Shown here piece by piece: positions 1 to 64,000 of a DNA stretch of 64,000 nt. The translations under genes were made by a program, and so were the position numbers. The DNA lies in NCBI RefSeq assembly GCF_003987275.1, contig NZ_PIQF01000001.1, positions 620,001-684,000 of the forward strand. Direction: 5' to 3'. The number at the start of each line of letters is the position of its first letter. Positions within the stretch are counted from its first letter, which is position 1. The notes under the pieces are model-generated. The model worked only from the letters and a program-made list of their open reading frames with translations. It made no database searches and had not been told where the DNA came from. The stretch is from Idiomarina seosinensis. GTDB taxonomy: Bacteria; Pseudomonadota; Gammaproteobacteria; Enterobacterales; Alteromonadaceae.

Positions 1-210
1 AAGTACGATAAAGAATACAAAAGGCAAAAACGCGAAATGTCCGATCCAGCTAACGATCGTATAAAGAGTGCCTAAAGCCGATTCTGCGGAAGGGGTAGCT
101 TCGATATACAGACTACCGAGTGCCAGACAAAGAATAATATTAATAAAGGTGAACCAGTGTCCCCAACTGATAAGTCGAGCAATTTTATCCCGGCGTTGGT
201 GTTTTCCCAT
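1..210 (-). CDS. yejM: YejM/PbgA/LapC-like inner-membrane protein, N-terminal part (cut by window edge)
   Basis: The 70 visible residues start MGKHQRRDKIARLISWGHWF and continue through two hydrophobic segments (about residues 18-35 and 50-70). This is the start of the YejM family, an inner-membrane protein with an alkaline-phosphatase-like periplasmic domain that in enterobacteria restrains LPS synthesis through LapB. The periplasmic domain lies outside the window. The gene is divergent from yejK, as expected from the enterobacterial yejK/yejL/yejM locus. The family call rests on the SWGHWF block and membrane layout only. Confidence 0.8.
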   Translation of the reverse strand, partial: MGKHQRRDKIARLISWGHWFTFINIILCLALGSLYIEATPSAESALGTLYTIVSWIGHFAFLPFVFFIVL

Positions 211-281
211 TCTTTATTATTCCCGTGATACACTATTAGCCATTAGTCTAACACAGCGATTTTGCAAGGATAGTCCCACAT

Positions 282-1325
282 ATGCAACTGCGCATTGAAA
301 ACAGCATCATTCATCAATTTTACAGCCACGACGACAAAGTTGGGCTGCGTTTGGCTCCGGAAGCGTTACCTGAAGACGAACAGCTTCATGAATTATTAGA
401 GGAGCTAACCCAAGTTTATACCAATAAACCGGCAAAGGGATACGCGAGCTTTTTGACCGAATCCGATGAGGGCGACAGCGGTCCTTTTCCGGAGCAGCTA
501 AAACAATGGCACGGCGGTCAATTACAGTTTGTTGATTTCAGTCAGCAGGCTGCCAAATTGTTGCTCGAGCAGCTGCAAAACTACAACATGTTGGAGGCTG
601 GTTTTCTATTGGTTACGCGCTACCAGCATTTAAGCACTGATTATTTGTTGGTGGCTTTTTTGCCGGTAAAAGAGGGTGTTTCTATCAATCCAGATTTGGC
701 GGTTAATAAATCGTCGCAGCTGGATATTAATAAGGTGCAACTGGCGGCTCGAATTGATTTAACCGAGTGGGAAACGAATCAGGACAGCGAACGTTACATC
801 TCCTTTATTAAAGGGCGTGTCGGTCGTAAAGTGTCTGACTTTTTCCTGGATTTTCTGGGCTGTACCGAGCGCTTAAATTCAAAGTCGCAAACCCAGACGT
901 TAATTGAAGCGGTCACCGAATATGGCAAAGAATCCGACCTGGAGCCGCAGCAACGGCAGTCTTTAAATGCGGTCGCCTATGAATATTGTGATCAGCAGTG
1001 GAAGCAGGGCGAAGATGTTAGCGTAAAGGATTTATCGCAACATTTTGAACAAGCGCAGCCACAGGAGCTGAGCTTTGAAGACTTTAGCCGTGATTATGCA
1101 AAACAGCGCGAAGCAGAACTACCTGAAGAGTTTCCGGCAGACAAATCAACATTACGTAAGCTGGTCAAGTTTCAGGGGCAGGGCGGCGGTGTCAGCGTTG
1201 GTTTTGATCATACTCAGTTGGGTGAGCGTATAAAGTACGACGTAGCCACTGATACCTTAACAATTCATGGCACACCACCTAATTTGCGTGATCAATTACG
1301 GCGTTATTTTGGTATTGATAGTTAG
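282..1325 (+). CDS. yejK: Nucleoid-associated protein NdpA/YejK
   Basis: The 347-residue protein is soluble and acidic and matches the length of the YejK/NdpA family (E. coli about 335 residues), which binds DNA as part of the nucleoid. The N-terminus (MQLRIENSIIHQFYSHD) and the interior block DFSRDYAKQREAELPEEF are typical of the family. It is divergent from yejM and ends just before a strong hairpin shared with cspD. The exact DNA-binding role in this organism is inferred from the family. Confidence 0.9.
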   Translation: MQLRIENSIIHQFYSHDDKVGLRLAPEALPEDEQLHELLEELTQVYTNKPAKGYASFLTESDEGDSGPFPEQLKQWHGGQLQFVDFSQQAAKLLLEQLQNYNMLEAGFLLVTRYQHLSTDYLLVAFLPVKEGVSINPDLAVNKSSQLDINKVQLAARIDLTEWETNQDSERYISFIKGRVGRKVSDFFLDFLGCTERLNSKSQTQTLIEAVTEYGKESDLEPQQRQSLNAVAYEYCDQQWKQGEDVSVKDLSQHFEQAQPQELSFEDFSRDYAKQREAELPEEFPADKSTLRKLVKFQGQGGGVSVGFDHTQLGERIKYDVATDTLTIHGTPPNLRDQLRRYFGIDS

Positions 1326-1349
1326 CAAGAGATGAGTGAGAGGCAAAAT

Positions 1350-1377
1350 AAAACGCCGGTGTTTAAACCGGCGTTTT
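1350..1377. terminator. Bidirectional intrinsic terminator between yejK and cspD
   Basis: An 11-bp perfect stem (AAAACGCCGGT/ACCGGCGTTTT) with a short loop carries A and T runs on either side. It sits between the convergent ends of yejK (+) and cspD (-) and can serve both. Confidence 0.85.
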
Positions 1378-1407
1378 GAGGATAAATACGGTGTTAGGGT
1401 AAAACCA

Positions 1408-1623
1408 CTATTTGTCGGTGGTTCCCGGAACAATATTGGAGGCGTGCAAGCCTTTAGGGCCTTGCTCCAATTCAAACTCAACGGTTTGACCTGCTTTGAG
1501 AGTGCGGTACCCTTCCATATCGATGGTTGAGTAATGCGCGAAAATGTCACCTTCGCGGTCTTCCGCCTCAATAAAGCCGAAGCCTTTTGAGTTGTTGAAC
1601 CATTTGACTTTTCCGGTAGCCAT
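1408..1623 (-). CDS. cspD: Cold-shock-domain protein CspD
   Basis: The 71-residue single cold-shock domain contains RNP1 (KGFGFIE, about residues 13-19) and an RNP2-like block (DIFAHYS, about 26-32), the residues that stack on single-stranded nucleic acid. Position next to divergent clpS-clpA is the usual place of CspD, which in E. coli is a stationary-phase replication inhibitor and a proteolysis target. A good Shine-Dalgarno (GAAGGAAG) precedes the ATG. Paralogue assignment to CspD rather than a CspA-type protein relies mainly on location. Confidence 0.9.
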   Translation of the reverse strand: MATGKVKWFNNSKGFGFIEAEDREGDIFAHYSTIDMEGYRTLKAGQTVEFELEQGPKGLHASNIVPGTTDK

Positions 1624-1847
1624 ACTTCTACTTCCTTCTTTTGCAACAGAGAATGTTTATTATTATGTAAGTGTTGCCGGATCCTGCTTGAAATCCTTAA
1701 CGAGCAACACCATGTTTTACTCTAGGAAACGCAGTGTAATAGTCAAGCATTTGCGGTGAAAAAATCAACACTTTTGTTAACTTTTTTCGAAAATAGATTG
1801 AGAAAGCTCGTAACAAATACACTATAGTGAGAATAGGTTGTTAACTC

Positions 1848-2162
1848 ATGAGTCAGTCTGACCATCAACATCTGCATGATCTTGAAGAAAAAGAAAAACA
1901 GGAGCTGAAACCTCCGTCGATGTATAAAGTCATACTTAATAATGATGACTACACACCGATGGACTTCGTTATTGAAGTGTTGTTGAGATTTTTTAAGATG
2001 AACCAGGAACGTGCGACTGACACCATGTTGCAGGTGCACTATAAAGGGAAAGCGGTCTGTGGAGTTTACTCCGCAGAAATTGCAGAGACAAAAGTTGTAC
2101 AGGTCAACCAGTATGCTCGTGAAAACCAGCATCCATTGCTTTGCACAATGGAGCAGGAGTAA
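1848..2162 (+). CDS. clpS: ATP-dependent Clp protease adaptor ClpS
   Basis: The 104-residue protein has a charged N-terminal tail and then the ClpS core starting [20 protein letters not shown]. The [10 protein letters not shown] segment forms part of the N-degron binding pocket, and the C-terminal [14 protein letters not shown] strand packs beside it. ClpS delivers proteins with N-terminal Leu, Phe, Trp or Tyr to ClpAP. It is followed 26 nt later by clpA and is certainly cotranscribed with it. Both transferases that create such N-degrons (bpt, aat) lie within 4 kb. Confidence 0.97.
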
Positions 2163-2188
2163 ACCAGCGTGACCGTAAGGAGTGGTAT

Positions 2189-4459
2189 ATGTTGAACAAA
2201 GCCCTTGAATTGACGTTAAATGACGCGTTTCGTTTAGCGCGTGAGCGTCATCACGAGTTAATGACGGTAGAGCACCTGTTAGTCGCGTTGCTGGATAATC
2301 CGGATGCAGCAGAGGTGTTGCGCGCGTGCGGAACGGAGTTTGACCAGCTAAAAGAAGAGTTACTTAGCTACATAGATCGCAGTACGCCTAGCTTTGAATC
2401 TGACGATGAAAGCGTCGACACGCAGCCTACCCTGGGCTTTCAGCGAGTTTTACAACGCGCTGTGTTTCATGTGCAGTCATCGGGTAACGCTGAGGTTACC
2501 GGTGCTAATGTGCTGGTCGCGATTTTCAGTGAACAAGAGTCGCAGGCTGTTTATTTATTGAATAAACACGATATTACCCGGCTGGATATTGTTAACTTTA
2601 TCTCTCATGGCATATCTCGTATGCAGGGCGAAGAAGCGCCGGATGAGCCGTTGGACGAAGAAGAAGCCGCAGAAGTTCAGGAAGAACAACAGAGCCATCT
2701 GAAACGCTTTTGCAGCAACCTGAACCTACAAGCGCAGGAAGGCAAGATCGACCCGCTAATTGGTCGCGATCACGAAGTTGAGCGCTGCGCTCAAATTCTG
2801 TGTCGTCGTCGCAAAAATAACCCATTGCTGGTGGGTGAAGCGGGCGTTGGTAAAACGGCTATTGCCGAAGGTCTGGCTTATCGCGTGGTTAACAAAGATG
2901 TGCCAGAAATTCTCGAAAATGCAGTTATTTACTCATTAGATTTAGGTGGCTTACTGGCAGGAACCAAGTACCGCGGTGACTTTGAAAAGCGCTTTAAGCA
3001 GCTGTTAAAAGAGTTAAGCGAAAAGGATGACGCAATACTATTTATTGACGAAATCCACACCATTATCGGCGCGGGTGCGGCCAGTGGTGGGGTGCTTGAC
3101 GCCTCAAACTTATTGAAACCGCTGCTCTCTAGTGGTCAGCTAAAATGCATTGGCTCAACCACCTACACTGAATTTAAGAACGTGTTTGAGAAAGACAGAG
3201 CACTGGTACGCCGCTTCCAGAAAGTGGATGTGGTCGAGCCTTCAGTCGAGGACACCACCAAGATTTTGATGGGCTTAAAGGACCGTTACGAAAGCCACCA
3301 TGGCATTCGCTATACGCAACCGGCAATAAAAGCCGCAGCAGAACTATCGGCAAAATACATCAATGAACGGCATCTGCCGGACAAAGCTATCGATGTTATG
3401 GATGAGGCCGGCGCCTCGCAGCGTTTATTGCCGCCGTCTAAACGGCGTAAGACTGTCGGCGTGCAAGACATTGAGAACATTGTTGCGAAGATTGCACGGA
3501 TACCGGAGCAATCGGTGTCGAGAACCGACCAAGACGTGTTAAAGCAGCTTGATCGGAACCTTAAAATGGTGGTGTTTGGTCAGGATGAAGCGATTGATAA
3601 GCTCACCTCGGCCATCCGTTTGTCGCGCTCCGGCTTGGGCAACGAACATCAGCCAATCGGTTCATTTATGTTTGCCGGTCCTACCGGGGTGGGGAAAACA
3701 GAAGTTACCCAACAACTGGCTAAGGCCATGGGCATTGAACTGGTTCGGTTTGATATGTCCGAATATATGGAGCGTCACGCGGTCAGTCGTTTAATTGGTG
3801 CACCTCCGGGCTATGTCGGCTTTGATCAGGGCGGCTTGTTAACCGATTCGGTCATCAAACAGCCGCACTGTGTACTGTTACTGGATGAGATTGAAAAAGC
3901 TCACCCGGATGTATTCAATATCTTATTACAAGTAATGGATAACGGTACGCTGACGGATAACAACGGGCGCAAGGCAGACTTCCGCAATGTCATCATTGTT
4001 ATGACAACCAACGCGGGTGTGCGTGAGACGGTTCGCAAGTCTATTGGCTTTAAGCAGCAGGATCACAGCCACGATGCGATGGCCGAAATTAACCGCACCT
4101 TTACGCCGGAATTCCGAAATCGTCTGGATGGTATTGTCTGGTTTAATCACCTTAGTGAAGAAATTATCAAGCAGGTGGTTGATAAGTTTATTACCGAATT
4201 GCAGGCGCAACTGGATCGTAAGGGTGTCTCATTGCAAGTTGATCAAGGCGCAATTGATTGGTTAGCCGAGAAAGGCTATGACAAGCAGATGGGCGCACGT
4301 CCAATGAGTCGAGTGATTCAGGAGCACGTGAAAAAACCGCTTGCCAATGAAATCTTGTTCGGTCAACTGGCCAGAGGCGGTAGCGTCAAAGTCTCGAAAA
4401 GCTCAGATGGTGAATTGAGTTTTGACTATGACAGCAGTAGCCAGGCGGTAGAAAGTTAA
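2189..4459 (+). CDS. clpA: ATP-dependent Clp protease ATP-binding subunit ClpA
   Basis: The 756-residue protein matches E. coli ClpA in length. It has the N-domain (MLNKALELTLNDAFRLARER), a first AAA+ module with Walker A GEAGVGKTA (about residue 215) and DEIHT Walker B, and a second module with GPTGVGKTE (about residue 496) and LLLDEIEKAHP. I placed the start at the ATG after TAAGGAGTGGTAT; an in-frame upstream TTG would add 16 residues that the family lacks. It unfolds substrates into ClpP. Confidence 0.97.
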   Translation: MLNKALELTLNDAFRLARERHHELMTVEHLLVALLDNPDAAEVLRACGTEFDQLKEELLSYIDRSTPSFESDDESVDTQPTLGFQRVLQRAVFHVQSSGNAEVTGANVLVAIFSEQESQAVYLLNKHDITRLDIVNFISHGISRMQGEEAPDEPLDEEEAAEVQEEQQSHLKRFCSNLNLQAQEGKIDPLIGRDHEVERCAQILCRRRKNNPLLVGEAGVGKTAIAEGLAYRVVNKDVPEILENAVIYSLDLGGLLAGTKYRGDFEKRFKQLLKELSEKDDAILFIDEIHTIIGAGAASGGVLDASNLLKPLLSSGQLKCIGSTTYTEFKNVFEKDRALVRRFQKVDVVEPSVEDTTKILMGLKDRYESHHGIRYTQPAIKAAAELSAKYINERHLPDKAIDVMDEAGASQRLLPPSKRRKTVGVQDIENIVAKIARIPEQSVSRTDQDVLKQLDRNLKMVVFGQDEAIDKLTSAIRLSRSGLGNEHQPIGSFMFAGPTGVGKTEVTQQLAKAMGIELVRFDMSEYMERHAVSRLIGAPPGYVGFDQGGLLTDSVIKQPHCVLLLDEIEKAHPDVFNILLQVMDNGTLTDNNGRKADFRNVIIVMTTNAGVRETVRKSIGFKQQDHSHDAMAEINRTFTPEFRNRLDGIVWFNHLSEEIIKQVVDKFITELQAQLDRKGVSLQVDQGAIDWLAEKGYDKQMGARPMSRVIQEHVKKPLANEILFGQLARGGSVKVSKSSDGELSFDYDSSSQAVES

Positions 4460-4483
4460 CGCCTGAACGCCGGGCTAGAAGCA

Positions 4484-4515
4484 AAAAAAAGCTGCTCATT
4501 TGAGCAGCTTTTTTT
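4484..4515. terminator. Bidirectional terminator between clpA and infA
   Basis: A perfect A7-GCTGCTCA / TGAGCAGC-T7 hairpin with runs of A and T on both sides lies between the convergent ends of clpA and infA. Confidence 0.9.
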
Positions 4516-4526
4516 ATTGGTACTTG

Positions 4527-4793
<267 letters not shown>

Positions 4794-5510
4794 TTAAAGT
4801 GTGTGCGATTTTACCGCTTTTTTCCACTGATTGCCAATGAGTCGTTCGTTTGGCGTAAAACGGGCCTTGTAGTTCATTTTGTCACAGTCATCGATTTGGT
4901 AGCCAAGGTATAAAAATGGCTTGTTTTGCTGCTGACACAGTTCAATTAGCTGTAAAATTGAAAAAGTACCCAGTGACCGTTTGTGCTGATCCGGTGCAAA
5001 AAAGGTGTACATGGCTGATAATGCGTCAGGAACGGTGTCGATTACCGACACCATGACCAGCTTGTTGTCGGCATCGCGCCATTCAACATAACGGGTTGTC
5101 ATCCAATCGCAGTGGCACCAATGCCAGAACGCCTTAGCATCGGGTGGATACATGCCACCATCTTTATGGCGTTGCTCAATAAAGTCACAGAACAGAGCGT
5201 CATAATCGCTGCCGGGCTTGGTCACAATCGTGCGCTGTAAGTCGCTGTTTTTATTAATCACGCGTAGTTGGTTTTTACTCGGTTTAAACTCATTGGCCAA
5301 TACGCGTAATGACTGACATGCCTGGCATAACGCACAGTAAGGCCGATACACCTCATTGTGAGAACGGCGAAAACCATGGGTTAATAAATGTTGGTAAAGC
5401 GCTACCGACATTGGCGGTTGCTCATCAGTGATCGCAACCAGCAGTCGTTCATTGCGGTCCGGCAGGTAACCGCACTTTGTTTCGCGAGTAATGCCGAATT
5501 GCAGTGTCAT
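4794..5510 (-). CDS. bpt: Aspartate/glutamate leucyl- or arginyl-tRNA-protein transferase (Bpt/Ate family)
   Basis: The 238-residue protein has the Ate/Bpt N-terminal cysteines in a PYCALCQACQSLRV-like block and the C-terminal FLYLGYQIDDCDKMNYKARF motif. Bacterial members of this length are usually Bpt, which adds Leu to N-terminal Asp or Glu and so creates a ClpS-recognised degron. The gene overlaps aat by 4 bp, so the two transferases form one operon. Leucyl versus arginyl specificity is inferred from the bacterial family. Confidence 0.93.
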   Translation of the reverse strand: MTLQFGITRETKCGYLPDRNERLLVAITDEQPPMSVALYQHLLTHGFRRSHNEVYRPYCALCQACQSLRVLANEFKPSKNQLRVINKNSDLQRTIVTKPGSDYDALFCDFIEQRHKDGGMYPPDAKAFWHWCHCDWMTTRYVEWRDADNKLVMVSVIDTVPDALSAMYTFFAPDQHKRSLGTFSILQLIELCQQQNKPFLYLGYQIDDCDKMNYKARFTPNERLIGNQWKKAVKSHTL

Positions 5511-6211
5511 GTGATTGAAACCTCGAGTTCTCGCGGTGACCAGAAGCCAGCGGGAAGGTTAGCTTGCTGCGCTAACTGCAGTTGTAATAAAAACTTATCC
5601 CTATCAATATTGCGTGCCCCCAGCGAGCTTAGGTGAGGGTTAGCCACCTGGCAGTCGATAAGCTGACCACTGGCTCGACCAAATTCCTGAGCAAAAACCG
5701 ATAAAGCGATTTTAGACGCATTGGTATAGGTGTGAAACATGCTTTCGCCACAAAACGCCCGTCCAACAGAAATGCCGTACAAACCGCCGACGATTTTATC
5801 GTCGAGCCACACCTCTACGGAATGAGCATGACCCAATTGACTGAGTCGCAGGTAGGCATTGTACATCTCGTCGGTTATCCAGGTGCCTTCGTGCTCGCGG
5901 GTAGTGGCGCAGCCTTCGATAACGCGTTCAAAGTCATGATTAATAGTAACCCGCCAGGGCAGCTTGCGACTGGCTTTTTTCAAGCTCTTAGAAATATGAA
6001 TCTGGTCCGGGAAAAATACGGCTCGTGGATTAGGCGACCACCAGAGAATTGGGTCACCATCGCCAAACCACGGAAAAATACCATGCCGGTAGGCGTGCAT
6101 CAGACGCTCGGGTGATAAATCGCCACCGACAGCGAGTAGCCCGTTAGGCTCGTATAACGCTGTCGCTGGCGGAGGAAAGCTGATTGAGCGACTGTTTAAC
6201 TGCACAATCAT
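5507..6211 (-). CDS. aat: Leucyl/phenylalanyl-tRNA-protein transferase
   Basis: The 234-residue protein shows the family hallmarks FPPPATALYEPNGLLAVGGD near the N-terminus, YRHGIFPWF and the SPNPRAVFFPD block, with GGLYGISVGRAFCGESMF at about residues 140-157. It adds Leu or Phe to proteins with N-terminal Lys or Arg for degradation by ClpS-ClpAP. It is read first in the aat-bpt pair and begins 20 bp after the end of trxB. Confidence 0.96.
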   Translation of the reverse strand: MIVQLNSRSISFPPPATALYEPNGLLAVGGDLSPERLMHAYRHGIFPWFGDGDPILWWSPNPRAVFFPDQIHISKSLKKASRKLPWRVTINHDFERVIEGCATTREHEGTWITDEMYNAYLRLSQLGHAHSVEVWLDDKIVGGLYGISVGRAFCGESMFHTYTNASKIALSVFAQEFGRASGQLIDCQVANPHLSSLGARNIDRDKFLLQLQLAQQANLPAGFWSPRELEVSIT

Positions 6212-6231
6212 AGGCGCTCAATCTCCTGCAT

Positions 6232-7197
<966 letters not shown>

Positions 7198-7283
7198 CTA
7201 ACCTCTTTGTTCGTTACAATATTTAATAAGTTATTGGGGTCGATTGTAGGGTTTGCAAGGCTGAGCGACAAGAGCGAAAACAA

Positions 7284-7310
7284 AAAAGCCTGCGCGAGTG
7301 CAGGCCTTTT
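7284..7310 (-). terminator. Intrinsic terminator of ald
   Basis: The minus strand reads a GC-rich stem (GCCTGCA/TGCAGGC-like) ending in a T6 run about 30 bp downstream of the ald stop codon. Confidence 0.85.
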
Positions 7311-7336
7311 ATTAGTTATTTAGCTCGTCGCGTTAA

Positions 7337-8464
7337 TTACGCTTGCAACGCGTCGCGAGGGTCCTGGTAATCCAGCCCTAACTTTTCGCCTAAATCGTCG
7401 TGCACGGCTTTGTAAGTAATCTTGCCTTTATGCATGTTCAGACCACGCAACAGGTGATCGTTTTCTAACATCGCTTTCAAACCCTTGTTAGCCAACGCGA
7501 TGCCGTAAGGCAATGTTGCATTGTTCAGTGCAATGGTTGAGGTACGGGCAACGCCGCCTGGCATATTAGCAACACAGTAGTGAACTACGTCGTCAACGAT
7601 ATAAACCGGATCCTGGTGGGTAGTCGCTTTAGCCGTCTCAAAGCAGCCGCCCTGATCGATAGCGACGTCAACCAACACTGAGCCTGGCTTCATATTTTTG
7701 ATGTTGTCACGGGTAAGCAGCTTAGGTGCTGCAGCGCCCGGGATTAACACGGCGCCGACCACAAGGTCTGCTTCGCGAGAATATTTGTCGATAGCATCTA
7801 CCGTTGAGTAAACGGTTTGAACACGACCGGCAAAAATATCATCAAGCTCACGCAAGCGTGGTAATGACCGATCCAGAATAGTTACTTCGGCACCAAGGCC
7901 AATCGCCATTTTCGCTGCGTTAGTGCCGACAACACCACCGCCAATGATCAAAACTTTACCTGGAGCAACACCTGGTACGCCGCCTAACAGGGTACCGCTA
8001 CCGCCGTGAACTTTTTCCAGGTAATGGGCGCCTGCCTGAATCGACATACGGCCGGCGACTTCACTCATTGGTGCTAATAATGGTAAACCATTGCGAGTGT
8101 CAGTAACGGTTTCGTAGGCAATAGCAGTACAGCCTGATTTACCCAACAGTTCTGTTTGGGTAGGGTCTGGGGCCAGGTGCAGGAAGGTATACAAGATTTG
8201 ACCTTCACGCAGCATTTTGCACTCATTAGGCTGTGGTTCTTTTACTTTTACAATCATATCCGCTTGAGCAAAAATCTCTTCTGGCGTGTCGATGATTTTA
8301 GCCCCGGCTTCCAGGTATTGGTCATTGGTAAAACCAATTGCCGCACCGCCGTTATTTTCAACAATAACGTCGTGACCATTTTCAACATATTCGCGCACTG
8401 CTGCAGGAGTTAAACCAATACGATACTCATGGTTTTTAATTTCTTTAGGAACACCAATTAGCAT
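7337..8464 (-). CDS. ald: Alanine dehydrogenase
   Basis: The 375-residue protein has [20 protein letters not shown] at the N-terminus, the substrate-site YTFLHLAPD segment and the NAD-binding [18 protein letters not shown] (about residue 175). It interconverts alanine with pyruvate and ammonia using NAD. Length is typical of the hexameric family. It is divergent from lrp across 142 bp, so control by the Lrp regulator made next door is plausible but inferred. Confidence 0.96.
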
Positions 8465-8606
8465 TTCACAGCCTCTAAATTAAGGTTTTTAGTACAGTGG
8501 ATTAATGGCGCAAATTATAGACGGAAAGGGCAGTGTATGACGTACTTTTTTTAGGGGCTAAAACCGTGTTATATTTGGCTATTGATTTAAATAATAAATA
8601 AAAATT

Positions 8607-9098
8607 ATGTTTATTGCTGAAGAACCCGCAGAAATCACTATTGACAGAATTGACCGGAAGATCCTGCGCATTTTGCAAGGCGACGGTCGTATATCTAACG
8701 TCGCACTGGCCCGACAGGTGGGCCTGAGCGCCACTGCTTGTCTGGAGAGAGTTCGCAAGTTAGAGCGCGAGGGAGTGATTGAGCATTATTACGCGAAAAT
8801 TAACCCGGCAAAACTGGGTGCTAACCTCATGGTGTTCGTCGAAATAACATTAACCCGCACTTCTGCTGATGCTTTCGCCGAATTTAGTGAGGCAGCCCGT
8901 AAAACCGATGAAATTCTTGAGTGTCACCTGGTTGCCGGAGATTTCGATTTCCTGATTAAAGCTCGGGTTCCCGATATGCGTGCTTACCGAAAACTGTTGG
9001 GTGAAACACTGTTAATGATGCCCGGTGTGGATGAATCGCGTACTTATGTGGTCATGGAAGAAGTGAAGCAAGAAAATAAAGTATTAGTAAAGGGCTAA
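8607..9098 (+). CDS. lrp: Leucine-responsive regulatory protein Lrp
   Basis: The 163-residue protein matches Lrp in length, with an N-terminal winged-type helix-turn-helix (DGRISNVALARQVGLSATACLERVRKLE, about residues 29-56) and a C-terminal ligand-binding RAM domain ending SRTYVVMEEVKQENKV. Its place before ftsK is the standard position of the global regulator Lrp in gammaproteobacteria. It controls amino-acid metabolism genes in response to leucine. Confidence 0.95.
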   Translation: MFIAEEPAEITIDRIDRKILRILQGDGRISNVALARQVGLSATACLERVRKLEREGVIEHYYAKINPAKLGANLMVFVEITLTRTSADAFAEFSEAARKTDEILECHLVAGDFDFLIKARVPDMRAYRKLLGETLLMMPGVDESRTYVVMEEVKQENKVLVKG

Positions 9099-9173
9099 CA
9101 TTCGGCGTCAGTTTCGCTACAATCGAAGCATCAGCAGGATATAACAACTATAACAGGATCTATTTTACGCACT

Positions 9174-11591
9174 ATGACAGGTGTACAAAGATTACTCGAA
9201 GCAGGTTTATTGCTCAGCGGAGCACTGGCGATATTTATTTTTTTATCGCTGGTGAGTTTTAATCCGGCCGATCCGAGCTGGTCACAAACAGGTTTCGAGG
9301 GCTCTATTAATAACGCGGGAGGTGCTATTGGCGCCTGGACCGCGGACGTCCTGTTATTTACCTTTGGTTTTGTGGCCTATTTAATTCCGTTCGCTTTTGC
9401 CGGGCTTGGCTACCTTATCTTCCGTCAGACGCACCGACTACTGGAACTTGATTACCTGGCCGTTAGTTTACGCCTGGTTGGCGCATTGTTGACGTTAATT
9501 GGGGCCTCGGCTTTATCCTCAATTAACTTTGATGATATTTATTACTTTTCCGCCGGCGGTATCTTCGGCGATGTCATTGCCGCGTCTTTATTGCCTTATC
9601 TCAATTTTGTCGGCTCGACATTGTTGCTGTTAACGTTTTTAGCCACGGGTTTAACTCTGGTAACCGGAGTTAGCTGGCTTTATATCGCGGACCGGCTGGG
9701 TGAGTGGACCATTAACGGTGTGCTGTGGCTGGTCGAAAAAGTCAGCAAGACCTGGAATAACCGCAGCAGCGAGAGCGACAAGCCAAACAAAAAAGGCGCG
9801 GATGACGCTGCGGCCCCCGATGATAGCCTGTTAGCCATAGACAGCGACGAAAAAGGTCGTGCCGATGAACCTGAGGTTGACCTTGAGGGCTTGTTTGGCA
9901 AAGACGAATCGGCTGACGACCGGGCAGAACCAACTTTGGATTTACCGTCGTTAAATGCACTTGACGATGAAGACGGGGATAATCAGCAGCCGCCTAAGTT
10001 TTCAAAGCAAGCAGCAGAAACCAAACCAGATATTAAAAAAGCAGAGTCAAAAGGTGCATCCACCGCGTTGACCGTGACAGAACAAGAAGACTCTGATCTG
10101 ACTAAGCTACCCTCTATAGAGTTATTGGATAGACCCAATAAGAAAGAGCATCCAGTCACCCAGGAAGAACTCGAACAAGTATCGCGCACAGTCGAAACCG
10201 TACTTAAGGATTTTGGTGTTGATGTGACGGTCGCGCACGTTCAACCAGGCCCGGTGATTACCCGATTTGAACTCGATTTAGCGCCGGGTGTGAAGGTTTC
10301 TAAAATTTCTAACCTGGCAAAAGATATCGCCCGCACCTTATCCGCAGTGGCGGTACGTGTGGTCGAAGTTATCCCGGGCAAATCCTACGTTGGCTTAGAG
10401 TTACCGAACAAACACCGCGAAGTGGTGCAGTTGAGCGAAGTGATTAACTGCGATGCGTTTCAGAATAGTCAGTCTCCGTTAACCATGATTTTAGGTAAAA
10501 ACATTGCCGGTAATCCGGTGGTGGTAGACCTAGCTAAAATGCCACATTTATTGGTAGCTGGTACCACTGGCTCCGGCAAATCGGTTGGCGTTAACGTCAT
10601 GATCTTGAGCCTGCTGTACAAAAGCACACCCGAAGATGTGCGCTTGATCATGATTGACCCGAAAATGCTCGAACTGTCGGTTTACGAAGGTATTCCACAC
10701 CTGCTGACCGAAGTGGTCACCGATATGAAAGACGCTGCCAACTCGTTGCGCTGGTGTGTTGGCGAAATGGAGCGACGTTATAAGTTAATGTCGGCCCTTG
10801 GGGTGCGTAATTTAAAAGGGTATAACGCAAAAGTAGCGGCAGCGAAGGAGCAGGGTAAACCACTGCGGGATCCCATCTGGAAACCGGGCGATTCAATGGA
10901 TGAATTGCCGCCAGAGCTGGAAAAATTACCGAACATTGTGGTGGTTATCGACGAATTTGCCGACATGATGATGATCGTCGGTAAGAAAGTGGAAGAGCTT
11001 ATCGCACGTATTGCACAGAAAGCCCGTGCGGCCGGTATCCATCTGATACTGGCGACCCAGCGTCCGTCAGTAGACGTTATAACCGGTCTGATAAAAGCGA
11101 ATATTCCGACCCGAATTGCCTTTCAGGTTTCATCTAAAGTGGACTCGCGCACGATCCTCGATCAGCCGGGCGCTGATCAGTTGTTGGGGCAGGGCGATAT
11201 GTTGTACTTGCCGCCGGGCAGTGGCTCGCCGGTGCGGGTTCACGGTGCCTTTGTAGACGATCACGAAGTGCACGCCGTTGTCGCCGACTGGAAAAAACGC
11301 GGCTCGCCTAATTATCTGGAAGAGATATTGTCCGGAGACCAGGGCGATGAAGCCCTATTGCCGGGCGAGCAAAACGAAGATGATGATGCCGAATCGGACC
11401 CGCTTTATGATGATGCGGTTGCTTTTGTTACCGAGACACAGCGGGTGTCAGTATCCAGTGTTCAGCGAAAATTCCGGATTGGGTATAACCGAGCAGCGCG
11501 AATTGTCGAACAAATGGAGACAAGTGGTGTCGTAAGTCGTGCCGGCAATAATGGCCAGCGTGACGTTATCGCACCTCCACCGGCGCGCTAA
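9174..11591 (+). CDS. ftsK: DNA translocase FtsK
   Basis: The 805-residue protein begins with four predicted membrane segments (about residues 10-170), then an acidic low-complexity linker (about 190-310), then the motor with Walker [13 protein letters not shown] (about residue 463), Walker [13 protein letters not shown] and a C-terminal winged-helix gamma domain ([25 protein letters not shown]). The linker is far shorter than in E. coli FtsK (about 1330 residues in total). The enzyme pumps DNA at the septum and activates XerCD at dif. Confidence 0.97.
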
Positions 11592-11612
11592 CAGCCAATA
11601 AAAGGAATGCAC

Positions 11613-12242
11613 ATGTTAAAAGAAGTAGTGTCTGGTGTTAGTTTGTCGTTGCTGATGTTTATTGGCTCAACCAGCCAGGCTTTTGCCCAGGACAATAACC
11701 TTTCAGCGAAGCAACAAGTACAAGAAAAGTTAGCTAAAATGCAGAGCTTGTCAGCAGACTTTAGCCAAACGGTAACCGCTGATAACGGCGATATGCTGCA
11801 GCAGTTAACCGGTGAGCTGGCGATTCAGCGCCCTAACAAGCTGCGCTGGCGGACAGATCCACCGGACGATACCTTAATGATCGCTTCCGGCGATACTGTT
11901 TGGTATTACAACCCGTTTGTAGAGCAAGTAACGCTGTATCGACAAGACGATGCAGCAGCCAATAGCCCGATGTTATTGCTATTGACCGGTAGCGAAGCCC
12001 AGTGGCAGGACTATCGGGTGTCAGTAACGGGTGAGGACCAATATTTAGTCGAACAGATTGAAGGCAGTAACTCGCTGCAACTGACTTTTGCGGACGATGT
12101 GTTACAGCAAATACGTCTAAAGCAGGAGCAGGGCGATACCATTGAGCTAAGTTTGCAGGATGTCGCTATTAATCCGTCGCTGAAGGCAGATTTGTTCCAT
12201 TTTGATATCCCTGACGGGGTGGACGTGGATGACCAACGATAG
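11613..12242 (+). CDS. lolA: Outer-membrane lipoprotein carrier protein LolA
   Basis: The roughly 209-residue periplasmic chaperone carries lipoproteins from LolCDE to LolB. A signal peptide ([15 protein letters not shown], cleaved near residue 25) precedes the LolA core: [32 protein letters not shown] and [16 protein letters not shown]. Two ATGs stand 6 nt apart; I chose the second because AAAGGA lies at proper distance from it. The end overlaps rarA by 14 bp, indicating coupling. Confidence 0.95.
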
Positions 12243-13570
12243 CCTTGGATTAGACTTTAGTCCGGACTTTCAGCCGTTAGCAGCAAGGCTAAGGGCGCGT
12301 CAGCTCGGTGATTATGTTGGCCAGCAACATTTATTGGCGGTCGGTAAACCCTTGCGCACTGCCGTAGAGCAGGGTCATTTACATTCAATGATCTTATGGG
12401 GCCCGCCCGGCACCGGGAAAACTACGCTGGCAGAGCTTATTGCGGCTCATGCGAATGCAACGGTTAGTCGACTGAGCGCTGTTACTTCCGGCGTTAAAGA
12501 TATCCGACAAGCGATCGAAGAAGCGAAAGCACGAGCGCAACAACAAGGTACCCGAACCCTATTATTTGTGGACGAGGTGCACCGTTTTAATAAAAGCCAG
12601 CAAGACGCTTTTTTGCCGCATATTGAAGATGGCACCGTGGTATTTATCGGTGCAACCACCGAGAACCCCGGCTTTGAACTGAATAACGCACTGTTGTCCA
12701 GAGCTCGTGTCTACCGTTTACAGGCGCTGACAAAGGATGATTTAGAGCAACTGCTTGAGCGTGCTTTAACGGATACTGAACGAGGCCTGGGTAGCCGTCA
12801 GTTGCAATTAGACGAGCAAGCCAGGGCCAGATTACTGGATCTGGCCGGCGGGGATGCGCGACGGTTGCTGAATTACCTGGAAGTGGTGGCTGATTATCTG
12901 CCGTTAGATGAGCAACAGGTAACGGTTGAGATGGTCACGGATGCTATTGGCGAAAAAGCCACTGCCTTTGATCATCAAGGCGATCATTTTTACGATATTC
13001 TATCGGCGTTTCATAAATCGGTACGAGGTTCATCGCCGGATGGTGCGCTATTTTGGTATGCTCGTTTGTTAGTCGGTGGCGGCGATCCGCTGGTGATTGC
13101 CCGGCGGCTGTTGGCGATTGCTTCAGAAGATATTGGTAACGCTGACCCGCGTGCTATGCAGCTCGCGTTAAATGCCTGGGATACCTTTCACAGAGTGGGT
13201 CCCGCAGAGGGTGAACGGGCGATTGCTCAAGCGGTAATTTACTGTGCCTGTGCGGCAAAAAGTAATGCCGTCTATAATGCCTTTAAACAAGCCTTACGCA
13301 CGGCTAAAGAATATGGTGACAGCGAGGTGCCGGAGCATCTGCGCAATGCGCCGACTAAGGTTCATAAAGAGCAGGGCTATGGCGATGATTATAAGTATGC
13401 GCATGATTACCCCAATGCCTATGTGGCCGGAGAGCAGTATTTACCGGATGAGTTAGCGGATACGCGCTTTTACCAACCCAACGAACGCGGTTTAGAAATA
13501 AAAATAAAAGAAAAACTATTAAGACTGCAGTCACTGGATGAACGCAGCCCCTGGGCGCGAGGCAGAGATA

Positions 13571-13584
<14 letters not shown>
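12229..13584 (+). CDS. rarA: Replication-associated recombination protein RarA (MgsA)
   Basis: The 451-residue AAA+ ATPase is related to clamp loaders, with [25 protein letters not shown] at the start, Walker [14 protein letters not shown] (about residue 54), Walker [16 protein letters not shown] and the C-terminal tetramerisation region ([22 protein letters not shown]). It acts at stalled replication forks. The start chosen is the ATG matching the family N-terminus. It overlaps both lolA and crcB by 14 bp. Confidence 0.96.
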
Positions 13585-15592
<2,008 letters not shown>

Positions 15593-15601
15593 TGTTCGTT
15601 A

Positions 15602-15859
15602 CTACCAGGTCAGTTGCTGAGAACAGTCTAACACCAGCTCTAGCCATTGTTTATCATCAAGTTGTTCTATGTAGTCAGGCAGTGTTGTTGCTAACGACTC
15701 TTCGCTTAGGGCGTAGATTGCGTTGCCGCAGTCGCAGGTTGCGGGTAACTCTGTTAAAGCGGTGTCCGTTAGCAGTATTTTATCATTTGCCGCGAGCAAT
15801 TGTCCGTGTTGCTTAAGCCAGCCTGTCAGTGTTTGATGTCTTATCCAGTGCAGTGTCAT
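15602..15859 (-). CDS. tusB: Sulfurtransferase complex subunit TusB (DsrH family)
   Basis: The 85-residue protein starts MTLHWIRHQTLTGWLKQHGQ and matches the small DsrH/TusB family in length. The sequence is divergent, so the call leans on its place between tusC (4-bp overlap) and tusE. It forms the TusBCD heterohexamer that relays persulfide sulfur for tRNA thiolation. Confidence 0.8.
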   Translation of the reverse strand: MTLHWIRHQTLTGWLKQHGQLLAANDKILLTDTALTELPATCDCGNAIYALSEESLATTLPDYIEQLDDKQWLELVLDCSQQLTW

Positions 15860-16170
15860 GAAAACTGTAAAACCTCATTGTAGCTGTTTAGCTGTGGCGC
15901 AAGTTGTTGGCTCGAGATTATCTCAATATCCAGCTGATGGGGATTGCTCAGCGGCTCATCGGTAAACACCAGAATTGGCTCCGCCTCCAGTAACTCCAGC
16001 ATTGCGTAACGTTTGCTGGGGTTGTCGCTGATGCAGTTTACCGCCTCACTAGCCAATATTAACTGCACCGACTGGTCCATGCTCGCCATTGCTAACGCCA
16101 GATCCAGCGCCTCGGTGGCCGCATCGGTATTGGCGGCAGCGGTTTGTAAAATGGCAGTGCGTTTGCTCAT
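15856..16170 (-). CDS. tusC: Sulfurtransferase complex subunit TusC (DsrF family)
   Basis: The 104-residue DsrE/F-fold protein is somewhat shorter than E. coli TusC (119). The pattern of an N-terminal strand, ATEALDLALAMASMDQSVQLIL and a later LLEAEPILVF is consistent with DsrF. I started at the ATG preceded by CCGGAGCCAGCCAAC rather than at an upstream in-frame codon that would overlap tusD. Identification depends partly on the operon. Confidence 0.8.
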   Translation of the reverse strand: MSKRTAILQTAAANTDAATEALDLALAMASMDQSVQLILASEAVNCISDNPSKRYAMLELLEAEPILVFTDEPLSNPHQLDIEIISSQQLAPQLNSYNEVLQFS

Positions 16171-16186
16171 GTTGGCTGGCTCCGGA

Positions 16187-16531
16187 TTAAAATTGTAACG
16201 TGCGATCGGCTTGGGCCATGGCCGCAACCAGCGCGGTCAAACCCGAATCCTCAAAGCCTTCTGCAAAGTCATTGATATTGAGCCGCTCAGCGACCGTATG
16301 ACAGGCAACTAATGGTACCTGACTCTGCTGCGAGAAGCTCTGCCATTGTTGCTGCAGTGCTTTGCTGTCGCCGTTTAAGTTATTTTGCGCATGGTCAACT
16401 GACTGTCGATAAAAGAACACACAGTTAAGCTGGTGGCCTTCGCTCACAGCTTGTCGGGCGAAGCGCAATGCACGCTCGCTAAACGACGCCTCATTGATAC
16501 TGCGCTGCAAAACCAAACACAATTTACTCAT
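16187..16531 (-). CDS. tusD: Sulfurtransferase TusD (DsrE family)
   Basis: The 114-residue DsrE-fold protein carries a cysteine in QVPLVACHTVAERLNI (about residue 81), at the position of the TusD active-site Cys that takes persulfide from TusA. The helix-strand start RSINEASFSERALRFARQAV is typical of DsrE. It is the first gene of tusDCBE. It is slightly shorter than E. coli TusD (128). Confidence 0.88.
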   Translation of the reverse strand: MSKLCLVLQRSINEASFSERALRFARQAVSEGHQLNCVFFYRQSVDHAQNNLNGDSKALQQQWQSFSQQSQVPLVACHTVAERLNINDFAEGFEDSGLTALVAAMAQADRTLQF

Positions 16532-16563
16532 CGGCTATCTCAAGTTTATGACTGAAGAAACAA

Positions 16564-16588
16564 AAACGCCCCGCTGAGCGGGGCGTTT
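16564..16588. terminator. Terminator downstream of yccA (and between yccA and tusD)
   Basis: An 11-bp stem AAACGCCCCGC/GCGGGGCGTTT with a 3-nt loop. On the minus strand it is followed by a T5 run about 27 bp after the yccA stop. Confidence 0.85.
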
Positions 16589-16614
16589 GTTAAATTCGCT
16601 GCTGTTTAAGCGGA

Positions 16615-17283
16615 TTATTCATCGCCGCCAAACGCCATCAGTAATGATAGCAAGTGAACGAACAAGTTATAAAGCGAAACATACAGGGTTACGGTTGCCA
16701 TAATGTAATTACGCTCACCACCATGAATGATCGAGCTGGTTTGCCACATAATCAACATTGCCATTAATGGAATCATAATCGCTGATATAGCTAATTGCAG
16801 CGCAGGCATCTGGAAGAAGAAGTTAGCAATCATGGCAACAAACACCATGATGATACCTGCCATGACAACGCCGCCCAATTTTGACATATCTTTTTTCGTG
16901 GTTAACACGTAAGCCGATGTGGCAAAGAAGGTTAGTGCGGTGCCGCCTAATGCTGTCGCGACCATTTCGCCGCCACCAGGCATCGCTAACGCCATATTAA
17001 GTAGCGGACCTAAGGTGTAACCTAAGAAGCCGGTTAGGGCGAAGGTAAACACGATACCCATGGCACTGTCTTTGGTTTTATGAACCGCGAACAATAAGCC
17101 AAAGTAAGCTATCAGCGTTAGGATGAAGCCAGGATAAGGCAAGTTCATCATGGTGCTGATGGTTGCAGTAATGGCACTGAATGCCAGTGTCATTGCTAAC
17201 AACGAATAAGTATTTCTTAGTACTTTGTTTACGGCCAGTGTCGAGTCCTGCTGACCGACATACGTCTGACTACGGTCGTTCAT
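16615..17283 (-). CDS. yccA: Bax inhibitor-1/YccA family membrane protein
   Basis: The 222-residue protein has seven hydrophobic segments and the BI-1 family features: NKVLRNTYSLLAMTLAFSA at the first segment and the C-terminal LYVSLYNLFVHLLSLL. E. coli YccA is a substrate and modulator of the membrane protease FtsH. The BI-1 family includes calcium-leak channels; which applies here cannot be read from sequence. It is monocistronic between terminators. Confidence 0.92.
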   Translation of the reverse strand: MNDRSQTYVGQQDSTLAVNKVLRNTYSLLAMTLAFSAITATISTMMNLPYPGFILTLIAYFGLLFAVHKTKDSAMGIVFTFALTGFLGYTLGPLLNMALAMPGGGEMVATALGGTALTFFATSAYVLTTKKDMSKLGGVVMAGIIMVFVAMIANFFFQMPALQLAISAIMIPLMAMLIMWQTSSIIHGGERNYIMATVTLYVSLYNLFVHLLSLLMAFGGDE

Positions 17284-17580
17284 AGTTATCTCCGTGTTAA
17301 ATCACTAATTATAAGACTTTTAATTGGGAAAAAAGTTTCTACGTCTGTGAATGAATTATCTATTGTCGATACTATCTTATAAGTAGGGGGCTTGGGTAGT
17401 AATAACAAGGCTATTTTTAACGAAATAGGGGCCTTGCTGGTCGAAATACCGTCTTTTTGGCTATTTAGTCACCAAACAAACTTAAAACTGCAACTTTGTT
17501 TAAATTTTTACTTTACAAGCGAAACCTAGCCCTTTAATATTCGCTTCGTCTTGACGGGGAATAACCCAAACGGACAATTC

Positions 17581-17672
17581 GGAGAGGTGGCAGAGCTCGG
17601 TTGAATGCACCTGACTTGAAATCAGGCGTGGGTTCATACCCACCGGGGGTTCGAATCCCTCCCTCTCCGCCA
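17581..17672 (+). tRNA. tRNA-Ser(UGA)
   Basis: A 92-nt class II tRNA starts GGAGAGGTGGCAGAG and ends CUCUCC-GCCA, with a long variable arm (GCGTGGGTTCATACCCACC) and anticodon loop CTTGAAA, giving anticodon TGA (17617-17619). The CCA end is encoded. Confidence 0.97.
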
Positions 17673-17724
17673 AATTAAAAACAAAAAGGCCCGCTCAATC
17701 GAGCGGGCCTTTTTGTTTTTAATT
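17673..17724. terminator. Very long perfect hairpin terminating tRNA-Ser
   Basis: Immediately after the tRNA CCA, 24 bp read as a perfect inverted repeat around a 4-nt AATC loop (arms 17673-17696 and 17701-17724). The core is AAAAAGGCCCGCTC/GAGCGGGCCTTTTT. It is unusually long for a terminator and symmetric, so it could work on both strands. Confidence 0.85.
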
Positions 17725-17826
17725 CTTGGAGATAGAGCGCCAAGGATGGCGCGAGTCAATCCCACCCTCGTAACAAGTCGACAAATCCCCCTAAACTGAT
17801 ATATTCCATAGAAAACGGAATTTATC

Positions 17827-18795
17827 ATGAATACTGAAACGCCGATGCCGACTAAAGACAACACCTGCAAGAACTGTCATGAGCAGCTGCAGGGAGAGTA
17901 TTGTCATCATTGTGGACAGCAGGACAAACAATATATTCGCAGCATGTTTGCCGTTGTCGGCGATTTATTTGGTGAAATTGGGCACTGGGATTCACGCTTT
18001 TATCGCACCCTGGTTGGTCTATTTTTTAAGCCTGGCTTTTTGTCACTTGAGTTTGTGCGAGGTCGGCATGCGTCTTACGTTCCCCCGTTGCGCCTGTATT
18101 TTTTCATTTCGTTAGTGTCGTTTATGGTCCTGACCTCTCTTATAGATTTTGAGGTAAAGCCACCCTCCGCCGAAGAGCAGCAAAAGTTAGAAGAAGTCCA
18201 AAAAGAACTCGAGCAGTCAATTCCCGAGGAAGCTAAGACGTACCTGCCAGAAGGTGCCGATATTTCAAAAACCACAGGCCTTAACCTGGAAGAAACTGAT
18301 TTACCCTTGATGAGTCCCGAAGAAGAAAAACAGTTAGAGAATAAAATTGCTTACTTGATGCAGAATCCGCAGCAGTTCTCGCAAAAACTGGTATCAATGA
18401 CACCGCAAATGATGCTGTTAATGCTGCCATTTTGGGCGTTGTTCTTAAAGCTGATCTATTTATTCGGACACCGCTATTACCTTGAACACCTGACAGTTGC
18501 GTTGCATACCCATGCTTTTATCTTGCTGACATTAATGCTGGTAACCGTGCTTGAACAGCTGACAACGCCGTTGTTGGCTTACGATTACTGGCGTTGGGTC
18601 TATGTGTTAGCTGACTGGGTAGGCAACCTACTGCTGATTTGGCTGATACTTTATTTATTGCTGACGCAAAAACGCTTTTATCAACAAAGCTGGCCGTTCA
18701 CCATCTTTAAGTTTTTGGTTTCCGGAGTCATCTATTTAGGTTTGTTAGTCGCGTCCTTTGTAATCATGGTGATCATTGGTATTCTGAGTAGCTAA
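17827..18795 (+). CDS. DUF3667 family membrane protein with N-terminal zinc ribbon
   Basis: The 322-residue protein begins with a zinc-ribbon-like CKNCHEQLQGEYCHHCGQQD (residues 15-34) and then the DUF3667 signature FFKPGFLSLEFVRGRHASYVPPLRLYFFISL. An acidic, glutamate-rich cytoplasmic or periplasmic stretch (about 110-180) separates the first membrane segment from four C-terminal ones. The function of DUF3667 proteins is not established. It stands alone between tRNA-Ser and the thioesterase. Confidence 0.82.
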   Translation: MNTETPMPTKDNTCKNCHEQLQGEYCHHCGQQDKQYIRSMFAVVGDLFGEIGHWDSRFYRTLVGLFFKPGFLSLEFVRGRHASYVPPLRLYFFISLVSFMVLTSLIDFEVKPPSAEEQQKLEEVQKELEQSIPEEAKTYLPEGADISKTTGLNLEETDLPLMSPEEEKQLENKIAYLMQNPQQFSQKLVSMTPQMMLLMLPFWALFLKLIYLFGHRYYLEHLTVALHTHAFILLTLMLVTVLEQLTTPLLAYDYWRWVYVLADWVGNLLLIWLILYLLLTQKRFYQQSWPFTIFKFLVSGVIYLGLLVASFVIMVIIGILSS

Positions 18796-18824
18796 TTTAA
18801 ACGGTTGTTTAATAGGGACATCAA

Positions 18825-19616
18825 ATGCAGTTTCACGAAACCTTAGCGCAAATACAAAAACAGGCAGAGCAGACTATTACGTTACCCTCGGGCTGGGCGC
18901 AGGGCCGCGCATTCTTTGGCGGCTTCAGTGCCGCGCTGGTGGCGGAGTTTGTGCTAAAACAATTTCCGCGGGAATATCACTTACGTAGCATGACCACATC
19001 CTTTGTTGCACCGGCCGAAGCCGGCGAGGCAAGCTTAAGTCTGCGCATTTTACGCGAAGGGAAGTCTGTTATTCAGGTAGCAGCAGAGCTGCAGCAACAA
19101 GGACAGGTGATGTTGTCCTGTCTGGCCAGTTTGGGCAAAAAACGTGATTCGGTGGTAAAGGTGGAAGGTGAAGCTTCGCCGGACCTTAAAACCATTAACG
19201 ATGGTCCTGGCTTACCGGAAGCTGACATCGTGCCCGAATTTGCGAAAAACTTTGATTATCGCATTACCTCAGGCGGCATGCCGTTTAGTGGTCAGCCCGG
19301 CAGAACCTTTGGTGGCTGGGTGCGTTTTCGGCATGAGCAGCAGCGCTTAACAACAGCGGCGATTCTTGCTTTGGTTGATGCGTGGCCACCAGCGGTTTTG
19401 CCGCATTTAAAGCAGCCGGCACCGGCGTCGTCGTTAACCTGGACCATCGAGTTTCCGGATATTGACCTAGCCCCCTTTAATACGCATGACTGGTTTCAGT
19501 ATGAGGCATTTATTGAACAGGCTGCCGATGGCTACGGTCACAGCAGAGCTGGATTATGGAGCGAGCAGGGCGAACTGATAGCTATTAGTCGACAAACGTT
19601 TACGGTGTTCGCTTAA
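18825..19616 (+). CDS. Acyl-CoA thioesterase (TesB-like, double hot-dog)
   Basis: The 263-residue protein has two hot-dog halves: GWAQGRAFFGGFSAALVAEFVL in the first and RTFGGWVRFRHEQQRLTTAAILALVDAWPPAVL in the second, where the Asp of ALVDAWPP matches the general catalytic position of TesB-type thioesterases. It likely hydrolyses acyl-CoA; chain length is not predictable. It abuts the DNA glycosylase gene (1-bp overlap), so the two are cotranscribed. Confidence 0.85.
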   Translation: MQFHETLAQIQKQAEQTITLPSGWAQGRAFFGGFSAALVAEFVLKQFPREYHLRSMTTSFVAPAEAGEASLSLRILREGKSVIQVAAELQQQGQVMLSCLASLGKKRDSVVKVEGEASPDLKTINDGPGLPEADIVPEFAKNFDYRITSGGMPFSGQPGRTFGGWVRFRHEQQRLTTAAILALVDAWPPAVLPHLKQPAPASSLTWTIEFPDIDLAPFNTHDWFQYEAFIEQAADGYGHSRAGLWSEQGELIAISRQTFTVFA

Positions 19617-20221
19617 TGGGTGCCGCAGCTAACCCTAAAACTGCCGCCAGCATTCAGCAGCATCTTATCGATACTCAGCCGGGACTAGAGCTGTTGATGC
19701 TGGAAGTGGAAAAGCAACCGGTGTTAACGCGTTCAGAAGTGCACCCGGTAGAGGCGCTGCCACGTATTGTGATTCGACAGATGTTGTCGCTGGCAGCATC
19801 ACGCACAATTATCGAACGCGCTGAAGCGAAGGCCAAACAGCAAAACTGTCGGTTAGCCCAGTTGCGACGCGATGATTTACTCGAATGCGGTATCAGTAAG
19901 AGCAAAGCCGCAACCATTGGCTCGATAGAATCTTATTATCAGAGTTCCCCTGAACAAATGCTGGGTTGGGCAGAGCTGCCCACGGAGCGTCTGTTAAAAG
20001 AGGTAACCTCAATTAAGGGTATTGGCCCCTGGTCAGCAGGTATTTTGGCGATGTTTCATTATGCGCATGAGGATCTGTTCCCGACCCAAGACAGCTCTTT
20101 GCGCAAAGCGATAGCGCTGCTGGCCGATCGCGATATCAACATAATCCCTGAACGCGCCAGTCCTTACCGCAGCTATCTGGCCTGCTATTTATGGCAATTT
20201 CTTGACCAAAAACGTATTTAA
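19616..20221 (+). CDS. DNA-3-methyladenine glycosylase-like HhH-GPD protein (AlkA family)
   Basis: The 201-residue protein contains the helix-hairpin-helix VTSIKGIGPWSAGILAMFHY (about residues 127-146) and the conserved downstream Asp in FPTQDSSLRKA (about residue 157), the catalytic acid of HhH-GPD glycosylases. No iron-sulfur cluster cysteines are visible. It excises alkylated bases in base-excision repair; the exact lesion is inferred. It is shorter than E. coli AlkA (282) because it lacks the N-terminal domain. Confidence 0.87.
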   Translation: MGAAANPKTAASIQQHLIDTQPGLELLMLEVEKQPVLTRSEVHPVEALPRIVIRQMLSLAASRTIIERAEAKAKQQNCRLAQLRRDDLLECGISKSKAATIGSIESYYQSSPEQMLGWAELPTERLLKEVTSIKGIGPWSAGILAMFHYAHEDLFPTQDSSLRKAIALLADRDINIIPERASPYRSYLACYLWQFLDQKRI

Positions 20222-20398
20222 CTTCAGCGTGAAGTTAGGGTAAATAGAGCATGAAGCTAATCTAATGGTTTTCTTAATTGCGTCTTGCAGTTTGGCTAAT
20301 TTCGTTAAATGTTTAGTCGTGATGTCGCCGTCCTAAAATAGGCGCAAGCATCATTTTACATTATCGATTAATGGACAATTTTGACAAGGAACGCTGTT

Positions 20399-21049
20399 AT
20401 GAATCACATTATTTTAGCAATTTCGAACCCATTTATTAGTGCTGGTATGGCTTCAATACTCGAAGATGGACTAGGACATACTATCGAAACGGTAACCTCG
20501 CTCATGCAGTTAAGAGTTGCCTGCAACAAGCGTGACGACGCCATTGTCGTATTATGCAGCCGGTTAGGCGATGATGCCACGGTAGAAACTTGGCGCCGAC
20601 TGGTTCGGCGTTATAAAGAATTACGACTGATTGTCTGGGGCAAAAGTTATCAGGACGTACTCGATTTTCAGTGCAGTGTGCCGCACGTCGATGGTTATTT
20701 GTTAGAATCCAGCAGTGGTCAGGAATTAAAAGAAGCCGTACTCGCGTTAAAACAAGGCAGTGTTTATGTGGCAGCGCCGGTAGCGCGGTACCTAGCGCAA
20801 AACCCGCACTTGGATCGCAATACGCCGATTGTCGATAAGTTGAGTGAACGCGAACTACAGGTCGCGCAAATGATCAGCCGCGGAGTTAAAGTGTCATCGA
20901 TAGCTGATCACTTAAGTATCAGCAGTAAAACAATTAATACCTTTCGCTATCGCATTTTTAGCAAACTCGGTGTGCAGGGTGATGTACAATTAACGCATCT
21001 TGCTATTCATAGCGGCTTAGTCGAAGTTAATCAGCACAAGGAACTATGA
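20399..21049 (+). CDS. uvrY: UvrY/GacA-type LuxR-family regulator with degenerate receiver domain
   Basis: The 216-residue protein ends in an intact LuxR-type HTH (LSERELQVAQMISRGVKVSSIADHLSISSKTINTFRYRIFSKL) closely like UvrY, and sits directly before uvrC (4-bp overlap), the conserved uvrY-uvrC position. The receiver domain lacks the usual acidic pair (IILAISNPFISAG in place of a LVDDH-type start), the phospho-accepting Asp (AIVVLCSRLGDD) and the conserved Lys (YLLESSS). The start is the ATG preceded by AAGGAACGCTGTT. It is probably not phosphorylated, so BarA-type control may be lost or altered. Confidence 0.85.
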   Translation: MNHIILAISNPFISAGMASILEDGLGHTIETVTSLMQLRVACNKRDDAIVVLCSRLGDDATVETWRRLVRRYKELRLIVWGKSYQDVLDFQCSVPHVDGYLLESSSGQELKEAVLALKQGSVYVAAPVARYLAQNPHLDRNTPIVDKLSERELQVAQMISRGVKVSSIADHLSISSKTINTFRYRIFSKLGVQGDVQLTHLAIHSGLVEVNQHKEL

Positions 21050-22869
21050 CAAAAACCTTTGATTCTGAAAACTTTTTACGTCACCTGACCCATCAACCCG
21101 GTGTTTACCGGATGTATGACGAGGCGGGTGACGTGATCTACGTGGGTAAGGCGAAAGATCTGCGTAAGCGGGTCTCAAGCTACTTCCGCGAAAAAGTGGA
21201 TCGAGTGAAAACGCAGGTATTGGTTAAGCAAATCGCGGACATGGACGTGACGGTAACCAATACCGAAGCCGAAGCGTTGATCCTGGAAAACACCTTTATC
21301 AAAAAATATCGTCCCCGTTATAACGTTTTGCTGCGGGACGATAAATCCTATCCTTATATTATTCTGACCGATCACCAACATCCCCGGTTAGGCTTTCATC
21401 GGGGCGCGCGGCGCCAAAAGGGCGATTACTTTGGTCCCTTTCCGAACGGCGCGGCAGTGCGCGAGAGCCTGCGTTTAATGCAAAAAATCTTTCCGGTGCG
21501 TCAGTGTGAGGATTCTTATTACCGGGCACGCAGCAGACCCTGTTTGCAGTACCAGTTAAAACGCTGCCTGGCGCCTTGCGTCAATGTCTGTACCGACGAA
21601 GAGTATGCGGAACAGGTTCGTTTTGCTAAGCAGTTTCTGGGCGGTAAAAACCAGCAGGTTATCGATCAGTTGGTGAGCAAAATGGAAACCGCCAGCGAAG
21701 CGCTAGACTTTGAGCGCGCGGCCCGTTATCGCGATCAAATTGCGATGCTCAGACGCACCCAAGAGCGTAACTCAGTGACCGGTGCGCAGCAGGAACTGGA
21801 TGTGATTGGCCTGGCAAGAGGCAATGGCTTTGTTACAGTGCAGATGTTGTTTGTCCGTGATAATCATTTGCAGGGCAGCCGCAGTTATTTTCCGAAAGTT
21901 CCGGCAGATACTCCAGACGATGAACTGTTGAGAGCGTTCCTGTTGCAGTTTTATCTGTCTGATACTGCGGGCCGTAAAGTGCCCTCGGAAATTATCTTGC
22001 CCGCGGATGCCAGCCGCGATGATGTGCTGGCCGAAGTGATGGGGCAGGCGGTTAATAAGAAAGTAAGGTTACTGCAAAATGTGCGCGGCGAGCGTAAGCA
22101 ATACCAGCAGTTGGCTCAGAAAAATGCAGTTAATGCGCTGGAAAGCAAGCTTAATCAGCAGAGCACCATGAACCGTCGTACGAAGGCACTGGAGCAGGTA
22201 CTGGAACTCGGTGTGCCGATACAGCGCATGGAATGTTTTGATATTAGCCACACCATGGGACAGCAAACCGTTGCCTCATGCGTAGTGTTCGATCAGAACG
22301 AACCTAAAAAAACCGACTACCGGCGCTATAACATTGACGGTATTACCCCGGGCGATGATTACGCAGCAATGTCGAAAGCCCTGGCAAAACGGTACGACAA
22401 CGCCAAGGAAGCCGGTAACATCCCGGATATCCTTTTTATTGACGGTGGTAAAGGGCAGCTGGCTCAGGCGGAAAAGTATTTTGCCGACTGGGGTAAGGAG
22501 ACGCCCCTATTGATTGGCGTCGCCAAAGGTGAGTCACGCAAGCCGGGGCTGGAAACATTAATCATGGCCGGCAGCCACGAAACCATTCCTCTTAATAAAG
22601 ATGCCAGTGCGCTACACTTAATTCAGCATATCCGCGATGAATCGCACCGTTTCGCCATAACGGGTCACCGGCAAAAACGTGGTAAAGCCAAGAAAACCTC
22701 AAGTCTGGAACAAATTGAAGGTATCGGTGCTAAGCGTCGCCAGAAAATATTAAAAAATCTGGGTGGATTACATGAGGTAAAAAACGCTAGTATTGAGCAA
22801 CTCGCGAATGTTCCGGGAATCAGTCGGGCGTTAGCAGAAAAAATTTATTATTCATTTAGAGATGAGTAA
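21046..22869 (+). CDS. uvrC: Excinuclease ABC subunit C
   Basis: The 607-residue protein matches UvrC in length: N-terminal GIY-YIG nuclease (QPGVYRMYDEAGDVIYVGKAKDLRKR), a cysteine-rich segment (RPCLQYQLKRCLAPCVNVC), a UVR domain near residues 200-240, the RNase H-like second nuclease (GMECFDISHTMGQ-like block) and C-terminal HhH repeats (IEGIGAKRRQKILKNLGG). It makes both incisions in nucleotide excision repair. It is cotranscribed with uvrY and probably pgsA. Confidence 0.98.
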   Translation: MTKTFDSENFLRHLTHQPGVYRMYDEAGDVIYVGKAKDLRKRVSSYFREKVDRVKTQVLVKQIADMDVTVTNTEAEALILENTFIKKYRPRYNVLLRDDKSYPYIILTDHQHPRLGFHRGARRQKGDYFGPFPNGAAVRESLRLMQKIFPVRQCEDSYYRARSRPCLQYQLKRCLAPCVNVCTDEEYAEQVRFAKQFLGGKNQQVIDQLVSKMETASEALDFERAARYRDQIAMLRRTQERNSVTGAQQELDVIGLARGNGFVTVQMLFVRDNHLQGSRSYFPKVPADTPDDELLRAFLLQFYLSDTAGRKVPSEIILPADASRDDVLAEVMGQAVNKKVRLLQNVRGERKQYQQLAQKNAVNALESKLNQQSTMNRRTKALEQVLELGVPIQRMECFDISHTMGQQTVASCVVFDQNEPKKTDYRRYNIDGITPGDDYAAMSKALAKRYDNAKEAGNIPDILFIDGGKGQLAQAEKYFADWGKETPLLIGVAKGESRKPGLETLIMAGSHETIPLNKDASALHLIQHIRDESHRFAITGHRQKRGKAKKTSSLEQIEGIGAKRRQKILKNLGGLHEVKNASIEQLANVPGISRALAEKIYYSFRDE

Positions 22870-22893
22870 CATCCCACAAGGAAACTGTAGATA

Positions 22894-23442
22894 ATGAAGT
22901 GGAATATCCCGAACATCTTAACTAGCTTCCGGATTGTATTAATTCCGGTATTTTTAGTTGTTTTTTATCTACCGTTTGAACAGGCACGTTTTTGGTCGGC
23001 GTTTATCTTTTTAGTGGCAGCTTTGACAGACGCACTCGATGGCTATATCGCACGCAAGTTTGATCAATTCACGGAGTTTGGCGAGTTTTTGGATCCGGTG
23101 GCGGATAAAGCCATGGTGGTGGCCGCATTGGTGGTAATCGTGGAAGATTACAACGCCTGGTACATTACCGTGCCTGCATTGACCATGATTTGCCGCGAAC
23201 TGATTGTTAGCGCACTCCGTGAGTGGATGGCACAGCGGGGCAGTCGCTCGGTAGTAGCCGTGTCTAATCTGGGTAAATTTAAAACCATCGCACAAATGGT
23301 GGCGTTAATTGGTCTGTTATGGAACGCCAATGTCTTTATTTTTTGGCTGGCCTTGGTATTATTTATGTTCGCATTCGTGCTGACGCTGTGGTCTATGTGG
23401 GAGTACCTGCGTTCTGCAGGGAGTCAATTGACTAGAAATTAA
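22894..23442 (+). CDS. pgsA: CDP-diacylglycerol-glycerol-3-phosphate 3-phosphatidyltransferase
   Basis: The 182-residue membrane enzyme has the complete CDP-alcohol phosphotransferase motif D-x2-D-G-x2-A-R-x8-G-x3-D-x3-D (DALDGYIARKFDQF through EFLDPVADK). The N-terminus MKWNIPNILTSFRIVLIPVF is typical of PgsA. It makes phosphatidylglycerophosphate, the precursor of PG and cardiolipin. It follows uvrC by 24 bp and precedes a tRNA cluster, a common gammaproteobacterial order. Confidence 0.97.
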   Translation: MKWNIPNILTSFRIVLIPVFLVVFYLPFEQARFWSAFIFLVAALTDALDGYIARKFDQFTEFGEFLDPVADKAMVVAALVVIVEDYNAWYITVPALTMICRELIVSALREWMAQRGSRSVVAVSNLGKFKTIAQMVALIGLLWNANVFIFWLALVLFMFAFVLTLWSMWEYLRSAGSQLTRN

Positions 23443-23538
23443 CTGCTTTGTCTTAAAAATAGCCAAACAGTCATAAAAATAGCAAAAAGTCATTGACTGA
23501 AAACGAATAGACAGTAGAATGCCACGGCAGATGACGGT

Positions 23539-23613
23539 GCGGGAATAGCTCAGTGGTAGAGCACAACCTTGCCAAGGTTGGGGTCGCGAGTTCGAATCTC
23601 GTTTCCCGCTCCA
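23539..23613 (+). tRNA. tRNA-Gly(GCC)
   Basis: A 75-nt cloverleaf runs from GCGGGAATAGCTCAG to TTCCCGC-TCCA, with anticodon loop TTGCCAA (anticodon GCC) and T-loop TTCGAAT. CCA is encoded. Confidence 0.97.
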
Positions 23614-23619
23614 AACATC

Positions 23620-23693
23620 GGCGGGTTGGCAGAATGGCTATGCAGCGGATTGCAAATCCGTGGATCTCGGTTCGACTCCGGGACCCGCCTCCA
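23620..23693 (+). tRNA. tRNA-Cys(GCA)
   Basis: A 74-nt cloverleaf runs from GGCGGGTTGGCAGAATGG to ACCCGCC-TCCA, with anticodon loop TTGCAAA (anticodon GCA) and T-loop TTCGACT. Confidence 0.97.
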
Positions 23694-23718
23694 TTGTTCG
23701 AGAACACTTCTATAAAGT

Positions 23719-23805
23719 GCCCGGGTGGTGGAATTGGTAGACACAAGGGATTTAAAATCCCTCGAAGGTAACTTCGTGCCGGTTCAAGTCCGGCCCCGGG
23801 CACCA
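23719..23805 (+). tRNA. tRNA-Leu(UAA), integration target of the island
   Basis: An 87-nt class II tRNA starts GCCCGGGTGGTGGAATTGG and ends CCCGGGC-ACCA, with anticodon loop TTTAAAA (anticodon TAA) and variable arm TCGAAGGTAACTTCGT. Its last 20 nt lie inside the island's left direct repeat, so integration keeps the tRNA intact. Confidence 0.97.
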
Positions 23806-23814
23806 ATTCCGATT
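23786..23814 (+). repeat. Left attachment site (attL), 29-bp direct repeat
   Basis: The repeat begins in the T-arm of tRNA-Leu (AAGTCCGGCCCCGGGCACCA) and extends 9 nt beyond the CCA (ATTCCGATT). The identical 29 bp recurs at 47133. Confidence 0.95.
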
Positions 23815-23918
23815 ATTTCAAAGTCTATTAAATGCCGCTAGCCATTGATTTTACTGGCTTTCAAGGCAAATACTGATTCCTTCTGTCTACATCAAATCGT
23901 TGCAAATCGATACTAAGT

Positions 23919-23966
23919 GGTGCTACTTTTGGTGCTACATCAATTCGGTTATGCGGATGTAGCACC
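23919..23966. promoter_or_regulatory. Candidate integrase arm-type sites, left end
   Basis: GGTGCTAC occurs at 23919-23926 and 23931-23938, 12 bp apart start to start. The inverse GTAGCACC lies at 23959-23966, touching the int start codon. The same pair with the same spacing occurs near the right end. Binding here could also repress int. Confidence 0.65.
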
Positions 23967-25274
23967 ATGGCAGACGACAAGCTAGTCATCGAAAAACATA
24001 AGCACGTCGAACACCTCAAACCCTCGGACCGTGATGAATGGTATCGGGTAGCAGGTGGCACCGGTTTAAGGCTTCTTGTAAGAAAGCAGGGCGGTAAGTA
24101 TTGGCGTTTAAAGTACCGGTTTCGTAAAAAGCAGAAGACGCTGGCGCTAGGTGTATTTCCTGAAGTAACTCTCAAGCAAGCAAAAGATGGAGTTATTAAG
24201 GCCAAAGCTATGTTGGCTGATGGTATCGATCCTGGTGAAACAAAATCATCAAATGCGAATGATAACAGTTTACGATTTTATGCGGCTAAATGGTTGGAAT
24301 ACCAATCCCAGGCAACGGCCCGGATCTGGTCTGAAGACCACAAGGCGAGGGTATGGAAGCGTCTTGAAAACGGCATCCTCAAAAAATTAGGTGATAAGCT
24401 GATCACTGACGTCCGTAAAGAAGATATTAGACGTTTAATTGAGAATGTTGAGGGCAAGGGTCACCATGAAACAGCCAAACGCATAGCGGACGATACACAG
24501 CGTCTATTTGAATACGTAGTCGATCAGTATTCGCTTGAAGACGATGTCGACATTCGTTTACTGCGACCCGTCAAAGTTATTTCCAAGCCGGTTGTTCACC
24601 GTGAAGCGCTGGACATCAACAATTTGCCGTTCTTCATGCAGGATCTAACTAACTATACGCAGACGGGTAGGGAATTAACGGCTCTGGCCATTGAGTTACT
24701 GATTCTAACGTTTGTGCGCTCAGGCGAGCTAAGAGGCGCTCGGTGGGAGGAGTTTGACCTTGATAACAAGGTTTGGTCGATTCCTGCAGAGCGTATGAAG
24801 ATGAAGCGGCCACATGACGTACCGTTATCAGTCCAGGCTCTTGATGTCATTAAACGCATCAAATGCATTACCGGCCACTATGAACTGTTATTCCCGTCTG
24901 AAACTAAGCCGGATGAGCCCATGTCTGATAACACAATGCGCCAGGCTATGTTCAAAATGGGCTACTTTCCGAAGGCGAAAGATACCAAAGACGGCAAGAT
25001 TGCTAAAACCTACCTTAAGTACCAGGATAACGCCCATTACCCTGATGGCCGTTTGAAAGAGAAGGCGGTGCCACATGGCTTTAGAACCATGGCGTCATCG
25101 ACATTGCATGAGAGTGATCAGAAGTTTCGGTCTGACGCTATTGAACGTCAATTAGCACACGTTGAACAGAATAAGGTGAAGGGCGCTTATTCGCATAAGG
25201 CTGAGTATTGGGATGAGCGGGTCGAGATGATGGAGTGGTGGGGAGAGTTTTTATATGATCAGAATAAGCGATAG
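23967..25274 (+). CDS. int: P4-type tyrosine integrase
   Basis: The 435-residue protein has the N-terminal arm-binding DUF4102-like domain (GLRLLVRKQGGKYWRLKYRFRKKQKTLALGVF, about residues 28-60), a core-binding SAM-like domain (about 95-190) and the catalytic domain with RSGELRGARWEE, HGFRTMASS and the C-terminal GAYSHKAEYW tyrosine region, i.e. R, HxxR and Y present. It is read inward from the tRNA, as in P4/CP4-57 islands. No clear Shine-Dalgarno precedes the ATG; instead a GTAGCACC box touches it. It is presumed to catalyse excision and integration at the 29-bp repeats. Confidence 0.95.
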   Translation: MADDKLVIEKHKHVEHLKPSDRDEWYRVAGGTGLRLLVRKQGGKYWRLKYRFRKKQKTLALGVFPEVTLKQAKDGVIKAKAMLADGIDPGETKSSNANDNSLRFYAAKWLEYQSQATARIWSEDHKARVWKRLENGILKKLGDKLITDVRKEDIRRLIENVEGKGHHETAKRIADDTQRLFEYVVDQYSLEDDVDIRLLRPVKVISKPVVHREALDINNLPFFMQDLTNYTQTGRELTALAIELLILTFVRSGELRGARWEEFDLDNKVWSIPAERMKMKRPHDVPLSVQALDVIKRIKCITGHYELLFPSETKPDEPMSDNTMRQAMFKMGYFPKAKDTKDGKIAKTYLKYQDNAHYPDGRLKEKAVPHGFRTMASSTLHESDQKFRSDAIERQLAHVEQNKVKGAYSHKAEYWDERVEMMEWWGEFLYDQNKR

Positions 25275-25292
25275 GCTTAAAGATCTCTAGAT

Positions 25293-25321
25293 ACCGGGCC
25301 TGAAGTCACTTCAGGCCCGGT
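25293..25321. terminator. Hairpin between int and the ABC-three-component ATPase gene
   Basis: A 12-bp perfect stem ACCGGGCCTGAA/TTCAGGCCCGGT with a 5-nt loop lies between two convergent genes. No strong T run follows on either strand, so termination is likely but not certain. Confidence 0.6.
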
Positions 25322-25364
25322 GCTAGTGATGCATATTTCTTATTTGCCGCGCTCTTCAAAGGTT

Positions 25365-27692
25365 TTATGGGGCTTCTTTCGCCAATTGCTGCATGTTTAG
25401 AGACCTTGATTTCAGACCGGCACGACTGAAGCGATAACGCATATATGCTGAAATATCGTCCTCATGCGAGGATACGATGAGTTGGCAACGCTTAAGTTCG
25501 CAGCGAAGCAAATCTGTAAGCGAAGCAATGTTTACCTCGTCTAAAGATTGAGATGGGTCATCAATAAACATAAGTGGAACGTTTGCGTAAACCTTATTGA
25601 GGGAGAGAAAAAACGCAAGGCCTAAAGCAGATACTTGTCCTGTGCTCATGGATAAAACCGCATCATGATCTGACTTTTCCGCAGTTAGAAAACGAAGCTG
25701 TTTACCGTCTTGGCTTTCAATAAAAAGACCAAGACCGCGCTGGTAATTCTGAATCAGACGCCCACTGTATATATGGAATATTAGCTCAACCTCAGATATA
25801 GTTTGATCTGCATACTTTTGCTCTGCTTTTTTCAAAGTTGTCCGCAGTTTATTTACTTTTTCCTTCGCAAGGTTAGCAGCCTCATTCTCTTGCTGAATCT
25901 TTTTAAGGTTTGCTTGGCATTGTTGAAGTCTGTTACTTCTTGCCTCATTGGCTTTAAACTTGATATAGAGTTCTTTGTTTTTTATATCTTGATGATCAAG
26001 CATATAAAAGTCCTGCAGTTCTTTAAAAGCAGAAAAAATAATCTCACGCCAGTTATCCGGAAGGCCTCCGCTATCTTCTTTCTTCTTTGAGCGAATCAAG
26101 TCTAAAAGCTTTTTATGGCGGCTATCTACAACCACCTCATCTTCGCTGAATGAAAAGGTTACAGGAATGCCTTTAGCATTAAGCCGTTCAGCCAATTGAT
26201 CTATAGCAGTTAGGTGAGTTCTATTTTCATGTAGAACTCTATGTAATGCTTCGTCGTATTGACGTTTCAGATCTGTTTCGCGTGCCTTGATGAAGGTTTC
26301 AAGTGAATCTAGTTGGATGGTCATCTTATCGACCAACTTGATGAGAGCTTGGCCATCCTCTCCAAGAGAGTTAGAAATATCCTCAGCTCTTTTTTCTACT
26401 GCTTCAAGCATTGATTTATGGACTTTCCAATCATTGCCGCAGAGTGGACAAAGCGTGTCATCGGGGTAAATTTTTGCGTGTTCTTCGAGAACCTGCTTCT
26501 TCAGGCGAGCAAGTTCTGTGGCCGCGACCTCGTTCTGTACATTCTTAGACTGCAAACTATTGCGCTCGGTAATTTGAGCTTTAAACTGCTTGAACTGCTC
26601 GTTTTTCCACCCAGGTAACTCACTTGCTTGTTCTGTAGTAATATTGGCAGCTCCTTGTTTTATTACGGCTAAAGCTGCAGTCAATCGGTTAAGTTTATTT
26701 TTAGTTTTGTTGAGTTCTTCAAGCCTACTTCTGTCCGTTCCTAGCTTAGCTAAACGAGTCAGTAATTCCTTATTTCTATTAATTTCTGCTTCAATTTCCT
26801 CATTGTTTGCTCTGATGCGGACGACGGATTTTCTAGTGAGCAGTTCATCTAGCCTCCTAATAGCTTCGATGTATTGATCGTAACTTTCTTGGTCATAGAT
26901 AGGAAACGGCTCCTTCTTATCCCAGCCTAGTTCGGAATCAATCGTGGAAAGTCTTTTATATTTCGCGCTGGCAAAATCAGCCCCAATCATTTCACGCAAA
27001 GCAGCATATTCTGCTTGGAGAGAAGACTCATCAGTTTTCCGCTTCTCGTCACTTAAAAACCTAGAAAGCTTGGTTGAGATTGAACGGCAGTTTTCAATTT
27101 CTGTAGCAATATCACTGATGTTGAAAAGATTTCCTAGTTCATCTTTGCGCTCATCCACCCGCGTATGAAGAAGTTTATTTTGTCCCTGCTCTAAGTAATT
27201 AAGAAATGGAAAGTTTTCTCTAAAGTTTTCCCCAAAGACTTCATCCAAAAATTCGTTTTCACGAATATTAGCCGACGAAAAATCATCGGAATCAAATTCA
27301 GGTAGTTCGTATAGTGAGAATAGCTTGAATTCGTCTGCTCGGTTGTTTGTTTTTGTTTTAAATGCTTTTACAGGCGCATGTCTAGCTAAAATTAGTTTCC
27401 GTGGTCCGTTAACGAATTCGACTTTGATTGATAGATCTTGGTTTCTAGAGCGGTTATTCCAGAAAAGATTGTCATCATAATTTTTTTTCTGTTTTGTCAT
27501 CAAAGTCGCGAAGAGATTTTCAATCCTCTTTATCTTACCAGTTAGAAGTAATTCGATTGCGTCGAAAATAGTTGTCTTTCCGTATCCATTCGGGCCATCA
27601 AGAGTCAACAAAGATGAGCTACCTAAATCTAAGTCAATGTGTTTGAAAGCTTTGAAGCTAGAAATCTCAATTCGAGCTATTTTCCAATTCAT
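25365..27692 (-). CDS. SMC/Rad50-like ATPase of an ABC-three-component (Lamassu-like) defence system
   Basis: The 775-residue protein has an N-terminal Walker A GPNGYGKTTIFDAIE (about residues 34-48), two long coiled-coil arms (about 200-400 and 450-620) joined at a zinc hook CPLC (about 416-419), and a C-terminal ABC signature LSMSTGQVSALGLAFFLSL and Walker B PLMFIDDPSQSLDE. It is the last gene of a three-gene operon and overlaps the middle component by 26 bp. By analogy with LmuB it would sense foreign DNA and control the nuclease partner. A stand-alone repair ATPase is less likely given the operon. Confidence 0.88.
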   Translation of the reverse strand: MNWKIARIEISSFKAFKHIDLDLGSSSLLTLDGPNGYGKTTIFDAIELLLTGKIKRIENLFATLMTKQKKNYDDNLFWNNRSRNQDLSIKVEFVNGPRKLILARHAPVKAFKTKTNNRADEFKLFSLYELPEFDSDDFSSANIRENEFLDEVFGENFRENFPFLNYLEQGQNKLLHTRVDERKDELGNLFNISDIATEIENCRSISTKLSRFLSDEKRKTDESSLQAEYAALREMIGADFASAKYKRLSTIDSELGWDKKEPFPIYDQESYDQYIEAIRRLDELLTRKSVVRIRANNEEIEAEINRNKELLTRLAKLGTDRSRLEELNKTKNKLNRLTAALAVIKQGAANITTEQASELPGWKNEQFKQFKAQITERNSLQSKNVQNEVAATELARLKKQVLEEHAKIYPDDTLCPLCGNDWKVHKSMLEAVEKRAEDISNSLGEDGQALIKLVDKMTIQLDSLETFIKARETDLKRQYDEALHRVLHENRTHLTAIDQLAERLNAKGIPVTFSFSEDEVVVDSRHKKLLDLIRSKKKEDSGGLPDNWREIIFSAFKELQDFYMLDHQDIKNKELYIKFKANEARSNRLQQCQANLKKIQQENEAANLAKEKVNKLRTTLKKAEQKYADQTISEVELIFHIYSGRLIQNYQRGLGLFIESQDGKQLRFLTAEKSDHDAVLSMSTGQVSALGLAFFLSLNKVYANVPLMFIDDPSQSLDEVNIASLTDLLRCELKRCQLIVSSHEDDISAYMRYRFSRAGLKSRSLNMQQLAKEAP

Positions 27693-28332
27693 TGGCGATT
27701 AGTTCCTTTATTAGTTCATCTGAATTATTATTAGTGAGTTTTTGGACCGTTGCGTATGTTGAATCCAGACCCTCTTCAGCAACCGCCTCGCTAGCTTGCA
27801 TTCGAAGAGGAGTAAGCTGTCTGCGAGTGAATGGGAGCTCGAGAAATGGAAGTTTTATAAAAATCTTTGCAGCTACGCTATATTGAGAGGCTGCTAGTGG
27901 ATCTTCTTTATACTCTCTGAATCCGTCTTTATCAGAAATGGTCACCTCTAGGCTTTCATACGAGCACTGCTCAATAATTTTCTGTTCGGTATTGCTGTAG
28001 TACAAAACATACTTTTTGAAGAAATGAGGATCTTCTTCAATCGCAAATATGCGCTCTTCGAGACTCTTGAAATCGGCCAGTCTTTCTATTTGGTGAGTGC
28101 AGATTAGGTCGCAGTTCTTTTTAAAAGCCGGGTTGCTAAGGAATGAATCAGGTGCAGACTGATTGATAGTGGTATTTAATTCTTTTGGGGTTTCAAGCTT
28201 GTCCAGCTTATGGAGAATGGCAAACCTAACCGCAGATCCGGACTCACGAATATAAAAACTTGTGTGTTCGTTTTCACACTCCTTTACAAAGTCATGAGCT
28301 TTTAGTGCCTCGTCAATAATCCTATTTATCAT
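27667..28332 (-). CDS. Middle component of ABC-three-component system
   Basis: The 221-residue protein has no motif I can name. It begins MINRIIDEALKAHDFVKECENEH and contains FTRRQLTPLRMQASEAVAEEGLDSTYATVQKL near its end. It sits between the predicted nuclease (11-bp overlap) and the ATPase (26-bp overlap), in the place and size class of the middle component (LmuC-like) that bridges effector and SMC ATPase. The role is assigned from context, not from sequence. Confidence 0.65.
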   Translation of the reverse strand: MINRIIDEALKAHDFVKECENEHTSFYIRESGSAVRFAILHKLDKLETPKELNTTINQSAPDSFLSNPAFKKNCDLICTHQIERLADFKSLEERIFAIEEDPHFFKKYVLYYSNTEQKIIEQCSYESLEVTISDKDGFREYKEDPLAASQYSVAAKIFIKLPFLELPFTRRQLTPLRMQASEAVAEEGLDSTYATVQKLTNNNSDELIKELIANELENSSN

Positions 28333-29554
28333 TTATTAAATCCTCTGCGTCTTCTTTGGTCATAACGTTTAAGCAAAATGACTTGACGATATTGCTATCA
28401 ACACGCTCTCTCATTTTTTGATCGCTTAAATCTTCAGAGTGAGTAAATTTGGTATCAATAGTAAAAGATTTCGAGGATCTACTAGCAATAAGGTTGTTGT
28501 ACTCGAACAACAGCTTGAGAAGGTCCTCGTTACTTTCCATTTCTTCTATCAGGTCTGAAGTACACCCTTCGAGATCTTCTGGTAAAGGAAGATCAAGGGC
28601 TGTAGGAAGATAAAATTTCTTATCGCAGTCTAAATAGTGGGGGAACTGTTTTAGAATTGGCTCAACTTTCATAGTTTCGATAAGTGATGAATAACGTCGG
28701 ATATCAGCTTTCTGAATAGTTGAAAACCGTTCCGACGGCTTCATTAGTTGACAAAGTCCTATAAGCTCGGGGGGTTCTGCGAGCCGTATATGTTCAAAAA
28801 GGCGCTGCGCTCTGGCGTAGGTTGTGTCATTCATGTTTGGTAAAATCTGATTGACTCTATCTTCAAGGTAATTAGAAAGCCTAGCTTTCAGCTCCACAGC
28901 AAAATACTCGGTGCTATCATAAGGGTTCTTGGTCAATATATCGTTAAGTAGGCTGGCTGCTGAAATACGATTCTCGTAGGCGGCTCTAGTTGCCTTTAAC
29001 TGATCTTCTTGCACCAAGCGATGAATTTCTATTGCTTTAGAACTTATCTTGTTAGACAGAAGGCAGTAATTGTAATGTAAAAGGTCATCGCTAAGTGTGA
29101 TATTCTTCGTAGTACATATTTGCTGAATTATTTCTTTTGTTAGCTCCTCGATTTCACCTAAACCGCAATATTTTTTTTGACCATAATCGTAGAACGTGAC
29201 GGTCTCTCCATTGCTCGCTGTATAATCGCTGGTATCGTTTAATTTTAAAGAAACGTGGAAATAACGCGAAATACCTTTTGTACGATCAAGCTCTATCGCT
29301 GCGCATTTTTCTAAAGCTTCCTTGTATTGGTTACGGTAGGAGCCTATGTTTGCTTTCACTTGATGCGCGCTGGTTAAAGTATTTTCTTTATAGATGGCAA
29401 AGTCGTCACTACTATCTAACTGTAGTTCGAAATCCACATCACCTTGATTGATAAGTTTGAGGCAGTGGTATAGAGCAATTTTCCCCTGATAAACGTACCC
29501 ACTCCATGTCGTAACTGCAGTTGGTGGATATTTAACATCCGTATTTACATTCAC
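28322..29554 (-). CDS. Predicted nuclease effector of ABC-three-component system
   Basis: The 410-residue protein starts with a restriction-endonuclease-fold pattern seen in Cap4/DUF4297-type effectors: WSGYVYQGKIALYHCLKLI (about residues 18-36), a Glu in FELQLDSSDDFAIY (about 42-55) and HQVKA (about 64-68), the E/D...QxK triad. The remaining 300 residues are helical with no recognised motif and would hold the partner-binding C-terminal domain. It is first in the operon. DNA cleavage on phage infection is inferred from Lamassu/ABC-3C systems. Confidence 0.75.
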   Translation of the reverse strand: MNVNTDVKYPPTAVTTWSGYVYQGKIALYHCLKLINQGDVDFELQLDSSDDFAIYKENTLTSAHQVKANIGSYRNQYKEALEKCAAIELDRTKGISRYFHVSLKLNDTSDYTASNGETVTFYDYGQKKYCGLGEIEELTKEIIQQICTTKNITLSDDLLHYNYCLLSNKISSKAIEIHRLVQEDQLKATRAAYENRISAASLLNDILTKNPYDSTEYFAVELKARLSNYLEDRVNQILPNMNDTTYARAQRLFEHIRLAEPPELIGLCQLMKPSERFSTIQKADIRRYSSLIETMKVEPILKQFPHYLDCDKKFYLPTALDLPLPEDLEGCTSDLIEEMESNEDLLKLLFEYNNLIASRSSKSFTIDTKFTHSEDLSDQKMRERVDSNIVKSFCLNVMTKEDAEDLINDK

Positions 29555-30036
29555 TTCCTAAACCCCATTAATCCTTTCTAGCTACTTAATTTATGCCGAA
29601 AACGCGACTAGAAATTTTCAGTCACACTTAAATGTGAACGGTAAGTAATTGGCTTAAATGACTCAATACACATTACACGAATATTTTCGGCTCTGTACGC
29701 ATAAATAGAGCTAAACATTACCTCTCAACGTTAACAGACCAAATATAACCTTCAAAAAACGGATCTCATTATGATTCCTGATGGAGGTTAGTCGTTATGA
29801 ACCGATTAATAAAATCAGATGTTCGTTGCAGTTATAGAAAACTATCCACGGCACTCTGAACCTCAACTTTTGAGACATACATTATAACAGCGAGGCATGT
29901 AATGCGTTGCTTCCTACAACTGGTTCCCAAATTAACGAAATGGGAACAAGCAAACCCACTAAAAACGGGTTACTTACCTCTTTATACCCCCTTAAGTACT
30001 AAAAATCACGTTTTACAGCAAAAAAGGAACTAGACC
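29555..30036. other. 482-bp intergenic region between the ABC-3C operon and the compact recombinase
   Basis: AT-rich DNA that must hold the divergent promoters of both flanking units. It contains a 21-codon frame at 29797-29859 with a good ribosome-binding site (TGGAGGTTAGTCGTT-ATG), coding for a basic 20-residue peptide, and a 7-bp inverted repeat GTTCCCA/TGGGAAC at 29923-29947. I see no recognised RNA gene. Confidence 0.5.
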
Positions 30037-30597
30037 ATGGCCGAAGTACAAGCGGTTAAGGATCTGGATACCGTGAAGCTAATCAGCTACCTTCTCAGAC
30101 GAACTTACGGTCAGCAAATTGCTGACGTCTGGGATGTTGGCTTGAACTTGGCGTTGCGGATCTCAGACTTACTATCCATCAAGTTTGAAAATGTCGAGCA
30201 CGACCGGCTGTTGCTGGTTGAAGGCAAAACGTCGAAGCTAGCGACAATTAAACTCAATGAAAAGGCGAGGTCGGTCATCGCTCGTATTCGCGCTGAGCAC
30301 CCTGACCACATTTATCTCTTTCAGTCTTATCGAAACCAACGGTCTAAAAATACACCTGCAAAACCATTAAGCCGCCGTTACGTGTCGCGAGCATTTGCGG
30401 CAATAGGTGAGGAGGTTGGTATCGACTTAGGTACGCACTCTATGCGTAAAACCAGAGGTTACCATCTGTACAAGAACACTAACGATATTGCCAGGGTTAT
30501 GAAAATGCTGCGTCACAGCTCAGAGGCCGTCACGTTGCGATACATCGGAATAACCCAGGAAGATGTTGATAGGGACTTTGTTGAGCTGGAGCTATAG
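30037..30597 (+). CDS. Compact tyrosine recombinase
   Basis: At 186 residues this is little more than a catalytic domain: ALRISDLLSIKFENV carries the first Arg, THSMRKTRGYHLY the HxxR box, and LRHSSEAVTLRYIGI the last His and the nucleophilic Tyr. All catalytic residues are present, while the core-binding domain is missing. The size resembles FimB/FimE-like invertases and short phage-type recombinases. It may invert or excise a segment within the island; no target site was found. A good AAAAAAGGAACT ribosome-binding site precedes it. Confidence 0.88.
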   Translation: MAEVQAVKDLDTVKLISYLLRRTYGQQIADVWDVGLNLALRISDLLSIKFENVEHDRLLLVEGKTSKLATIKLNEKARSVIARIRAEHPDHIYLFQSYRNQRSKNTPAKPLSRRYVSRAFAAIGEEVGIDLGTHSMRKTRGYHLYKNTNDIARVMKMLRHSSEAVTLRYIGITQEDVDRDFVELEL

Positions 30598-30635
30598 AAA
30601 ACGATTGAAATAGTGGTTTGGGAATCTAAAGCAAA

Positions 30636-30656
30636 AGGCGAGGAAAGTCCTCGCCT
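30636..30656 (-). terminator. Terminator at the end of the hsdMSR-sirtuin operon
   Basis: A 9-bp stem AGGCGAGGA/TCCTCGCCT with a 3-nt loop is followed on the minus strand by TTTTGCTTT. It lies 20 bp past the small coupled gene and also follows the convergent recombinase gene. Confidence 0.75.
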
Positions 30657-30676
30657 CTTCATAACGTAAAGTCTTA

Positions 30677-30799
30677 TCAGACTTGCATCGTTTTAACCTT
30701 ATTTTCGGCTTGAGCTTTTTTGTAAGCTTCAACCAATTTAGCCATACCAGCTTTCTTTGCAGGATGGACAGAATACTCAGTTTTCTTTGATGAACGCAT
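30677..30799 (-). CDS. Small basic protein (40 aa) coupled to the end of the RM operon
   Basis: The frame encodes 40 residues, MRSSKKTEYSVHPAKKAGMA and a lysine-rich helix-forming remainder (10 Lys in total). It starts inside the end of the 155-residue gene (23-bp overlap, different frame) with an excellent ribosome-binding site AAGGAGGGACTCCATT-ATG, and is followed by the terminator. I do not recognise the family. The strong Shine-Dalgarno and the position support a translated gene. Confidence 0.65.
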   Translation of the reverse strand: MRSSKKTEYSVHPAKKAGMAKLVEAYKKAQAENKVKTMQV

Positions 30800-31244
30800 A
30801 ATGGAGTCCCTCCTTGCCCAAATTTTGAACATAATTGAATTTTAGTCTAGGTGCATGCCACTTGGCAAGCCTTTTATAGTATTTTACAAGCCTAGGGTCT
30901 GCGGCCATGGCGGTATATGCTTTTGCTGAGAAGCGGTTGCAATGATCATCTATAACGGCGGAGACTACTGAGCCCAGCTCATACATATTTATGTTCCATC
31001 CTACTGACGGAGGCTCGAACTGAATATTTTGCTCGACGTTACTCTCAAGGTCAAACTTCACTTCGTAGCAGTCGTCAGCCACCGGGAAACCTAGCTCTTC
31101 AGCATAAAAATCCCTTTCTTCAGAGCCTTCGACATAGTGAAAGGTGGTTGGTACAAAAAACACCTTATAGTCTACCCCTGTTATTTCTACTGAGTAGATA
31201 TGAGCGACGACATCATTAGCTACTTCAAACTCCTGAACCTGCAC
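30777..31244 (-). CDS. Unknown 155-aa protein in the RM operon
   Basis: The protein starts MQVQEFEVANDVVAHIYSVE from a GTG with AAGGA at the right distance; that Shine-Dalgarno overlaps the stop codon of the sirtuin-like gene, so the two are coupled. It is acidic in the first half (PTTFHYVEGSEERDFYAEELG) and basic near the end (KYYKRLAKWHAPRLKFNYV). No signal peptide, membrane segment or known motif is visible. Given the fixed spacing it probably works with the sirtuin-like protein, but its function is unknown. Confidence 0.75.
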   Translation of the reverse strand: MQVQEFEVANDVVAHIYSVEITGVDYKVFFVPTTFHYVEGSEERDFYAEELGFPVADDCYEVKFDLESNVEQNIQFEPPSVGWNINMYELGSVVSAVIDDHCNRFSAKAYTAMAADPRLVKYYKRLAKWHAPRLKFNYVQNLGKEGLHYAFIKEN

Positions 31245-31255
31245 AACTTGTATCC

Positions 31256-31792
31256 TTACGTCAGTGATTCATAGTAACTGAGCAACCTGTCGGCATTAAT
31301 CGAACATGCTGCATCTCCGACGCATTGATAACATTCAAGCTCCGGGTTTACTACTAAATTAAAACTAATAACCTTTTTTTGCTTACTCCGGCAATATGAC
31401 TCTAACCATGCTAATGGAAAGCCAAGCCCACTGACTCCGACCAAAATTATAAGCTTCTCGCTGATCCATGATAGGTCGTAGAAATCGATAGTTGCCAGTT
31501 CACTAATACTTCGGTCACGTGCTCTACCATATACATGTTCAACGGTGGCTCCACAGCTCTCATTTAAGTCATCTACATTAAGAGTAATGTGCCGCACTTT
31601 GATTTTTTGTTTTACAGCTTCTGACTGAAGCGTAGATAACTCTTTATGTGCTTTATTAGGTTTTAGCTGTTCTAGCTGTTCAAGCCCGGACCGCAGTAGA
31701 TCGACATTATTGTAGATGGGATACTTTCCGTTGAAGGTGGGAGCGCCTGATGGTGCTGACAATCCTGCTCCAGATATAATTAAAATACCCAT
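31256..31792 (-). CDS. Minimal Sir2-like protein lacking the zinc module
   Basis: The 178-residue Rossmann protein has the sirtuin NAD motif GAGLSAPSGAPTF (residues 8-20), PNKAH, the ribose-binding ITLNVDDLNESCG block (for ITQNVDxLHxxAG) and a later LIILVGVSGLGFPLAWLE matching IGTSxxVxPA. Sirtuins have LHG or MHG at the catalytic His; here the site reads HVYG, with Tyr. The four-cysteine zinc-binding insertion is absent, which explains the short length. It may bind NAD or ADP-ribose rather than deacetylate. It follows hsdR by 36 bp with its own GGAG. Confidence 0.75.
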   Translation of the reverse strand: MGILIISGAGLSAPSGAPTFNGKYPIYNNVDLLRSGLEQLEQLKPNKAHKELSTLQSEAVKQKIKVRHITLNVDDLNESCGATVEHVYGRARDRSISELATIDFYDLSWISEKLIILVGVSGLGFPLAWLESYCRSKQKKVISFNLVVNPELECYQCVGDAACSINADRLLSYYESLT

Positions 31793-31828
31793 CTTTAGTC
31801 TCCGAAGTTTCGCAGTATCTACAGGGAA

Positions 31829-34800
31829 TTATGAAGCGTCACGATTTTCCACCAACATCTTCAATATCAATCTAGCAAACCCATCTCTTACCGCAGGGTT
31901 TTCCAGCACTTCCATCGATAGCTTTTCATGATCATCCATCGAATCAACAACACGGTCTAATAGACGCTGTGGCAGTAGGCCATGCATTACCTCGTTTTCT
32001 GAGTGCTTGTTGACCTGGGCCATGATTTCATCGTCTTCACGTAAGCGACCGGCTATTCCTTCGGCGTAACGAAGTTTGTGTTCGTCACCAACTTCGGCAC
32101 CAAATAAGTCATTCAAGGCATCGATGATTTCCTGCAGCTTTTTCTTCTCGGGGTCATGTGGTTTACCACTACCGACGGCTTTTACAGAGCTTAGGTAGCC
32201 TCCATCTTCTTCACCAAGCTTCAATTCTTTTTCGGCTTTCTTGGTGGTGCGGTAATGCGTCAGTGTCATTCCAGATATATCGACATCGTCTTCATCGTCC
32301 AAGCGTTCGACACGAAGTAGCGGGAGTAGACTCTTAGCATAAACGCACAGCGACTCGAGCTCATGGTCGTTGTAAGGAGTTATCTGAGACAGAAACTCAT
32401 ACATCCGCACGTAGCTGTTCAGGTTCTTCTTGAACAGGTCAAGTTGGTCGACCATTTCACCAGCGGCTTTAACCGAGTCCTCAGCTTTATTAATGCTGAC
32501 CTTATCACCCGAAATACGCGCCTGGTTCAGCATGTCTTTAGCCTGCTTTAGCGTATCAACGGCATGGTTATACCGAGCCATAAAACGCTCTTTGGCTGGT
32601 TTACAGTAATAGCCTAGTTTTGAAGAAGGCGCATTCGGGTCGTAAAACGCCTCGGCAAACTTCTCCACTTCCGACCATTCGTAAATATGCTCTTCATCCA
32701 GCTTACTCATAATGTCGAACAGAATGTGTGGGTCGGTAACGGAATCAAGCTCTGCGGTGGTGTAGTAGGGCTTGAACGACTCCAGAATGTCCTCTTCGCT
32801 GTTAAAGAAGTCGAGAATGAAGGTCTGGTCTTTACCCGGGAAGGTACGGTTTAAGCGCGACAGCGTCTGCACACACTCAACGCCTTGCAGTTTCTTATCG
32901 ACGTACATGGCACAGAGCTTGGGCTGGTCAAAGCCGGTCTGGTACTTGTTGGCGACAATCATCACGTTGAAGTCGTCGGAGTCGAGCGCGTTATCGTGCT
33001 TGCGACCGTTCAAACCTGGGTTTAATTTTTTATCGTACTCGGTCACGCTCTCGGTAATGTAATCATCCGCAGGAACCTCACCGGAGAATGCCACCAGCGC
33101 ATGCACGTCCTGATAGCCTTTATCGACAATGTAACTGGTCATCGCTAACTGATAACGAACTGCTTCCTGACGGCTGCCGGTGACCACCATGGCTTTGGCC
33201 TGGCCGTTCAGCAAGTGACGGACGTTTTCACGAAAATGCTCGACGATGATTTCAACACGCTGGTTAATGTTGTAAGGATGCAACCGCACCCACTTAGCCA
33301 GCTTAATGCGAGCTTTTTTACTGTCGACTTCTTTGTCCTCACCCTCGGGATGAGCAATCTTCCAGGCCGTGGCGTAGGTGGTGTAGTTTTTCAGTACGTC
33401 GAGAATAAAGCCTTCTTCAATGGCCTGACGCATGGAATACACATGAAACGCTTTGGGTTTATTGTCATCGCTAATAGGTGAATGCGGGTCATCTGGGCGA
33501 CCGAACAGTTCAAGCGTTTTACCTTTTGGTGTCGCGGTAAACGCGTAGTAACTGATGCTCTCGTTCGGCATTCGCGCCTGCACGGCGGCGTCTAACAGCT
33601 CTTCTGCACTGATGTCATCACCTTCAGGACGGTCAGAGCCTAGCAGTGCTTTTAGCTTACTGGCAGATGCACCAGTTTGTGACGAATGGGCTTCGTCCGC
33701 AATAATTGCATAGTTACCGGCTTGCAGAGCAGGGTACTTATCAATGGCGTCATACAGCGCCGGGAAGGTCTGGATGGTCACAACAATAATTCGTACTTGC
33801 TCCTGCAGTGCTTCGGCCAGTTGCTCAGACTTACTCTTATTGCCGACATCGCGTGTGATCGCCCGCACCACCCCGTCAGCGTGCTCAAACTGCCGAATGG
33901 TGTTCTGCAACTGCGAATCGAGTACCGTGCGGTCGGTGACCACCACAATGGAGTTAAACAGCTTAGAGCCGTCGTCAGCATATAGCGATGATAGCTGATG
34001 AGCTGTCCAGGCAATTGAATTGGATTTGCCCGAGCCTGCACTATGCTGAATAAGGTACTTACTGCCTGGGCCTTCACGGCGTGTGGTATCGATGAGTTGA
34101 TTCACCACGTCCCACTGATGATAACGGGGAAATATTAGCGTTTCTTTTTTCTGTGTGCGCCCGTCGAAGCCTTCTTTTTCTTCGACCTCCAGGTGCATAA
34201 AGCGGCCAATGACTTTTAGCCAGGCGTCTTTGTTAAATAACCGCTCCCACAGGTAACTGGTGGCGTAGCTATTTTCAGACGTCGATTGCGGGTTACCGGC
34301 AGCGCCGTCTTCTGTGCCCAAGTTAAACGGCAGAAAAAATGTTTCCTTGCCTGCTAATTTAGTGGTCATGGCCACTTCGTCCTGGCTGACCGCAAAATGC
34401 ACCAGGGCACCGCGCTTAAACGTTAATAGCGGCTCTGGCTTGCGGGTGACCGGATCTTTTACTGGACGGTCGTTTTTATACTGGCGTTTGGCGTGTTCAA
34501 CGGTCTGTTTGAACTCGCTTTTCAGTTCCATGGTCGCGGTTGGAATGCCGTTGACAAAAAACACCAGGTCGATGCGCGGATTATAGTCGCCTTCACGCGC
34601 GTGGGGCGAGTAGGAGACTTCCTCAACCACCCGCAACCGATTGGATTGATAGCGGCGCTCGGTATCGGGGTTCATGCCATGGTCGGGGCGAAAGGCGCAG
34701 ACTTTGATGGTGCCGCCAATGGCTTTAAAGCCGTGACGCAACACGTGCAGCGCGCCGTCACGAGTCATGCCTTTAACAGCGGCGTGAACTAAGAGCTTTT

Positions 34801-34993
34801 CCGGCTCACCCGGGTTAGATTTGGAAAAGCGCTCCCACCGGTCAGGGTAGGCGTCTTTTACAAAACCGATTAAGTCTTCGGTATACACCGCGTTCGCTTT
34901 ATCGTAATTAGCAGCGGAGCCAATTAACCAGCCATCTTTTTCCAGGCTGTTAAGTATGTCCGTCTGGAACTGACGCTCTTTGGTGTCAGCCAT
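31829..34993 (-). CDS. hsdR: Type I restriction enzyme R subunit
   Basis: The 1054-residue protein has an N-terminal nuclease with PRIDLVFFVNGIPTATMELKSE (D...ExK, about residues 140-160), a superfamily 2 helicase with Walker A SAGSGKSNSIAW (about residue 320), DEAH (IIADEAHSSQTG, about 430) and a second RecA domain (MIVANKYQTGFDQPKLCAMY). It translocates and cuts unmodified DNA as a complex with HsdM and HsdS. It overlaps hsdS by 8 bp and appears intact. Confidence 0.97.
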   Translation of the reverse strand: MADTKERQFQTDILNSLEKDGWLIGSAANYDKANAVYTEDLIGFVKDAYPDRWERFSKSNPGEPEKLLVHAAVKGMTRDGALHVLRHGFKAIGGTIKVCAFRPDHGMNPDTERRYQSNRLRVVEEVSYSPHAREGDYNPRIDLVFFVNGIPTATMELKSEFKQTVEHAKRQYKNDRPVKDPVTRKPEPLLTFKRGALVHFAVSQDEVAMTTKLAGKETFFLPFNLGTEDGAAGNPQSTSENSYATSYLWERLFNKDAWLKVIGRFMHLEVEEKEGFDGRTQKKETLIFPRYHQWDVVNQLIDTTRREGPGSKYLIQHSAGSGKSNSIAWTAHQLSSLYADDGSKLFNSIVVVTDRTVLDSQLQNTIRQFEHADGVVRAITRDVGNKSKSEQLAEALQEQVRIIVVTIQTFPALYDAIDKYPALQAGNYAIIADEAHSSQTGASASKLKALLGSDRPEGDDISAEELLDAAVQARMPNESISYYAFTATPKGKTLELFGRPDDPHSPISDDNKPKAFHVYSMRQAIEEGFILDVLKNYTTYATAWKIAHPEGEDKEVDSKKARIKLAKWVRLHPYNINQRVEIIVEHFRENVRHLLNGQAKAMVVTGSRQEAVRYQLAMTSYIVDKGYQDVHALVAFSGEVPADDYITESVTEYDKKLNPGLNGRKHDNALDSDDFNVMIVANKYQTGFDQPKLCAMYVDKKLQGVECVQTLSRLNRTFPGKDQTFILDFFNSEEDILESFKPYYTTAELDSVTDPHILFDIMSKLDEEHIYEWSEVEKFAEAFYDPNAPSSKLGYYCKPAKERFMARYNHAVDTLKQAKDMLNQARISGDKVSINKAEDSVKAAGEMVDQLDLFKKNLNSYVRMYEFLSQITPYNDHELESLCVYAKSLLPLLRVERLDDEDDVDISGMTLTHYRTTKKAEKELKLGEEDGGYLSSVKAVGSGKPHDPEKKKLQEIIDALNDLFGAEVGDEHKLRYAEGIAGRLREDDEIMAQVNKHSENEVMHGLLPQRLLDRVVDSMDDHEKLSMEVLENPAVRDGFARLILKMLVENRDAS

Positions 34994-36374
34994 AATGCCT
35001 CTCCGTTTGCACTAACGCGTTTGAATCCACTGTATCGGAACCTGCAGGCGGTTGCCAGTCACGGACATCAATTTTGCCGGTAACGGCGGCTGAGATTAAG
35101 GCAGAGCGGCGTTCTTGTAGCAGTTCAACCGCCTTTTCGGCTTGCTCCGTTAACTGGTTTGAGTTTGATTTAAACCTGTGCCATTCCTCGACGATCGCTT
35201 TTTGTTCTATCAACGGTGGGACAGCAACCTTCACATTTTTAAAGTCTTCTTGAGCTATGTTTTGCATGCTAGAGCTTGCACCAGCGCAAACTAATTTAAT
35301 CTGGCTTCTGTAGCTTTTTGACAGCGTGAACATGAAAATAAATTGAGCCTCCACATTTTCAAGCGTAATTTGCCAGAGACGATCAGGAAGAAATAAGTTG
35401 CCAGGGTTTGTTAAACTGAAGCCTGTAGCACCGACGAGCTCCGGGGTATTCATCCTGGATACGATTAGCCTATTAGCCTTCAGCTGACATGAAACACGGC
35501 TTTCTTCTTCCTTTACTACTGTTTTATTTTGATTAACGTCGAGTTCGTCACCATAAACTGCGCTAGTTTTCAAAACCCCAAGCTCACCTTCGGAGGCTGG
35601 AGTATCTGCCGCGTTAACGCTTGTACCTGATTCAACCAACCTTATAAATGCCTTTAAACTAGCAACTTTCCAATGCTCGGGCACTTCCCCGAGCCACTCA
35701 ACACCAGAGTCTTTCATCGGTGCGTCTGGATTAAGCCCTTTGCTCACCGCATGGCTGATAACCGCCTGGCGCTTTTCTTTTAGAAGCCCAATCAACCGCT
35801 TTTGCTCATCAATCAACACATCAATTTTTGCCGTTTCGTAGTCGAGGAACTGGGCTATTTTTTGTTGTTCAATAAAAGGTGGAGCTGGAAAGGGGAAAGA
35901 TTTAAGCTCATCTGTCGATAGTTCTAGGAAGGTAGTCCCTCTGCCCCGAAGGTTTAATTGTTCTGTTGCTATACTAAGGAAATAGTAGGCATAAACGGCA
36001 TGCCCCCCCTCTGGGACTAGGGCTTTACAACCTTGATTCGTGCACATACTCTTCATGGCAATAGCCAAGCTTCCTATTGGAGCTCTTGTAGACAATATAA
36101 TTGAGCTACGAGGCACAAGTTCAGCACCGCAGGAATCCAGTCCCGATTTAGTTATGCGACGTGCAGAAAACTCCACATAATCATTACCTAACTGGCTCAA
36201 GTCGGCAGGTGTTATCCAGTCAATATCACCATTCCAGTAGTTGTCTATTGACGAGGATGGTGTAGAGCCGGAGACAATTTTGAAGAGTCTCTTTGCTTTT
36301 GACAACTTCCAATGATAAGGAATATCTCCAATCCACGCGAGTGGAGTATCTTTCATTTGAGTATATGGTCTCAC
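34986..36374 (-). CDS. hsdS: Type I restriction enzyme specificity subunit
   Basis: The 462-residue protein has the two-target-recognition-domain layout: repeats PLAWIGDIPYHWKLSKAKRLF at the start and VEWLGEVPEHWKVASLKAFI near residue 230 open each half, and IEQQKIAQFLDYETAKIDVLI and IEQKAIVEEWHRF close them with helical spacers. Each half reads one part of a split recognition site. It overlaps hsdM by 4 bp and hsdR by 8 bp. The recognition sequence cannot be told from sequence. Confidence 0.95.
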   Translation of the reverse strand: MRPYTQMKDTPLAWIGDIPYHWKLSKAKRLFKIVSGSTPSSSIDNYWNGDIDWITPADLSQLGNDYVEFSARRITKSGLDSCGAELVPRSSIILSTRAPIGSLAIAMKSMCTNQGCKALVPEGGHAVYAYYFLSIATEQLNLRGRGTTFLELSTDELKSFPFPAPPFIEQQKIAQFLDYETAKIDVLIDEQKRLIGLLKEKRQAVISHAVSKGLNPDAPMKDSGVEWLGEVPEHWKVASLKAFIRLVESGTSVNAADTPASEGELGVLKTSAVYGDELDVNQNKTVVKEEESRVSCQLKANRLIVSRMNTPELVGATGFSLTNPGNLFLPDRLWQITLENVEAQFIFMFTLSKSYRSQIKLVCAGASSSMQNIAQEDFKNVKVAVPPLIEQKAIVEEWHRFKSNSNQLTEQAEKAVELLQERRSALISAAVTGKIDVRDWQPPAGSDTVDSNALVQTERHYG

Positions 36375-38353
36375 GCCGACAACTCCTCAATCATTTGCTT
36401 GATCTTATCGGTGCATTGTTTGAGGTCTGCGTCAATTTCCTCGAGTGGGCGAGGGGGCTCGAATACGTAAAAGTGCCTGTTGAACGGAATTTCAAAGCCA
36501 ACTATACCGACTTCGCCGTCTTGCTCGTCGCGCTTGCTTTCGTCTATCCAGGCATCTGGTACGTGTGGTTTGACTTCATGTTCAAAGTACTCGTAGATGT
36601 CTTCTGTTAGCGGCACGTTTTCGTAATCGCGTAAGCCAGCGTCAGCTTCTACATTTCCTTTTTTGTCGGCACAGACATCAGCGTCGCTGTCGCGCTCGCT
36701 TAAGGCATTGAGCACGGCTTTTAGTTGTGCAGCGGTTAGCTTTACGTCGCTTGCTTTGAGTTCGGCGTTCAGTGCTTTGGTGAAGTCATCACGACTCGTT
36801 AACAGGGTATCAGCGTTAATGCGCTGAATGGTCTGTTTAAGTTGGTTAAAGTCGTCGGTTTTAAGCTTTTGCAATGCCTTTTCGTCGTCTAACAGGGCGA
36901 CACGCTCTTCACTGGCCTGGAAGTTAAGCCGTAATGGGCGCTCGATGGTGATACGACGGTAACCAAAGGCTTCGTTAGGGAAGACCTTACTGTTTTTTGT
37001 TTCTTCCATAGCGCCGTATAAACGCACCAGTTCATTGATGTTCTCTTCGGTCAGGTATTTACGCTTGCTACCGAGTGATTTACGCATTTTGGCAAAAGCT
37101 TCGCTGCCGTCAATCAATTGCAGTTTGCCTTTACGTTCAGGCTTTTTGGCGTTGGATAAGATCCAGATATAGGTACTGATGCCGGTGTTAAAGAACATAT
37201 CCGTGGGCAAGGCGACGATGGCTTCGACCAAATCGTTTTGCAATAGGTAACGGCGGATCTCAGATTCACCGCTACCCGCAGAGCCGGTAAATAAGGGACT
37301 GCCGTTTAAGATAATACCGATACGCGAGCCACCATCACGTGTGTCTCGCATTTTGCTGACCAGATGCAACAAAAAAAGCAGTGAGCCGTCGGAAACGCGG
37401 GGTAGGCCGGGCCCGAAGCGACCATCGAAGCCTTTTACCTTGTGCTCGTCGTTAACGACACGTTGTGAGGCTTTCCAGTCGACGCCAAACGGAGGGTTAG
37501 CCAGCATGTATTTGAACTTCTCATGCGCCAGCTGATCGTTCGACAGCGTGTTACCGAGTTTAATGTTGTCGACTTCCTGGCTTTTGATCATCATGTCTGC
37601 TTTGCAGATGGCATAGGACTCTGAATTGAGCTCCTGGCCAAACAGCTTAACGGTAACCTTTTCACTGATGGACTGAATGTACTCTTCGGACTCTGACAAG
37701 AAGCCGCCGGTGCCAGCAGTCGGGTCGTAGATGGTAATGATGCTGTTGGGTGAAAGCACTTCTTCCTGACCGGTCATCAATAACGAGGTTGCTGCATGCA
37801 CACAGTCACGAGGGGTAAAGTGTTCACCGGCAGTCTCGTTTGAACTTTCAGCAAACTTGCGTATGAGCTCTTCAAAAATAAGGCCCATGCCGTAGTTAGA
37901 GATATTGTCGGGTGATAAGTCTATCTTAGAGCCGAATTGCTGAGTGACCTGATACAGAAGGTCAGCTTCAGCCAGTTTCAGCACAAACTCTTCAAAGTTA
38001 AAGTGCTCGAATATCTCACGGGCAGAGCTGCTAAATGACTGTACGTAAGAGATTAAGTCTTCCGCTGTTTGAGTATCTGACAAGGTTGCCAGAGTCAAAG
38101 ACGAAGCGTTGTAGAAGTCGTTCTGTGACTCGCGTAGCAATAACTGCTCACGCACTGCGTCGGGTCTGTTATGGTGCTGTTTTGCGGCTTCTAGTACCTT
38201 TTGTTTATTCGGCGCTAAAACGCACTCTAAGCGACGTAATAGGGTAAAGGGCAATATGACCCGTCCGTACTGAGATTGCTTAAAATGGCCACGCAGCAGG
38301 TCTGCCACCGACCAGATAAAGGAAGCGGTTTGAGAGTAGTTTTCAGTATTCAC
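36371..38353 (-). CDS. hsdM: Type I restriction-modification N6-adenine methyltransferase
   Basis: The 660-residue protein has an N-terminal HsdM helical domain (SFIWSVADLLRGHFKQSQYGRVILPFTLLRRLE), SAM-binding motif I DPTAGTGGFL (about residue 215) and catalytic motif IV NPPFG (about residue 286). It is longer than E. coli HsdM (529), with a coiled C-terminal extension ending in a domain with VGFEIPFNRHFYVFEPPRPLEEID. It is first in the hsdMSR operon, 142 bp downstream of alpA. Confidence 0.96.
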   Translation of the reverse strand: MNTENYSQTASFIWSVADLLRGHFKQSQYGRVILPFTLLRRLECVLAPNKQKVLEAAKQHHNRPDAVREQLLLRESQNDFYNASSLTLATLSDTQTAEDLISYVQSFSSSAREIFEHFNFEEFVLKLAEADLLYQVTQQFGSKIDLSPDNISNYGMGLIFEELIRKFAESSNETAGEHFTPRDCVHAATSLLMTGQEEVLSPNSIITIYDPTAGTGGFLSESEEYIQSISEKVTVKLFGQELNSESYAICKADMMIKSQEVDNIKLGNTLSNDQLAHEKFKYMLANPPFGVDWKASQRVVNDEHKVKGFDGRFGPGLPRVSDGSLLFLLHLVSKMRDTRDGGSRIGIILNGSPLFTGSAGSGESEIRRYLLQNDLVEAIVALPTDMFFNTGISTYIWILSNAKKPERKGKLQLIDGSEAFAKMRKSLGSKRKYLTEENINELVRLYGAMEETKNSKVFPNEAFGYRRITIERPLRLNFQASEERVALLDDEKALQKLKTDDFNQLKQTIQRINADTLLTSRDDFTKALNAELKASDVKLTAAQLKAVLNALSERDSDADVCADKKGNVEADAGLRDYENVPLTEDIYEYFEHEVKPHVPDAWIDESKRDEQDGEVGIVGFEIPFNRHFYVFEPPRPLEEIDADLKQCTDKIKQMIEELSA

Positions 38354-38495
38354 AGCACACCCTGTTTATTGTTATATCGTCCTTAAGTTGTGGCCATTAT
38401 GCCACGGATAAATCCGATGTCACTGTCAGTAGCATAATCGATGTTTACGACAATATAGGTCGCAGACCAACAAATGACCCACGACCTTCGCTCGG

Positions 38496-38699
38496 CTATT
38501 GCTCGTCTTTTTCTTCTTCCGCATCACGCTCCGCAATACACTGCATAATCCAATCGTCAATCTCATCCGCTACCCAGGCTACGGCTCGGCCACCGAGCGA
38601 TACCGGTTTCGGGAATTGCCCTTTAGCCATGTACTTGTAGATAGTAGGGCGGGCCAGACTGGTTACGTGCATGACTTCTTTAACTTTCATTAATTTCAT
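38496..38699 (-). CDS. AlpA-family transcriptional regulator (first copy)
   Basis: The 67-residue MerR-like winged HTH of AlpA type reads LMKVKEVMHVTSLARPTIYKYMAKGQFPKPVSLGGRAVAWVADEIDDWI. AlpA proteins in P4-like islands activate excision or cargo genes. Its ATG follows GAGAGGAGAAGCACT. It precedes hsdM by 142 bp on the same strand and may be cotranscribed with it. A second AlpA with a matching promoter is at 42516-42722. Confidence 0.92.
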   Translation of the reverse strand: MKLMKVKEVMHVTSLARPTIYKYMAKGQFPKPVSLGGRAVAWVADEIDDWIMQCIAERDAEEEKDEQ

Positions 38700-38719
38700 A
38701 GTGCTTCTCCTCTCTAGTG

Positions 38720-38752
38720 TCAGAGGATGATGTAGGGCTGTAAATTTTTACA
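38720..38752 (-). promoter_or_regulatory. Promoter/operator region of the first alpA
   Basis: The minus strand contains TTACAGCCC, nine nt, then CTCTGA. The identical two blocks with the same spacing precede the second alpA. TTACAG followed after 17 nt by ACACTA could be the -35 and -10. A perfect TGTAAA-TT-TTTACA inverted repeat (38739-38752) overlaps the TTACAG box and could be an operator. Confidence 0.55.
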
Positions 38753-38901
38753 TTGGGGACTAACAACAGACGAGAAAATTTGCTTTAACACGCTCAGCTA
38801 TCAATAGCTTCTGCGCTTTGGCGACCCCCTGTTCAGAAGACGTAGGCGTTCGCTGACGTTCATTAGCAAAGGAAAACAAATCAAACCTATATCACCTAAT
38901 G

Positions 38902-38929
38902 GCAGTTACGGCTGCAGTTAATTAACTGT
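38902..38929. promoter_or_regulatory. Cluster of CAGTTA boxes upstream of the membrane protein/LytTR operon
   Basis: GCAGTTA occurs at 38902-38908 and again at 38914-38920. A third copy on the opposite strand (AACTGT at 38924-38929) completes a 14-bp palindrome CAGTTAATTAACTG. LytTR proteins such as AgrA bind ACAGTTAAG-like repeats, so this is a plausible site for the LytTR protein encoded 400 bp downstream. The 12-bp repeat distance is shorter than in the AgrA sites. Confidence 0.55.
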
Positions 38930-38946
38930 CAATTAGGAGAACATTT

Positions 38947-39324
38947 ATGTCGAACGTAACAGTGGTACACACCAAGTCTGAACTAGAGCGAGCTATCGAA
39001 AGGCGGGATAAAACAATTGCTGTAAAAAGTGCGTCGCTGGCTGAGGACGTGAAAACACTGAAGTCAGCATCATCCGGTGCCTTTGCTTTAGCTATCGGCT
39101 CAGCAGGAGTCTTTGCCACTAACTTCTGGAATCCGTTGGGGTGGGGCTCAGGTATTGTTGGTACTTTATCGACCGGAACGCTCATAACAGCGATTATAGC
39201 GATTGGACTCAGCACGACATTGCTATTTGCTATTTACAATGACTATTCGATAAAGGGACGCACATCGGTTCGACTGGCCGGTGGCAGCAGCATTGATGCT
39301 GACTTGGTTATGGAGAGGGACTAA
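38947..39324 (+). CDS. Small two-helix membrane protein paired with a LytTR regulator
   Basis: The 125-residue protein has a charged N-terminal region (VVHTKSELERAIERRDKTIAV) followed by two hydrophobic segments (about residues 43-62 and 75-97) with a short loop between them, and a polar C-terminal tail ending SSIDADLVMERD. No known family was recognised. It is 2 bp upstream of the LytTR gene and has AGGAGAAC before its ATG. In LytTR regulatory systems a membrane protein inhibits its partner regulator, which is the proposed role here. Confidence 0.7.
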   Translation: MSNVTVVHTKSELERAIERRDKTIAVKSASLAEDVKTLKSASSGAFALAIGSAGVFATNFWNPLGWGSGIVGTLSTGTLITAIIAIGLSTTLLFAIYNDYSIKGRTSVRLAGGSSIDADLVMERD

Positions 39325-39326
39325 CT

Positions 39327-39668
39327 ATGGCTGGCATGATACGAAACATTATTGCCGTTAAAACGCGTCCTGGTGAGGTTCGCTTTGTCGCTATTGCGTC
39401 TATTGAGCGTATTGAAGCGTTTGGTAACTACGTAAAAATCTACTTCGGTAGTGAGCGCGTTTTGCACAGAGCAACGTTATCGGACATGGAGGAATTACTG
39501 GACGACAGATTCATTCGCATTCACCGAAGCCACATTGTAAGGCGCGATTGTTTGCGAAAGCTTCTGTCAGAGCTTGGACGTTACCAGGAAGTTGAGCTAG
39601 CCGACGAGACTATATTACCGCTTGGAGGTAATTATAAGCGCCAGCTGATGCTTGATCTTGGTTTGTAA
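39327..39668 (+). CDS. Stand-alone LytTR DNA-binding protein
   Basis: The 113-residue protein is almost only a LytTR domain: FVAIASIERIEAFGNYVKIYF, RATLSDMEELLDDRFIRIHRSHIVRRDCL and a final LPLGGNYKRQLMLDLGL. There is no receiver or sensor domain. It is coupled to the membrane protein upstream. It probably binds CAGTTA-like repeats, of which three lie before the operon. Confidence 0.9.
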   Translation: MAGMIRNIIAVKTRPGEVRFVAIASIERIEAFGNYVKIYFGSERVLHRATLSDMEELLDDRFIRIHRSHIVRRDCLRKLLSELGRYQEVELADETILPLGGNYKRQLMLDLGL

Positions 39669-39674
39669 GTAATG

Positions 39675-39708
39675 AGCTCAGGGAGGCTGAACCCTGGGCT
39701 TATTTTTT
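39675..39708 (+). terminator. Intrinsic terminator of the LytTR operon
   Basis: A 9-bp stem (AGCTCAGGG pairing with CCCTGGGCT, one G-U) and 8-nt loop are followed by TATTTTTT just after the LytTR stop codon. Confidence 0.85.
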
Positions 39709-39817
39709 ATAAAATCTAGCTACAGGTTACAAAACTTAAAAAGCCACAAGTATTTTTCGTGTGCTAGAGGTTGGATGCAGTGTTCGGCGTTGGGCAGGCA
39801 CTACTATGCTGTTGGAT

Positions 39818-40300
39818 CTAAGCTATTTTGGTGGCTTTAAGTAACTCATCCATACTGTTTGGAACATCTCCTCTCTTCAGCATCTTTTTGAATACTTCAT
39901 AGACATCAGAACGCGACCCTGCCTTACGCAGTGTGTTTTTATCGTTGATCCAAGCAATTACCACGTTAGCTTCAGGTACTTTATTAAACTGAAAAAACAT
40001 CCTGTACCTATTAGGTAGTCCTTGTTTTACTCTTTTCCAATGCCGGTTATGTCGTCCGAGTGTATTCCCCAATATGAAATCTTTGTGTTGGGGGTTAGTC
40101 GCTATGCGGTCTTGAATTGATTTTGTTATACAGTCAAGTAGCTTGTATAGGGAATGATGATGGAAGTTTTCTGGATCTTTCTCGAGGAGGGATTCAACCT
40201 CCTCAAGAAGTTCTAGATAGTAATTTTGGAATAAATGATACCAGTAAAAGTGCCACCCATTTATACGCGCTCCTTGCTCTTCGGGGCTCCATCCTTCCAT
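39818..40300 (-). CDS. yhaV: YhaV-family type II toxin (ribosome-dependent or free mRNA RNase)
   Basis: The 160-residue protein matches YhaV along its length: GWHFYWYHLFQNYYLELLEEV, DPENFHHHSLYKLLDCITKSI, LGNTLGRHNRHWKRVKQGLPNRYRMFFQF, VVIAWINDKNTLRKAGSRSDVYEVFKKML. YhaV is a RelE-superfamily RNase normally blocked by PrlF. It follows a 64-residue gene by 7 bp. The partner is not a PrlF homologue by eye, see that entry. Confidence 0.9.
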   Translation of the reverse strand: MEGWSPEEQGARINGWHFYWYHLFQNYYLELLEEVESLLEKDPENFHHHSLYKLLDCITKSIQDRIATNPQHKDFILGNTLGRHNRHWKRVKQGLPNRYRMFFQFNKVPEANVVIAWINDKNTLRKAGSRSDVYEVFKKMLKRGDVPNSMDELLKATKIA

Positions 40301-40307
40301 GTGAACA

Positions 40308-40502
40308 CTAGCCTTCTATTAGTTCTTCCCGACGCTCATTTTCTTCTGCTTTTGCTCGGAGCTTGTTGACGCGGTCAAATACTGAAGAAGGTACTTCAGA
40401 AATGCCATTGCCTTGTTCCATGTCTTCAGAGATGAGGCCAACAAAGTGACTTTCTGCTTCAATATCTTGTCTGACATCAGCTAGGCGTGTAACTTTACCC
40501 AT
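40308..40502 (-). CDS. Putative non-PrlF antitoxin of the YhaV toxin
   Basis: The 64-residue protein begins MGKVTRLADVRQDIEAESHF and ends RVNKLRAKAEENERREELIE. It is acidic and helical and is about half the length of PrlF (111 residues), with no recognisable AbrB swapped-hairpin domain. Position (antitoxin first, 7-bp gap), a strong AAGGAGGTATAAGCA ribosome-binding site and an inverted repeat over the promoter fit an autoregulated antitoxin. Neutralising activity is inferred. Confidence 0.7.
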   Translation of the reverse strand: MGKVTRLADVRQDIEAESHFVGLISEDMEQGNGISEVPSSVFDRVNKLRAKAEENERREELIEG

Positions 40503-40524
40503 TGCTTATACCTCCTTTCAAGGG

Positions 40525-40557
40525 TGCGATATTGTACGCTAAATGCACAATATTGCA
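40525..40557 (-). promoter_or_regulatory. Inverted-repeat operator of the YhaV toxin-antitoxin operon
   Basis: Arms TGCGATATTGT and ACAATATTGCA pair over 11 bp with one mismatch and an 11-bp spacer, 23 bp upstream of the antitoxin start. They are probably bound by the antitoxin or the complex. Confidence 0.7.
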
Positions 40558-40767
40558 ACTTGGACAATGAGTATAGACTAATTTTCAATTAATCAACTCA
40601 TTCCCTTCCTTCACTATATCGGCATACTGTAGATAAAGTAAACAGTGTCCTTTTATACAGTGCTATGTGTTATTTCTGTGACTGATAAGTTCGTGTAGTT
40701 TGTCTTGTAACAATAAACTTAACCAGTGGTTTTCTCCTTATAAATACGTATCGCCAGTAAAAATAGT

Positions 40768-41076
40768 TTAAAGCATGTATCGTGGACCTGTCGCGAGATA
40801 GAGTAAGGCAAAACGTTTCACCCGGCATAAGAACTGTTCTTCTGCGCTCGCTCTGGCGGCCATTTTTTCTTTTGCATCGGCGTTTGATGCGCGATTGTTA
40901 AGTATGTTCAACAGATTGCCGTAGCTGGTGCTTTTAAGCTGTTGAACATGGCTACTGACCTGCTCAGTTGAGTCGGCGGCCTCGGAGAATACTTCCTTAT
41001 ACAAAGAAATCTTAATTAAAGCAGGTGGTAACCGTCTAATAACCAGGCTTCGTAGAGCCAAGGAATTTACAGGCAC
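40768..41076 (-). CDS. Hypothetical protein, possibly a decayed gene end
   Basis: The 102-residue frame from a GTG contains NNRASNADAKEKMAARASAEEQFLCRVKRFALLYLAT. A weak GGAGAG lies nine nt before the GTG, and the reading frame stays open for about 40 bp more upstream to a stop. I recognise no family. It is the last member of a same-strand run with the two Doc-like genes and could be a third, partly lost member of that operon. Confidence 0.35.
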   Translation of the reverse strand: MPVNSLALRSLVIRRLPPALIKISLYKEVFSEAADSTEQVSSHVQQLKSTSYGNLLNILNNRASNADAKEKMAARASAEEQFLCRVKRFALLYLATGPRYML

Positions 41077-41132
41077 TGCATGGAACTCTCCACTTAAGTG
41101 ATTTGTGTTAGGGCAGTAGAAATATGCCCCTT

Positions 41133-41762
41133 TTAACTACCAAAAATCCCCTGCTCAAGTGCTTCCATGAACAGTTGCTGTCGAAACTGGCGGTCTGCTT
41201 CAACTTCTTGGTTACTTGCTTCCCAATCTGAAGCTGGCGCTCTTAAGCAGCAGCTATTTAATGCTTCGTCAACGTAACCTCGCAATCTGGCTGTTCCCCG
41301 GTAGTCATCTAATCCAAGTTGAGTTAGTGGAAGGCGTTCACGGGGCAAGTCCTCATAGCTCGAGTTATTTGCCGATAAGGGTTTTCTCATGAAAACGCGG
41401 TAGAGTATTTGCTCGAATACCGAGTGCGTAAGCCCACCACTAGTAAACAAATGCCAAACCACTGGGTCTGCACAATCAACGAGATAATTACTGAGTCGCA
41501 AGTATGTCAAAGCTGTGATGAAAGCAGTTTCGACAGCTTGTTGTTTGTCTTCAGCCCAACGAGCTTTGTTAAGCGTTACGGCGTAATCAGCCGCCACCTG
41601 AATAGCATCGACGTTAAAAAAAGTATCAGTGCGACGGCTGTTAAGGTTTACCCGCTCGCACAACCGAGTTAGCTCATTCATATCAAGCGCTAAAGCGGCA
41701 GCTCCGTGTAGACGATGGTGTATCTCAGCCACTTGGTCAGGTGTGAACGTATGGATCCACAT
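41133..41762 (-). CDS. Doc-fold protein with lost Fic motif (second of tandem pair)
   Basis: The 209-residue protein resembles its upstream neighbour and the Doc (death-on-curing) fold: FTPDQVAEIHHRLHGAAAL, VDAIQVAADYAVTLNKARWA, QAVETAFITALTYLRLSNYLV. The position of the Fic motif HxFx(D/E)(G/A)NxR reads NKARWAEDKQQA, with no His and no Asn-Lys-Arg. AMP-transfer or phosphorylation activity is therefore not expected. A role as an antitoxin, decoy or structural partner is speculation. Confidence 0.6.
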   Translation of the reverse strand: MWIHTFTPDQVAEIHHRLHGAAALALDMNELTRLCERVNLNSRRTDTFFNVDAIQVAADYAVTLNKARWAEDKQQAVETAFITALTYLRLSNYLVDCADPVVWHLFTSGGLTHSVFEQILYRVFMRKPLSANNSSYEDLPRERLPLTQLGLDDYRGTARLRGYVDEALNSCCLRAPASDWEASNQEVEADRQFRQQLFMEALEQGIFGS

Positions 41763-41906
41763 AAGAGTCTCCAGGTGATGTCAGTGGGGCTAATTTAGCC
41801 CGGAAATTTGAAATGAAAGGCGTCTATTAACGTAAAAACAATGAGCATTTAGATCGGCGTTACTGCGTTAACCAGGAATGACACGTACAACGGATCTGAC
41901 TTGTTA

Positions 41907-42455
41907 TTAGTCATTGGTTGCCCAATGAAACTCTTCACTCGAGTCGACAGTAAAAGTACTCCTGATATTGTCGACGATATCGAATAGCTGTGTCTGGTTT
42001 TTAATTGGATTTATCGATGCTTCTGCTAGCCTAATAAGTTCAGCGGCCGTTCCAGTTAGGCCATGGCGCTTTCTAATAACCTCGAGGTATTCACACAACA
42101 GCCGAACAGCGAACTTATTGACCGTTGTGCAGTTCTCACGCATTAGCTCGAATAGCGCCTGATTTTGGCAACCCAGGGAAAGGCCGTAACTATTAAGGTA
42201 AATCATGCAAACCGCGAAAGCCGTTTCTGCCGCTCTATTGGTGTTCGGAGACCAATCGAAATGCGCCAGCTTTACGCCGTATTCTGCTGCGATAGTAAAA
42301 ATGGTGCTGATATCTACCGTTTTACCTACAAACTTCTGATGCGTATCGATGCATATTTTAGTGAGCAGCTCAGTATTGGGTTCAAAGTCTATCTCACGAT
42401 GCAAAGCAAAATGTATTTTAAGAATCTCATCAGGGATAAGAGTAATTGGCTTCAT
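41907..42455 (-). CDS. Doc-fold protein with altered Fic motif (first of tandem pair)
   Basis: The 182-residue protein aligns with P1 Doc by eye over most of its length: LIPDEILKIHFALHREIDFE near the start, ISTIFTIAAEYGVKLAHFDW, NTNRAAETAFAVCMIYLNSYG and a helical end. Where Doc has HIFNDANKRTA this has HFDWSPNTNRAA, keeping one His and one Arg but not the motif spacing. I used the ATG after CGGAGACACAAC; an upstream in-frame start would add 14 residues. It lies 60 bp after the second alpA. Confidence 0.65.
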   Translation of the reverse strand: MKPITLIPDEILKIHFALHREIDFEPNTELLTKICIDTHQKFVGKTVDISTIFTIAAEYGVKLAHFDWSPNTNRAAETAFAVCMIYLNSYGLSLGCQNQALFELMRENCTTVNKFAVRLLCEYLEVIRKRHGLTGTAAELIRLAEASINPIKNQTQLFDIVDNIRSTFTVDSSEEFHWATND

Positions 42456-42515
42456 GTTGTGTCTCCGAAAAAGGCAGGGGCGACAGGACGCCGCCACGGT
42501 AGTTTGAATGGCTCG

Positions 42516-42722
42516 CTAGTAATTCAGATTGGGAATGGCATCGCCACGTTCATCGGCAATGCGTTGCATCATCCATTCGTCGACCTCTGAATCTATCCAG
42601 GCAACTTTTTTACCAAGTACCCGTACAGGTTTTGGGAACGTACCTTCGTTAACCATCTTGTAAATTGAAGTACGTCCCAGGCCAATGCGGTCTCTAACTT
42701 CGTTAATTCTTAAAAATCTCAT
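42516..42722 (-). CDS. AlpA-family transcriptional regulator (second copy)
   Basis: The 68-residue winged HTH of AlpA type reads MRFLRINEVRDRIGLGRTSI then YKMVNEGTFPKPVRVLGKKVAWIDSEVDEWM. The start was set at the ATG preceded by AGAGGAAATAGCG; a longer frame upstream has no ribosome-binding site. It is clearly paralogous to the copy at 38496-38699. It is divergent from radC and heads the run of Doc-like genes, which it may activate. Confidence 0.92.
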   Translation of the reverse strand: MRFLRINEVRDRIGLGRTSIYKMVNEGTFPKPVRVLGKKVAWIDSEVDEWMMQRIADERGDAIPNLNY

Positions 42723-42747
42723 CGCTATTTCCTCTGTTTGGTTTATC

Positions 42748-42771
42748 TCAGAGTATTCGCAGGGGCTGTAA
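42748..42771 (-). promoter_or_regulatory. Promoter element of the second alpA
   Basis: The minus strand has TTACAGCCC, nine nt, then CTCTGA, exactly as upstream of the first alpA. TTACAG followed after 17 nt by AGATAA could be a -35/-10 pair. Confidence 0.55.
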
Positions 42772-42856
42772 CGAATAACCATGAACAACGAATCCACCGA
42801 GTTTCAGGCCTATATCACGCACGTGCATTCAAGAATCGAAAACAAGGAGACATAAA

Positions 42857-43330
42857 ATGCACGAGCAAAATGCCGAGTATGTAACGAATGGGCCTATGAC
42901 TGAGGTTGATGTGCTGAATAAAGCGTCAGAGATCCTGGAGACGAAGTTTTTGAAGGGGGAGGGCTTTACCAGTCCGTCTGCGGCAAAAGACTTCCTTAGG
43001 TACAAGCTGGCGCATCAAAAGCGTGAAGTGTTCGCCATCATGCTGATGGACTCGCAGCATCGCCTGATTGAGTATAAGGAGTTGTTCTTCGGGACCATTA
43101 ACGCAGCGCCGGTGTATCCCCGTGAAGTGATGAAGGAAGTGCTTCAGCAAAACGCTGCTGCTGTCATCCTGGCACACAACCATCCATCGGGTGTGACTGA
43201 GCCATCGGAAGCTGACAAGCGTGTGACGACGCGTATCAAGGACGCACTCAATCACATAGACGTCCCCGTGCTTGACCACATCGTAGTAGGTCAAGACACG
43301 GTTTCGTTTGCTGAAAGGGGGTTGTTGTAG
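42857..43330 (+). CDS. RadC-like JAB-domain protein
   Basis: The 157-residue protein holds the JAB/MPN metal-binding motif HNHPSGVTEPSEAD (about residues 112-125) and the conserved Glu in REVFAIMLMDSQHRLIEYKELFFGTINAA. It lacks the N-terminal HhH domain of full-length RadC, as is common for copies in islands and prophages. The biochemical role is unsettled. A good AAGGAGACATAAA ribosome-binding site precedes the ATG, and it is divergent from alpA. Confidence 0.93.
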   Translation: MHEQNAEYVTNGPMTEVDVLNKASEILETKFLKGEGFTSPSAAKDFLRYKLAHQKREVFAIMLMDSQHRLIEYKELFFGTINAAPVYPREVMKEVLQQNAAAVILAHNHPSGVTEPSEADKRVTTRIKDALNHIDVPVLDHIVVGQDTVSFAERGLL

Positions 43331-43393
43331 GTGTACTGTCGCTGAGCACGTAGAAGAGGTTTTCCCTGGGCCTTTTCTACGTTGCTTAGTGCC

Positions 43394-44077
43394 TTATGCT
43401 GGCGCTTTATTTTTTGCATTGCTGCTGTAAAACGACTGCCGCTTGCCCTGGTACTTAGTCGTCTTCTCTTTACACAGGTAACTAAAGTGCAGAAATGCGT
43501 CTCTGTGCACTGGGTCATCTGTACTGAGTGGTCCTTGCAGAACCCTAAACACTGGCGTTGATGTGTGAAGGAGCGCTACCCGCGAATCAGCCGATAACCC
43601 ATGCGTCTTTAACCACGCCTGTCGGATAATTTTACCCAGCTTGGTGGGGTCCTCATGGCTTAAGTTACCAACTGGGTAGAGCGTGTCCTTGTTAGTGAAT
43701 AGTACGACATGGTAATGCTCTAATTCGCTGTCTGTTGTCTGCTCAACTTTAGCAACGTATTCGACCTCCGTTGGGTAAACCCTTTGATTACGACGTGCTA
43801 CAGCGTTTTGGTAGCTAGCGATACCTGCTTTAACTCGCTCAATAAACTCCGTAATCGCGTTACGTTGCAGGTAAGGGTTAGTATGAGTAGGTAGGTGCAG
43901 GTCGAACTTTACTGCCAGTACTCGCTTATGGCTCTGAAGCACCCGCTGCATGACCGTATGTAAGCGGTCTAGGAACTGCAGGATGTATGGTGCATTAGCG
44001 GTGTGTAAGTCAAAGCCCGCATATTCAGCATCGTAATGTAGTGTGTGGTTATGGTTATTGGTGTTTCGTTTTGTCAT
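43394..44077 (-). CDS. Inovirus Gp2/YagK-YfjJ-like replication protein (DUF3296)
   Basis: The 227-residue protein fits the inovirus Gp2 family found in P4-like islands: VLAVKFDLHLPTHTN, FIERVKAGIASYQNAVARRN, and ELEHYHVVLFTNKD, whose HYH matches the HUH metal-binding motif of rolling-circle initiators, followed by GKIIRQAWLK. The catalytic Tyr cannot be assigned firmly. A hairpin covers the ribosome-binding site. It could replicate the excised island, which is inference. Confidence 0.85.
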   Translation of the reverse strand: MTKRNTNNHNHTLHYDAEYAGFDLHTANAPYILQFLDRLHTVMQRVLQSHKRVLAVKFDLHLPTHTNPYLQRNAITEFIERVKAGIASYQNAVARRNQRVYPTEVEYVAKVEQTTDSELEHYHVVLFTNKDTLYPVGNLSHEDPTKLGKIIRQAWLKTHGLSADSRVALLHTSTPVFRVLQGPLSTDDPVHRDAFLHFSYLCKEKTTKYQGKRQSFYSSNAKNKAPA

Positions 44078-44081
44078 TTTC

Positions 44082-44113
44082 GATCTCCTTTTGGTGATTA
44101 CTCATAGGAGATC
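44082..44113 (-). promoter_or_regulatory. Hairpin that can mask the ribosome-binding site of the Gp2-like gene
   Basis: In the mRNA, GATCTCCT pairs perfectly with AGGAGATC (8 bp, 16-nt loop), and the second arm is the Shine-Dalgarno, 4 nt before the ATG. The loop begins with an ATG that opens a 16-codon leader frame running across the gene's start. Confidence 0.6.
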
Positions 44114-44350
44114 TGATCCTGTAACTTTTAACCATCAGGCAGACGGTAAGCTTTGGGGCTTACCTATCACTGGCTAAGCATTTGTTAATAGATATACCAA
44201 TGAATGATGTAAACAGTGGTAGTAATGAGGTTTGTATATATTACTATTACCAACACAAGTGGGGTCAGCATTTACGCCGCTGCAAATTTGATTCGTCAGC
44301 ACACTCGGTAAATTTCAATTAGCCAAATTTCTGATAGTTTAGAATCCCCA

Positions 44351-45787
44351 TTATAGCGGTAACCTTTTAAATTTAAAGCTATTGCTTTTAGGATCCGGAA
44401 TTATAAACAGTGTGTGCTCTCGGTGGTTAGAGTAGTCTGCTGGTAAAATGGATGTGGCAAAACGTCTCTTCGGATTATTGAGATTCCGATTAACATCCAA
44501 GTCTTCGATTCGATTAGCGTGGGCCGATACTGCAGCTATGGAAAAACAATAGGTGGCCCAATCGAAAAGTGCCTCATCAATATTATCGCTATCATTTCCT
44601 TCTGGCTGAGATAAGAACTTTGCGTGTTTGAGTATGGAGCGAACTTCCTTGGCTATACTAAGAAAATTAATAGCATCTCGGTGCTCGACGTTAGCTGCAT
44701 CTAACTTCAGTTTTGCCAGCTGTCTATAAGAGACACCTGATTTTTCAGCTTCAATTTCCGGGGACAAGGTTTTTAGGGCTTTAGCTAGTCTATCGAAAAG
44801 AAAAGGTTCTTTTTTTTCTGGTAGGGTAAATCGATTAATTAGTGACTTAGTTATCTCGTAAAGCTCCTGATTAGCTAAGGGGTAAATACTTGTTGGCGAT
44901 GATAGTCCGTAAGCAACTGATAAGTTAAGAGAGCAAGCTGCTTCGACAACTCTATCATCGAATGATGCTTTAAATTGTGCTGAAGTGGAGGGAGCTATTC
45001 TATCCAGTTGTATTTTTAGTTGTTGCGGTTTTAAACAGGCTGGTTCCAAAGGGTAATATTTAAAAAACGGGAAGCTAGGGCAGCTGACTAGGGCAGGGTG
45101 TTCAATATTTATTTGATACTTGGATTCGGCATACCCTAATTTTGGGGAACGACTATGTTGAGGCATCCGAACTATTAAGCGGTGAGAAACAAGCTGTTCT
45201 ATATATCGTCGTATCTGATTACGACGTAAACCACTTATTTTCCCAAGCTTTTCGTAGCCCGCTTCAATAACGAATCCTTCGTCTGTATGGCTAAACATAC
45301 TACAAAATAGGTGAACCATTTTATATTTATCAGACGATGCTCCTAGACCTTGGAAAAATGCATGAGCCTGGCTTGTGATCTCTAAACTTAAACCAACATG
45401 GTAGTGCTCGTTAAGCATCCTAATTGTTGAATCAACGTCCAGGTAGTTATCGAAAACAGCTTGTGAAATTTCATTATACAAGCCTCGCTCAAATGGCCAT
45501 TTTGTTCTATTCCTCATTACAAACAAAGCTTGAGTGTTACTCGACAATGTTAGGCTTCTTTTGCCCCTTATGCCTGGGTCAACAAAATCCTTTTCAAGGG
45601 CTCCTTTGTCCAATAGCTCGCTAATTCCTTTCTCGATAAGCCACTTAGGTAGGAACAATTTGCTTTCCAGTTCTTTTGCGTTAAGTTGAGTGCAAGAGTC
45701 TCCGATTGTATTAAGAAAACGAGGCAAAAAAATTGCCGCATGTGTTCCTAAATGTGGAACTTCGATTTCCCGTAGAAAATGATACAT
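44351..45787 (-). CDS. Large unknown protein with winged-helix-like regions
   Basis: The 478-residue soluble protein starts MYHFLREIEVPHLGTHAAIF. Two stretches look like winged helices: LFLPKWLIEKGISELLDKGALEKDF (about residues 45-70) and EKLGKISGLRRNQIRRYIEQLVSHRLIVRMP (about 181-211). The middle (SFPFFKYYPLEPACLKPQQLKIQLD) is unfamiliar. This could be a replication initiator or regulator of the island. I cannot name a family. Confidence 0.75.
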   Translation of the reverse strand: MYHFLREIEVPHLGTHAAIFLPRFLNTIGDSCTQLNAKELESKLFLPKWLIEKGISELLDKGALEKDFVDPGIRGKRSLTLSSNTQALFVMRNRTKWPFERGLYNEISQAVFDNYLDVDSTIRMLNEHYHVGLSLEITSQAHAFFQGLGASSDKYKMVHLFCSMFSHTDEGFVIEAGYEKLGKISGLRRNQIRRYIEQLVSHRLIVRMPQHSRSPKLGYAESKYQINIEHPALVSCPSFPFFKYYPLEPACLKPQQLKIQLDRIAPSTSAQFKASFDDRVVEAACSLNLSVAYGLSSPTSIYPLANQELYEITKSLINRFTLPEKKEPFLFDRLAKALKTLSPEIEAEKSGVSYRQLAKLKLDAANVEHRDAINFLSIAKEVRSILKHAKFLSQPEGNDSDNIDEALFDWATYCFSIAAVSAHANRIEDLDVNRNLNNPKRRFATSILPADYSNHREHTLFIIPDPKSNSFKFKRLPL

Positions 45788-45830
45788 AAAACACCATTAA
45801 TAAAGAGTCAGCTAAAATAACATATCAATT

Positions 45831-45862
45831 AACCAGTCAAAAAGTAAATATAAAACCAGTCA
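45831..45862. repeat. Pair of AACCAGTCA direct repeats in a divergent intergenic region
   Basis: AACCAGTCA occurs at 45831-45839 and 45854-45862, 23 bp apart (about two helical turns), in AT-rich DNA between the 478-residue gene and the 352-residue gene. Possible operator or iteron-like sites. Confidence 0.45.
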
Positions 45863-45949
45863 TAAAACTTAAAGTTTGTAGGGCCTTAATAATTAATGTA
45901 ATGTCTGGGGAAGTGATTGGTTTTATGCTGAATTTATTGGGGTTCTGAA

Positions 45950-47008
45950 ATGGGAAATGGGAAAAGTGGAGGACGTAAGAAGGAAGATTTTAAAACGTGG
46001 TTTAAACAGCGAGACCAGAGTAAAAACGATCACAAAGAAGGGGTTGTACGCACCCATTGTATAAAAAAACTGCCGGAAAAATCACGACAAGAAGCAGCGA
46101 AACTCAGCACGACAGATCTATACCAGCGAGCCTTAGATTCAGTTCCGAAAGGTGAAGAAGCATTTCTAGACGAGCTGAAAGATGAATTTCGAAAATCAAG
46201 GCCCAAATCAATACGGGTATTTGGTAAAAAAACGCCTTACTCATCCCCACAAATCAAGCTACCGAAAAAAACATTAAAAGCGATGGATGGCTATATTGAA
46301 AGAAAGAAAGGCTTGAGTAATCGCACTGAGTTGATCGTGTCTGCTTTCGATAATTTAAACGAGCTTGATAAGGATCTAAGCGATTACTACAAGGAGTGGG
46401 AGAAAGATATTGAGCGAAATACTCAACAAAGGGTTGATGAAGCGACAAGGAGAAAAGATAACGAAATCATAAGCCTAAAGCAGAGGGTAGATGAGTTATC
46501 AGCAGACGAAACTTTCCAAAAGGAGGCTCAGCGGCGAACGATTGATCTGCTATTTGGCGAAATACGAAGCTTATACTCGAGATTGGAGAGTTACGAAGAT
46601 ATCTTTGACGTTCACGGCTTGGATTATCGCGAACTGAATAAGTCTGACAATACAGAGCCAAGTCGTGGAGAGTCTGAAGTTAAACGTCTTGAATCAAGAA
46701 TAGATAAGCTTTTTGTAGCAGAGCAGCCCACTGAAACCGAAGAAATGAAACACTCTGAACCAGTTAAGAAGCGCCGGAGAAAACCGTCAAGTTATATTCC
46801 TATGGATCTAGCTAGACATTCTGAAGTTAAAGATAATCTAGTCTCTGAAGCTCCTCAGTCTGGAAAGCGTAATCAGAGAGACGATGCCCGCGAAAGAGCA
46901 CGTGCTCAAAATGCAACACTCAATGTCGATGGCTCTGCCCAGGAAAAAGGAGCGAGTGTTACTAGAGAAGTAGAAGAACTCAGTGAGGACAAGGATACTT
47001 CAAGTTAG
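45950..47008 (+). CDS. Unknown coiled-coil protein with a possible ribbon-helix-helix segment
   Basis: The 352-residue, highly charged protein contains IKLPKKTLKAMDGYIERKKGLSNRTELIVSAFDNL (about residues 102-136), which has the strand-helix-helix pattern of ribbon-helix-helix DNA-binding proteins. A coiled coil (about 140-200) follows, then a disordered basic/acidic tail. The layout is like KfrA-type accessory DNA-binding proteins of mobile elements, though no homology is proven. It is divergent from the 478-residue gene and ends about 50 bp before the right arm sites. Confidence 0.7.
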   Translation: MGNGKSGGRKKEDFKTWFKQRDQSKNDHKEGVVRTHCIKKLPEKSRQEAAKLSTTDLYQRALDSVPKGEEAFLDELKDEFRKSRPKSIRVFGKKTPYSSPQIKLPKKTLKAMDGYIERKKGLSNRTELIVSAFDNLNELDKDLSDYYKEWEKDIERNTQQRVDEATRRKDNEIISLKQRVDELSADETFQKEAQRRTIDLLFGEIRSLYSRLESYEDIFDVHGLDYRELNKSDNTEPSRGESEVKRLESRIDKLFVAEQPTETEEMKHSEPVKKRRRKPSSYIPMDLARHSEVKDNLVSEAPQSGKRNQRDDARERARAQNATLNVDGSAQEKGASVTREVEELSEDKDTSS

Positions 47009-47056
47009 GCCGCAAAGAAGGCCTAAAATGAGCCTTTGAATCAATAAATTATCGGA

Positions 47057-47076
47057 GGTGCTACATGCGGTGCTAC
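47057..47076. promoter_or_regulatory. Candidate integrase arm-type sites, right end
   Basis: GGTGCTAC at 47057-47064 and 47069-47076, 12 bp apart, matches the pair at the left end in sequence, orientation and spacing, 57 bp inside attR. Confidence 0.65.
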
Positions 47077-47132
47077 AATAGAGGTTAATGATAAATAAGT
47101 TGTTTAATATCATTCTTTTATGGTTATTTTTT

Positions 47133-47161
47133 AAGTCCGGCCCCGGGCACCAATTCCGATT
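47133..47161 (+). repeat. Right attachment site (attR), 29-bp direct repeat
   Basis: It is identical to 23786-23814 and includes the last 20 nt of tRNA-Leu. It is a tRNA fragment only, not a second gene. Confidence 0.95.
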
Positions 47162-47469
47162 TATATCTTGTTGTAGCTTGCGTCCTGACGCAAGGAAAAC
47201 CATATCTTAATTAAAACTCCAAATTGCTGTGAAACGCATTCAAAGAGTTACTCATACTTTAGTCCATTTTCACTGTCTTTATCGTCCTTTTATTCAGTAT
47301 ATTTAAAAGTATAGATTCCACCATGTCGTGTTTTTTATCTTGAAGGTCAGGTGCGACTTTTTGTCCTCTATGTGATGCGAGAGGAGATGCAGCTAACCAA
47401 ACCGGCACTGGTTGCACGTGAACTTAATGAGTTAAAATGGAAGTTACGTATTCAGTCAAAGGCGCTAAC
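47162..47469. other. Flank right of the island, 308 bp before the TIGR02450 gene
   Basis: A perfect 8-bp hairpin CTTGCGTC-CT-GACGCAAG lies at 47177-47194. A 32-codon frame starts at 47375 (MREEMQLTKPALVARELNEL...) and ends at TGA 47471-47473, overlapping the TIGR02450 start as ATGA. The open frame extends about 16 codons further upstream without a stop, so it could be the end of a truncated gene. No family recognised. Confidence 0.4.
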
Positions 47470-47685
47470 ATGAACCAAATTAATCCAGCCAAGCTTCACA
47501 ATAGCAAGTGGACTGCCGTGACGCCGATAAATCGGGAAAAGCATTTTTTGGTATCAGAAGTTGAGTATGATGAGGATGGCTCGGTGATGTCGTGTGTGAT
47601 CGAGTCGGTGCTTTCAGGAAAGGAGTATTCAATTGACTGGGTTGAACTTAAAAGCGAAGAAAAATGGGTTCAAGGCTGGAAATAG
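47470..47685 (+). CDS. TIGR02450 family Trp-rich small protein
   Basis: The 71-residue protein matches the TIGR02450 family end to end: MNQINPAKLHNSKWTAVTPI, NREKHFLVSEVEYDEDG, SVLSGKEYSIDWVELKSEEKWVQGWK. Its function is unknown. The start is the ATG that overlaps the stop of a preceding 32-codon frame (ATGA) and has AAAGG upstream. It is the first gene outside the island and likely part of the original chromosome. Confidence 0.9.
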   Translation: MNQINPAKLHNSKWTAVTPINREKHFLVSEVEYDEDGSVMSCVIESVLSGKEYSIDWVELKSEEKWVQGWK

Positions 47686-47709
47686 AGCACGAAAGTTTAC
47701 TCCTACTTT

Positions 47710-48000
47710 TTATCGTTTCCGCTTAATGTCACGATAAAAATTTTCGTGTGCGCCTAATGCCATTAGCTCCAGCGTAAGATGTCCTTCGTGGTAACTATAG
47801 CCGAGCAAGATCAGTTGCTTAGCCATTTTAAATTTGTAGACTCTAAGAAAGCCAAGATCGCCTTTTTTTAGCTGGCCAAGTAAAGGATCTTCAATCAACT
47901 CTTTAATGGCATTATCGAGTTCTTGCTTTTGGCTCGGCCTAAGCTTTTTTACCGCCTTTTTGAACGTCGGCGTTTGTAAGACCTGGTTAACCTTAGCCAA
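47710..48000 (-). CDS. RelE/ParE-superfamily toxin
   Basis: The 96-residue basic protein has the RelE/ParE pattern: TFKKAVKKLRPSQKQELDNAIKELIEDPLLGQLKKGDLGFLRVYKFKMAKQLILLGYSY and LTLELMALGAHENFYRDIKRK. The C-terminal GAHENFYRDIK is typical of toxins paired with ParD-like antitoxins of PF11903. It overlaps its antitoxin by 8 bp. Whether it targets ribosome-bound mRNA or gyrase is not clear. Confidence 0.88.
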   Translation of the reverse strand: MAKVNQVLQTPTFKKAVKKLRPSQKQELDNAIKELIEDPLLGQLKKGDLGFLRVYKFKMAKQLILLGYSYHEGHLTLELMALGAHENFYRDIKRKR

Positions 48001-48214
48001 AATCGTACGGCTCTAGCTTGCCAGCTTCTTTTTCCGCTTGCGCGATGATTGCCTGTTTAACAAATTCATACGATAGCTCTGGGTTGTCTTCCATCATTTC
48101 ACCGATTTTTGCCCAGTGCTCAATTTGCTTGGGTGGGGTGCGGTTGTATGCTTTTGCCATAATCGTCGCTTTTTCAACTAGCGCTTGGTCAAGTCTGATA
48201 CTGTTGGTTGCCAT
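47993..48214 (-). CDS. ParD-like antitoxin
   Basis: The 73-residue protein starts MATNSIRLDQALVEKATIMA and has the PF11903-type RTPPKQIEHWAKIGEMMEDNPELSYEFVKQAI core. The IRLDQALVEKA segment is the ribbon-helix-helix strand and first helix. I used the ATG after AGGTGACAGTT; a GTG 9 nt upstream lies inside that Shine-Dalgarno. An imperfect inverted repeat lies about 30 bp upstream. Confidence 0.87.
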   Translation of the reverse strand: MATNSIRLDQALVEKATIMAKAYNRTPPKQIEHWAKIGEMMEDNPELSYEFVKQAIIAQAEKEAGKLEPYDFG

Positions 48215-48245
48215 AACTGTCACCTATAAATTAAATCGTTACAAT

Positions 48246-48262
48246 TGTGGCAAATTGCTACA
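48246..48262 (-). promoter_or_regulatory. Inverted repeat upstream of the ParD-like gene
   Basis: TGTGGCAA-A-TTGCTACA pairs over 8 bp with one mismatch, 31 bp before the antitoxin start, in AT-rich promoter DNA. Candidate autoregulatory operator. Confidence 0.45.
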
Positions 48263-48324
48263 GTTTTGTCAATTATTATAACGTTCATGCACCATGCGTA
48301 TTTGTTGCGTGATCGAATCAGTGC

Positions 48325-48489
48325 TTAAAGTGCAAGGCCAAGCCAGTACTGAGGGCGTCGATGGTGATGTGCTATAGCAAGAATTTGAATATTTCCTGTG
48401 GATTGCCAATAAATTATCGATAAAGGGAAGCGACTTAGCGCAGCTTTTTGGATACCTGATTCTGCCGCTGGGTGAAATGTATAACTCAT
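48325..48489 (-). pseudogene. Internally deleted ParE-type toxin remnant
   Basis: The 54-codon frame reads MSYTFHPAAESGIQ and then directly KAALSRFPLSIIYWQSTGNI followed by QILAIAHHHRRPQYW. The first part matches the start and the second the end of a ParE/RelE toxin of about 95 residues. The roughly 45 residues that normally lie between are missing without loss of frame. The start codon overlaps the stop of the antitoxin remnant (ATGA), the normal toxin-antitoxin arrangement. Confidence 0.75.
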
Positions 48490-48638
48490 TTAATCAGAGC
48501 TTGGGCTTTCTTTAATACAACATAGCTTGGAGCAGGGTTTACTGCGCCTGAATCTAATTTTGCGGCTCGATCTTTAGCAACTGACAACCATTCAGACTTG
48601 AGTTCATCAGCCGACGGGGAGTCATAATTACCTAACCC
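48486..48638 (-). pseudogene. Truncated addiction-module antitoxin remnant
   Basis: The frame ends ELKSEWLSVAKDRAAKLDSG AVNPAPSYVVLKKAQALIK, matching the C-terminal half of the TIGR02574-type addiction-module component. The frame is closed upstream by a TAG without any start codon, so the N-terminal half is gone. It ends on the start codon of the toxin remnant. Confidence 0.7.
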
Positions 48639-48810
48639 CTAGACTTTTTTGAGATTCAAGAGAGTGTACTGTCATGTAAGTGCTCCCTCCCATAACCTCT
48701 TGGCCGCTTCCTTGAGGATGATAAGTATCATAGTATTTAGTTAACGAACAATTAACAGCTGTGATAGTATCGGCGCCACATAAACGGAATTCCCACAAAA
48801 CGGAGTTGTT

Positions 48811-49782
48811 ATGAAAATCAAAGTATTACCGCTTGCGATTGCTGCGGTACTCATGACGGGCTGTGCTTCACAATCGCCGACACCTACGCCGGCAAAGCCT
48901 GACGTTAATGAACAGTCGCAGGCTGCGGCACAACAAGAAATGCAGTCTGAAGCGCCAGAATCGGTCACCCTTAAACGCAAAATTGCAGTCGGGCGTTTAA
49001 CCAACGAAACCAATTACGGCAGGTCATTGCTACGCGGTGCGGATGAGGGCAAGTTCGATAAAAAAATTGCTGACATGTTCAGCCAGGCAATCGTTAACAC
49101 CAATAATTTCCTGATTTTTGAACGCCAGGATTTGGAGCTACTGCAAAACGAAACGCAGCTGCAAAACAAACCCGAAGAGCTGGTCGGTGTGGATACATTG
49201 GTCATCGGCTCGTTAACTGAGTTTGGCCGTTCAAATACCGGCGAACGCGGATTTTTATCCAGCAGTGCAAAACAGCAAGCCACTGCCACGGTCGATATTC
49301 GTTTAGTAGATGTCGGTTCGGGGCAGGTGGTTGCATCAGTTACCGGTACCGGCAGTTCGTCAACCGAACAATCGCGCACCATGGGTTTTGGCTCGGTCTC
49401 TGGTTACGACGGCTCGTTAAACGACAAAGCCATCGGTGCTGCTGTTACTGCCGCTGTTGCGAAAATGTCACAATTATTACTGGATAACCCCTGGACAGCT
49501 GATCTGTTGGCGGTAGAAGAAGGCCAAATTTTTATCAGTGGAGGCGAAGCACAAGGCGTTAAACAGGGTCAACGCTTTGCGGTAATGACCAAGGGTAAAC
49601 AAGTTAAATCAAGCACCACGGGTAGCACCATCACATTACCGGGTAAACAAGTGGGTGTATTAGAAGTTGCAGGAACTTTTGGCCGCACGGAGCTTGATCA
49701 GGGCGCTTTTGGTGTATTAGCAGAAGGTTCGATTGACGGTTATGACGTCGACGAATTGCAAGTCGTCGAGATGGGGGAATAA
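48811..49782 (+). CDS. CsgG/HfaB-family lipoprotein
   Basis: The 323-residue protein has a signal peptide with lipobox (AAVLMTGC, Cys at about 18) and the CsgG core: RKIAVGRLTNETNYGRS, FSQAIVNTNNFLIFERQDLELLQNE, VDTLVIGSLTEFGRS and ATATVDIRLVDVGSGQVVAS. CsgG forms the outer-membrane curli pore, but family members next to DUF4810 and GNA1162 genes are a separate group with unknown export role. It is first of four lipoprotein genes with almost no spacing. Confidence 0.9.
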   Translation: MKIKVLPLAIAAVLMTGCASQSPTPTPAKPDVNEQSQAAAQQEMQSEAPESVTLKRKIAVGRLTNETNYGRSLLRGADEGKFDKKIADMFSQAIVNTNNFLIFERQDLELLQNETQLQNKPEELVGVDTLVIGSLTEFGRSNTGERGFLSSSAKQQATATVDIRLVDVGSGQVVASVTGTGSSSTEQSRTMGFGSVSGYDGSLNDKAIGAAVTAAVAKMSQLLLDNPWTADLLAVEEGQIFISGGEAQGVKQGQRFAVMTKGKQVKSSTTGSTITLPGKQVGVLEVAGTFGRTELDQGAFGVLAEGSIDGYDVDELQVVEMGE

Positions 49783-49784
49783 TT

Positions 49785-50114
49785 ATGAAAAAAGCATTAT
49801 TGTTAGCCGCTTCGCTGTCGTTATTAACGACTGCCTGCGCTTATCAGCCTCATCAAGAAACGCAGGTCGTTGATGATCGGCCGCAAGTCAGCTTTGTTTG
49901 GCAACACGACAGTGTCGATGCCGATCAAGCTGAGGTTTATGTCGACGGTCAACGCTTTGGCACTGTTTCAGAGTTTGCTTACCCCGATAATGCCGTACCG
50001 GTTTTAATTGGTGAGCATGTCATTGAAGTGCGCCATGGCGACACCGTGTTGTATTCCAAACGTGATTACTTTGGCGAGAGCATTAGTTACAAGCTTGAGG
50101 TGACCAATGATTAA
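49785..50114 (+). CDS. Small lipoprotein of the CsgG-like operon
   Basis: The 109-residue protein has a signal peptide and probable lipobox (LLTTAC, Cys at about 18). The mature part contains VSFVWQHDSVDADQAEVYVDGQRFGTVSEFAYPDNAVPVL and HVIEVRHGDTVLYSKR, resembling a PEGA-like beta domain. It starts 2 bp after the CsgG-like gene and overlaps the next gene by 8 bp. It is probably a periplasmic or outer-membrane partner of the others. Confidence 0.8.
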   Translation: MKKALLLAASLSLLTTACAYQPHQETQVVDDRPQVSFVWQHDSVDADQAEVYVDGQRFGTVSEFAYPDNAVPVLIGEHVIEVRHGDTVLYSKRDYFGESISYKLEVTND

Positions 50115-50460
50115 ACGTAATTTGTTTGCGGCGCTTGGACTGGTTACCTTGCTTAGTGGTTGTGCCAGTAATAATGGGTTGTATCAGTGGGGTAATTACG
50201 AAGAAGCCCTGTTCGTTAATTACCACGAGCCCGCGGTAAAAGAAGAAATGCTGGATAACTATTTAGCTTTTGTACGCGAATACGAGCCTGGCAAACAAAC
50301 CATTGCCCCTGGGCTTTATGCTGAAGCGGGAACCTTTATGCTTAACCGTGGCAAAGCCGAAGAAGCCATCGCATTTTATCAGTTAGAACGCGACAACTGG
50401 CCAGAGAGTGAAGCGTTAATGACCACGCTAATCAATAACCTGAAGGAGCGTACCCAATGA
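50107..50460 (+). CDS. DUF4810 lipoprotein
   Basis: The 117-residue protein has lipobox TLLSGC (Cys about 19) and the DUF4810 features LYQWGNYEEALFVNYHEP and PPGLYAEAG-like PGLYAEAGTFMLNRGKAEEAIAFYQLERDNWPES, a single TPR-like helical pair. DUF4810 is usually found between CsgG-like and GNA1162 genes, as here. It overlaps the next gene by 4 bp. Function unknown. Confidence 0.88.
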   Translation: MIKRNLFAALGLVTLLSGCASNNGLYQWGNYEEALFVNYHEPAVKEEMLDNYLAFVREYEPGKQTIAPGLYAEAGTFMLNRGKAEEAIAFYQLERDNWPESEALMTTLINNLKERTQ

Positions 50461-51143
50461 ATCGTTTAAAAGGACTTTATCGAGCGGCTATTGGCACGTT
50501 GCTGGTCGTTATTTTAGCGGGTTGTGCGGCACCGGGACCGGATAAGGCGTTTTTACAGCCATTACACGAGCAAAAACCGCGTTCGATTTTGGTGGTGCCG
50601 GTTAACAACGAAACTATTGATGTGCAGGCGCCTACCTCGGTGCTAGCGACATTACCGATGGTATTAGGTGAGCGCGGGTATTATGTTTTCCCGGTGAACA
50701 CCGTAAAAACATTGCTGGAAAACGAGGGCTATTACGAACCGGCAGAAGTACACGCTGCGCCACCGGAAAGCCTGGCGTCGATGTTTGGTGCCGACACGGT
50801 GTTGTATGTGACTATCCACGAGTGGACATCCCAGTACATGTTGATCTCGACTACCACCACGGTTGATTTTGAATACCGTTTGGTTAACGCCGATGGCACC
50901 GAGTTGTGGCGGGCACGAAAGCAACTAAGCTATAACCCCAACAATCAAAACAGCACCGGTAACCCGTTGGCTGACTTGATTAGCATGGCAGTGACGGCAG
51001 CGATTGAGCGTGCAGCGCCCAATTATCTGCCGTTAACCCGCACGGCTAACGCGCAGACGTTTTATAACCTGCAACGCGGCTTACCGCCAGGTCCCTACAG
51101 CCCAGCTTACGATGAGTACTATAAACAGCTGAATGCGGAATAG
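50457..51143 (+). CDS. GNA1162/DUF799 lipoprotein
   Basis: The 228-residue protein has lipobox VILAGC (Cys about 23) and the GNA1162 pattern: KPRSILVVPVNNETIDVQAPTSVLATLPMVLGERGYYVFPV, FGADTVLYVTIHEWTSQYMLIS, and DGTELWRARKQLSYNPNN. The fold relates to the anticodon-binding-like domain also present in CsgG and TolB N-terminal regions. It closes the operon and is followed by a hairpin. Confidence 0.9.
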   Translation: MNRLKGLYRAAIGTLLVVILAGCAAPGPDKAFLQPLHEQKPRSILVVPVNNETIDVQAPTSVLATLPMVLGERGYYVFPVNTVKTLLENEGYYEPAEVHAAPPESLASMFGADTVLYVTIHEWTSQYMLISTTTTVDFEYRLVNADGTELWRARKQLSYNPNNQNSTGNPLADLISMAVTAAIERAAPNYLPLTRTANAQTFYNLQRGLPPGPYSPAYDEYYKQLNAE

Positions 51144-51157
51144 CGGCTATTCTTTGG

Positions 51158-51176
51158 CTTGCGCTTAAGGCGCAAG
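51158..51176. terminator. Hairpin between the lipoprotein operon and the MFS gene
   Basis: CTTGCGC-TTAAG-GCGCAAG forms a 7-bp stem between two convergent genes. No T run follows on either strand, so it is a weak candidate. Confidence 0.4.
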
Positions 51177-52445
51177 TCACTCATTTCCCGCTTCCTCAGC
51201 ACTACTCTCTAATGGCTCGCCATCTTCATCGAGCAGTTGATAGTCAAACGCTGCCTGAAGGCCGGTTTCCTCATCAAGTGTTTCGAGTTCTTGTTCGGTA
51301 TGACCTGGGTAAAAAGGCGATACTAAGGCGACCAAGATCCCCATCGCGGCGAAAATTGAGAAGCTGTCGGCATAGCCGAACTCACCAACCAGGTAGCCGA
51401 TAACCGGCGATCCCACCGCCTGGCCTAAGGCACAAGCCAAAAAGGGTAAGACAGGCCCCATGGATAAGCGCCCTGGCAATAAACGAATGCCGGTCATCAG
51501 GTAAAGCCCGGTCAAACTCATGTAGGCCAAGCCAAACACCAAAGCCGAAAAAACGGCGAGATAAATGTGACTCGGGCTGGCCGCTAACAAGGTAAGACTG
51601 GTCGTTAACATCATCAGCATCAGCGCGTGGGTGATGGCTGGGTTATTGCGATCTGCTAAATCACTGATGATGGCGCCCCCCAGACCTGCAATGCCCACGG
51701 CTAACCATAACCAACCACTTTGTTTAGAAGATAATGAACCTAAACTGGTGACTAAATCGGGCCCGAAGGTCCAGTAAGCGGAGGCAATAAAGCCCATTGC
51801 GAAAGCAAACAAGGCTAGCCTTAGCAGACGTAACCACTGCTTACCAGTGATTTTAGGAGCGGGCGCTGCATTGGATGGTGTAACTCGGGAAACCGACGGG
51901 ATTAAATACCAGGCGAGGATAACGCCAATGATCGCCAGTACCGTGAATGATAAATAGGCATAACGCCATGCGCCAACCAAAAACAACACCGCCGGAACTG
52001 AGAGTGCGACGCCAATACTGGTGCCGGCATTCATCACTGAGCTGACCCGGCCGTGGATAGAGCGGTCGACCAAAGCTTGCATAGCGGATGTCAGCGCAGG
52101 CATCATTAAACCCGTGCATATACCGCAGGCCAGCACACCTAAGCCGAGGCTAATGGGTCCAGTCGCCTGACTTATCAAAGCCAAACCGAAAACCCCAAAT
52201 GCAGCAGATAACACAGTGGTGTTACGCGCGCCAAAATACTTGGTGATCAAAGGGGCGACCAGACTGACAAGCACGAAACTAATTAAGGGAAGGGCGGCGA
52301 TAATGCCGATAACATTGGCGCCCATACCGAGTTCATCGCGTATTTGCGGAACGAACAAACCAAAGGCAAAGCGAGCCAGACCAAAGCTTATAGCGATAAG
52401 AATGGCGCCGATCAGCGCAAAACGCATGCCTGATATTTGTGTCAT
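51177..52445 (-). CDS. Major facilitator superfamily transporter
   Basis: The 422-residue protein has 12 predicted membrane segments. The first half contains FGLARFAFGLFVPQIRDELG and the loop YFGARN at the MFS motif A position, and MPALTSAMQALVDRSIHGRVSSVMNAGTSIG. A short acidic C-terminal tail (DEETGLQAAFDYQLLDEDGE) follows. The substrate is unknown. Likely a single gene, divergent from nothing and convergent with the lipoprotein operon. Confidence 0.87.
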   Translation of the reverse strand: MTQISGMRFALIGAILIAISFGLARFAFGLFVPQIRDELGMGANVIGIIAALPLISFVLVSLVAPLITKYFGARNTTVLSAAFGVFGLALISQATGPISLGLGVLACGICTGLMMPALTSAMQALVDRSIHGRVSSVMNAGTSIGVALSVPAVLFLVGAWRYAYLSFTVLAIIGVILAWYLIPSVSRVTPSNAAPAPKITGKQWLRLLRLALFAFAMGFIASAYWTFGPDLVTSLGSLSSKQSGWLWLAVGIAGLGGAIISDLADRNNPAITHALMLMMLTTSLTLLAASPSHIYLAVFSALVFGLAYMSLTGLYLMTGIRLLPGRLSMGPVLPFLACALGQAVGSPVIGYLVGEFGYADSFSIFAAMGILVALVSPFYPGHTEQELETLDEETGLQAAFDYQLLDEDGEPLESSAEEAGNE

Positions 52446-52496
52446 AAAACGTTCCCTAGCTTAAAAAAGCTTCCTATAGACTGCCAGATAGCTTAG

Positions 52497-54071
52497 TCAA
52501 TTAAAAGCTATAGGGAGAACGCCTTTGTCGGTGAGAAGTGCTTGCAGCTCCTCGGTATGTGATTTATAACGCCTCCAACGACCGATAGACTTAGTGTTGA
52601 TGGGCTCTCTTACCTGCATTTTACTGGCAGTAGAAACCGGTGCCGTGTTTTGTTCCACCTGCACACAGTTTTGCTGCCATGACAGGTTGCAAAACGCCAG
52701 AATATCTTTGACATAAGGCTCTGGATCGCGAGCCAATTTTTCATACTCGATCAACATAAAGTTTTGGTGCTGCTGTTCCGCAAAGCGCGTGACCCATTGA
52801 TAAAAGTCAGCGTAGAAATGACCAGTATTCATCAAATCTAACGAATAGTGATAGTAAGGACTGCTGAGAGAAAACAACTGGCGGAAATTACCAATACAAG
52901 TGTCCATTGGGTCTCTGAGCAGACAAAGGATTTTTGCGTTAGGTAAGGCTCTGGTAATCAGGTCAATATAGAAAAAATTAAATGGTAGCTTATCAACAAA
53001 CCGGGTTGCGCCATCAGTGACCGCACGTGTGCGCTCAATATAACGCCTGCCTATTTGGGCAGGATCACACTGATAGGCTGCCTCCAGTGTTGCGGTATCC
53101 AATACTCTGTTTGTTGGCGTTTTTGTCACGTCTTTAACTGCCATACCAAAGTCCTGCAGTTCGCCTGCGGACATTACATCGGTGTGTCCGCACAAGATAC
53201 GATCTACCAGTGTCGTGCCGGAGCGCGGCATACCCAGGACAAAGATGGGCTGATCACAATCGAAACCGTTATCGGGTTTAGCGGTTTCGGCAAGTGTTGC
53301 AACCCGCTGAAACAAGCTTGATTGCTCATCGCGTGAATAGGGTACCGATTGCAGCTTCTGTTGCTTGGCCTGTTGCAGTGTTAAAAAGGCTTTTGAATAC
53401 TCGCCCAGGGCTTCATATTCTTTCGCCAGTGCATGAGCAAGTTGCAAACGCGAGTCGGCTTGTGTGACTTTGCTCAGTAACGCACTCAGCCTATCAATAT
53501 GATGGTTTTCCTTAGTAATGCCCGCTAAATCAGCAAGCGCGTAATGCGCCTGAACATAATCCGGTTTTAGGGCTATGGCTTTTTCCAGCGCGTTTCGGGC
53601 CTTATCAAAATTCCCCAGAAACTTGGCAGACACACCAAAATTATAATGGTAGCTCGGTTGTGAAGGGCTTATCGCAATGGCGTGAGAAAAATAGCCTAAT
53701 GCACGCTCATGCAGTCCAATTTTACTCAGTGCCACACCAAAGGTATCGGCAGTCAGCGCACTGTTCGATATCTGAGGCTGGTTGGCATCACACAACCTGC
53801 GAGCGGCAACCAAATCACCGGCAGTGGCAAAGGCTTTGGCCAGATGTGCCTGATACTCTACTTTGGGTTCACGCTTGATGGCCTTGATCATCAGCGCAAT
53901 GGCCTTTCGCACCTGGCCCAGTTCAAAATTGATAATGCCCATTAAAAAGTGGGCATCGGCATGTTGCGGGGACTGGCTGATGATTGCGGCGCACAATTGA
54001 TGCGCCTGTTGCCAGTTCCCCTGGTTAATCTGCTGTTCTGCCTGGCGGCAGAGTTGTTCAAGTTGTTGCAT
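52497..54071 (-). CDS. TPR repeat sulfotransferase
   Basis: The 524-residue protein has about six TPR units in residues 1-235 (for example HADAHFLMGIINFELGQVRKA, PSYHYNFGVSAKFLGNFDKA) and then a PAPS-dependent sulfotransferase with the 5'-phosphosulfate loop PIFVLGMPRSGTTLVDRIL (about residue 270) and a later KILCLLRDPMDTCIGNF, the 3'-phosphate site. No signal peptide is visible. It follows the TonB receptor gene by 30 bp. The acceptor is unknown. Confidence 0.88.
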   Translation of the reverse strand: MQQLEQLCRQAEQQINQGNWQQAHQLCAAIISQSPQHADAHFLMGIINFELGQVRKAIALMIKAIKREPKVEYQAHLAKAFATAGDLVAARRLCDANQPQISNSALTADTFGVALSKIGLHERALGYFSHAIAISPSQPSYHYNFGVSAKFLGNFDKARNALEKAIALKPDYVQAHYALADLAGITKENHHIDRLSALLSKVTQADSRLQLAHALAKEYEALGEYSKAFLTLQQAKQQKLQSVPYSRDEQSSLFQRVATLAETAKPDNGFDCDQPIFVLGMPRSGTTLVDRILCGHTDVMSAGELQDFGMAVKDVTKTPTNRVLDTATLEAAYQCDPAQIGRRYIERTRAVTDGATRFVDKLPFNFFYIDLITRALPNAKILCLLRDPMDTCIGNFRQLFSLSSPYYHYSLDLMNTGHFYADFYQWVTRFAEQQHQNFMLIEYEKLARDPEPYVKDILAFCNLSWQQNCVQVEQNTAPVSTASKMQVREPINTKSIGRWRRYKSHTEELQALLTDKGVLPIAFN

Positions 54072-54101
54072 GGCTTAGCCGTTGGTAAATTGGATTATTG
54101 C

Positions 54102-56585
54102 TTACAGGCCAAACTGGTACCTAAAACGCATACCGACGGTCCGTGGCGTAATCAGGTAATGGCCGTAGTTACGCTGAATTGAAGTACCATTAGTATTCAT
54201 TTCAGGGAAACGGGCCAGCCCAATATCACCTTTGTCACGGCGTGTTGCAGAGAACGCGTACTTATCAAACAAGTTATCAATGTAGAAGGTGACCGACCAG
54301 TCTGTATCCGATAGTTTGGCGGATAAATTGCTCAGTGCATAACCCGGCAGTTTCTCTCCATCGGCGCGCATGCCTACTTTAGTAATGACATCGCTCTGAT
54401 AGGTCAGACCATAGTTAATATCCAGCAACAAGTCATCAAAGACCTCTTTGCTATAAGTGCTGCCGAAGGAAAATTGAGTCTCAGGAGACCCGGGCAACCG
54501 GTCGCCATCTTTACCATCATAGAAGTCCTGAAGGGCTGAGCCAGTTTCGCCTACAATATCAAACAGAAAGGGCGCATCCTCGGTCAACTCTGCTTTAGTA
54601 TAGGCGTAGGTTGCGTAGCTGGTCAGGCTGTTAGACAGCACGGCCCGGGCAGAAATTTCTACGCCTTTGGAGTTGGCGCTGCCGGCATTGGCAGTAATCG
54701 GTTGTTGGCCGTTAACAGTTGCACCGCCGACCTGGGCATTTTCCCAATCGACATTGAATAGAGCGGCATTAAAGTGGAATTTGTTGCGTAACCACGATGA
54801 CTTGAAACCTACCTCATAGTTGGTGGTGGTATCTGCCAGGTAGTTAACCTCGTTCGGTAATGCGCAGACAATCTGATTTGGTAACTCGTCGACATTTCCC
54901 GGACAGGCGGCGACACCGTTTGAACCACCGATACGGAAGCCTTCACTGACTGTAAGGTAACCCATAATGTCATCAGTAAAGGTGTAGTTGGTATTGAACT
55001 TCAGCAGGTTGCCATCGTCTTTGACGGAATTAGTTTCATAATCCAACTCGATAGAGTCCGGTGCGCGACCAGTGAATACGCTGTAGAACAACGGCAAGTC
55101 GACGGCAGAGCGATTCCAGACATCGTATTCGTAAAAACGGGTGCCTGCAGTAAACTCAAGTTTTTCGGTCGCTTTCCAGGTTAACTCACCAAAAATCGCT
55201 TTTTCGGTGATTTCTGTCTGGTCGACGCTGTAGTACTCAAGTGAATCGGGTCTCAGATTGCCGTCAACACCCCAGACATTAATGGCATATTCGTCAAAGC
55301 CAGGCGTAAACTCGCTACTGCTGGTATCGGATTCATTGTTGTTGTAGTAACCGCCGACAATCCAGGACCAATCCGAATCTATCTGCGATACCAGACGGAC
55401 TTCCTGAGTAAAGATGTTCTGATCGCCATCTTCGCGAGTAAATGCCGCAAACGCGGGGAATTCTTCATAACTGTAATCAAGACGGATCAGTAGGTCGGTC
55501 TGGTCTCGTTGTCCCAGTTGTTCCCAGGTTGAATAGCCTGTCGCCGATACCAGCTCTGCCCAGCCCAAATCCGCCGTAATTTCGAGGCTATAGAGATCGT
55601 CAGTTCGATCGTAAGGCTCCTCTACGCGGTAAGCGGACTCGTAGTCGCCGATAATATCGCTTAACGGATTTGAATCAGCCAACGATTCTGCATGGACGAT
55701 GGAACGGCCTTCTGCCTCCTGATCCTGACGGAAGTAGTTGAGTGTTGCATCAACCCAGTTAGTTGGCTGCCAGCGCAGTGCAATCCGAGTTGTCAGAGTT
55801 TGTTCGCCGTTAGCATCTGTTACCTGACGAATATTGTCATCGACCTCGGCGGCGTTCGACCAGTCTGGATCGGGTAAGGATGTGCCGGGCTCTCTGACCA
55901 CATAGTTATAATCAATAAAGCCTGAGTCACTAAGGTAATTAAGAGAGACACGCATCGCCAGTTCATCGTCAACTAACGGTAAATTATAAATAAAGCCAGC
56001 CTCACCGCTAAGACTGTCGCTTTCCGCGATAGAGTAGATATCCCCAAAAACTTCACCCGAGGTGAAATCGAGTTCAGGGGCTTTGGGCAAATAACGAATC
56101 GCGCCGCCCAGTGTGCCGGCACCGTATAGTGTCCCCTGCGGACCAATAAGTACCTCTACGCGTTCAATATCAACCAGCTTCATATTCACATAAAGCGGGA
56201 TTTCACCCACATAAGTGGCCACTGTGCCGCCGTCACTGCCAGGGCCTGAATCATTGGTATTCAGACCGCGAACAATAAGCGCCGCATCACTTCGGGAGCC
56301 CTGGTCAGGTACGGTAAGACCCGGTACCCAACGAGCGATATCGTATACGTCGGTAATGTTCTGTTGCTGAATAACATCGCCATTCAGAGCAGTAATGTTA
56401 AGCGGAACATCCTGAACGGTACCACTGCGTCGTGTCGCAGTAACCTGAATCTTTTCAATGGATTTGGGTCTTTCTACAGCCAGGGCATCCTGCGCTAGTG
56501 TCGTTGGTGCGTATATCGCAGACATCACCGCCGTGGCGATCAGTGAGCGACTGGTGGGTAGGTTTATTTTCATGCTTGCTCTCAC
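54102..56585 (-). CDS. TonB-dependent outer-membrane receptor
   Basis: The 827-residue protein has a signal peptide (SAIYAPTTLAQ), a TonB-box-like region (IEKIQVTATRR), a plug domain (VPLNITALNGDVIQQQNITDVYDIARWVPGLTV and LYGAGTLGGAIRYLPKAPEL) and a 22-strand barrel ending in aromatic-rich VGMRFRYQFGL with a hydrophobic end. The sequence is of the marine/sphingomonad type often near sulfotransferases. The ligand cannot be told. It is first in a pair with the sulfotransferase gene. Confidence 0.93.
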   Translation of the reverse strand: MRASMKINLPTSRSLIATAVMSAIYAPTTLAQDALAVERPKSIEKIQVTATRRSGTVQDVPLNITALNGDVIQQQNITDVYDIARWVPGLTVPDQGSRSDAALIVRGLNTNDSGPGSDGGTVATYVGEIPLYVNMKLVDIERVEVLIGPQGTLYGAGTLGGAIRYLPKAPELDFTSGEVFGDIYSIAESDSLSGEAGFIYNLPLVDDELAMRVSLNYLSDSGFIDYNYVVREPGTSLPDPDWSNAAEVDDNIRQVTDANGEQTLTTRIALRWQPTNWVDATLNYFRQDQEAEGRSIVHAESLADSNPLSDIIGDYESAYRVEEPYDRTDDLYSLEITADLGWAELVSATGYSTWEQLGQRDQTDLLIRLDYSYEEFPAFAAFTREDGDQNIFTQEVRLVSQIDSDWSWIVGGYYNNNESDTSSSEFTPGFDEYAINVWGVDGNLRPDSLEYYSVDQTEITEKAIFGELTWKATEKLEFTAGTRFYEYDVWNRSAVDLPLFYSVFTGRAPDSIELDYETNSVKDDGNLLKFNTNYTFTDDIMGYLTVSEGFRIGGSNGVAACPGNVDELPNQIVCALPNEVNYLADTTTNYEVGFKSSWLRNKFHFNAALFNVDWENAQVGGATVNGQQPITANAGSANSKGVEISARAVLSNSLTSYATYAYTKAELTEDAPFLFDIVGETGSALQDFYDGKDGDRLPGSPETQFSFGSTYSKEVFDDLLLDINYGLTYQSDVITKVGMRADGEKLPGYALSNLSAKLSDTDWSVTFYIDNLFDKYAFSATRRDKGDIGLARFPEMNTNGTSIQRNYGHYLITPRTVGMRFRYQFGL

Positions 56586-56907
56586 TAAACGAGTGTTAAA
56601 TGGGTATTAGCTGATTTTTTAAGAGTATAAACAGAAAAAAACCGGGATAAAAGCAAAATATAGATATTTATGCTAATTAAGTAGATTTATATTCACTTGG
56701 TTTAGTGAGTTTGACTCATTAGTAAAAAATACAACTTTTATTTAACACCTTTGTATCTCTTGTTTTTTTATAATTTTAGGCTGATATAAACTGGAGTTTA
56801 TATAAAGAAAGGCAGGGCAAAATGACGTCAGGTCAGAATGAATAAAAAGTCACTTCGGCTTGGGGCTAAACCACATATCTGAGATGTGTGCCATAAGATT
56901 AATCTTG
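56586..56907. other. AT-rich promoter region of the TonB receptor operon
   Basis: The 322-bp gap holds no gene. It includes a perfect 20-bp palindrome ATATAAACTGGAGTTTATAT (56784-56803) and an imperfect inverted repeat GTGAGT-TTG-ACTCAT near 56706-56720, either of which could be an operator for the receptor operon. Confidence 0.5.
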
Positions 56908-57369
56908 TTACAGCAACAACGTCATAATGGTTCGATCCTCACCAGGACCTAAGTAGTCGGCGATTGTTTCGGTCTTTTTAAAACCAAAGCTTTGGTATAG
57001 CGCGATCGCCGGCGTATTCGCTGGAGAAACGCTTAGCTCTATTTCTTTGTAGCCCAAAGAACGTGCAAGCGTTACCGATTCCTGCAATAGCTTTCTGCCT
57101 AAACCTTTTCCTTGCGCGGATTCGCCAATTAGCACTGACATCAGTGACAGCTTAGATGCCGTAACAGGTACCAGTAGGCTGTAACCTTCTGCGCTATCGG
57201 CGTCTTTCACCGTCAGAAAGGTCGCGGGCCATTGTCGTAAAGCCTGATAGAAGAACAAGCCAGAGTATGCGTCGTCGGCATAAACCTGCTTCTCTAAAAA
57301 AGCGAGCCTGGCAATGTCCTCGTAGCTCGCAGGCGTCACTTTGTATCGATTAGAATGGGCTTGGTTCAT
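56908..57369 (-). CDS. GNAT-family N-acetyltransferase
   Basis: The 153-residue protein has the GNAT fold: acetyl-CoA motif VLIGESAQGKGLGRKLLQESVTLARSLG (about residues 80-107, with Q/RxxGxG/A form QGKGLG) and EIELSVSPANTPAIALYQSFGFKKTETI. The substrate is unknown. Monocistronic, with no strong Shine-Dalgarno seen. Confidence 0.9.
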   Translation of the reverse strand: MNQAHSNRYKVTPASYEDIARLAFLEKQVYADDAYSGLFFYQALRQWPATFLTVKDADSAEGYSLLVPVTASKLSLMSVLIGESAQGKGLGRKLLQESVTLARSLGYKEIELSVSPANTPAIALYQSFGFKKTETIADYLGPGEDRTIMTLLL

Positions 57370-57566
57370 AATTTATGCTGCTAACTGTTTGAATATTTGA
57401 GCTTTATTCTATCAAGAATCGCGGCAATAACTACCGCGAATATCGTTCTTTACTATAGTTCTTTTGGCTATCCCCCGATCCGCAAAAGGTAGCTTTTCTT
57501 ATTCGTCTCGAAGAGCCCAGGTAACTGCGCTATAGTGACGTTGTTATCCATTAGATTAGGCAACAC

Positions 57567-58310
57567 ATGAAGTACCTTTATCTTATTATTATCAGCGTTT
57601 TAACGTTACCGGTAGCGGCGCAAGAGTGGCAATTTTCGGGACAAGCACCCACGCTTGAAGAAGCGAGACAGTGGCAGCAGCAAGCTGCTGATAATGACAA
57701 GGATTTGATGCTGGTGCTCGGGGCAACGTGGTGCCATGACAGCACTGCGCTTTTAGAGCAATTTAACCAGACCCAGTTTCGCGAAAAACTAAAACAGCAG
57801 TACCAAGTTCAAATTGTTGATATTAGTTATTTTGAACGCGGTTATAACTTGGTTCAGGCCTATGGTGAGCCCATTTATTATGGAACACCCACGGTAATGA
57901 TCATTGACGGGGATTCGGGAAACATCAAAAACTTTGCGAGCTGGCAGCATTGGACGAACGCTTCACGACATTCGGCTGAAGAGTTTGAGGCCTATTTTAT
58001 AGGAAAAAACTTCTTAACAATGACGGATGAAAAGCTGAGCGAAGAGCATCGCCAGAAACTGTTGGCGTTTAAACAGCAACAGGCGAAACGTATAAGAGCC
58101 GGTTATATGTGGGTTGCTCCACACCTAAAGGCTTATAAAAAGTCAGCAGCGAAGCAGCCCCCGCAAAGCTTTATAGAAAAGTGGATGGCAGTGGCTAAAT
58201 TCCGAAATCAAGTTCATGCAGATATCGTTGCTGCCTATAAAAAAGCCTTGGCTGCCCCGTCAAAGGCGCTTGAACTACCAAGTTATGATAAAAAAAGCTG
58301 GGAGTCTTAA
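57567..58310 (+). CDS. Periplasmic thioredoxin-fold protein with single-cysteine CHDS motif
   Basis: The 247-residue protein starts with a signal peptide (MKYLYLIIISVLTLPVAAQ). The thioredoxin fold has LMLVLGATWCHDSTALLEQF, where the usual CxxC is CHDS, and YYGTPTVMIIDG with the cis-proline. With one cysteine it cannot make the redox disulfide alone. The C-terminal 100 residues are basic and helical. Its last 4 bp overlap the convergent EamA gene. Confidence 0.8.
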   Translation: MKYLYLIIISVLTLPVAAQEWQFSGQAPTLEEARQWQQQAADNDKDLMLVLGATWCHDSTALLEQFNQTQFREKLKQQYQVQIVDISYFERGYNLVQAYGEPIYYGTPTVMIIDGDSGNIKNFASWQHWTNASRHSAEEFEAYFIGKNFLTMTDEKLSEEHRQKLLAFKQQQAKRIRAGYMWVAPHLKAYKKSAAKQPPQSFIEKWMAVAKFRNQVHADIVAAYKKALAAPSKALELPSYDKKSWES

Positions 58311-59155
58311 TCCACAGCCTTTGAATTTCTTAATGTGAGAATGGTCAGTGGCACAATAATTAGCATTGAACCCATGTAAAAACGTGCATCAGGGGTCTCT
58401 GTAAAAAAGATCATGCCTAAAGCGACAGCGCCTATCAAACCTGTGTATTCTGCGCTGGTAATTTTATTGCTTTCTGCTGCACGGTAGGCAAAAACACAGG
58501 TTCCGGCATAAACCATCGAAAACAGGCTAGACCCCAGAGCGATAAGTAACGTCTGGGCGTTGAAGCTGGCACCTTCGAACCACGCCAGTGAGGCTACAAC
58601 TGGAATACCTAATAAGTTAGTCAGGTACAGAGTATCCAGGATGCTATGCTCAGTGGGCAGTTTTTTTATCAGCAGATTATTCAGCGCCAATGTCGTGGCA
58701 ACAACCAGCGCGGCCACGGCGAAAATATTTGCCGAGGTCGGATTAATAATGACTAATACACCAACCATACCAAGCACCGCAGTGACTAAGGATAAGCGGG
58801 TTACCTGCTCTTTAAATAATACGCGAGCAAGTATTACGGTAATGATCGGTGCGGCATAGAAGATCGCATTAGCCGTCGCCAACGGTAGGGTGGTGAGTGA
58901 GATCACCATAAACACCGTGCCCAATAAAAATATATGCGCCCGAACCGCATGCCAACGCAACTTTTGTGGCAGCATTGGTCGCTTAAAAATTAACATAAAT
59001 GGTGCCAACAGCAGTGTGGCACTCAACTGGCGATACAAAACGAACTGGAACGGGGCTTCAAACCCATCCAGCAGTTTAATTAATGAGTCGGAAAAAATAA
59101 CTATGTTGTTACCGATTACAAGCAGAAAAATAGCGGTGATTAATGAGCGGTCCAT
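58307..59155 (-). CDS. EamA/DMT-family transporter
   Basis: The 282-residue protein has ten membrane segments in two EamA repeats, with LLDGFEAPFQFVLYRQLSATLLLAPF in the first and SAEYTGLIGAVALGMIFFTETPDARFYMG in the second. Such drug/metabolite transporters export small molecules; the substrate is unknown. It is divergent from a LysR regulator across 100 bp, which likely controls it. Confidence 0.88.
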   Translation of the reverse strand: MDRSLITAIFLLVIGNNIVIFSDSLIKLLDGFEAPFQFVLYRQLSATLLLAPFMLIFKRPMLPQKLRWHAVRAHIFLLGTVFMVISLTTLPLATANAIFYAAPIITVILARVLFKEQVTRLSLVTAVLGMVGVLVIINPTSANIFAVAALVVATTLALNNLLIKKLPTEHSILDTLYLTNLLGIPVVASLAWFEGASFNAQTLLIALGSSLFSMVYAGTCVFAYRAAESNKITSAEYTGLIGAVALGMIFFTETPDARFYMGSMLIIVPLTILTLRNSKAVD

Positions 59156-59255
59156 ATTTTACTCCTTGTAACGACGAAACTAAGTGGGCATTTTACGAGG
59201 AGGGATCTATAAAATATAATGATATTAAATCATGTATACATGAGGTTTTTAGATA

Positions 59256-60170
59256 ATGAGCTTGCCATTCCGCGCAATACATTATTTTGTTGAGGTTGGC
59301 CGCTGTCAGAGCTTTTCCAATGCGGCAGAGCGGTTACATGTATCGCAAAGTGCCGTCAGCCACCAGGTTGCGCTGTTAGAAGAGAGCCTAGGCGCTAAGC
59401 TATTTGTTCGGCGTGGCCGACAGGTGATGCTGAGTGCTGTCGGAGAAAGCTACTTTAATGAGGTTGCTGGCGCGATAAGCACGATTGAACAGGCAACGAC
59501 CAACTTTAATAGGGATGATTCAAGAAAGGTTCGTTTGGCCGTGCACGGTTCGTTAGCGGTAAAATGGTTAATTCCTGCCTTGAACGAATTTCGCCAACGC
59601 TACCCGAATATCGACCTCACTTTGCAAATGCTGACACGAGACGGGGACTTTGATACTCAGTGGGCTGACTGCTTTATTACGACACAGCCACCAGCAACCG
59701 GTTATCAGCGTTTTCATTTATACGATGAAACCTTAAAACCGTATTGCTCTAAAGAATTGTGGTCTGAAGTTCATCAACTAAAAACCGCAGATGAGCTGAT
59801 AAAATATCCGTTGTTGTCAGCCATCAGTGCATTTGCCAGTGGCAAGCCGGGCACTGACTGGCAGCGATGGTTTAAGCAAGTAAATATACAGTTGCCCGCT
59901 AAGGCAAAAATTCATCATTTTAGTCATTTGCTATTAGCCGCAGAAGCGGCCAAGTATGGGCAGGGTATAGCGCTACTTAACGAGTTTATGACAACCGAAC
60001 AAGAGCGTGCTGAAAGTTTGTTTGAGCTGCCATTTCATGGCATTAAAACCGAAGACAGCTTCTATTTTGTTTATCCATCAACAACAGCCCAAAGTCCTGG
60101 CTTAGAGGCTCTAGCCAGCTGGTTGGTGAAACTTTGTCGTGCACGCTCTTCTGATAAAGGCCCGCCTTAA
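59256..60170 (+). CDS. LysR-family regulator (GcvA-like)
   Basis: The 304-residue protein has the N-terminal winged HTH (HYFVEVGRCQSFSNAAERLHVSQSAVSHQVALLEESLGAKLFVRRG, residues 9-54) and a periplasmic-binding-like effector domain of GcvA type (WLIPALNEFRQRYPNIDLTLQ). The divergent EamA transporter gene is the likely target. The 100-bp gap contains TATAATGATATTAAATCATG-like AT-rich DNA that could be the operator. Confidence 0.92.
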   Translation: MSLPFRAIHYFVEVGRCQSFSNAAERLHVSQSAVSHQVALLEESLGAKLFVRRGRQVMLSAVGESYFNEVAGAISTIEQATTNFNRDDSRKVRLAVHGSLAVKWLIPALNEFRQRYPNIDLTLQMLTRDGDFDTQWADCFITTQPPATGYQRFHLYDETLKPYCSKELWSEVHQLKTADELIKYPLLSAISAFASGKPGTDWQRWFKQVNIQLPAKAKIHHFSHLLLAAEAAKYGQGIALLNEFMTTEQERAESLFELPFHGIKTEDSFYFVYPSTTAQSPGLEALASWLVKLCRARSSDKGPP

Positions 60171-60191
60171 TGCAGGCCTAGCCGTTGTTAA

Positions 60192-60836
60192 CTAAAGGCC
60201 GCGTACCGCTTTATCAATTTCGGTATCACCCGATAAGGCGTCAACGTGCTTACCAATAGTGTCTGGCGTGTCCAAACAGCGAATCAGTATTCGGGCAACG
60301 TCTTCACGTGGAATGGTGCCTAAAGGTAGATCTTCTGCCAGTTGCACTTTATTAGTGCCTGGGTCGCTAGTGAGTCCGCCGGGGCGAATAATAGTCCAGT
60401 CTAAGCCTGAACGCATAAGCTCTTTATCAGCATAGTGCTTAGCCGCATAGTAGGCCTTCAGATCTTCGTTCCAGTTGTCGCGGTGGTGAGCCTGAATGGC
60501 ACTTACCATGATAAAGCGATCAGCTGCGGCGGCGCCTGCTGCTTCCATAGTTTTTACAGCACCATCTAAATCCACCAATATAGTTTTATCGTCACCAGTT
60601 GCTGCGCCCGAGCCAGCCGTAAAAATAACAGCGTCGATGTCTTCTAAGGTTTTAGCAATGGCATCTACTGACCCCTCTAAATCGAACAGCCGAGCTTCAG
60701 TGCCTTTTTGTTGCCAGCCATCTACTTGCTCTTGTTTGCGTACCATTGCTACCACGGGATACTTTTTTGCGTGTTGAAGCTGTTCAACAACATGCGTACC
60801 AATTTTTCCGTTAGCACCAATTACTGCAACTTTCAT
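60192..60836 (-). CDS. NAD(P)H-binding atypical SDR protein
   Basis: The 214-residue Rossmann protein has the motif VIGANGKIGTHVVEQLQ (residues 5-21), AVIFTAGSGAATG and YYAAKHYADKELMRSGLDWTIIRPGGLT, matching atypical (NmrA/YwnB-like) short-chain dehydrogenase-like proteins. The Tyr and Lys of YAAKHYADK match the active-site spacing only loosely. I chose the second Met because GGAG lies 6 nt before it. Function unknown, possibly redox sensing. Confidence 0.85.
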   Translation of the reverse strand: MKVAVIGANGKIGTHVVEQLQHAKKYPVVAMVRKQEQVDGWQQKGTEARLFDLEGSVDAIAKTLEDIDAVIFTAGSGAATGDDKTILVDLDGAVKTMEAAGAAAADRFIMVSAIQAHHRDNWNEDLKAYYAAKHYADKELMRSGLDWTIIRPGGLTSDPGTNKVQLAEDLPLGTIPREDVARILIRCLDTPDTIGKHVDALSGDTEIDKAVRGL

Positions 60837-60897
60837 GGTCTTCTCCATAAGCTATTTTAAATCTATATTGGATCTACGCAGCAAAAACGCAATTAGT

Positions 60898-61536
60898 TTA
60901 GGTGCTGGTTAGTTTCACCGGTATCAGTATTTCATTGCGTCTAAACACAGGTATTGTAAACGGACCATTGTAGGCTGCTTCTACCGCCGGACCGGTAATC
61001 TCATAACCATTGCTCTCTAGCCAGTTGGTTAATTCAGCCGAGTACTTACGCACGTTGGACTCACTTAATGTGCCGCTGAACGTTATTGCCGCCACTTTAT
61101 AATCGGTTATCTCGCTAACCTGAACCTTGGGATTGGTTGGCTTCGGGGTTGTCTCCAGAGTAAAGTCACTTGGCATAACAAAGGACATCATCTTTTCACC
61201 ACCTTTGCTCATCAAGACTGGAGCTGTCATGGCTATTTCTTTTCCGTTCTCGCCATTAGAGTTATTCATAAACACAGGTGCTGTCATCGCAATCTTGTCT
61301 GTTGCTTTGTTTTCTCCGGAAATGTAGTTAAACAAGCGGCGAAAAGCGCTGTCTTCACTATCATCACTCATCGGTGTAGAGACCAAAACCATTGATTGGT
61401 ATTCGCGTATCTCAATATTCTTATCCGATATTGAAGTGATTAACTTATAGGGCGCCGTTTCAACATCTGTTTGACCAAAAACAGAACAACCGGCGAGTAA
61501 CAGTGGTGTAAATAAGGCAAACATGCGTTTCATCAT
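60898..61536 (-). CDS. SOUL haem-binding family lipoprotein
   Basis: The 212-residue protein has a signal peptide with lipobox (LLLAGC, Cys about 17) and the SOUL/HBP fold: YKLITSISDKNIEIREYQSMV, RRLFNYISGENKATDKIAMTAPVFM, and the repeated KEIAMTAPVLM with FVMPSDFTLETTPKPTNP. The double AMTAPV motif is characteristic. It may bind haem or other tetrapyrroles at the membrane. Monocistronic. Confidence 0.92.
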   Translation of the reverse strand: MMKRMFALFTPLLLAGCSVFGQTDVETAPYKLITSISDKNIEIREYQSMVLVSTPMSDDSEDSAFRRLFNYISGENKATDKIAMTAPVFMNNSNGENGKEIAMTAPVLMSKGGEKMMSFVMPSDFTLETTPKPTNPKVQVSEITDYKVAAITFSGTLSESNVRKYSAELTNWLESNGYEITGPAVEAAYNGPFTIPVFRRNEILIPVKLTST

Positions 61537-61635
61537 ATGTCTCTTAGTGTTTGAAAAAGCCCGTAAGGATCGAGCATGTAGAAGTAATTACGTAGACTTT
61601 CGGATAATGTCTCATTACTAATGTATTGTTATTTA

Positions 61636-62493
61636 TCAACCACTAATATCTCGTGTTCCAAAACAGGATGGAAAGCGCGTACATCCCCAGAATTCTTGTC
61701 CGGTATTAGGCCCCTTGCGAGCAACTCGCTTTACCATTCGACTATTACAGACAGGGCAGCGATAAATTCTTAAGTTACTTTGGTTGTTCGGTGGGAAGCA
61801 AGCGGCTTCTTTTTCACGCTGACTGATAAAGCTGTAAAAAGTGTCACCGTCTATTACATAGATGGGTTTATTTTCGGCAAACTTTTGTGCTTCCTGAGTT
61901 AAGAGACCAGACACTACAATAAAGCCCCCCGCTGCGTTTTCAGAAGCCACAAGCCCGAGTAGCTCTCGTACTACTGAAACGGGGATTTTACGAAAACGCC
62001 ATTGTTTGCATTGAACTAAGTATGATCGCTCATCTTTTCTTATTCTTAAATCAACACCACCATCTGGGCCCTTTGGTGTTTCCTTGACTTGATAACCCTG
62101 CCGTCTGAAATACTCCCCAACCAGAGATTCAAAATCTTTCCAGGTCATTTCATTTAAAGAGTCAGAAGAGGGTGATTGCGCCACAGTTTCGTAACGTTTG
62201 GTGCTTTGTACGGACTTTAAAAATGAAACAACGCCCGCAGTAATCAAGAGCACTGGCATAAGATATTTAATGATACCAAGTCCAATCGCTTTAAAAGGTT
62301 CGAAAGCGGCTATAACAAGGTCGCCTGGTTTTTGAGACTTAGGCAAAGTTTCAGCCTCAGGCGCTAGTTGCTGATAAATATCAATACCAAAAAATATTAT
62401 AAATGCCAGAGCGAGACTGACATACCAAGGCCAGGTAACAAAAAGGTTGAGAAGATCTTCAGCAAGTGGTTTGCCATTTGAGCGACTAGCCAT
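61636..62493 (-). CDS. Membrane-anchored Mrr-type restriction endonuclease with zinc ribbon
   Basis: The 285-residue protein has two membrane segments (about residues 15-40 and 70-95), an Mrr_cat nuclease (WKDFESLVGEYFRRQGYQVKE, GPDGGVDLRI and YLVQCKQW, giving the D...QxK triad) and a C-terminal topoisomerase-type zinc ribbon CPVCNSRMVKR through CTRFPSC. I moved the start to the ATG after CAAGGATGGACA, since the longer frame overlaps the aldo-keto reductase gene. Similar proteins occur in many gammaproteobacteria. Confidence 0.88.
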   Translation of the reverse strand: MASRSNGKPLAEDLLNLFVTWPWYVSLALAFIIFFGIDIYQQLAPEAETLPKSQKPGDLVIAAFEPFKAIGLGIIKYLMPVLLITAGVVSFLKSVQSTKRYETVAQSPSSDSLNEMTWKDFESLVGEYFRRQGYQVKETPKGPDGGVDLRIRKDERSYLVQCKQWRFRKIPVSVVRELLGLVASENAAGGFIVVSGLLTQEAQKFAENKPIYVIDGDTFYSFISQREKEAACFPPNNQSNLRIYRCPVCNSRMVKRVARKGPNTGQEFWGCTRFPSCFGTRDISG

Positions 62494-62566
62494 TGTCCAT
62501 CCTTGGTCAATTACATCGCATGAATATAATAAAATATCTCGCTCAGGGCTAGTCCTGTTGGCTCTG

Positions 62567-63358
62567 TTAATCCCACTTCGGCGCAAAGTCCGGGTCAATA
62601 AGCCGGTCGTTTTGATCAAGTGCCGCAATATCGGCCATGTCTTGATCCGTTAGCTGTATTTTTTGCGCTTTTAAGTTACTGCGCAAATGTTCGGTCTTGG
62701 TGGTTGAAGGGATAGTGACAAAGCCTTTTTGCATTTCCCAGGCAAGTGCGACTTGTGCAGCAGTTACATTGTGCTCAGCAGCAATAGCTTGCAAAGTACT
62801 GTTTTCAACCACTTTCCCTTTGGCCAGAGGCAGATAGGCGGTTACCTTAATGCCGTTATTGTCGCAGGCGTCGGTAACTTTGCGGTTCTGCATAAAGGGG
62901 TGGACTTCAATTTGATTGGTCATAATGTTGTCGGCGCCGATATGTTTGATGGCGCGTTCCATTAATCCGGTGGTGAAGTTAGATACCCCAAAATGTTTAA
63001 TCAACCCTTGTTCACGTGCTTCAGTCAGTGCATCAAGAGTTTCTTCCATTGCGACTTCGTCGTTGGGAGACGGCCAGTGAATAAGCGCCAGATCGATCTT
63101 GTCGCGCTGAAGTTTATCCGCGCTTTGTTTCAGACTATCCAGAACCTGCTGGTGTTTGAAGCTATCAAACCAAACCTTGGTGGTTACAAATACATCATCG
63201 CTTTTGGTCTGAGCCAGAGCTTTACCAACGTCTGCTTCATTTTCGTAAGCCTGCGCCGTATCAACCTGCTTGTAACCCATTTCAATGGCTTCTGTAACCA
63301 GTTCAGTCAGGGTTAGTCCTTTCAGACGAAACGTTCCCATTCCAAAATTAGGTATCAT
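62567..63358 (-). CDS. dkgB: Aldo-keto reductase (DkgB-like)
   Basis: The 263-residue protein is an AKR5-type reductase: IPNFGMGTFRLKG, DTAQAYENEADVGKAL with catalytic Asp and Tyr, VTTKVW with Lys, and LALIHWPSP with His. DkgB reduces 2,5-diketo-gluconate and methylglyoxal in E. coli (267 residues). Specificity here is inferred. It precedes the reductase gene at the window edge by 26 bp and may follow it in an operon. Confidence 0.9.
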   Translation of the reverse strand: MIPNFGMGTFRLKGLTLTELVTEAIEMGYKQVDTAQAYENEADVGKALAQTKSDDVFVTTKVWFDSFKHQQVLDSLKQSADKLQRDKIDLALIHWPSPNDEVAMEETLDALTEAREQGLIKHFGVSNFTTGLMERAIKHIGADNIMTNQIEVHPFMQNRKVTDACDNNGIKVTAYLPLAKGKVVENSTLQAIAAEHNVTAAQVALAWEMQKGFVTIPSTTKTEHLRSNLKAQKIQLTDQDMADIAALDQNDRLIDPDFAPKWD

Positions 63359-63384
63359 AATGCCTCCTGTTAAAGCTTCATCCT

Positions 63385-64000
63385 TTACTCTTCAAAAACC
63401 AGTGCTTCGGGGTCGGCACCGAGTTCTTTAAGGGCGTCCATAATGCTCTCGTTAAATGCATCCGGGCCGCACACGTAAAATGCCTGACCGAAATCATTAA
63501 TCTGCGACTTTAAAAAGTCTTTACCGATTTCGCCATCTAGGAAAACGTGATCGCCAGCAGGCTCTTCGCGGGTGATGACGTTAATAAACTGGCTGCCCAA
63601 GATAGACTCAAACTCATTTTTAAGAATAATATCTTCTTCGGTTTTGTTGGAGAAAATCAACTGATTGTTGCCAATTTCGCCTTTGTTATGCAGGTCACGT
63701 AAAATAGCGATGAACGGAGTAACGCCAGCTCCGCCAGCCAGAAAAACGCCTTCTTCTTTATATTCGATAGTACCCCACGGGTCACCGATGATTAGTGAGT
63801 CACCTTCAGTTAACTGACCGATCTGCTCGGTTACTCCGTCATGATCGGGATAGATCTTGATGATGAACTCTAAAACCGAGTCGCTTTCCAGCGAGGTGAA
63901 GGTAAACGGCCGTTTTTCATCGCGCCAGCCGTCGCGGTCGACCGCAACTTCTGTGGCTTGTCCGGGAGTAAATGAGTAACCCGAAGGCTTCTCCAGCCGT
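63385..64000 (-). CDS. Ferredoxin/flavodoxin-NADP reductase-like flavoprotein (cut by window edge)
   Basis: The visible 205 residues read without stop from the edge: SGYSFTPGQATEVAV, RPFTFTSLESD (FAD-binding RxYT/S type), GTIEYKEEGVFLAGGAGVTPFIAIL (NAD(P) site) and QAFYVCGPDAFNESIMDAL. This is the FNR fold with FAD and NAD(P) domains. An internal ATG at 63658-63660 is not the start. A partner electron carrier is not visible. Likely in one operon with the aldo-keto reductase. Confidence 0.88.
   Translation of the reverse strand, partial: RLEKPSGYSFTPGQATEVAVDRDGWRDEKRPFTFTSLESDSVLEFIIKIYPDHDGVTEQIGQLTEGDSLIIGDPWGTIEYKEEGVFLAGGAGVTPFIAILRDLHNKGEIGNNQLIFSNKTEEDIILKNEFESILGSQFINVITREEPAGDHVFLDGEIGKDFLKSQINDFGQAFYVCGPDAFNESIMDALKELGADPEALVFEE

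Follow-up and report, generated by a model that had tools for sequence, protein, structure and literature searches.

A putative toxin-antitoxin-like gene pair with an optional sirtuin-like partner behind a type I RM operon of Idiomarina seosinensis

Introduction

Toxin-antitoxin (TA) modules with GNAT toxins, such as AtaT-AtaR, KacT-KacA and TacT-TacA, are two-gene modules on mobile DNA, and their GNAT toxins are paired with DUF1778/RHH antitoxins (PMC9177977, PMC9431474). In the sirtuin-macro domain TA-like systems, a sirtuin gene is coupled to a partner gene (PMC9503650). Sirtuin-like domains are also found in ThsA, DSR2 and Sir2-HerA, in the CobB deacylases and in the phage sirtuins of PHROG 2162.

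Here we describe a locus of Idiomarina seosinensis within a window of 64,000 nt (NZ_PIQF01000001.1, GCF_003987275.1, positions 620,001-684,000, forward strand), in which the genes on the minus strand are, in order, hsdM, hsdS, hsdR, a Sir2-like gene (178 aa) and two genes designated X (155 aa) and Y (40 aa). Like the GNAT TA modules, X-Y is a two-gene module on mobile DNA, and AtaT and KacT are among the best, yet weak, PDB matches of the X model, but X lacks the acetyl-CoA motif in the expected loop and its partner is a basic peptide encoded at its 3' end rather than a DUF1778/RHH protein; Pfam detected no such antitoxin among the adjoining window genes scanned, a set that did not include Y. 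The combination of a sirtuin with a partner gene recalls the sirtuin-macro systems, but X is GNAT-like in its model and has no macro family match. As with ThsA, DSR2 and Sir2-HerA, a sirtuin-like domain lies near defence genes, but neither the Sir2-like protein nor X is matched by a PADLOC model or contains a SLOG, HerA or TIR domain according to Pfam. The Sir2-like protein shares Rossmann NAD-binding motifs with CobB, which is among its best structure and sequence matches, but it is shorter, has no zinc module, no FRD Arg and Leu in place of the TQN Gln, and its catalytic residue is Tyr or His depending on the copy. It is also matched by PHROG 2162 (E 4.7e-13), although the model of that family has 277 positions and no PHROG family matches X above chance. 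A literature search of titles and abstract openings found no description of a Sir2-X pair, which is no proof that the pair is unpublished.

Results

Organization of the locus

Table 1. Features of the I. seosinensis locus (positions within the window).
Feature	Position	Strand	Remarks
hsdM	36371-38353	-	Pfam HsdM_N/N6_Mtase; neighbour of cassette
hsdS	34986-36374	-	Pfam Methylase_S; 4-bp overlap with hsdM; neighbour of cassette
hsdR	31829-34993	-	Pfam HSDR_N/SWI2_SNF2; 8-bp overlap with hsdS; neighbour, not counted in cassette
Sir2-like gene, 178 aa	31256-31792	-	Pfam SIR2; 36-bp gap after hsdR
X, 155 aa	30777-31244	-	GTG start; 11-bp gap after Sir2-like gene
Y, 40 aa	30677-30799	-	pI 10.1, basic; start overlaps X 3' end by 23 bp
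Terminator-like hairpin, 12 pairs	30633-30659	-	3' of Y
Stretch shared with I. baltica OS145 (93-100% identity per 60 bp)	30661-31803	-	putative exchange unit
Short tyrosine recombinase, 186 aa	30037-30597	+	convergent with cassette; also in I. baltica, more diverged

The initial annotation had described the six genes as one RM operon with a tail, and the overlaps, gaps and terminator-like hairpin on which that description was based are confirmed by the coordinates (Table 1), as are type I RM domains for hsdM, hsdS and hsdR alike. No promoter-like site was detected between hsdR and the Sir2-like gene, and two were detected within X, by a sequence scan in which real sites showed no excess over shuffles (8 promoters versus 8.7, and 7 terminators versus 8.4). 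From the spacing, the Sir2-like gene, X and Y are probably transcribed together with hsdMSR in the window; this part of the operon description stands, while the tail as a component of the RM system is not supported. The association of the Sir2-like gene with X and Y in the vicinity of other defence genes was borne out, with an LmuA/ABC-3C module as a further defence-type neighbour in the window.

Independence of the cassette from the RM system

The same Sir2-X-Y trio is present in Idiomarina baltica OS145, 93-100% identical per 60 bp but preceded by different upstream genes. This near-identity extends to 11 bp upstream of the Sir2 ATG; at the other end there is a step near 30661. The HsdR proteins of the two species share 24% identity over 482 aa. 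In I. baltica, hsdR is separated from Sir2 by a YgjP-like and a DUF2971-like gene, and the 14 kb around the trio yielded no homologue of HsdM or HsdS. Values of dS between the two species are 0.06 for Sir2, 0.03 for X and 0 for Y versus 0.415 for the adjacent recombinase, and dN/dS is 0.45 for Sir2 (18 differences) and 0.35 for X (7 differences) versus 0.05 for the recombinase, while Y has no synonymous and two other changes. Between the Idiomarina copies, Sir2, X and Y thus carry no strong sign of purifying selection.

Among the 38 other HsdR matches at E<=1e-100, 29 loci were read (25 with at least 771 bp of downstream sequence and four with 113-419 bp), and the trio follows hsdR at none of them. 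Similarly, blastp with the window Hsd proteins, queries that could miss distant Hsd types, detected no homologue of the hsd genes within 8-20 kb of sequence around each of seven copies in which Sir2 and X are fused. Tblastn matches to Sir2 inside the hsdR coding sequence of loci L075 and L076 (E 7e-4 and 7e-3) and to X in L097 (E 1.0) are probably chance matches. The initial annotation had suggested looking for co-occurrence next to hsdR, and what emerged was a confirmed linkage of Sir2, X and Y with no link to this hsdR elsewhere. The cassette is very probably independent of the RM system, a conclusion that is well supported, and we infer that Sir2-X-Y is a mobile unit in its own right, which has come to lie downstream of a type I RM operon.

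The X-Y pair and its optional Sir2-like partner

X was read at 36 places, on plasmids, viral contigs and chromosomes and in an integron-like array, and the hosts of X-Y are mostly Gammaproteobacteria, with one Desulfococcaceae genome. On Serratia plasmids X-Y adjoins phage-type genes, a gene for a PIN-TPR-GreABC protein adjoins it at L063 as a defence-type neighbour, and in three Yersinia species it occupies the same chromosomal place, which would also suit a housekeeping role. A Sir2 partner is present at nine of the 36 places, as a separate gene in the two Idiomarina genomes and elsewhere as a domain N-terminal to X in a single ORF (L003, L010, L012, L013, L028, L057 and the viral contig L113); the fused copies include one from Aliivibrio. 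At the other 27, the available sequence yielded no Sir2-like gene, which implies that X-Y does something without Sir2. By sequence comparison, the Sir2-like domain is shown to be an optional partner of the X-Y pair.

A profile of Y, built on six seeds that match by construction, has matches at 28 of the 36 X places. All 44 matches among the 8801 ORFs of 113 loci, duplicate loci included, lie at the X 3' end; 42 start within 150 bp of it, and the remaining two, at L019 and its duplicate L056, have a start codon further upstream and overlap with X. Of the eight places missed by the profile, those other than L062 have small ORFs of a different sequence or length. The partner peptides at the X 3' end are mostly 40-50 aa and basic, with a pI of 10.1-11.9 in all 15 tested. 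The pI of X is at most 6.2 in 29 of 36 sequences and 6.6-9.6 in seven (a set with duplicates and two fragments but without the fused forms), so charge pairing between X and Y is not general. At the level of sequence, X and Y are shown to be a conserved overlapping gene pair, and because they recur together elsewhere and the trio is so similar in I. baltica, the grouping of these genes in the window exceeds chance.

X itself has no named family above chance in Pfam, NCBIfam, PHROG or PADLOC, no macro-domain Pfam match was found among 28 X sequences scanned, and a PDB search by sequence found no relatives (best E 0.062). A PepSY domain (Pfam E 0.066) and a relationship to TBC1 (PDB sequence search) were both taken as chance; X may resemble a Bacteroidetes DUF. 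The predicted model of X (pLDDT 85.7, pTM 0.81) was used for a PDB fold search, in which 42 of the 50 best matches carry the title or name of an acetyl- or acyltransferase (a count that includes NAT9 and PCAF) and 12 of these are AtaT or KacT, many of the 50 being the same protein. None reaches E<=0.001 (best E 0.008), and TM values in the top 50 are 0.22-0.50; the predicted fold of X hence weakly resembles GNAT acetyltransferases, including the toxins AtaT and KacT. The acetyl-CoA motif of GNATs, R/Q-x-x-G-x-G/A, is absent from the window X and matches in only two of 35 X sequences, both outside the expected loop, which means that X need not be an enzyme.

Properties of the Sir2-like protein

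The window protein is recognized by the Pfam SIR2 profile (PF02146) with 28.7 bits versus a cut-off of 24, while the NCBIfam deacylase models give at best 40 bits versus cut-offs of at least 221. Its description in the initial annotation as a zinc-less protein of 178 aa with Tyr for His agrees with the alignment, and it retains the NAD-binding motifs. In all eight aligned copies, window included, the cysteine zinc module is missing, the GAG, NxD and GxS motifs are retained and Leu replaces the TQN glutamine. Of nine copies, five, the window copy among them, have Tyr in place of the catalytic His, and four (L010, L012, L013 and L113) have kept the His; in SIRT1, H363Y is the standard inactivating change. 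It is rather likely that the Sir2-like domain binds NAD but is no deacylase, and whether it would be a sensor rather than an NADase is an even call.

Neither the Sir2-like protein nor either of two X proteins searched had a match in a phage collection, and viral contigs scanned with the window Sir2 alone gave none. When a fused Sir2-X model was compared with predicted viral structures, 17 matches reached E<=0.001; a Zeta-toxin-domain protein together with unnamed phage proteins ranked first and some sirtuins were also among the matches, but the aligned region is unspecified and these matches are not used as evidence.

Discussion

The best overall explanation, which we hold tentatively, is a mobile cassette with a putative TA-like pair, X-Y, and a Sir2 domain that may be an NAD-linked regulator or effector; the assignment of X-Y itself as TA-like is possible but somewhat short of probable. 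In this mechanism, X would be the effector, with a fold like that of GNATs but lacking the acetyl-CoA loop, and Y, a small basic and probably helical peptide produced by translational coupling, would bind X and keep it inactive. The Sir2-like domain would bind NAD+ or an ADP-ribose product and couple X to the NAD state of the cell. The Tyr-type copies, including that of the window, would probably be sensors and not deacylases, while those with His may have retained the use of NAD+. X would be released, and growth arrested, when NAD+ falls or Y is lost. A more specific version, in which X-Y is an undescribed TA-like family on a cofactor-stripped GNAT fold and some lineages gained a non-deacylase sirtuin, with zinc lost and His changed to Tyr, that gates the toxin as an NAD+ sensor, must be considered speculative and improbable as a whole.

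Other roles have been considered for each part of the cassette. The Sir2-like domain could itself be the effector, an NADase or ADP-ribosyltransferase restrained by X and Y as in known Sir2 defence systems, and retention of GAG, NxD and GxS in all eight copies and of His in four, together with the PIN-TPR-GreABC and LmuA/ABC-3C neighbours, would be consistent with this, as would the sirtuin effectors described in phage conflict systems (PMC9503650). We regard it as unlikely, given the Tyr in five of nine copies, the Leu in all eight and the many X places at which a Sir2-like gene was not found. An accessory role for X-Y in mobile elements, with Y as a chaperone-like or RNA-binding partner in anti-defence or transcription take-over and no toxin pair, is in keeping with the strongly basic Y, the phage-type neighbours on Serratia plasmids and the viral contigs, but X-Y also occurs in chromosomes and in an integron-like array, and the recurrent overlap and pairing of X and Y fit an antidote; such a role seems rather doubtful. 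TA pairs are common in chromosomes and integron-like arrays.

The remaining alternative, proposed in the initial annotation, is that the tail is a second defence layer keyed to RM failure or a regulator of HsdR. It has in its favor the tight packing of the genes in the window and their probable co-transcription there, and both Idiomarina copies lie downstream of an hsdR, where there may be a link. In I. baltica, however, the trio follows a different HsdR with two genes intervening and no HsdM or HsdS homologue found nearby, the fused copies have no hsd homologue around them and the trio does not follow hsdR at the other HsdR loci read; hence an RM-linked function is highly improbable.

With the cassette as a putative TA-like pair and optional sirtuin, what had been considered an extension of an RM system is replaced by a recurring, unnamed two-gene family of plasmids, viral contigs and chromosomes. 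The series from X-Y without Sir2, through Sir2 as a neighbouring gene, to the Sir2-X fusion is a natural experiment in the recruitment of a sirtuin domain by a possible conflict module, and the split between His and Tyr among the Sir2 copies makes the question of enzyme versus sensor directly testable. If the reading as an NAD+ sensor is true, this would be a sirtuin that has changed from an enzyme to a switch.

Relationship of the tail to the restriction-modification operon

Our gene reading of the window agreed with the initial annotation as to the positions, gaps and overlaps of all six genes, of which hsdM, hsdS and hsdR constitute a type I restriction-modification (RM) operon (Pfam and PADLOC). 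In the three-gene tail 3′ of them, the Sir2-like protein (178 aa) scored above the Pfam SIR2 cut-off (28.7 vs 24 bits) and matched the phage Sir2 family PHROG 2162, and the second protein, here termed X (155 aa), matched no named family above chance in Pfam, PADLOC, NCBIfam or PHROG. The third, Y, has 40 aa.

The proposal that the tail serves the RM system, as a second defence layer or as a regulator, was not borne out. At E ≤ 1e-100, window HsdR matched 36 of the 274 genomes searched, I. seosinensis included. The neighborhoods of 29 of 38 other matches were retrieved as loci (L069-L097) and all were read; Sir2, X or Y was downstream of hsdR in none of the 29, 25 of which had at least 771 bp of sequence 3′ of hsdR and four (L072, L088, L092, L097) 113-419 bp. 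In turn, blastp with the window HsdM, HsdS and HsdR (E ≤ 1e-4) found no Hsd homologue in the other retrieved loci (L003-L067 and L113) except the window's own and that of L009, within flanks of 3-4 kb at several loci and 8-20 kb around the fused Sir2-X copies.

When genome contigs were searched with a profile of seven aligned X proteins, 15 loci were found, one of them L009 from Idiomarina baltica OS145. It matches the window at 95% across 29923-31803, ending 11 bp 5′ of the Sir2 start codon, which is ATG in the window and GTG in L009. Upstream of the trio L009 has a different HsdR, which is broken into two ORFs and shares 24% identity with window HsdR over 482 aa. It is followed by genes for a YgjP-like metallopeptidase and a DUF2971-like protein (score under the DUF2971 cut-off), and blastp with the window Hsd proteins found no HsdM or HsdS homologue in the 14 kb retrieved for this locus. 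The tail thus looks like a separate unit. Between window and L009, dS is 0.06 for Sir2, 0.03 for X and 0 for Y vs 0.415 for the convergent recombinase, and identity steps up near 30661, which together point to an exchange of Sir2-X-Y itself more recent than the common recombinase. The dN/dS values (Sir2 0.45, X 0.35) are each based on few differences.

Genomic setting

The island holding the window cassette probably begins at the tRNA. Since I. baltica matches window 22504-25243 at 84%, both islands seem to use this tRNA/integrase site. The cassette is adjoined by a module (Pfam, PADLOC) that is, as judged from its genes, of the ABC-three-component (ABC-3C) or Lamassu-like (LmuA-like) kind. 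The I. baltica island carries a reverse transcriptase gene (RVT_1; L009 10499-11644). Among the other copies, that of L063 lies near a PIN-TPR-GreABC protein, that of L064 near an integrase and a Bro-N gene, and that of L113 near a cytosine methylase and an amidase. At L064 9120-9644, near Sir2-X, a repeated SLPHRQLRK translation resembles a CRISPR array.

Features of the window around the cassette
Feature	Position	Remark
tRNA-Gly, tRNA-Cys, tRNA-Leu, then integrase gene	23539-25274	
tRNA-Leu	23719-23805	then integrase gene; probable island start after these
SMC-like ATPase, MComp1 and CTD1/LmuA-like genes	25365-29554	adjoining recombinase
Y	30677-30799	- strand
X	30777-31244	- strand
Sir2-like gene	31256-31792	- strand

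Distribution of X, Y and Sir2

X was read at 36 places (window, L003-L026, L028, L034, L043, L044, L057-L062 and L113), a count that includes near-identical copies (L004, L015, L024, L025), one genome represented twice (L059 and L062) and a split X (L016), and leaves out the second, diverged X-Y pair of L008 and L026; six further plasmid records also match. In L008 and L026, a Klebsiella plasmid and a related viral contig, the two diverged pairs are in tandem. At L011, X-Y lies in a series of short ORFs whose linkers recur with near-identical translations, an arrangement resembling a chromosomal integron array.

A profile built on six of the Y peptides found at X places was run on 8801 ORFs from 113 loci, duplicates included, 62 of which have no X match. 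At E ≤ 1 it gave 44 matches, of which 42 have their start no more than 150 bp from an X 3′ end; the remaining two, in L019 and its duplicate L056, use an earlier start codon and overlap X. Y was matched at 28 of the 36 X places. There was no match at L008, L022, L023 and L026, where the ORF overlapping X has 47-48 aa and a different sequence, at L059 and L062 (small ORF of 29 aa, read at L059 only), or at L060 and L061, where the small ORFs are longer and unlike Y.

Sir2 accompanies X at nine of the 36 places, its absence at L043 and L058-L062 being judged on about 3.4 kb each. It is separate in the window and L009 and fused N-terminally to X in L003, L010, L012, L013, L028, L057 and the viral contig L113, and by this distribution is an optional part of the cassette. 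The Sir2 of L042/L065 is what remains of a fused form, truncated and lacking X, and is followed in L065 (about 10000-11100) by an ORF resembling a transposase; all other Sir2 matches among the ORFs read are CobB-type, brought in by genome searches.

Across the genome samples searched, the subfamily was rare. X occurs in one of 274 genomes of the class (I. seosinensis itself) and in 3/147 of the family, where subfamily Sir2 occurs in two (both counts including I. seosinensis) and five more matches are CobB-like. Full Sir2-X was found in 3/247 genomes of the Enterovibrio family, all already known, together with one Sir2-X remnant and two X-only genomes, and X in 6/295 of the Yersinia order, one with Sir2-X. 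The fused profile matched 20 of 398 genomes in the phylum sample; among the 21 places listed, only I. seosinensis matched beyond profile position 119.

Sir2 motifs and the predicted fold of X

Eight subfamily copies were aligned with seven CobB-like proteins. All eight retain GAG, NxD and GxS, have Leu for the Gln of TQN, and lack the FRD Arg and the cysteine module. The Tyr noted earlier at the catalytic-His position of the window protein is indeed present, and also in L009, L003, L028 and L057; His is found in L010, L012 and L013, and in L113, which was read separately. With Tyr in five copies and His in four, Tyr is evidently a subgroup trait. In SIRT1 the same substitution, H363Y, is the standard inactive mutant.

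AlphaFold2 modeled X alone with pLDDT 85.7 and pTM 0.81, and the fused Aliivibrio Sir2-X with pLDDT 75.9 and pTM 0.59. The fused model had sirtuin matches in the PDB, with a best E of 3e-6, and X alone had no PDB match at E ≤ 0.001. Among the best 50 PDB rows for X, 42 were acetyl- or acyltransferases, AtaT first, the others being isocitrate lyase 2 (four), Rv1916, LasI, TDP2 and an unnamed bacterial toxin. Because these acetyltransferase matches are weak and the GNAT cofactor motif is absent from the expected loop (it occurs in 2/35 X rows, both elsewhere), X is GNAT-like in predicted fold only, which does not imply that it is an acetyltransferase.

Proposed role

The pairing and overlap of X and Y, their mobile setting, the GNAT-toxin-like model of X and the basic character of Y lead us to favor a toxin-antitoxin (TA)-like reading, in which X and Y would form the TA-like pair and the Sir2-like domain, where present, would be a putative NAD-linked regulator of it.
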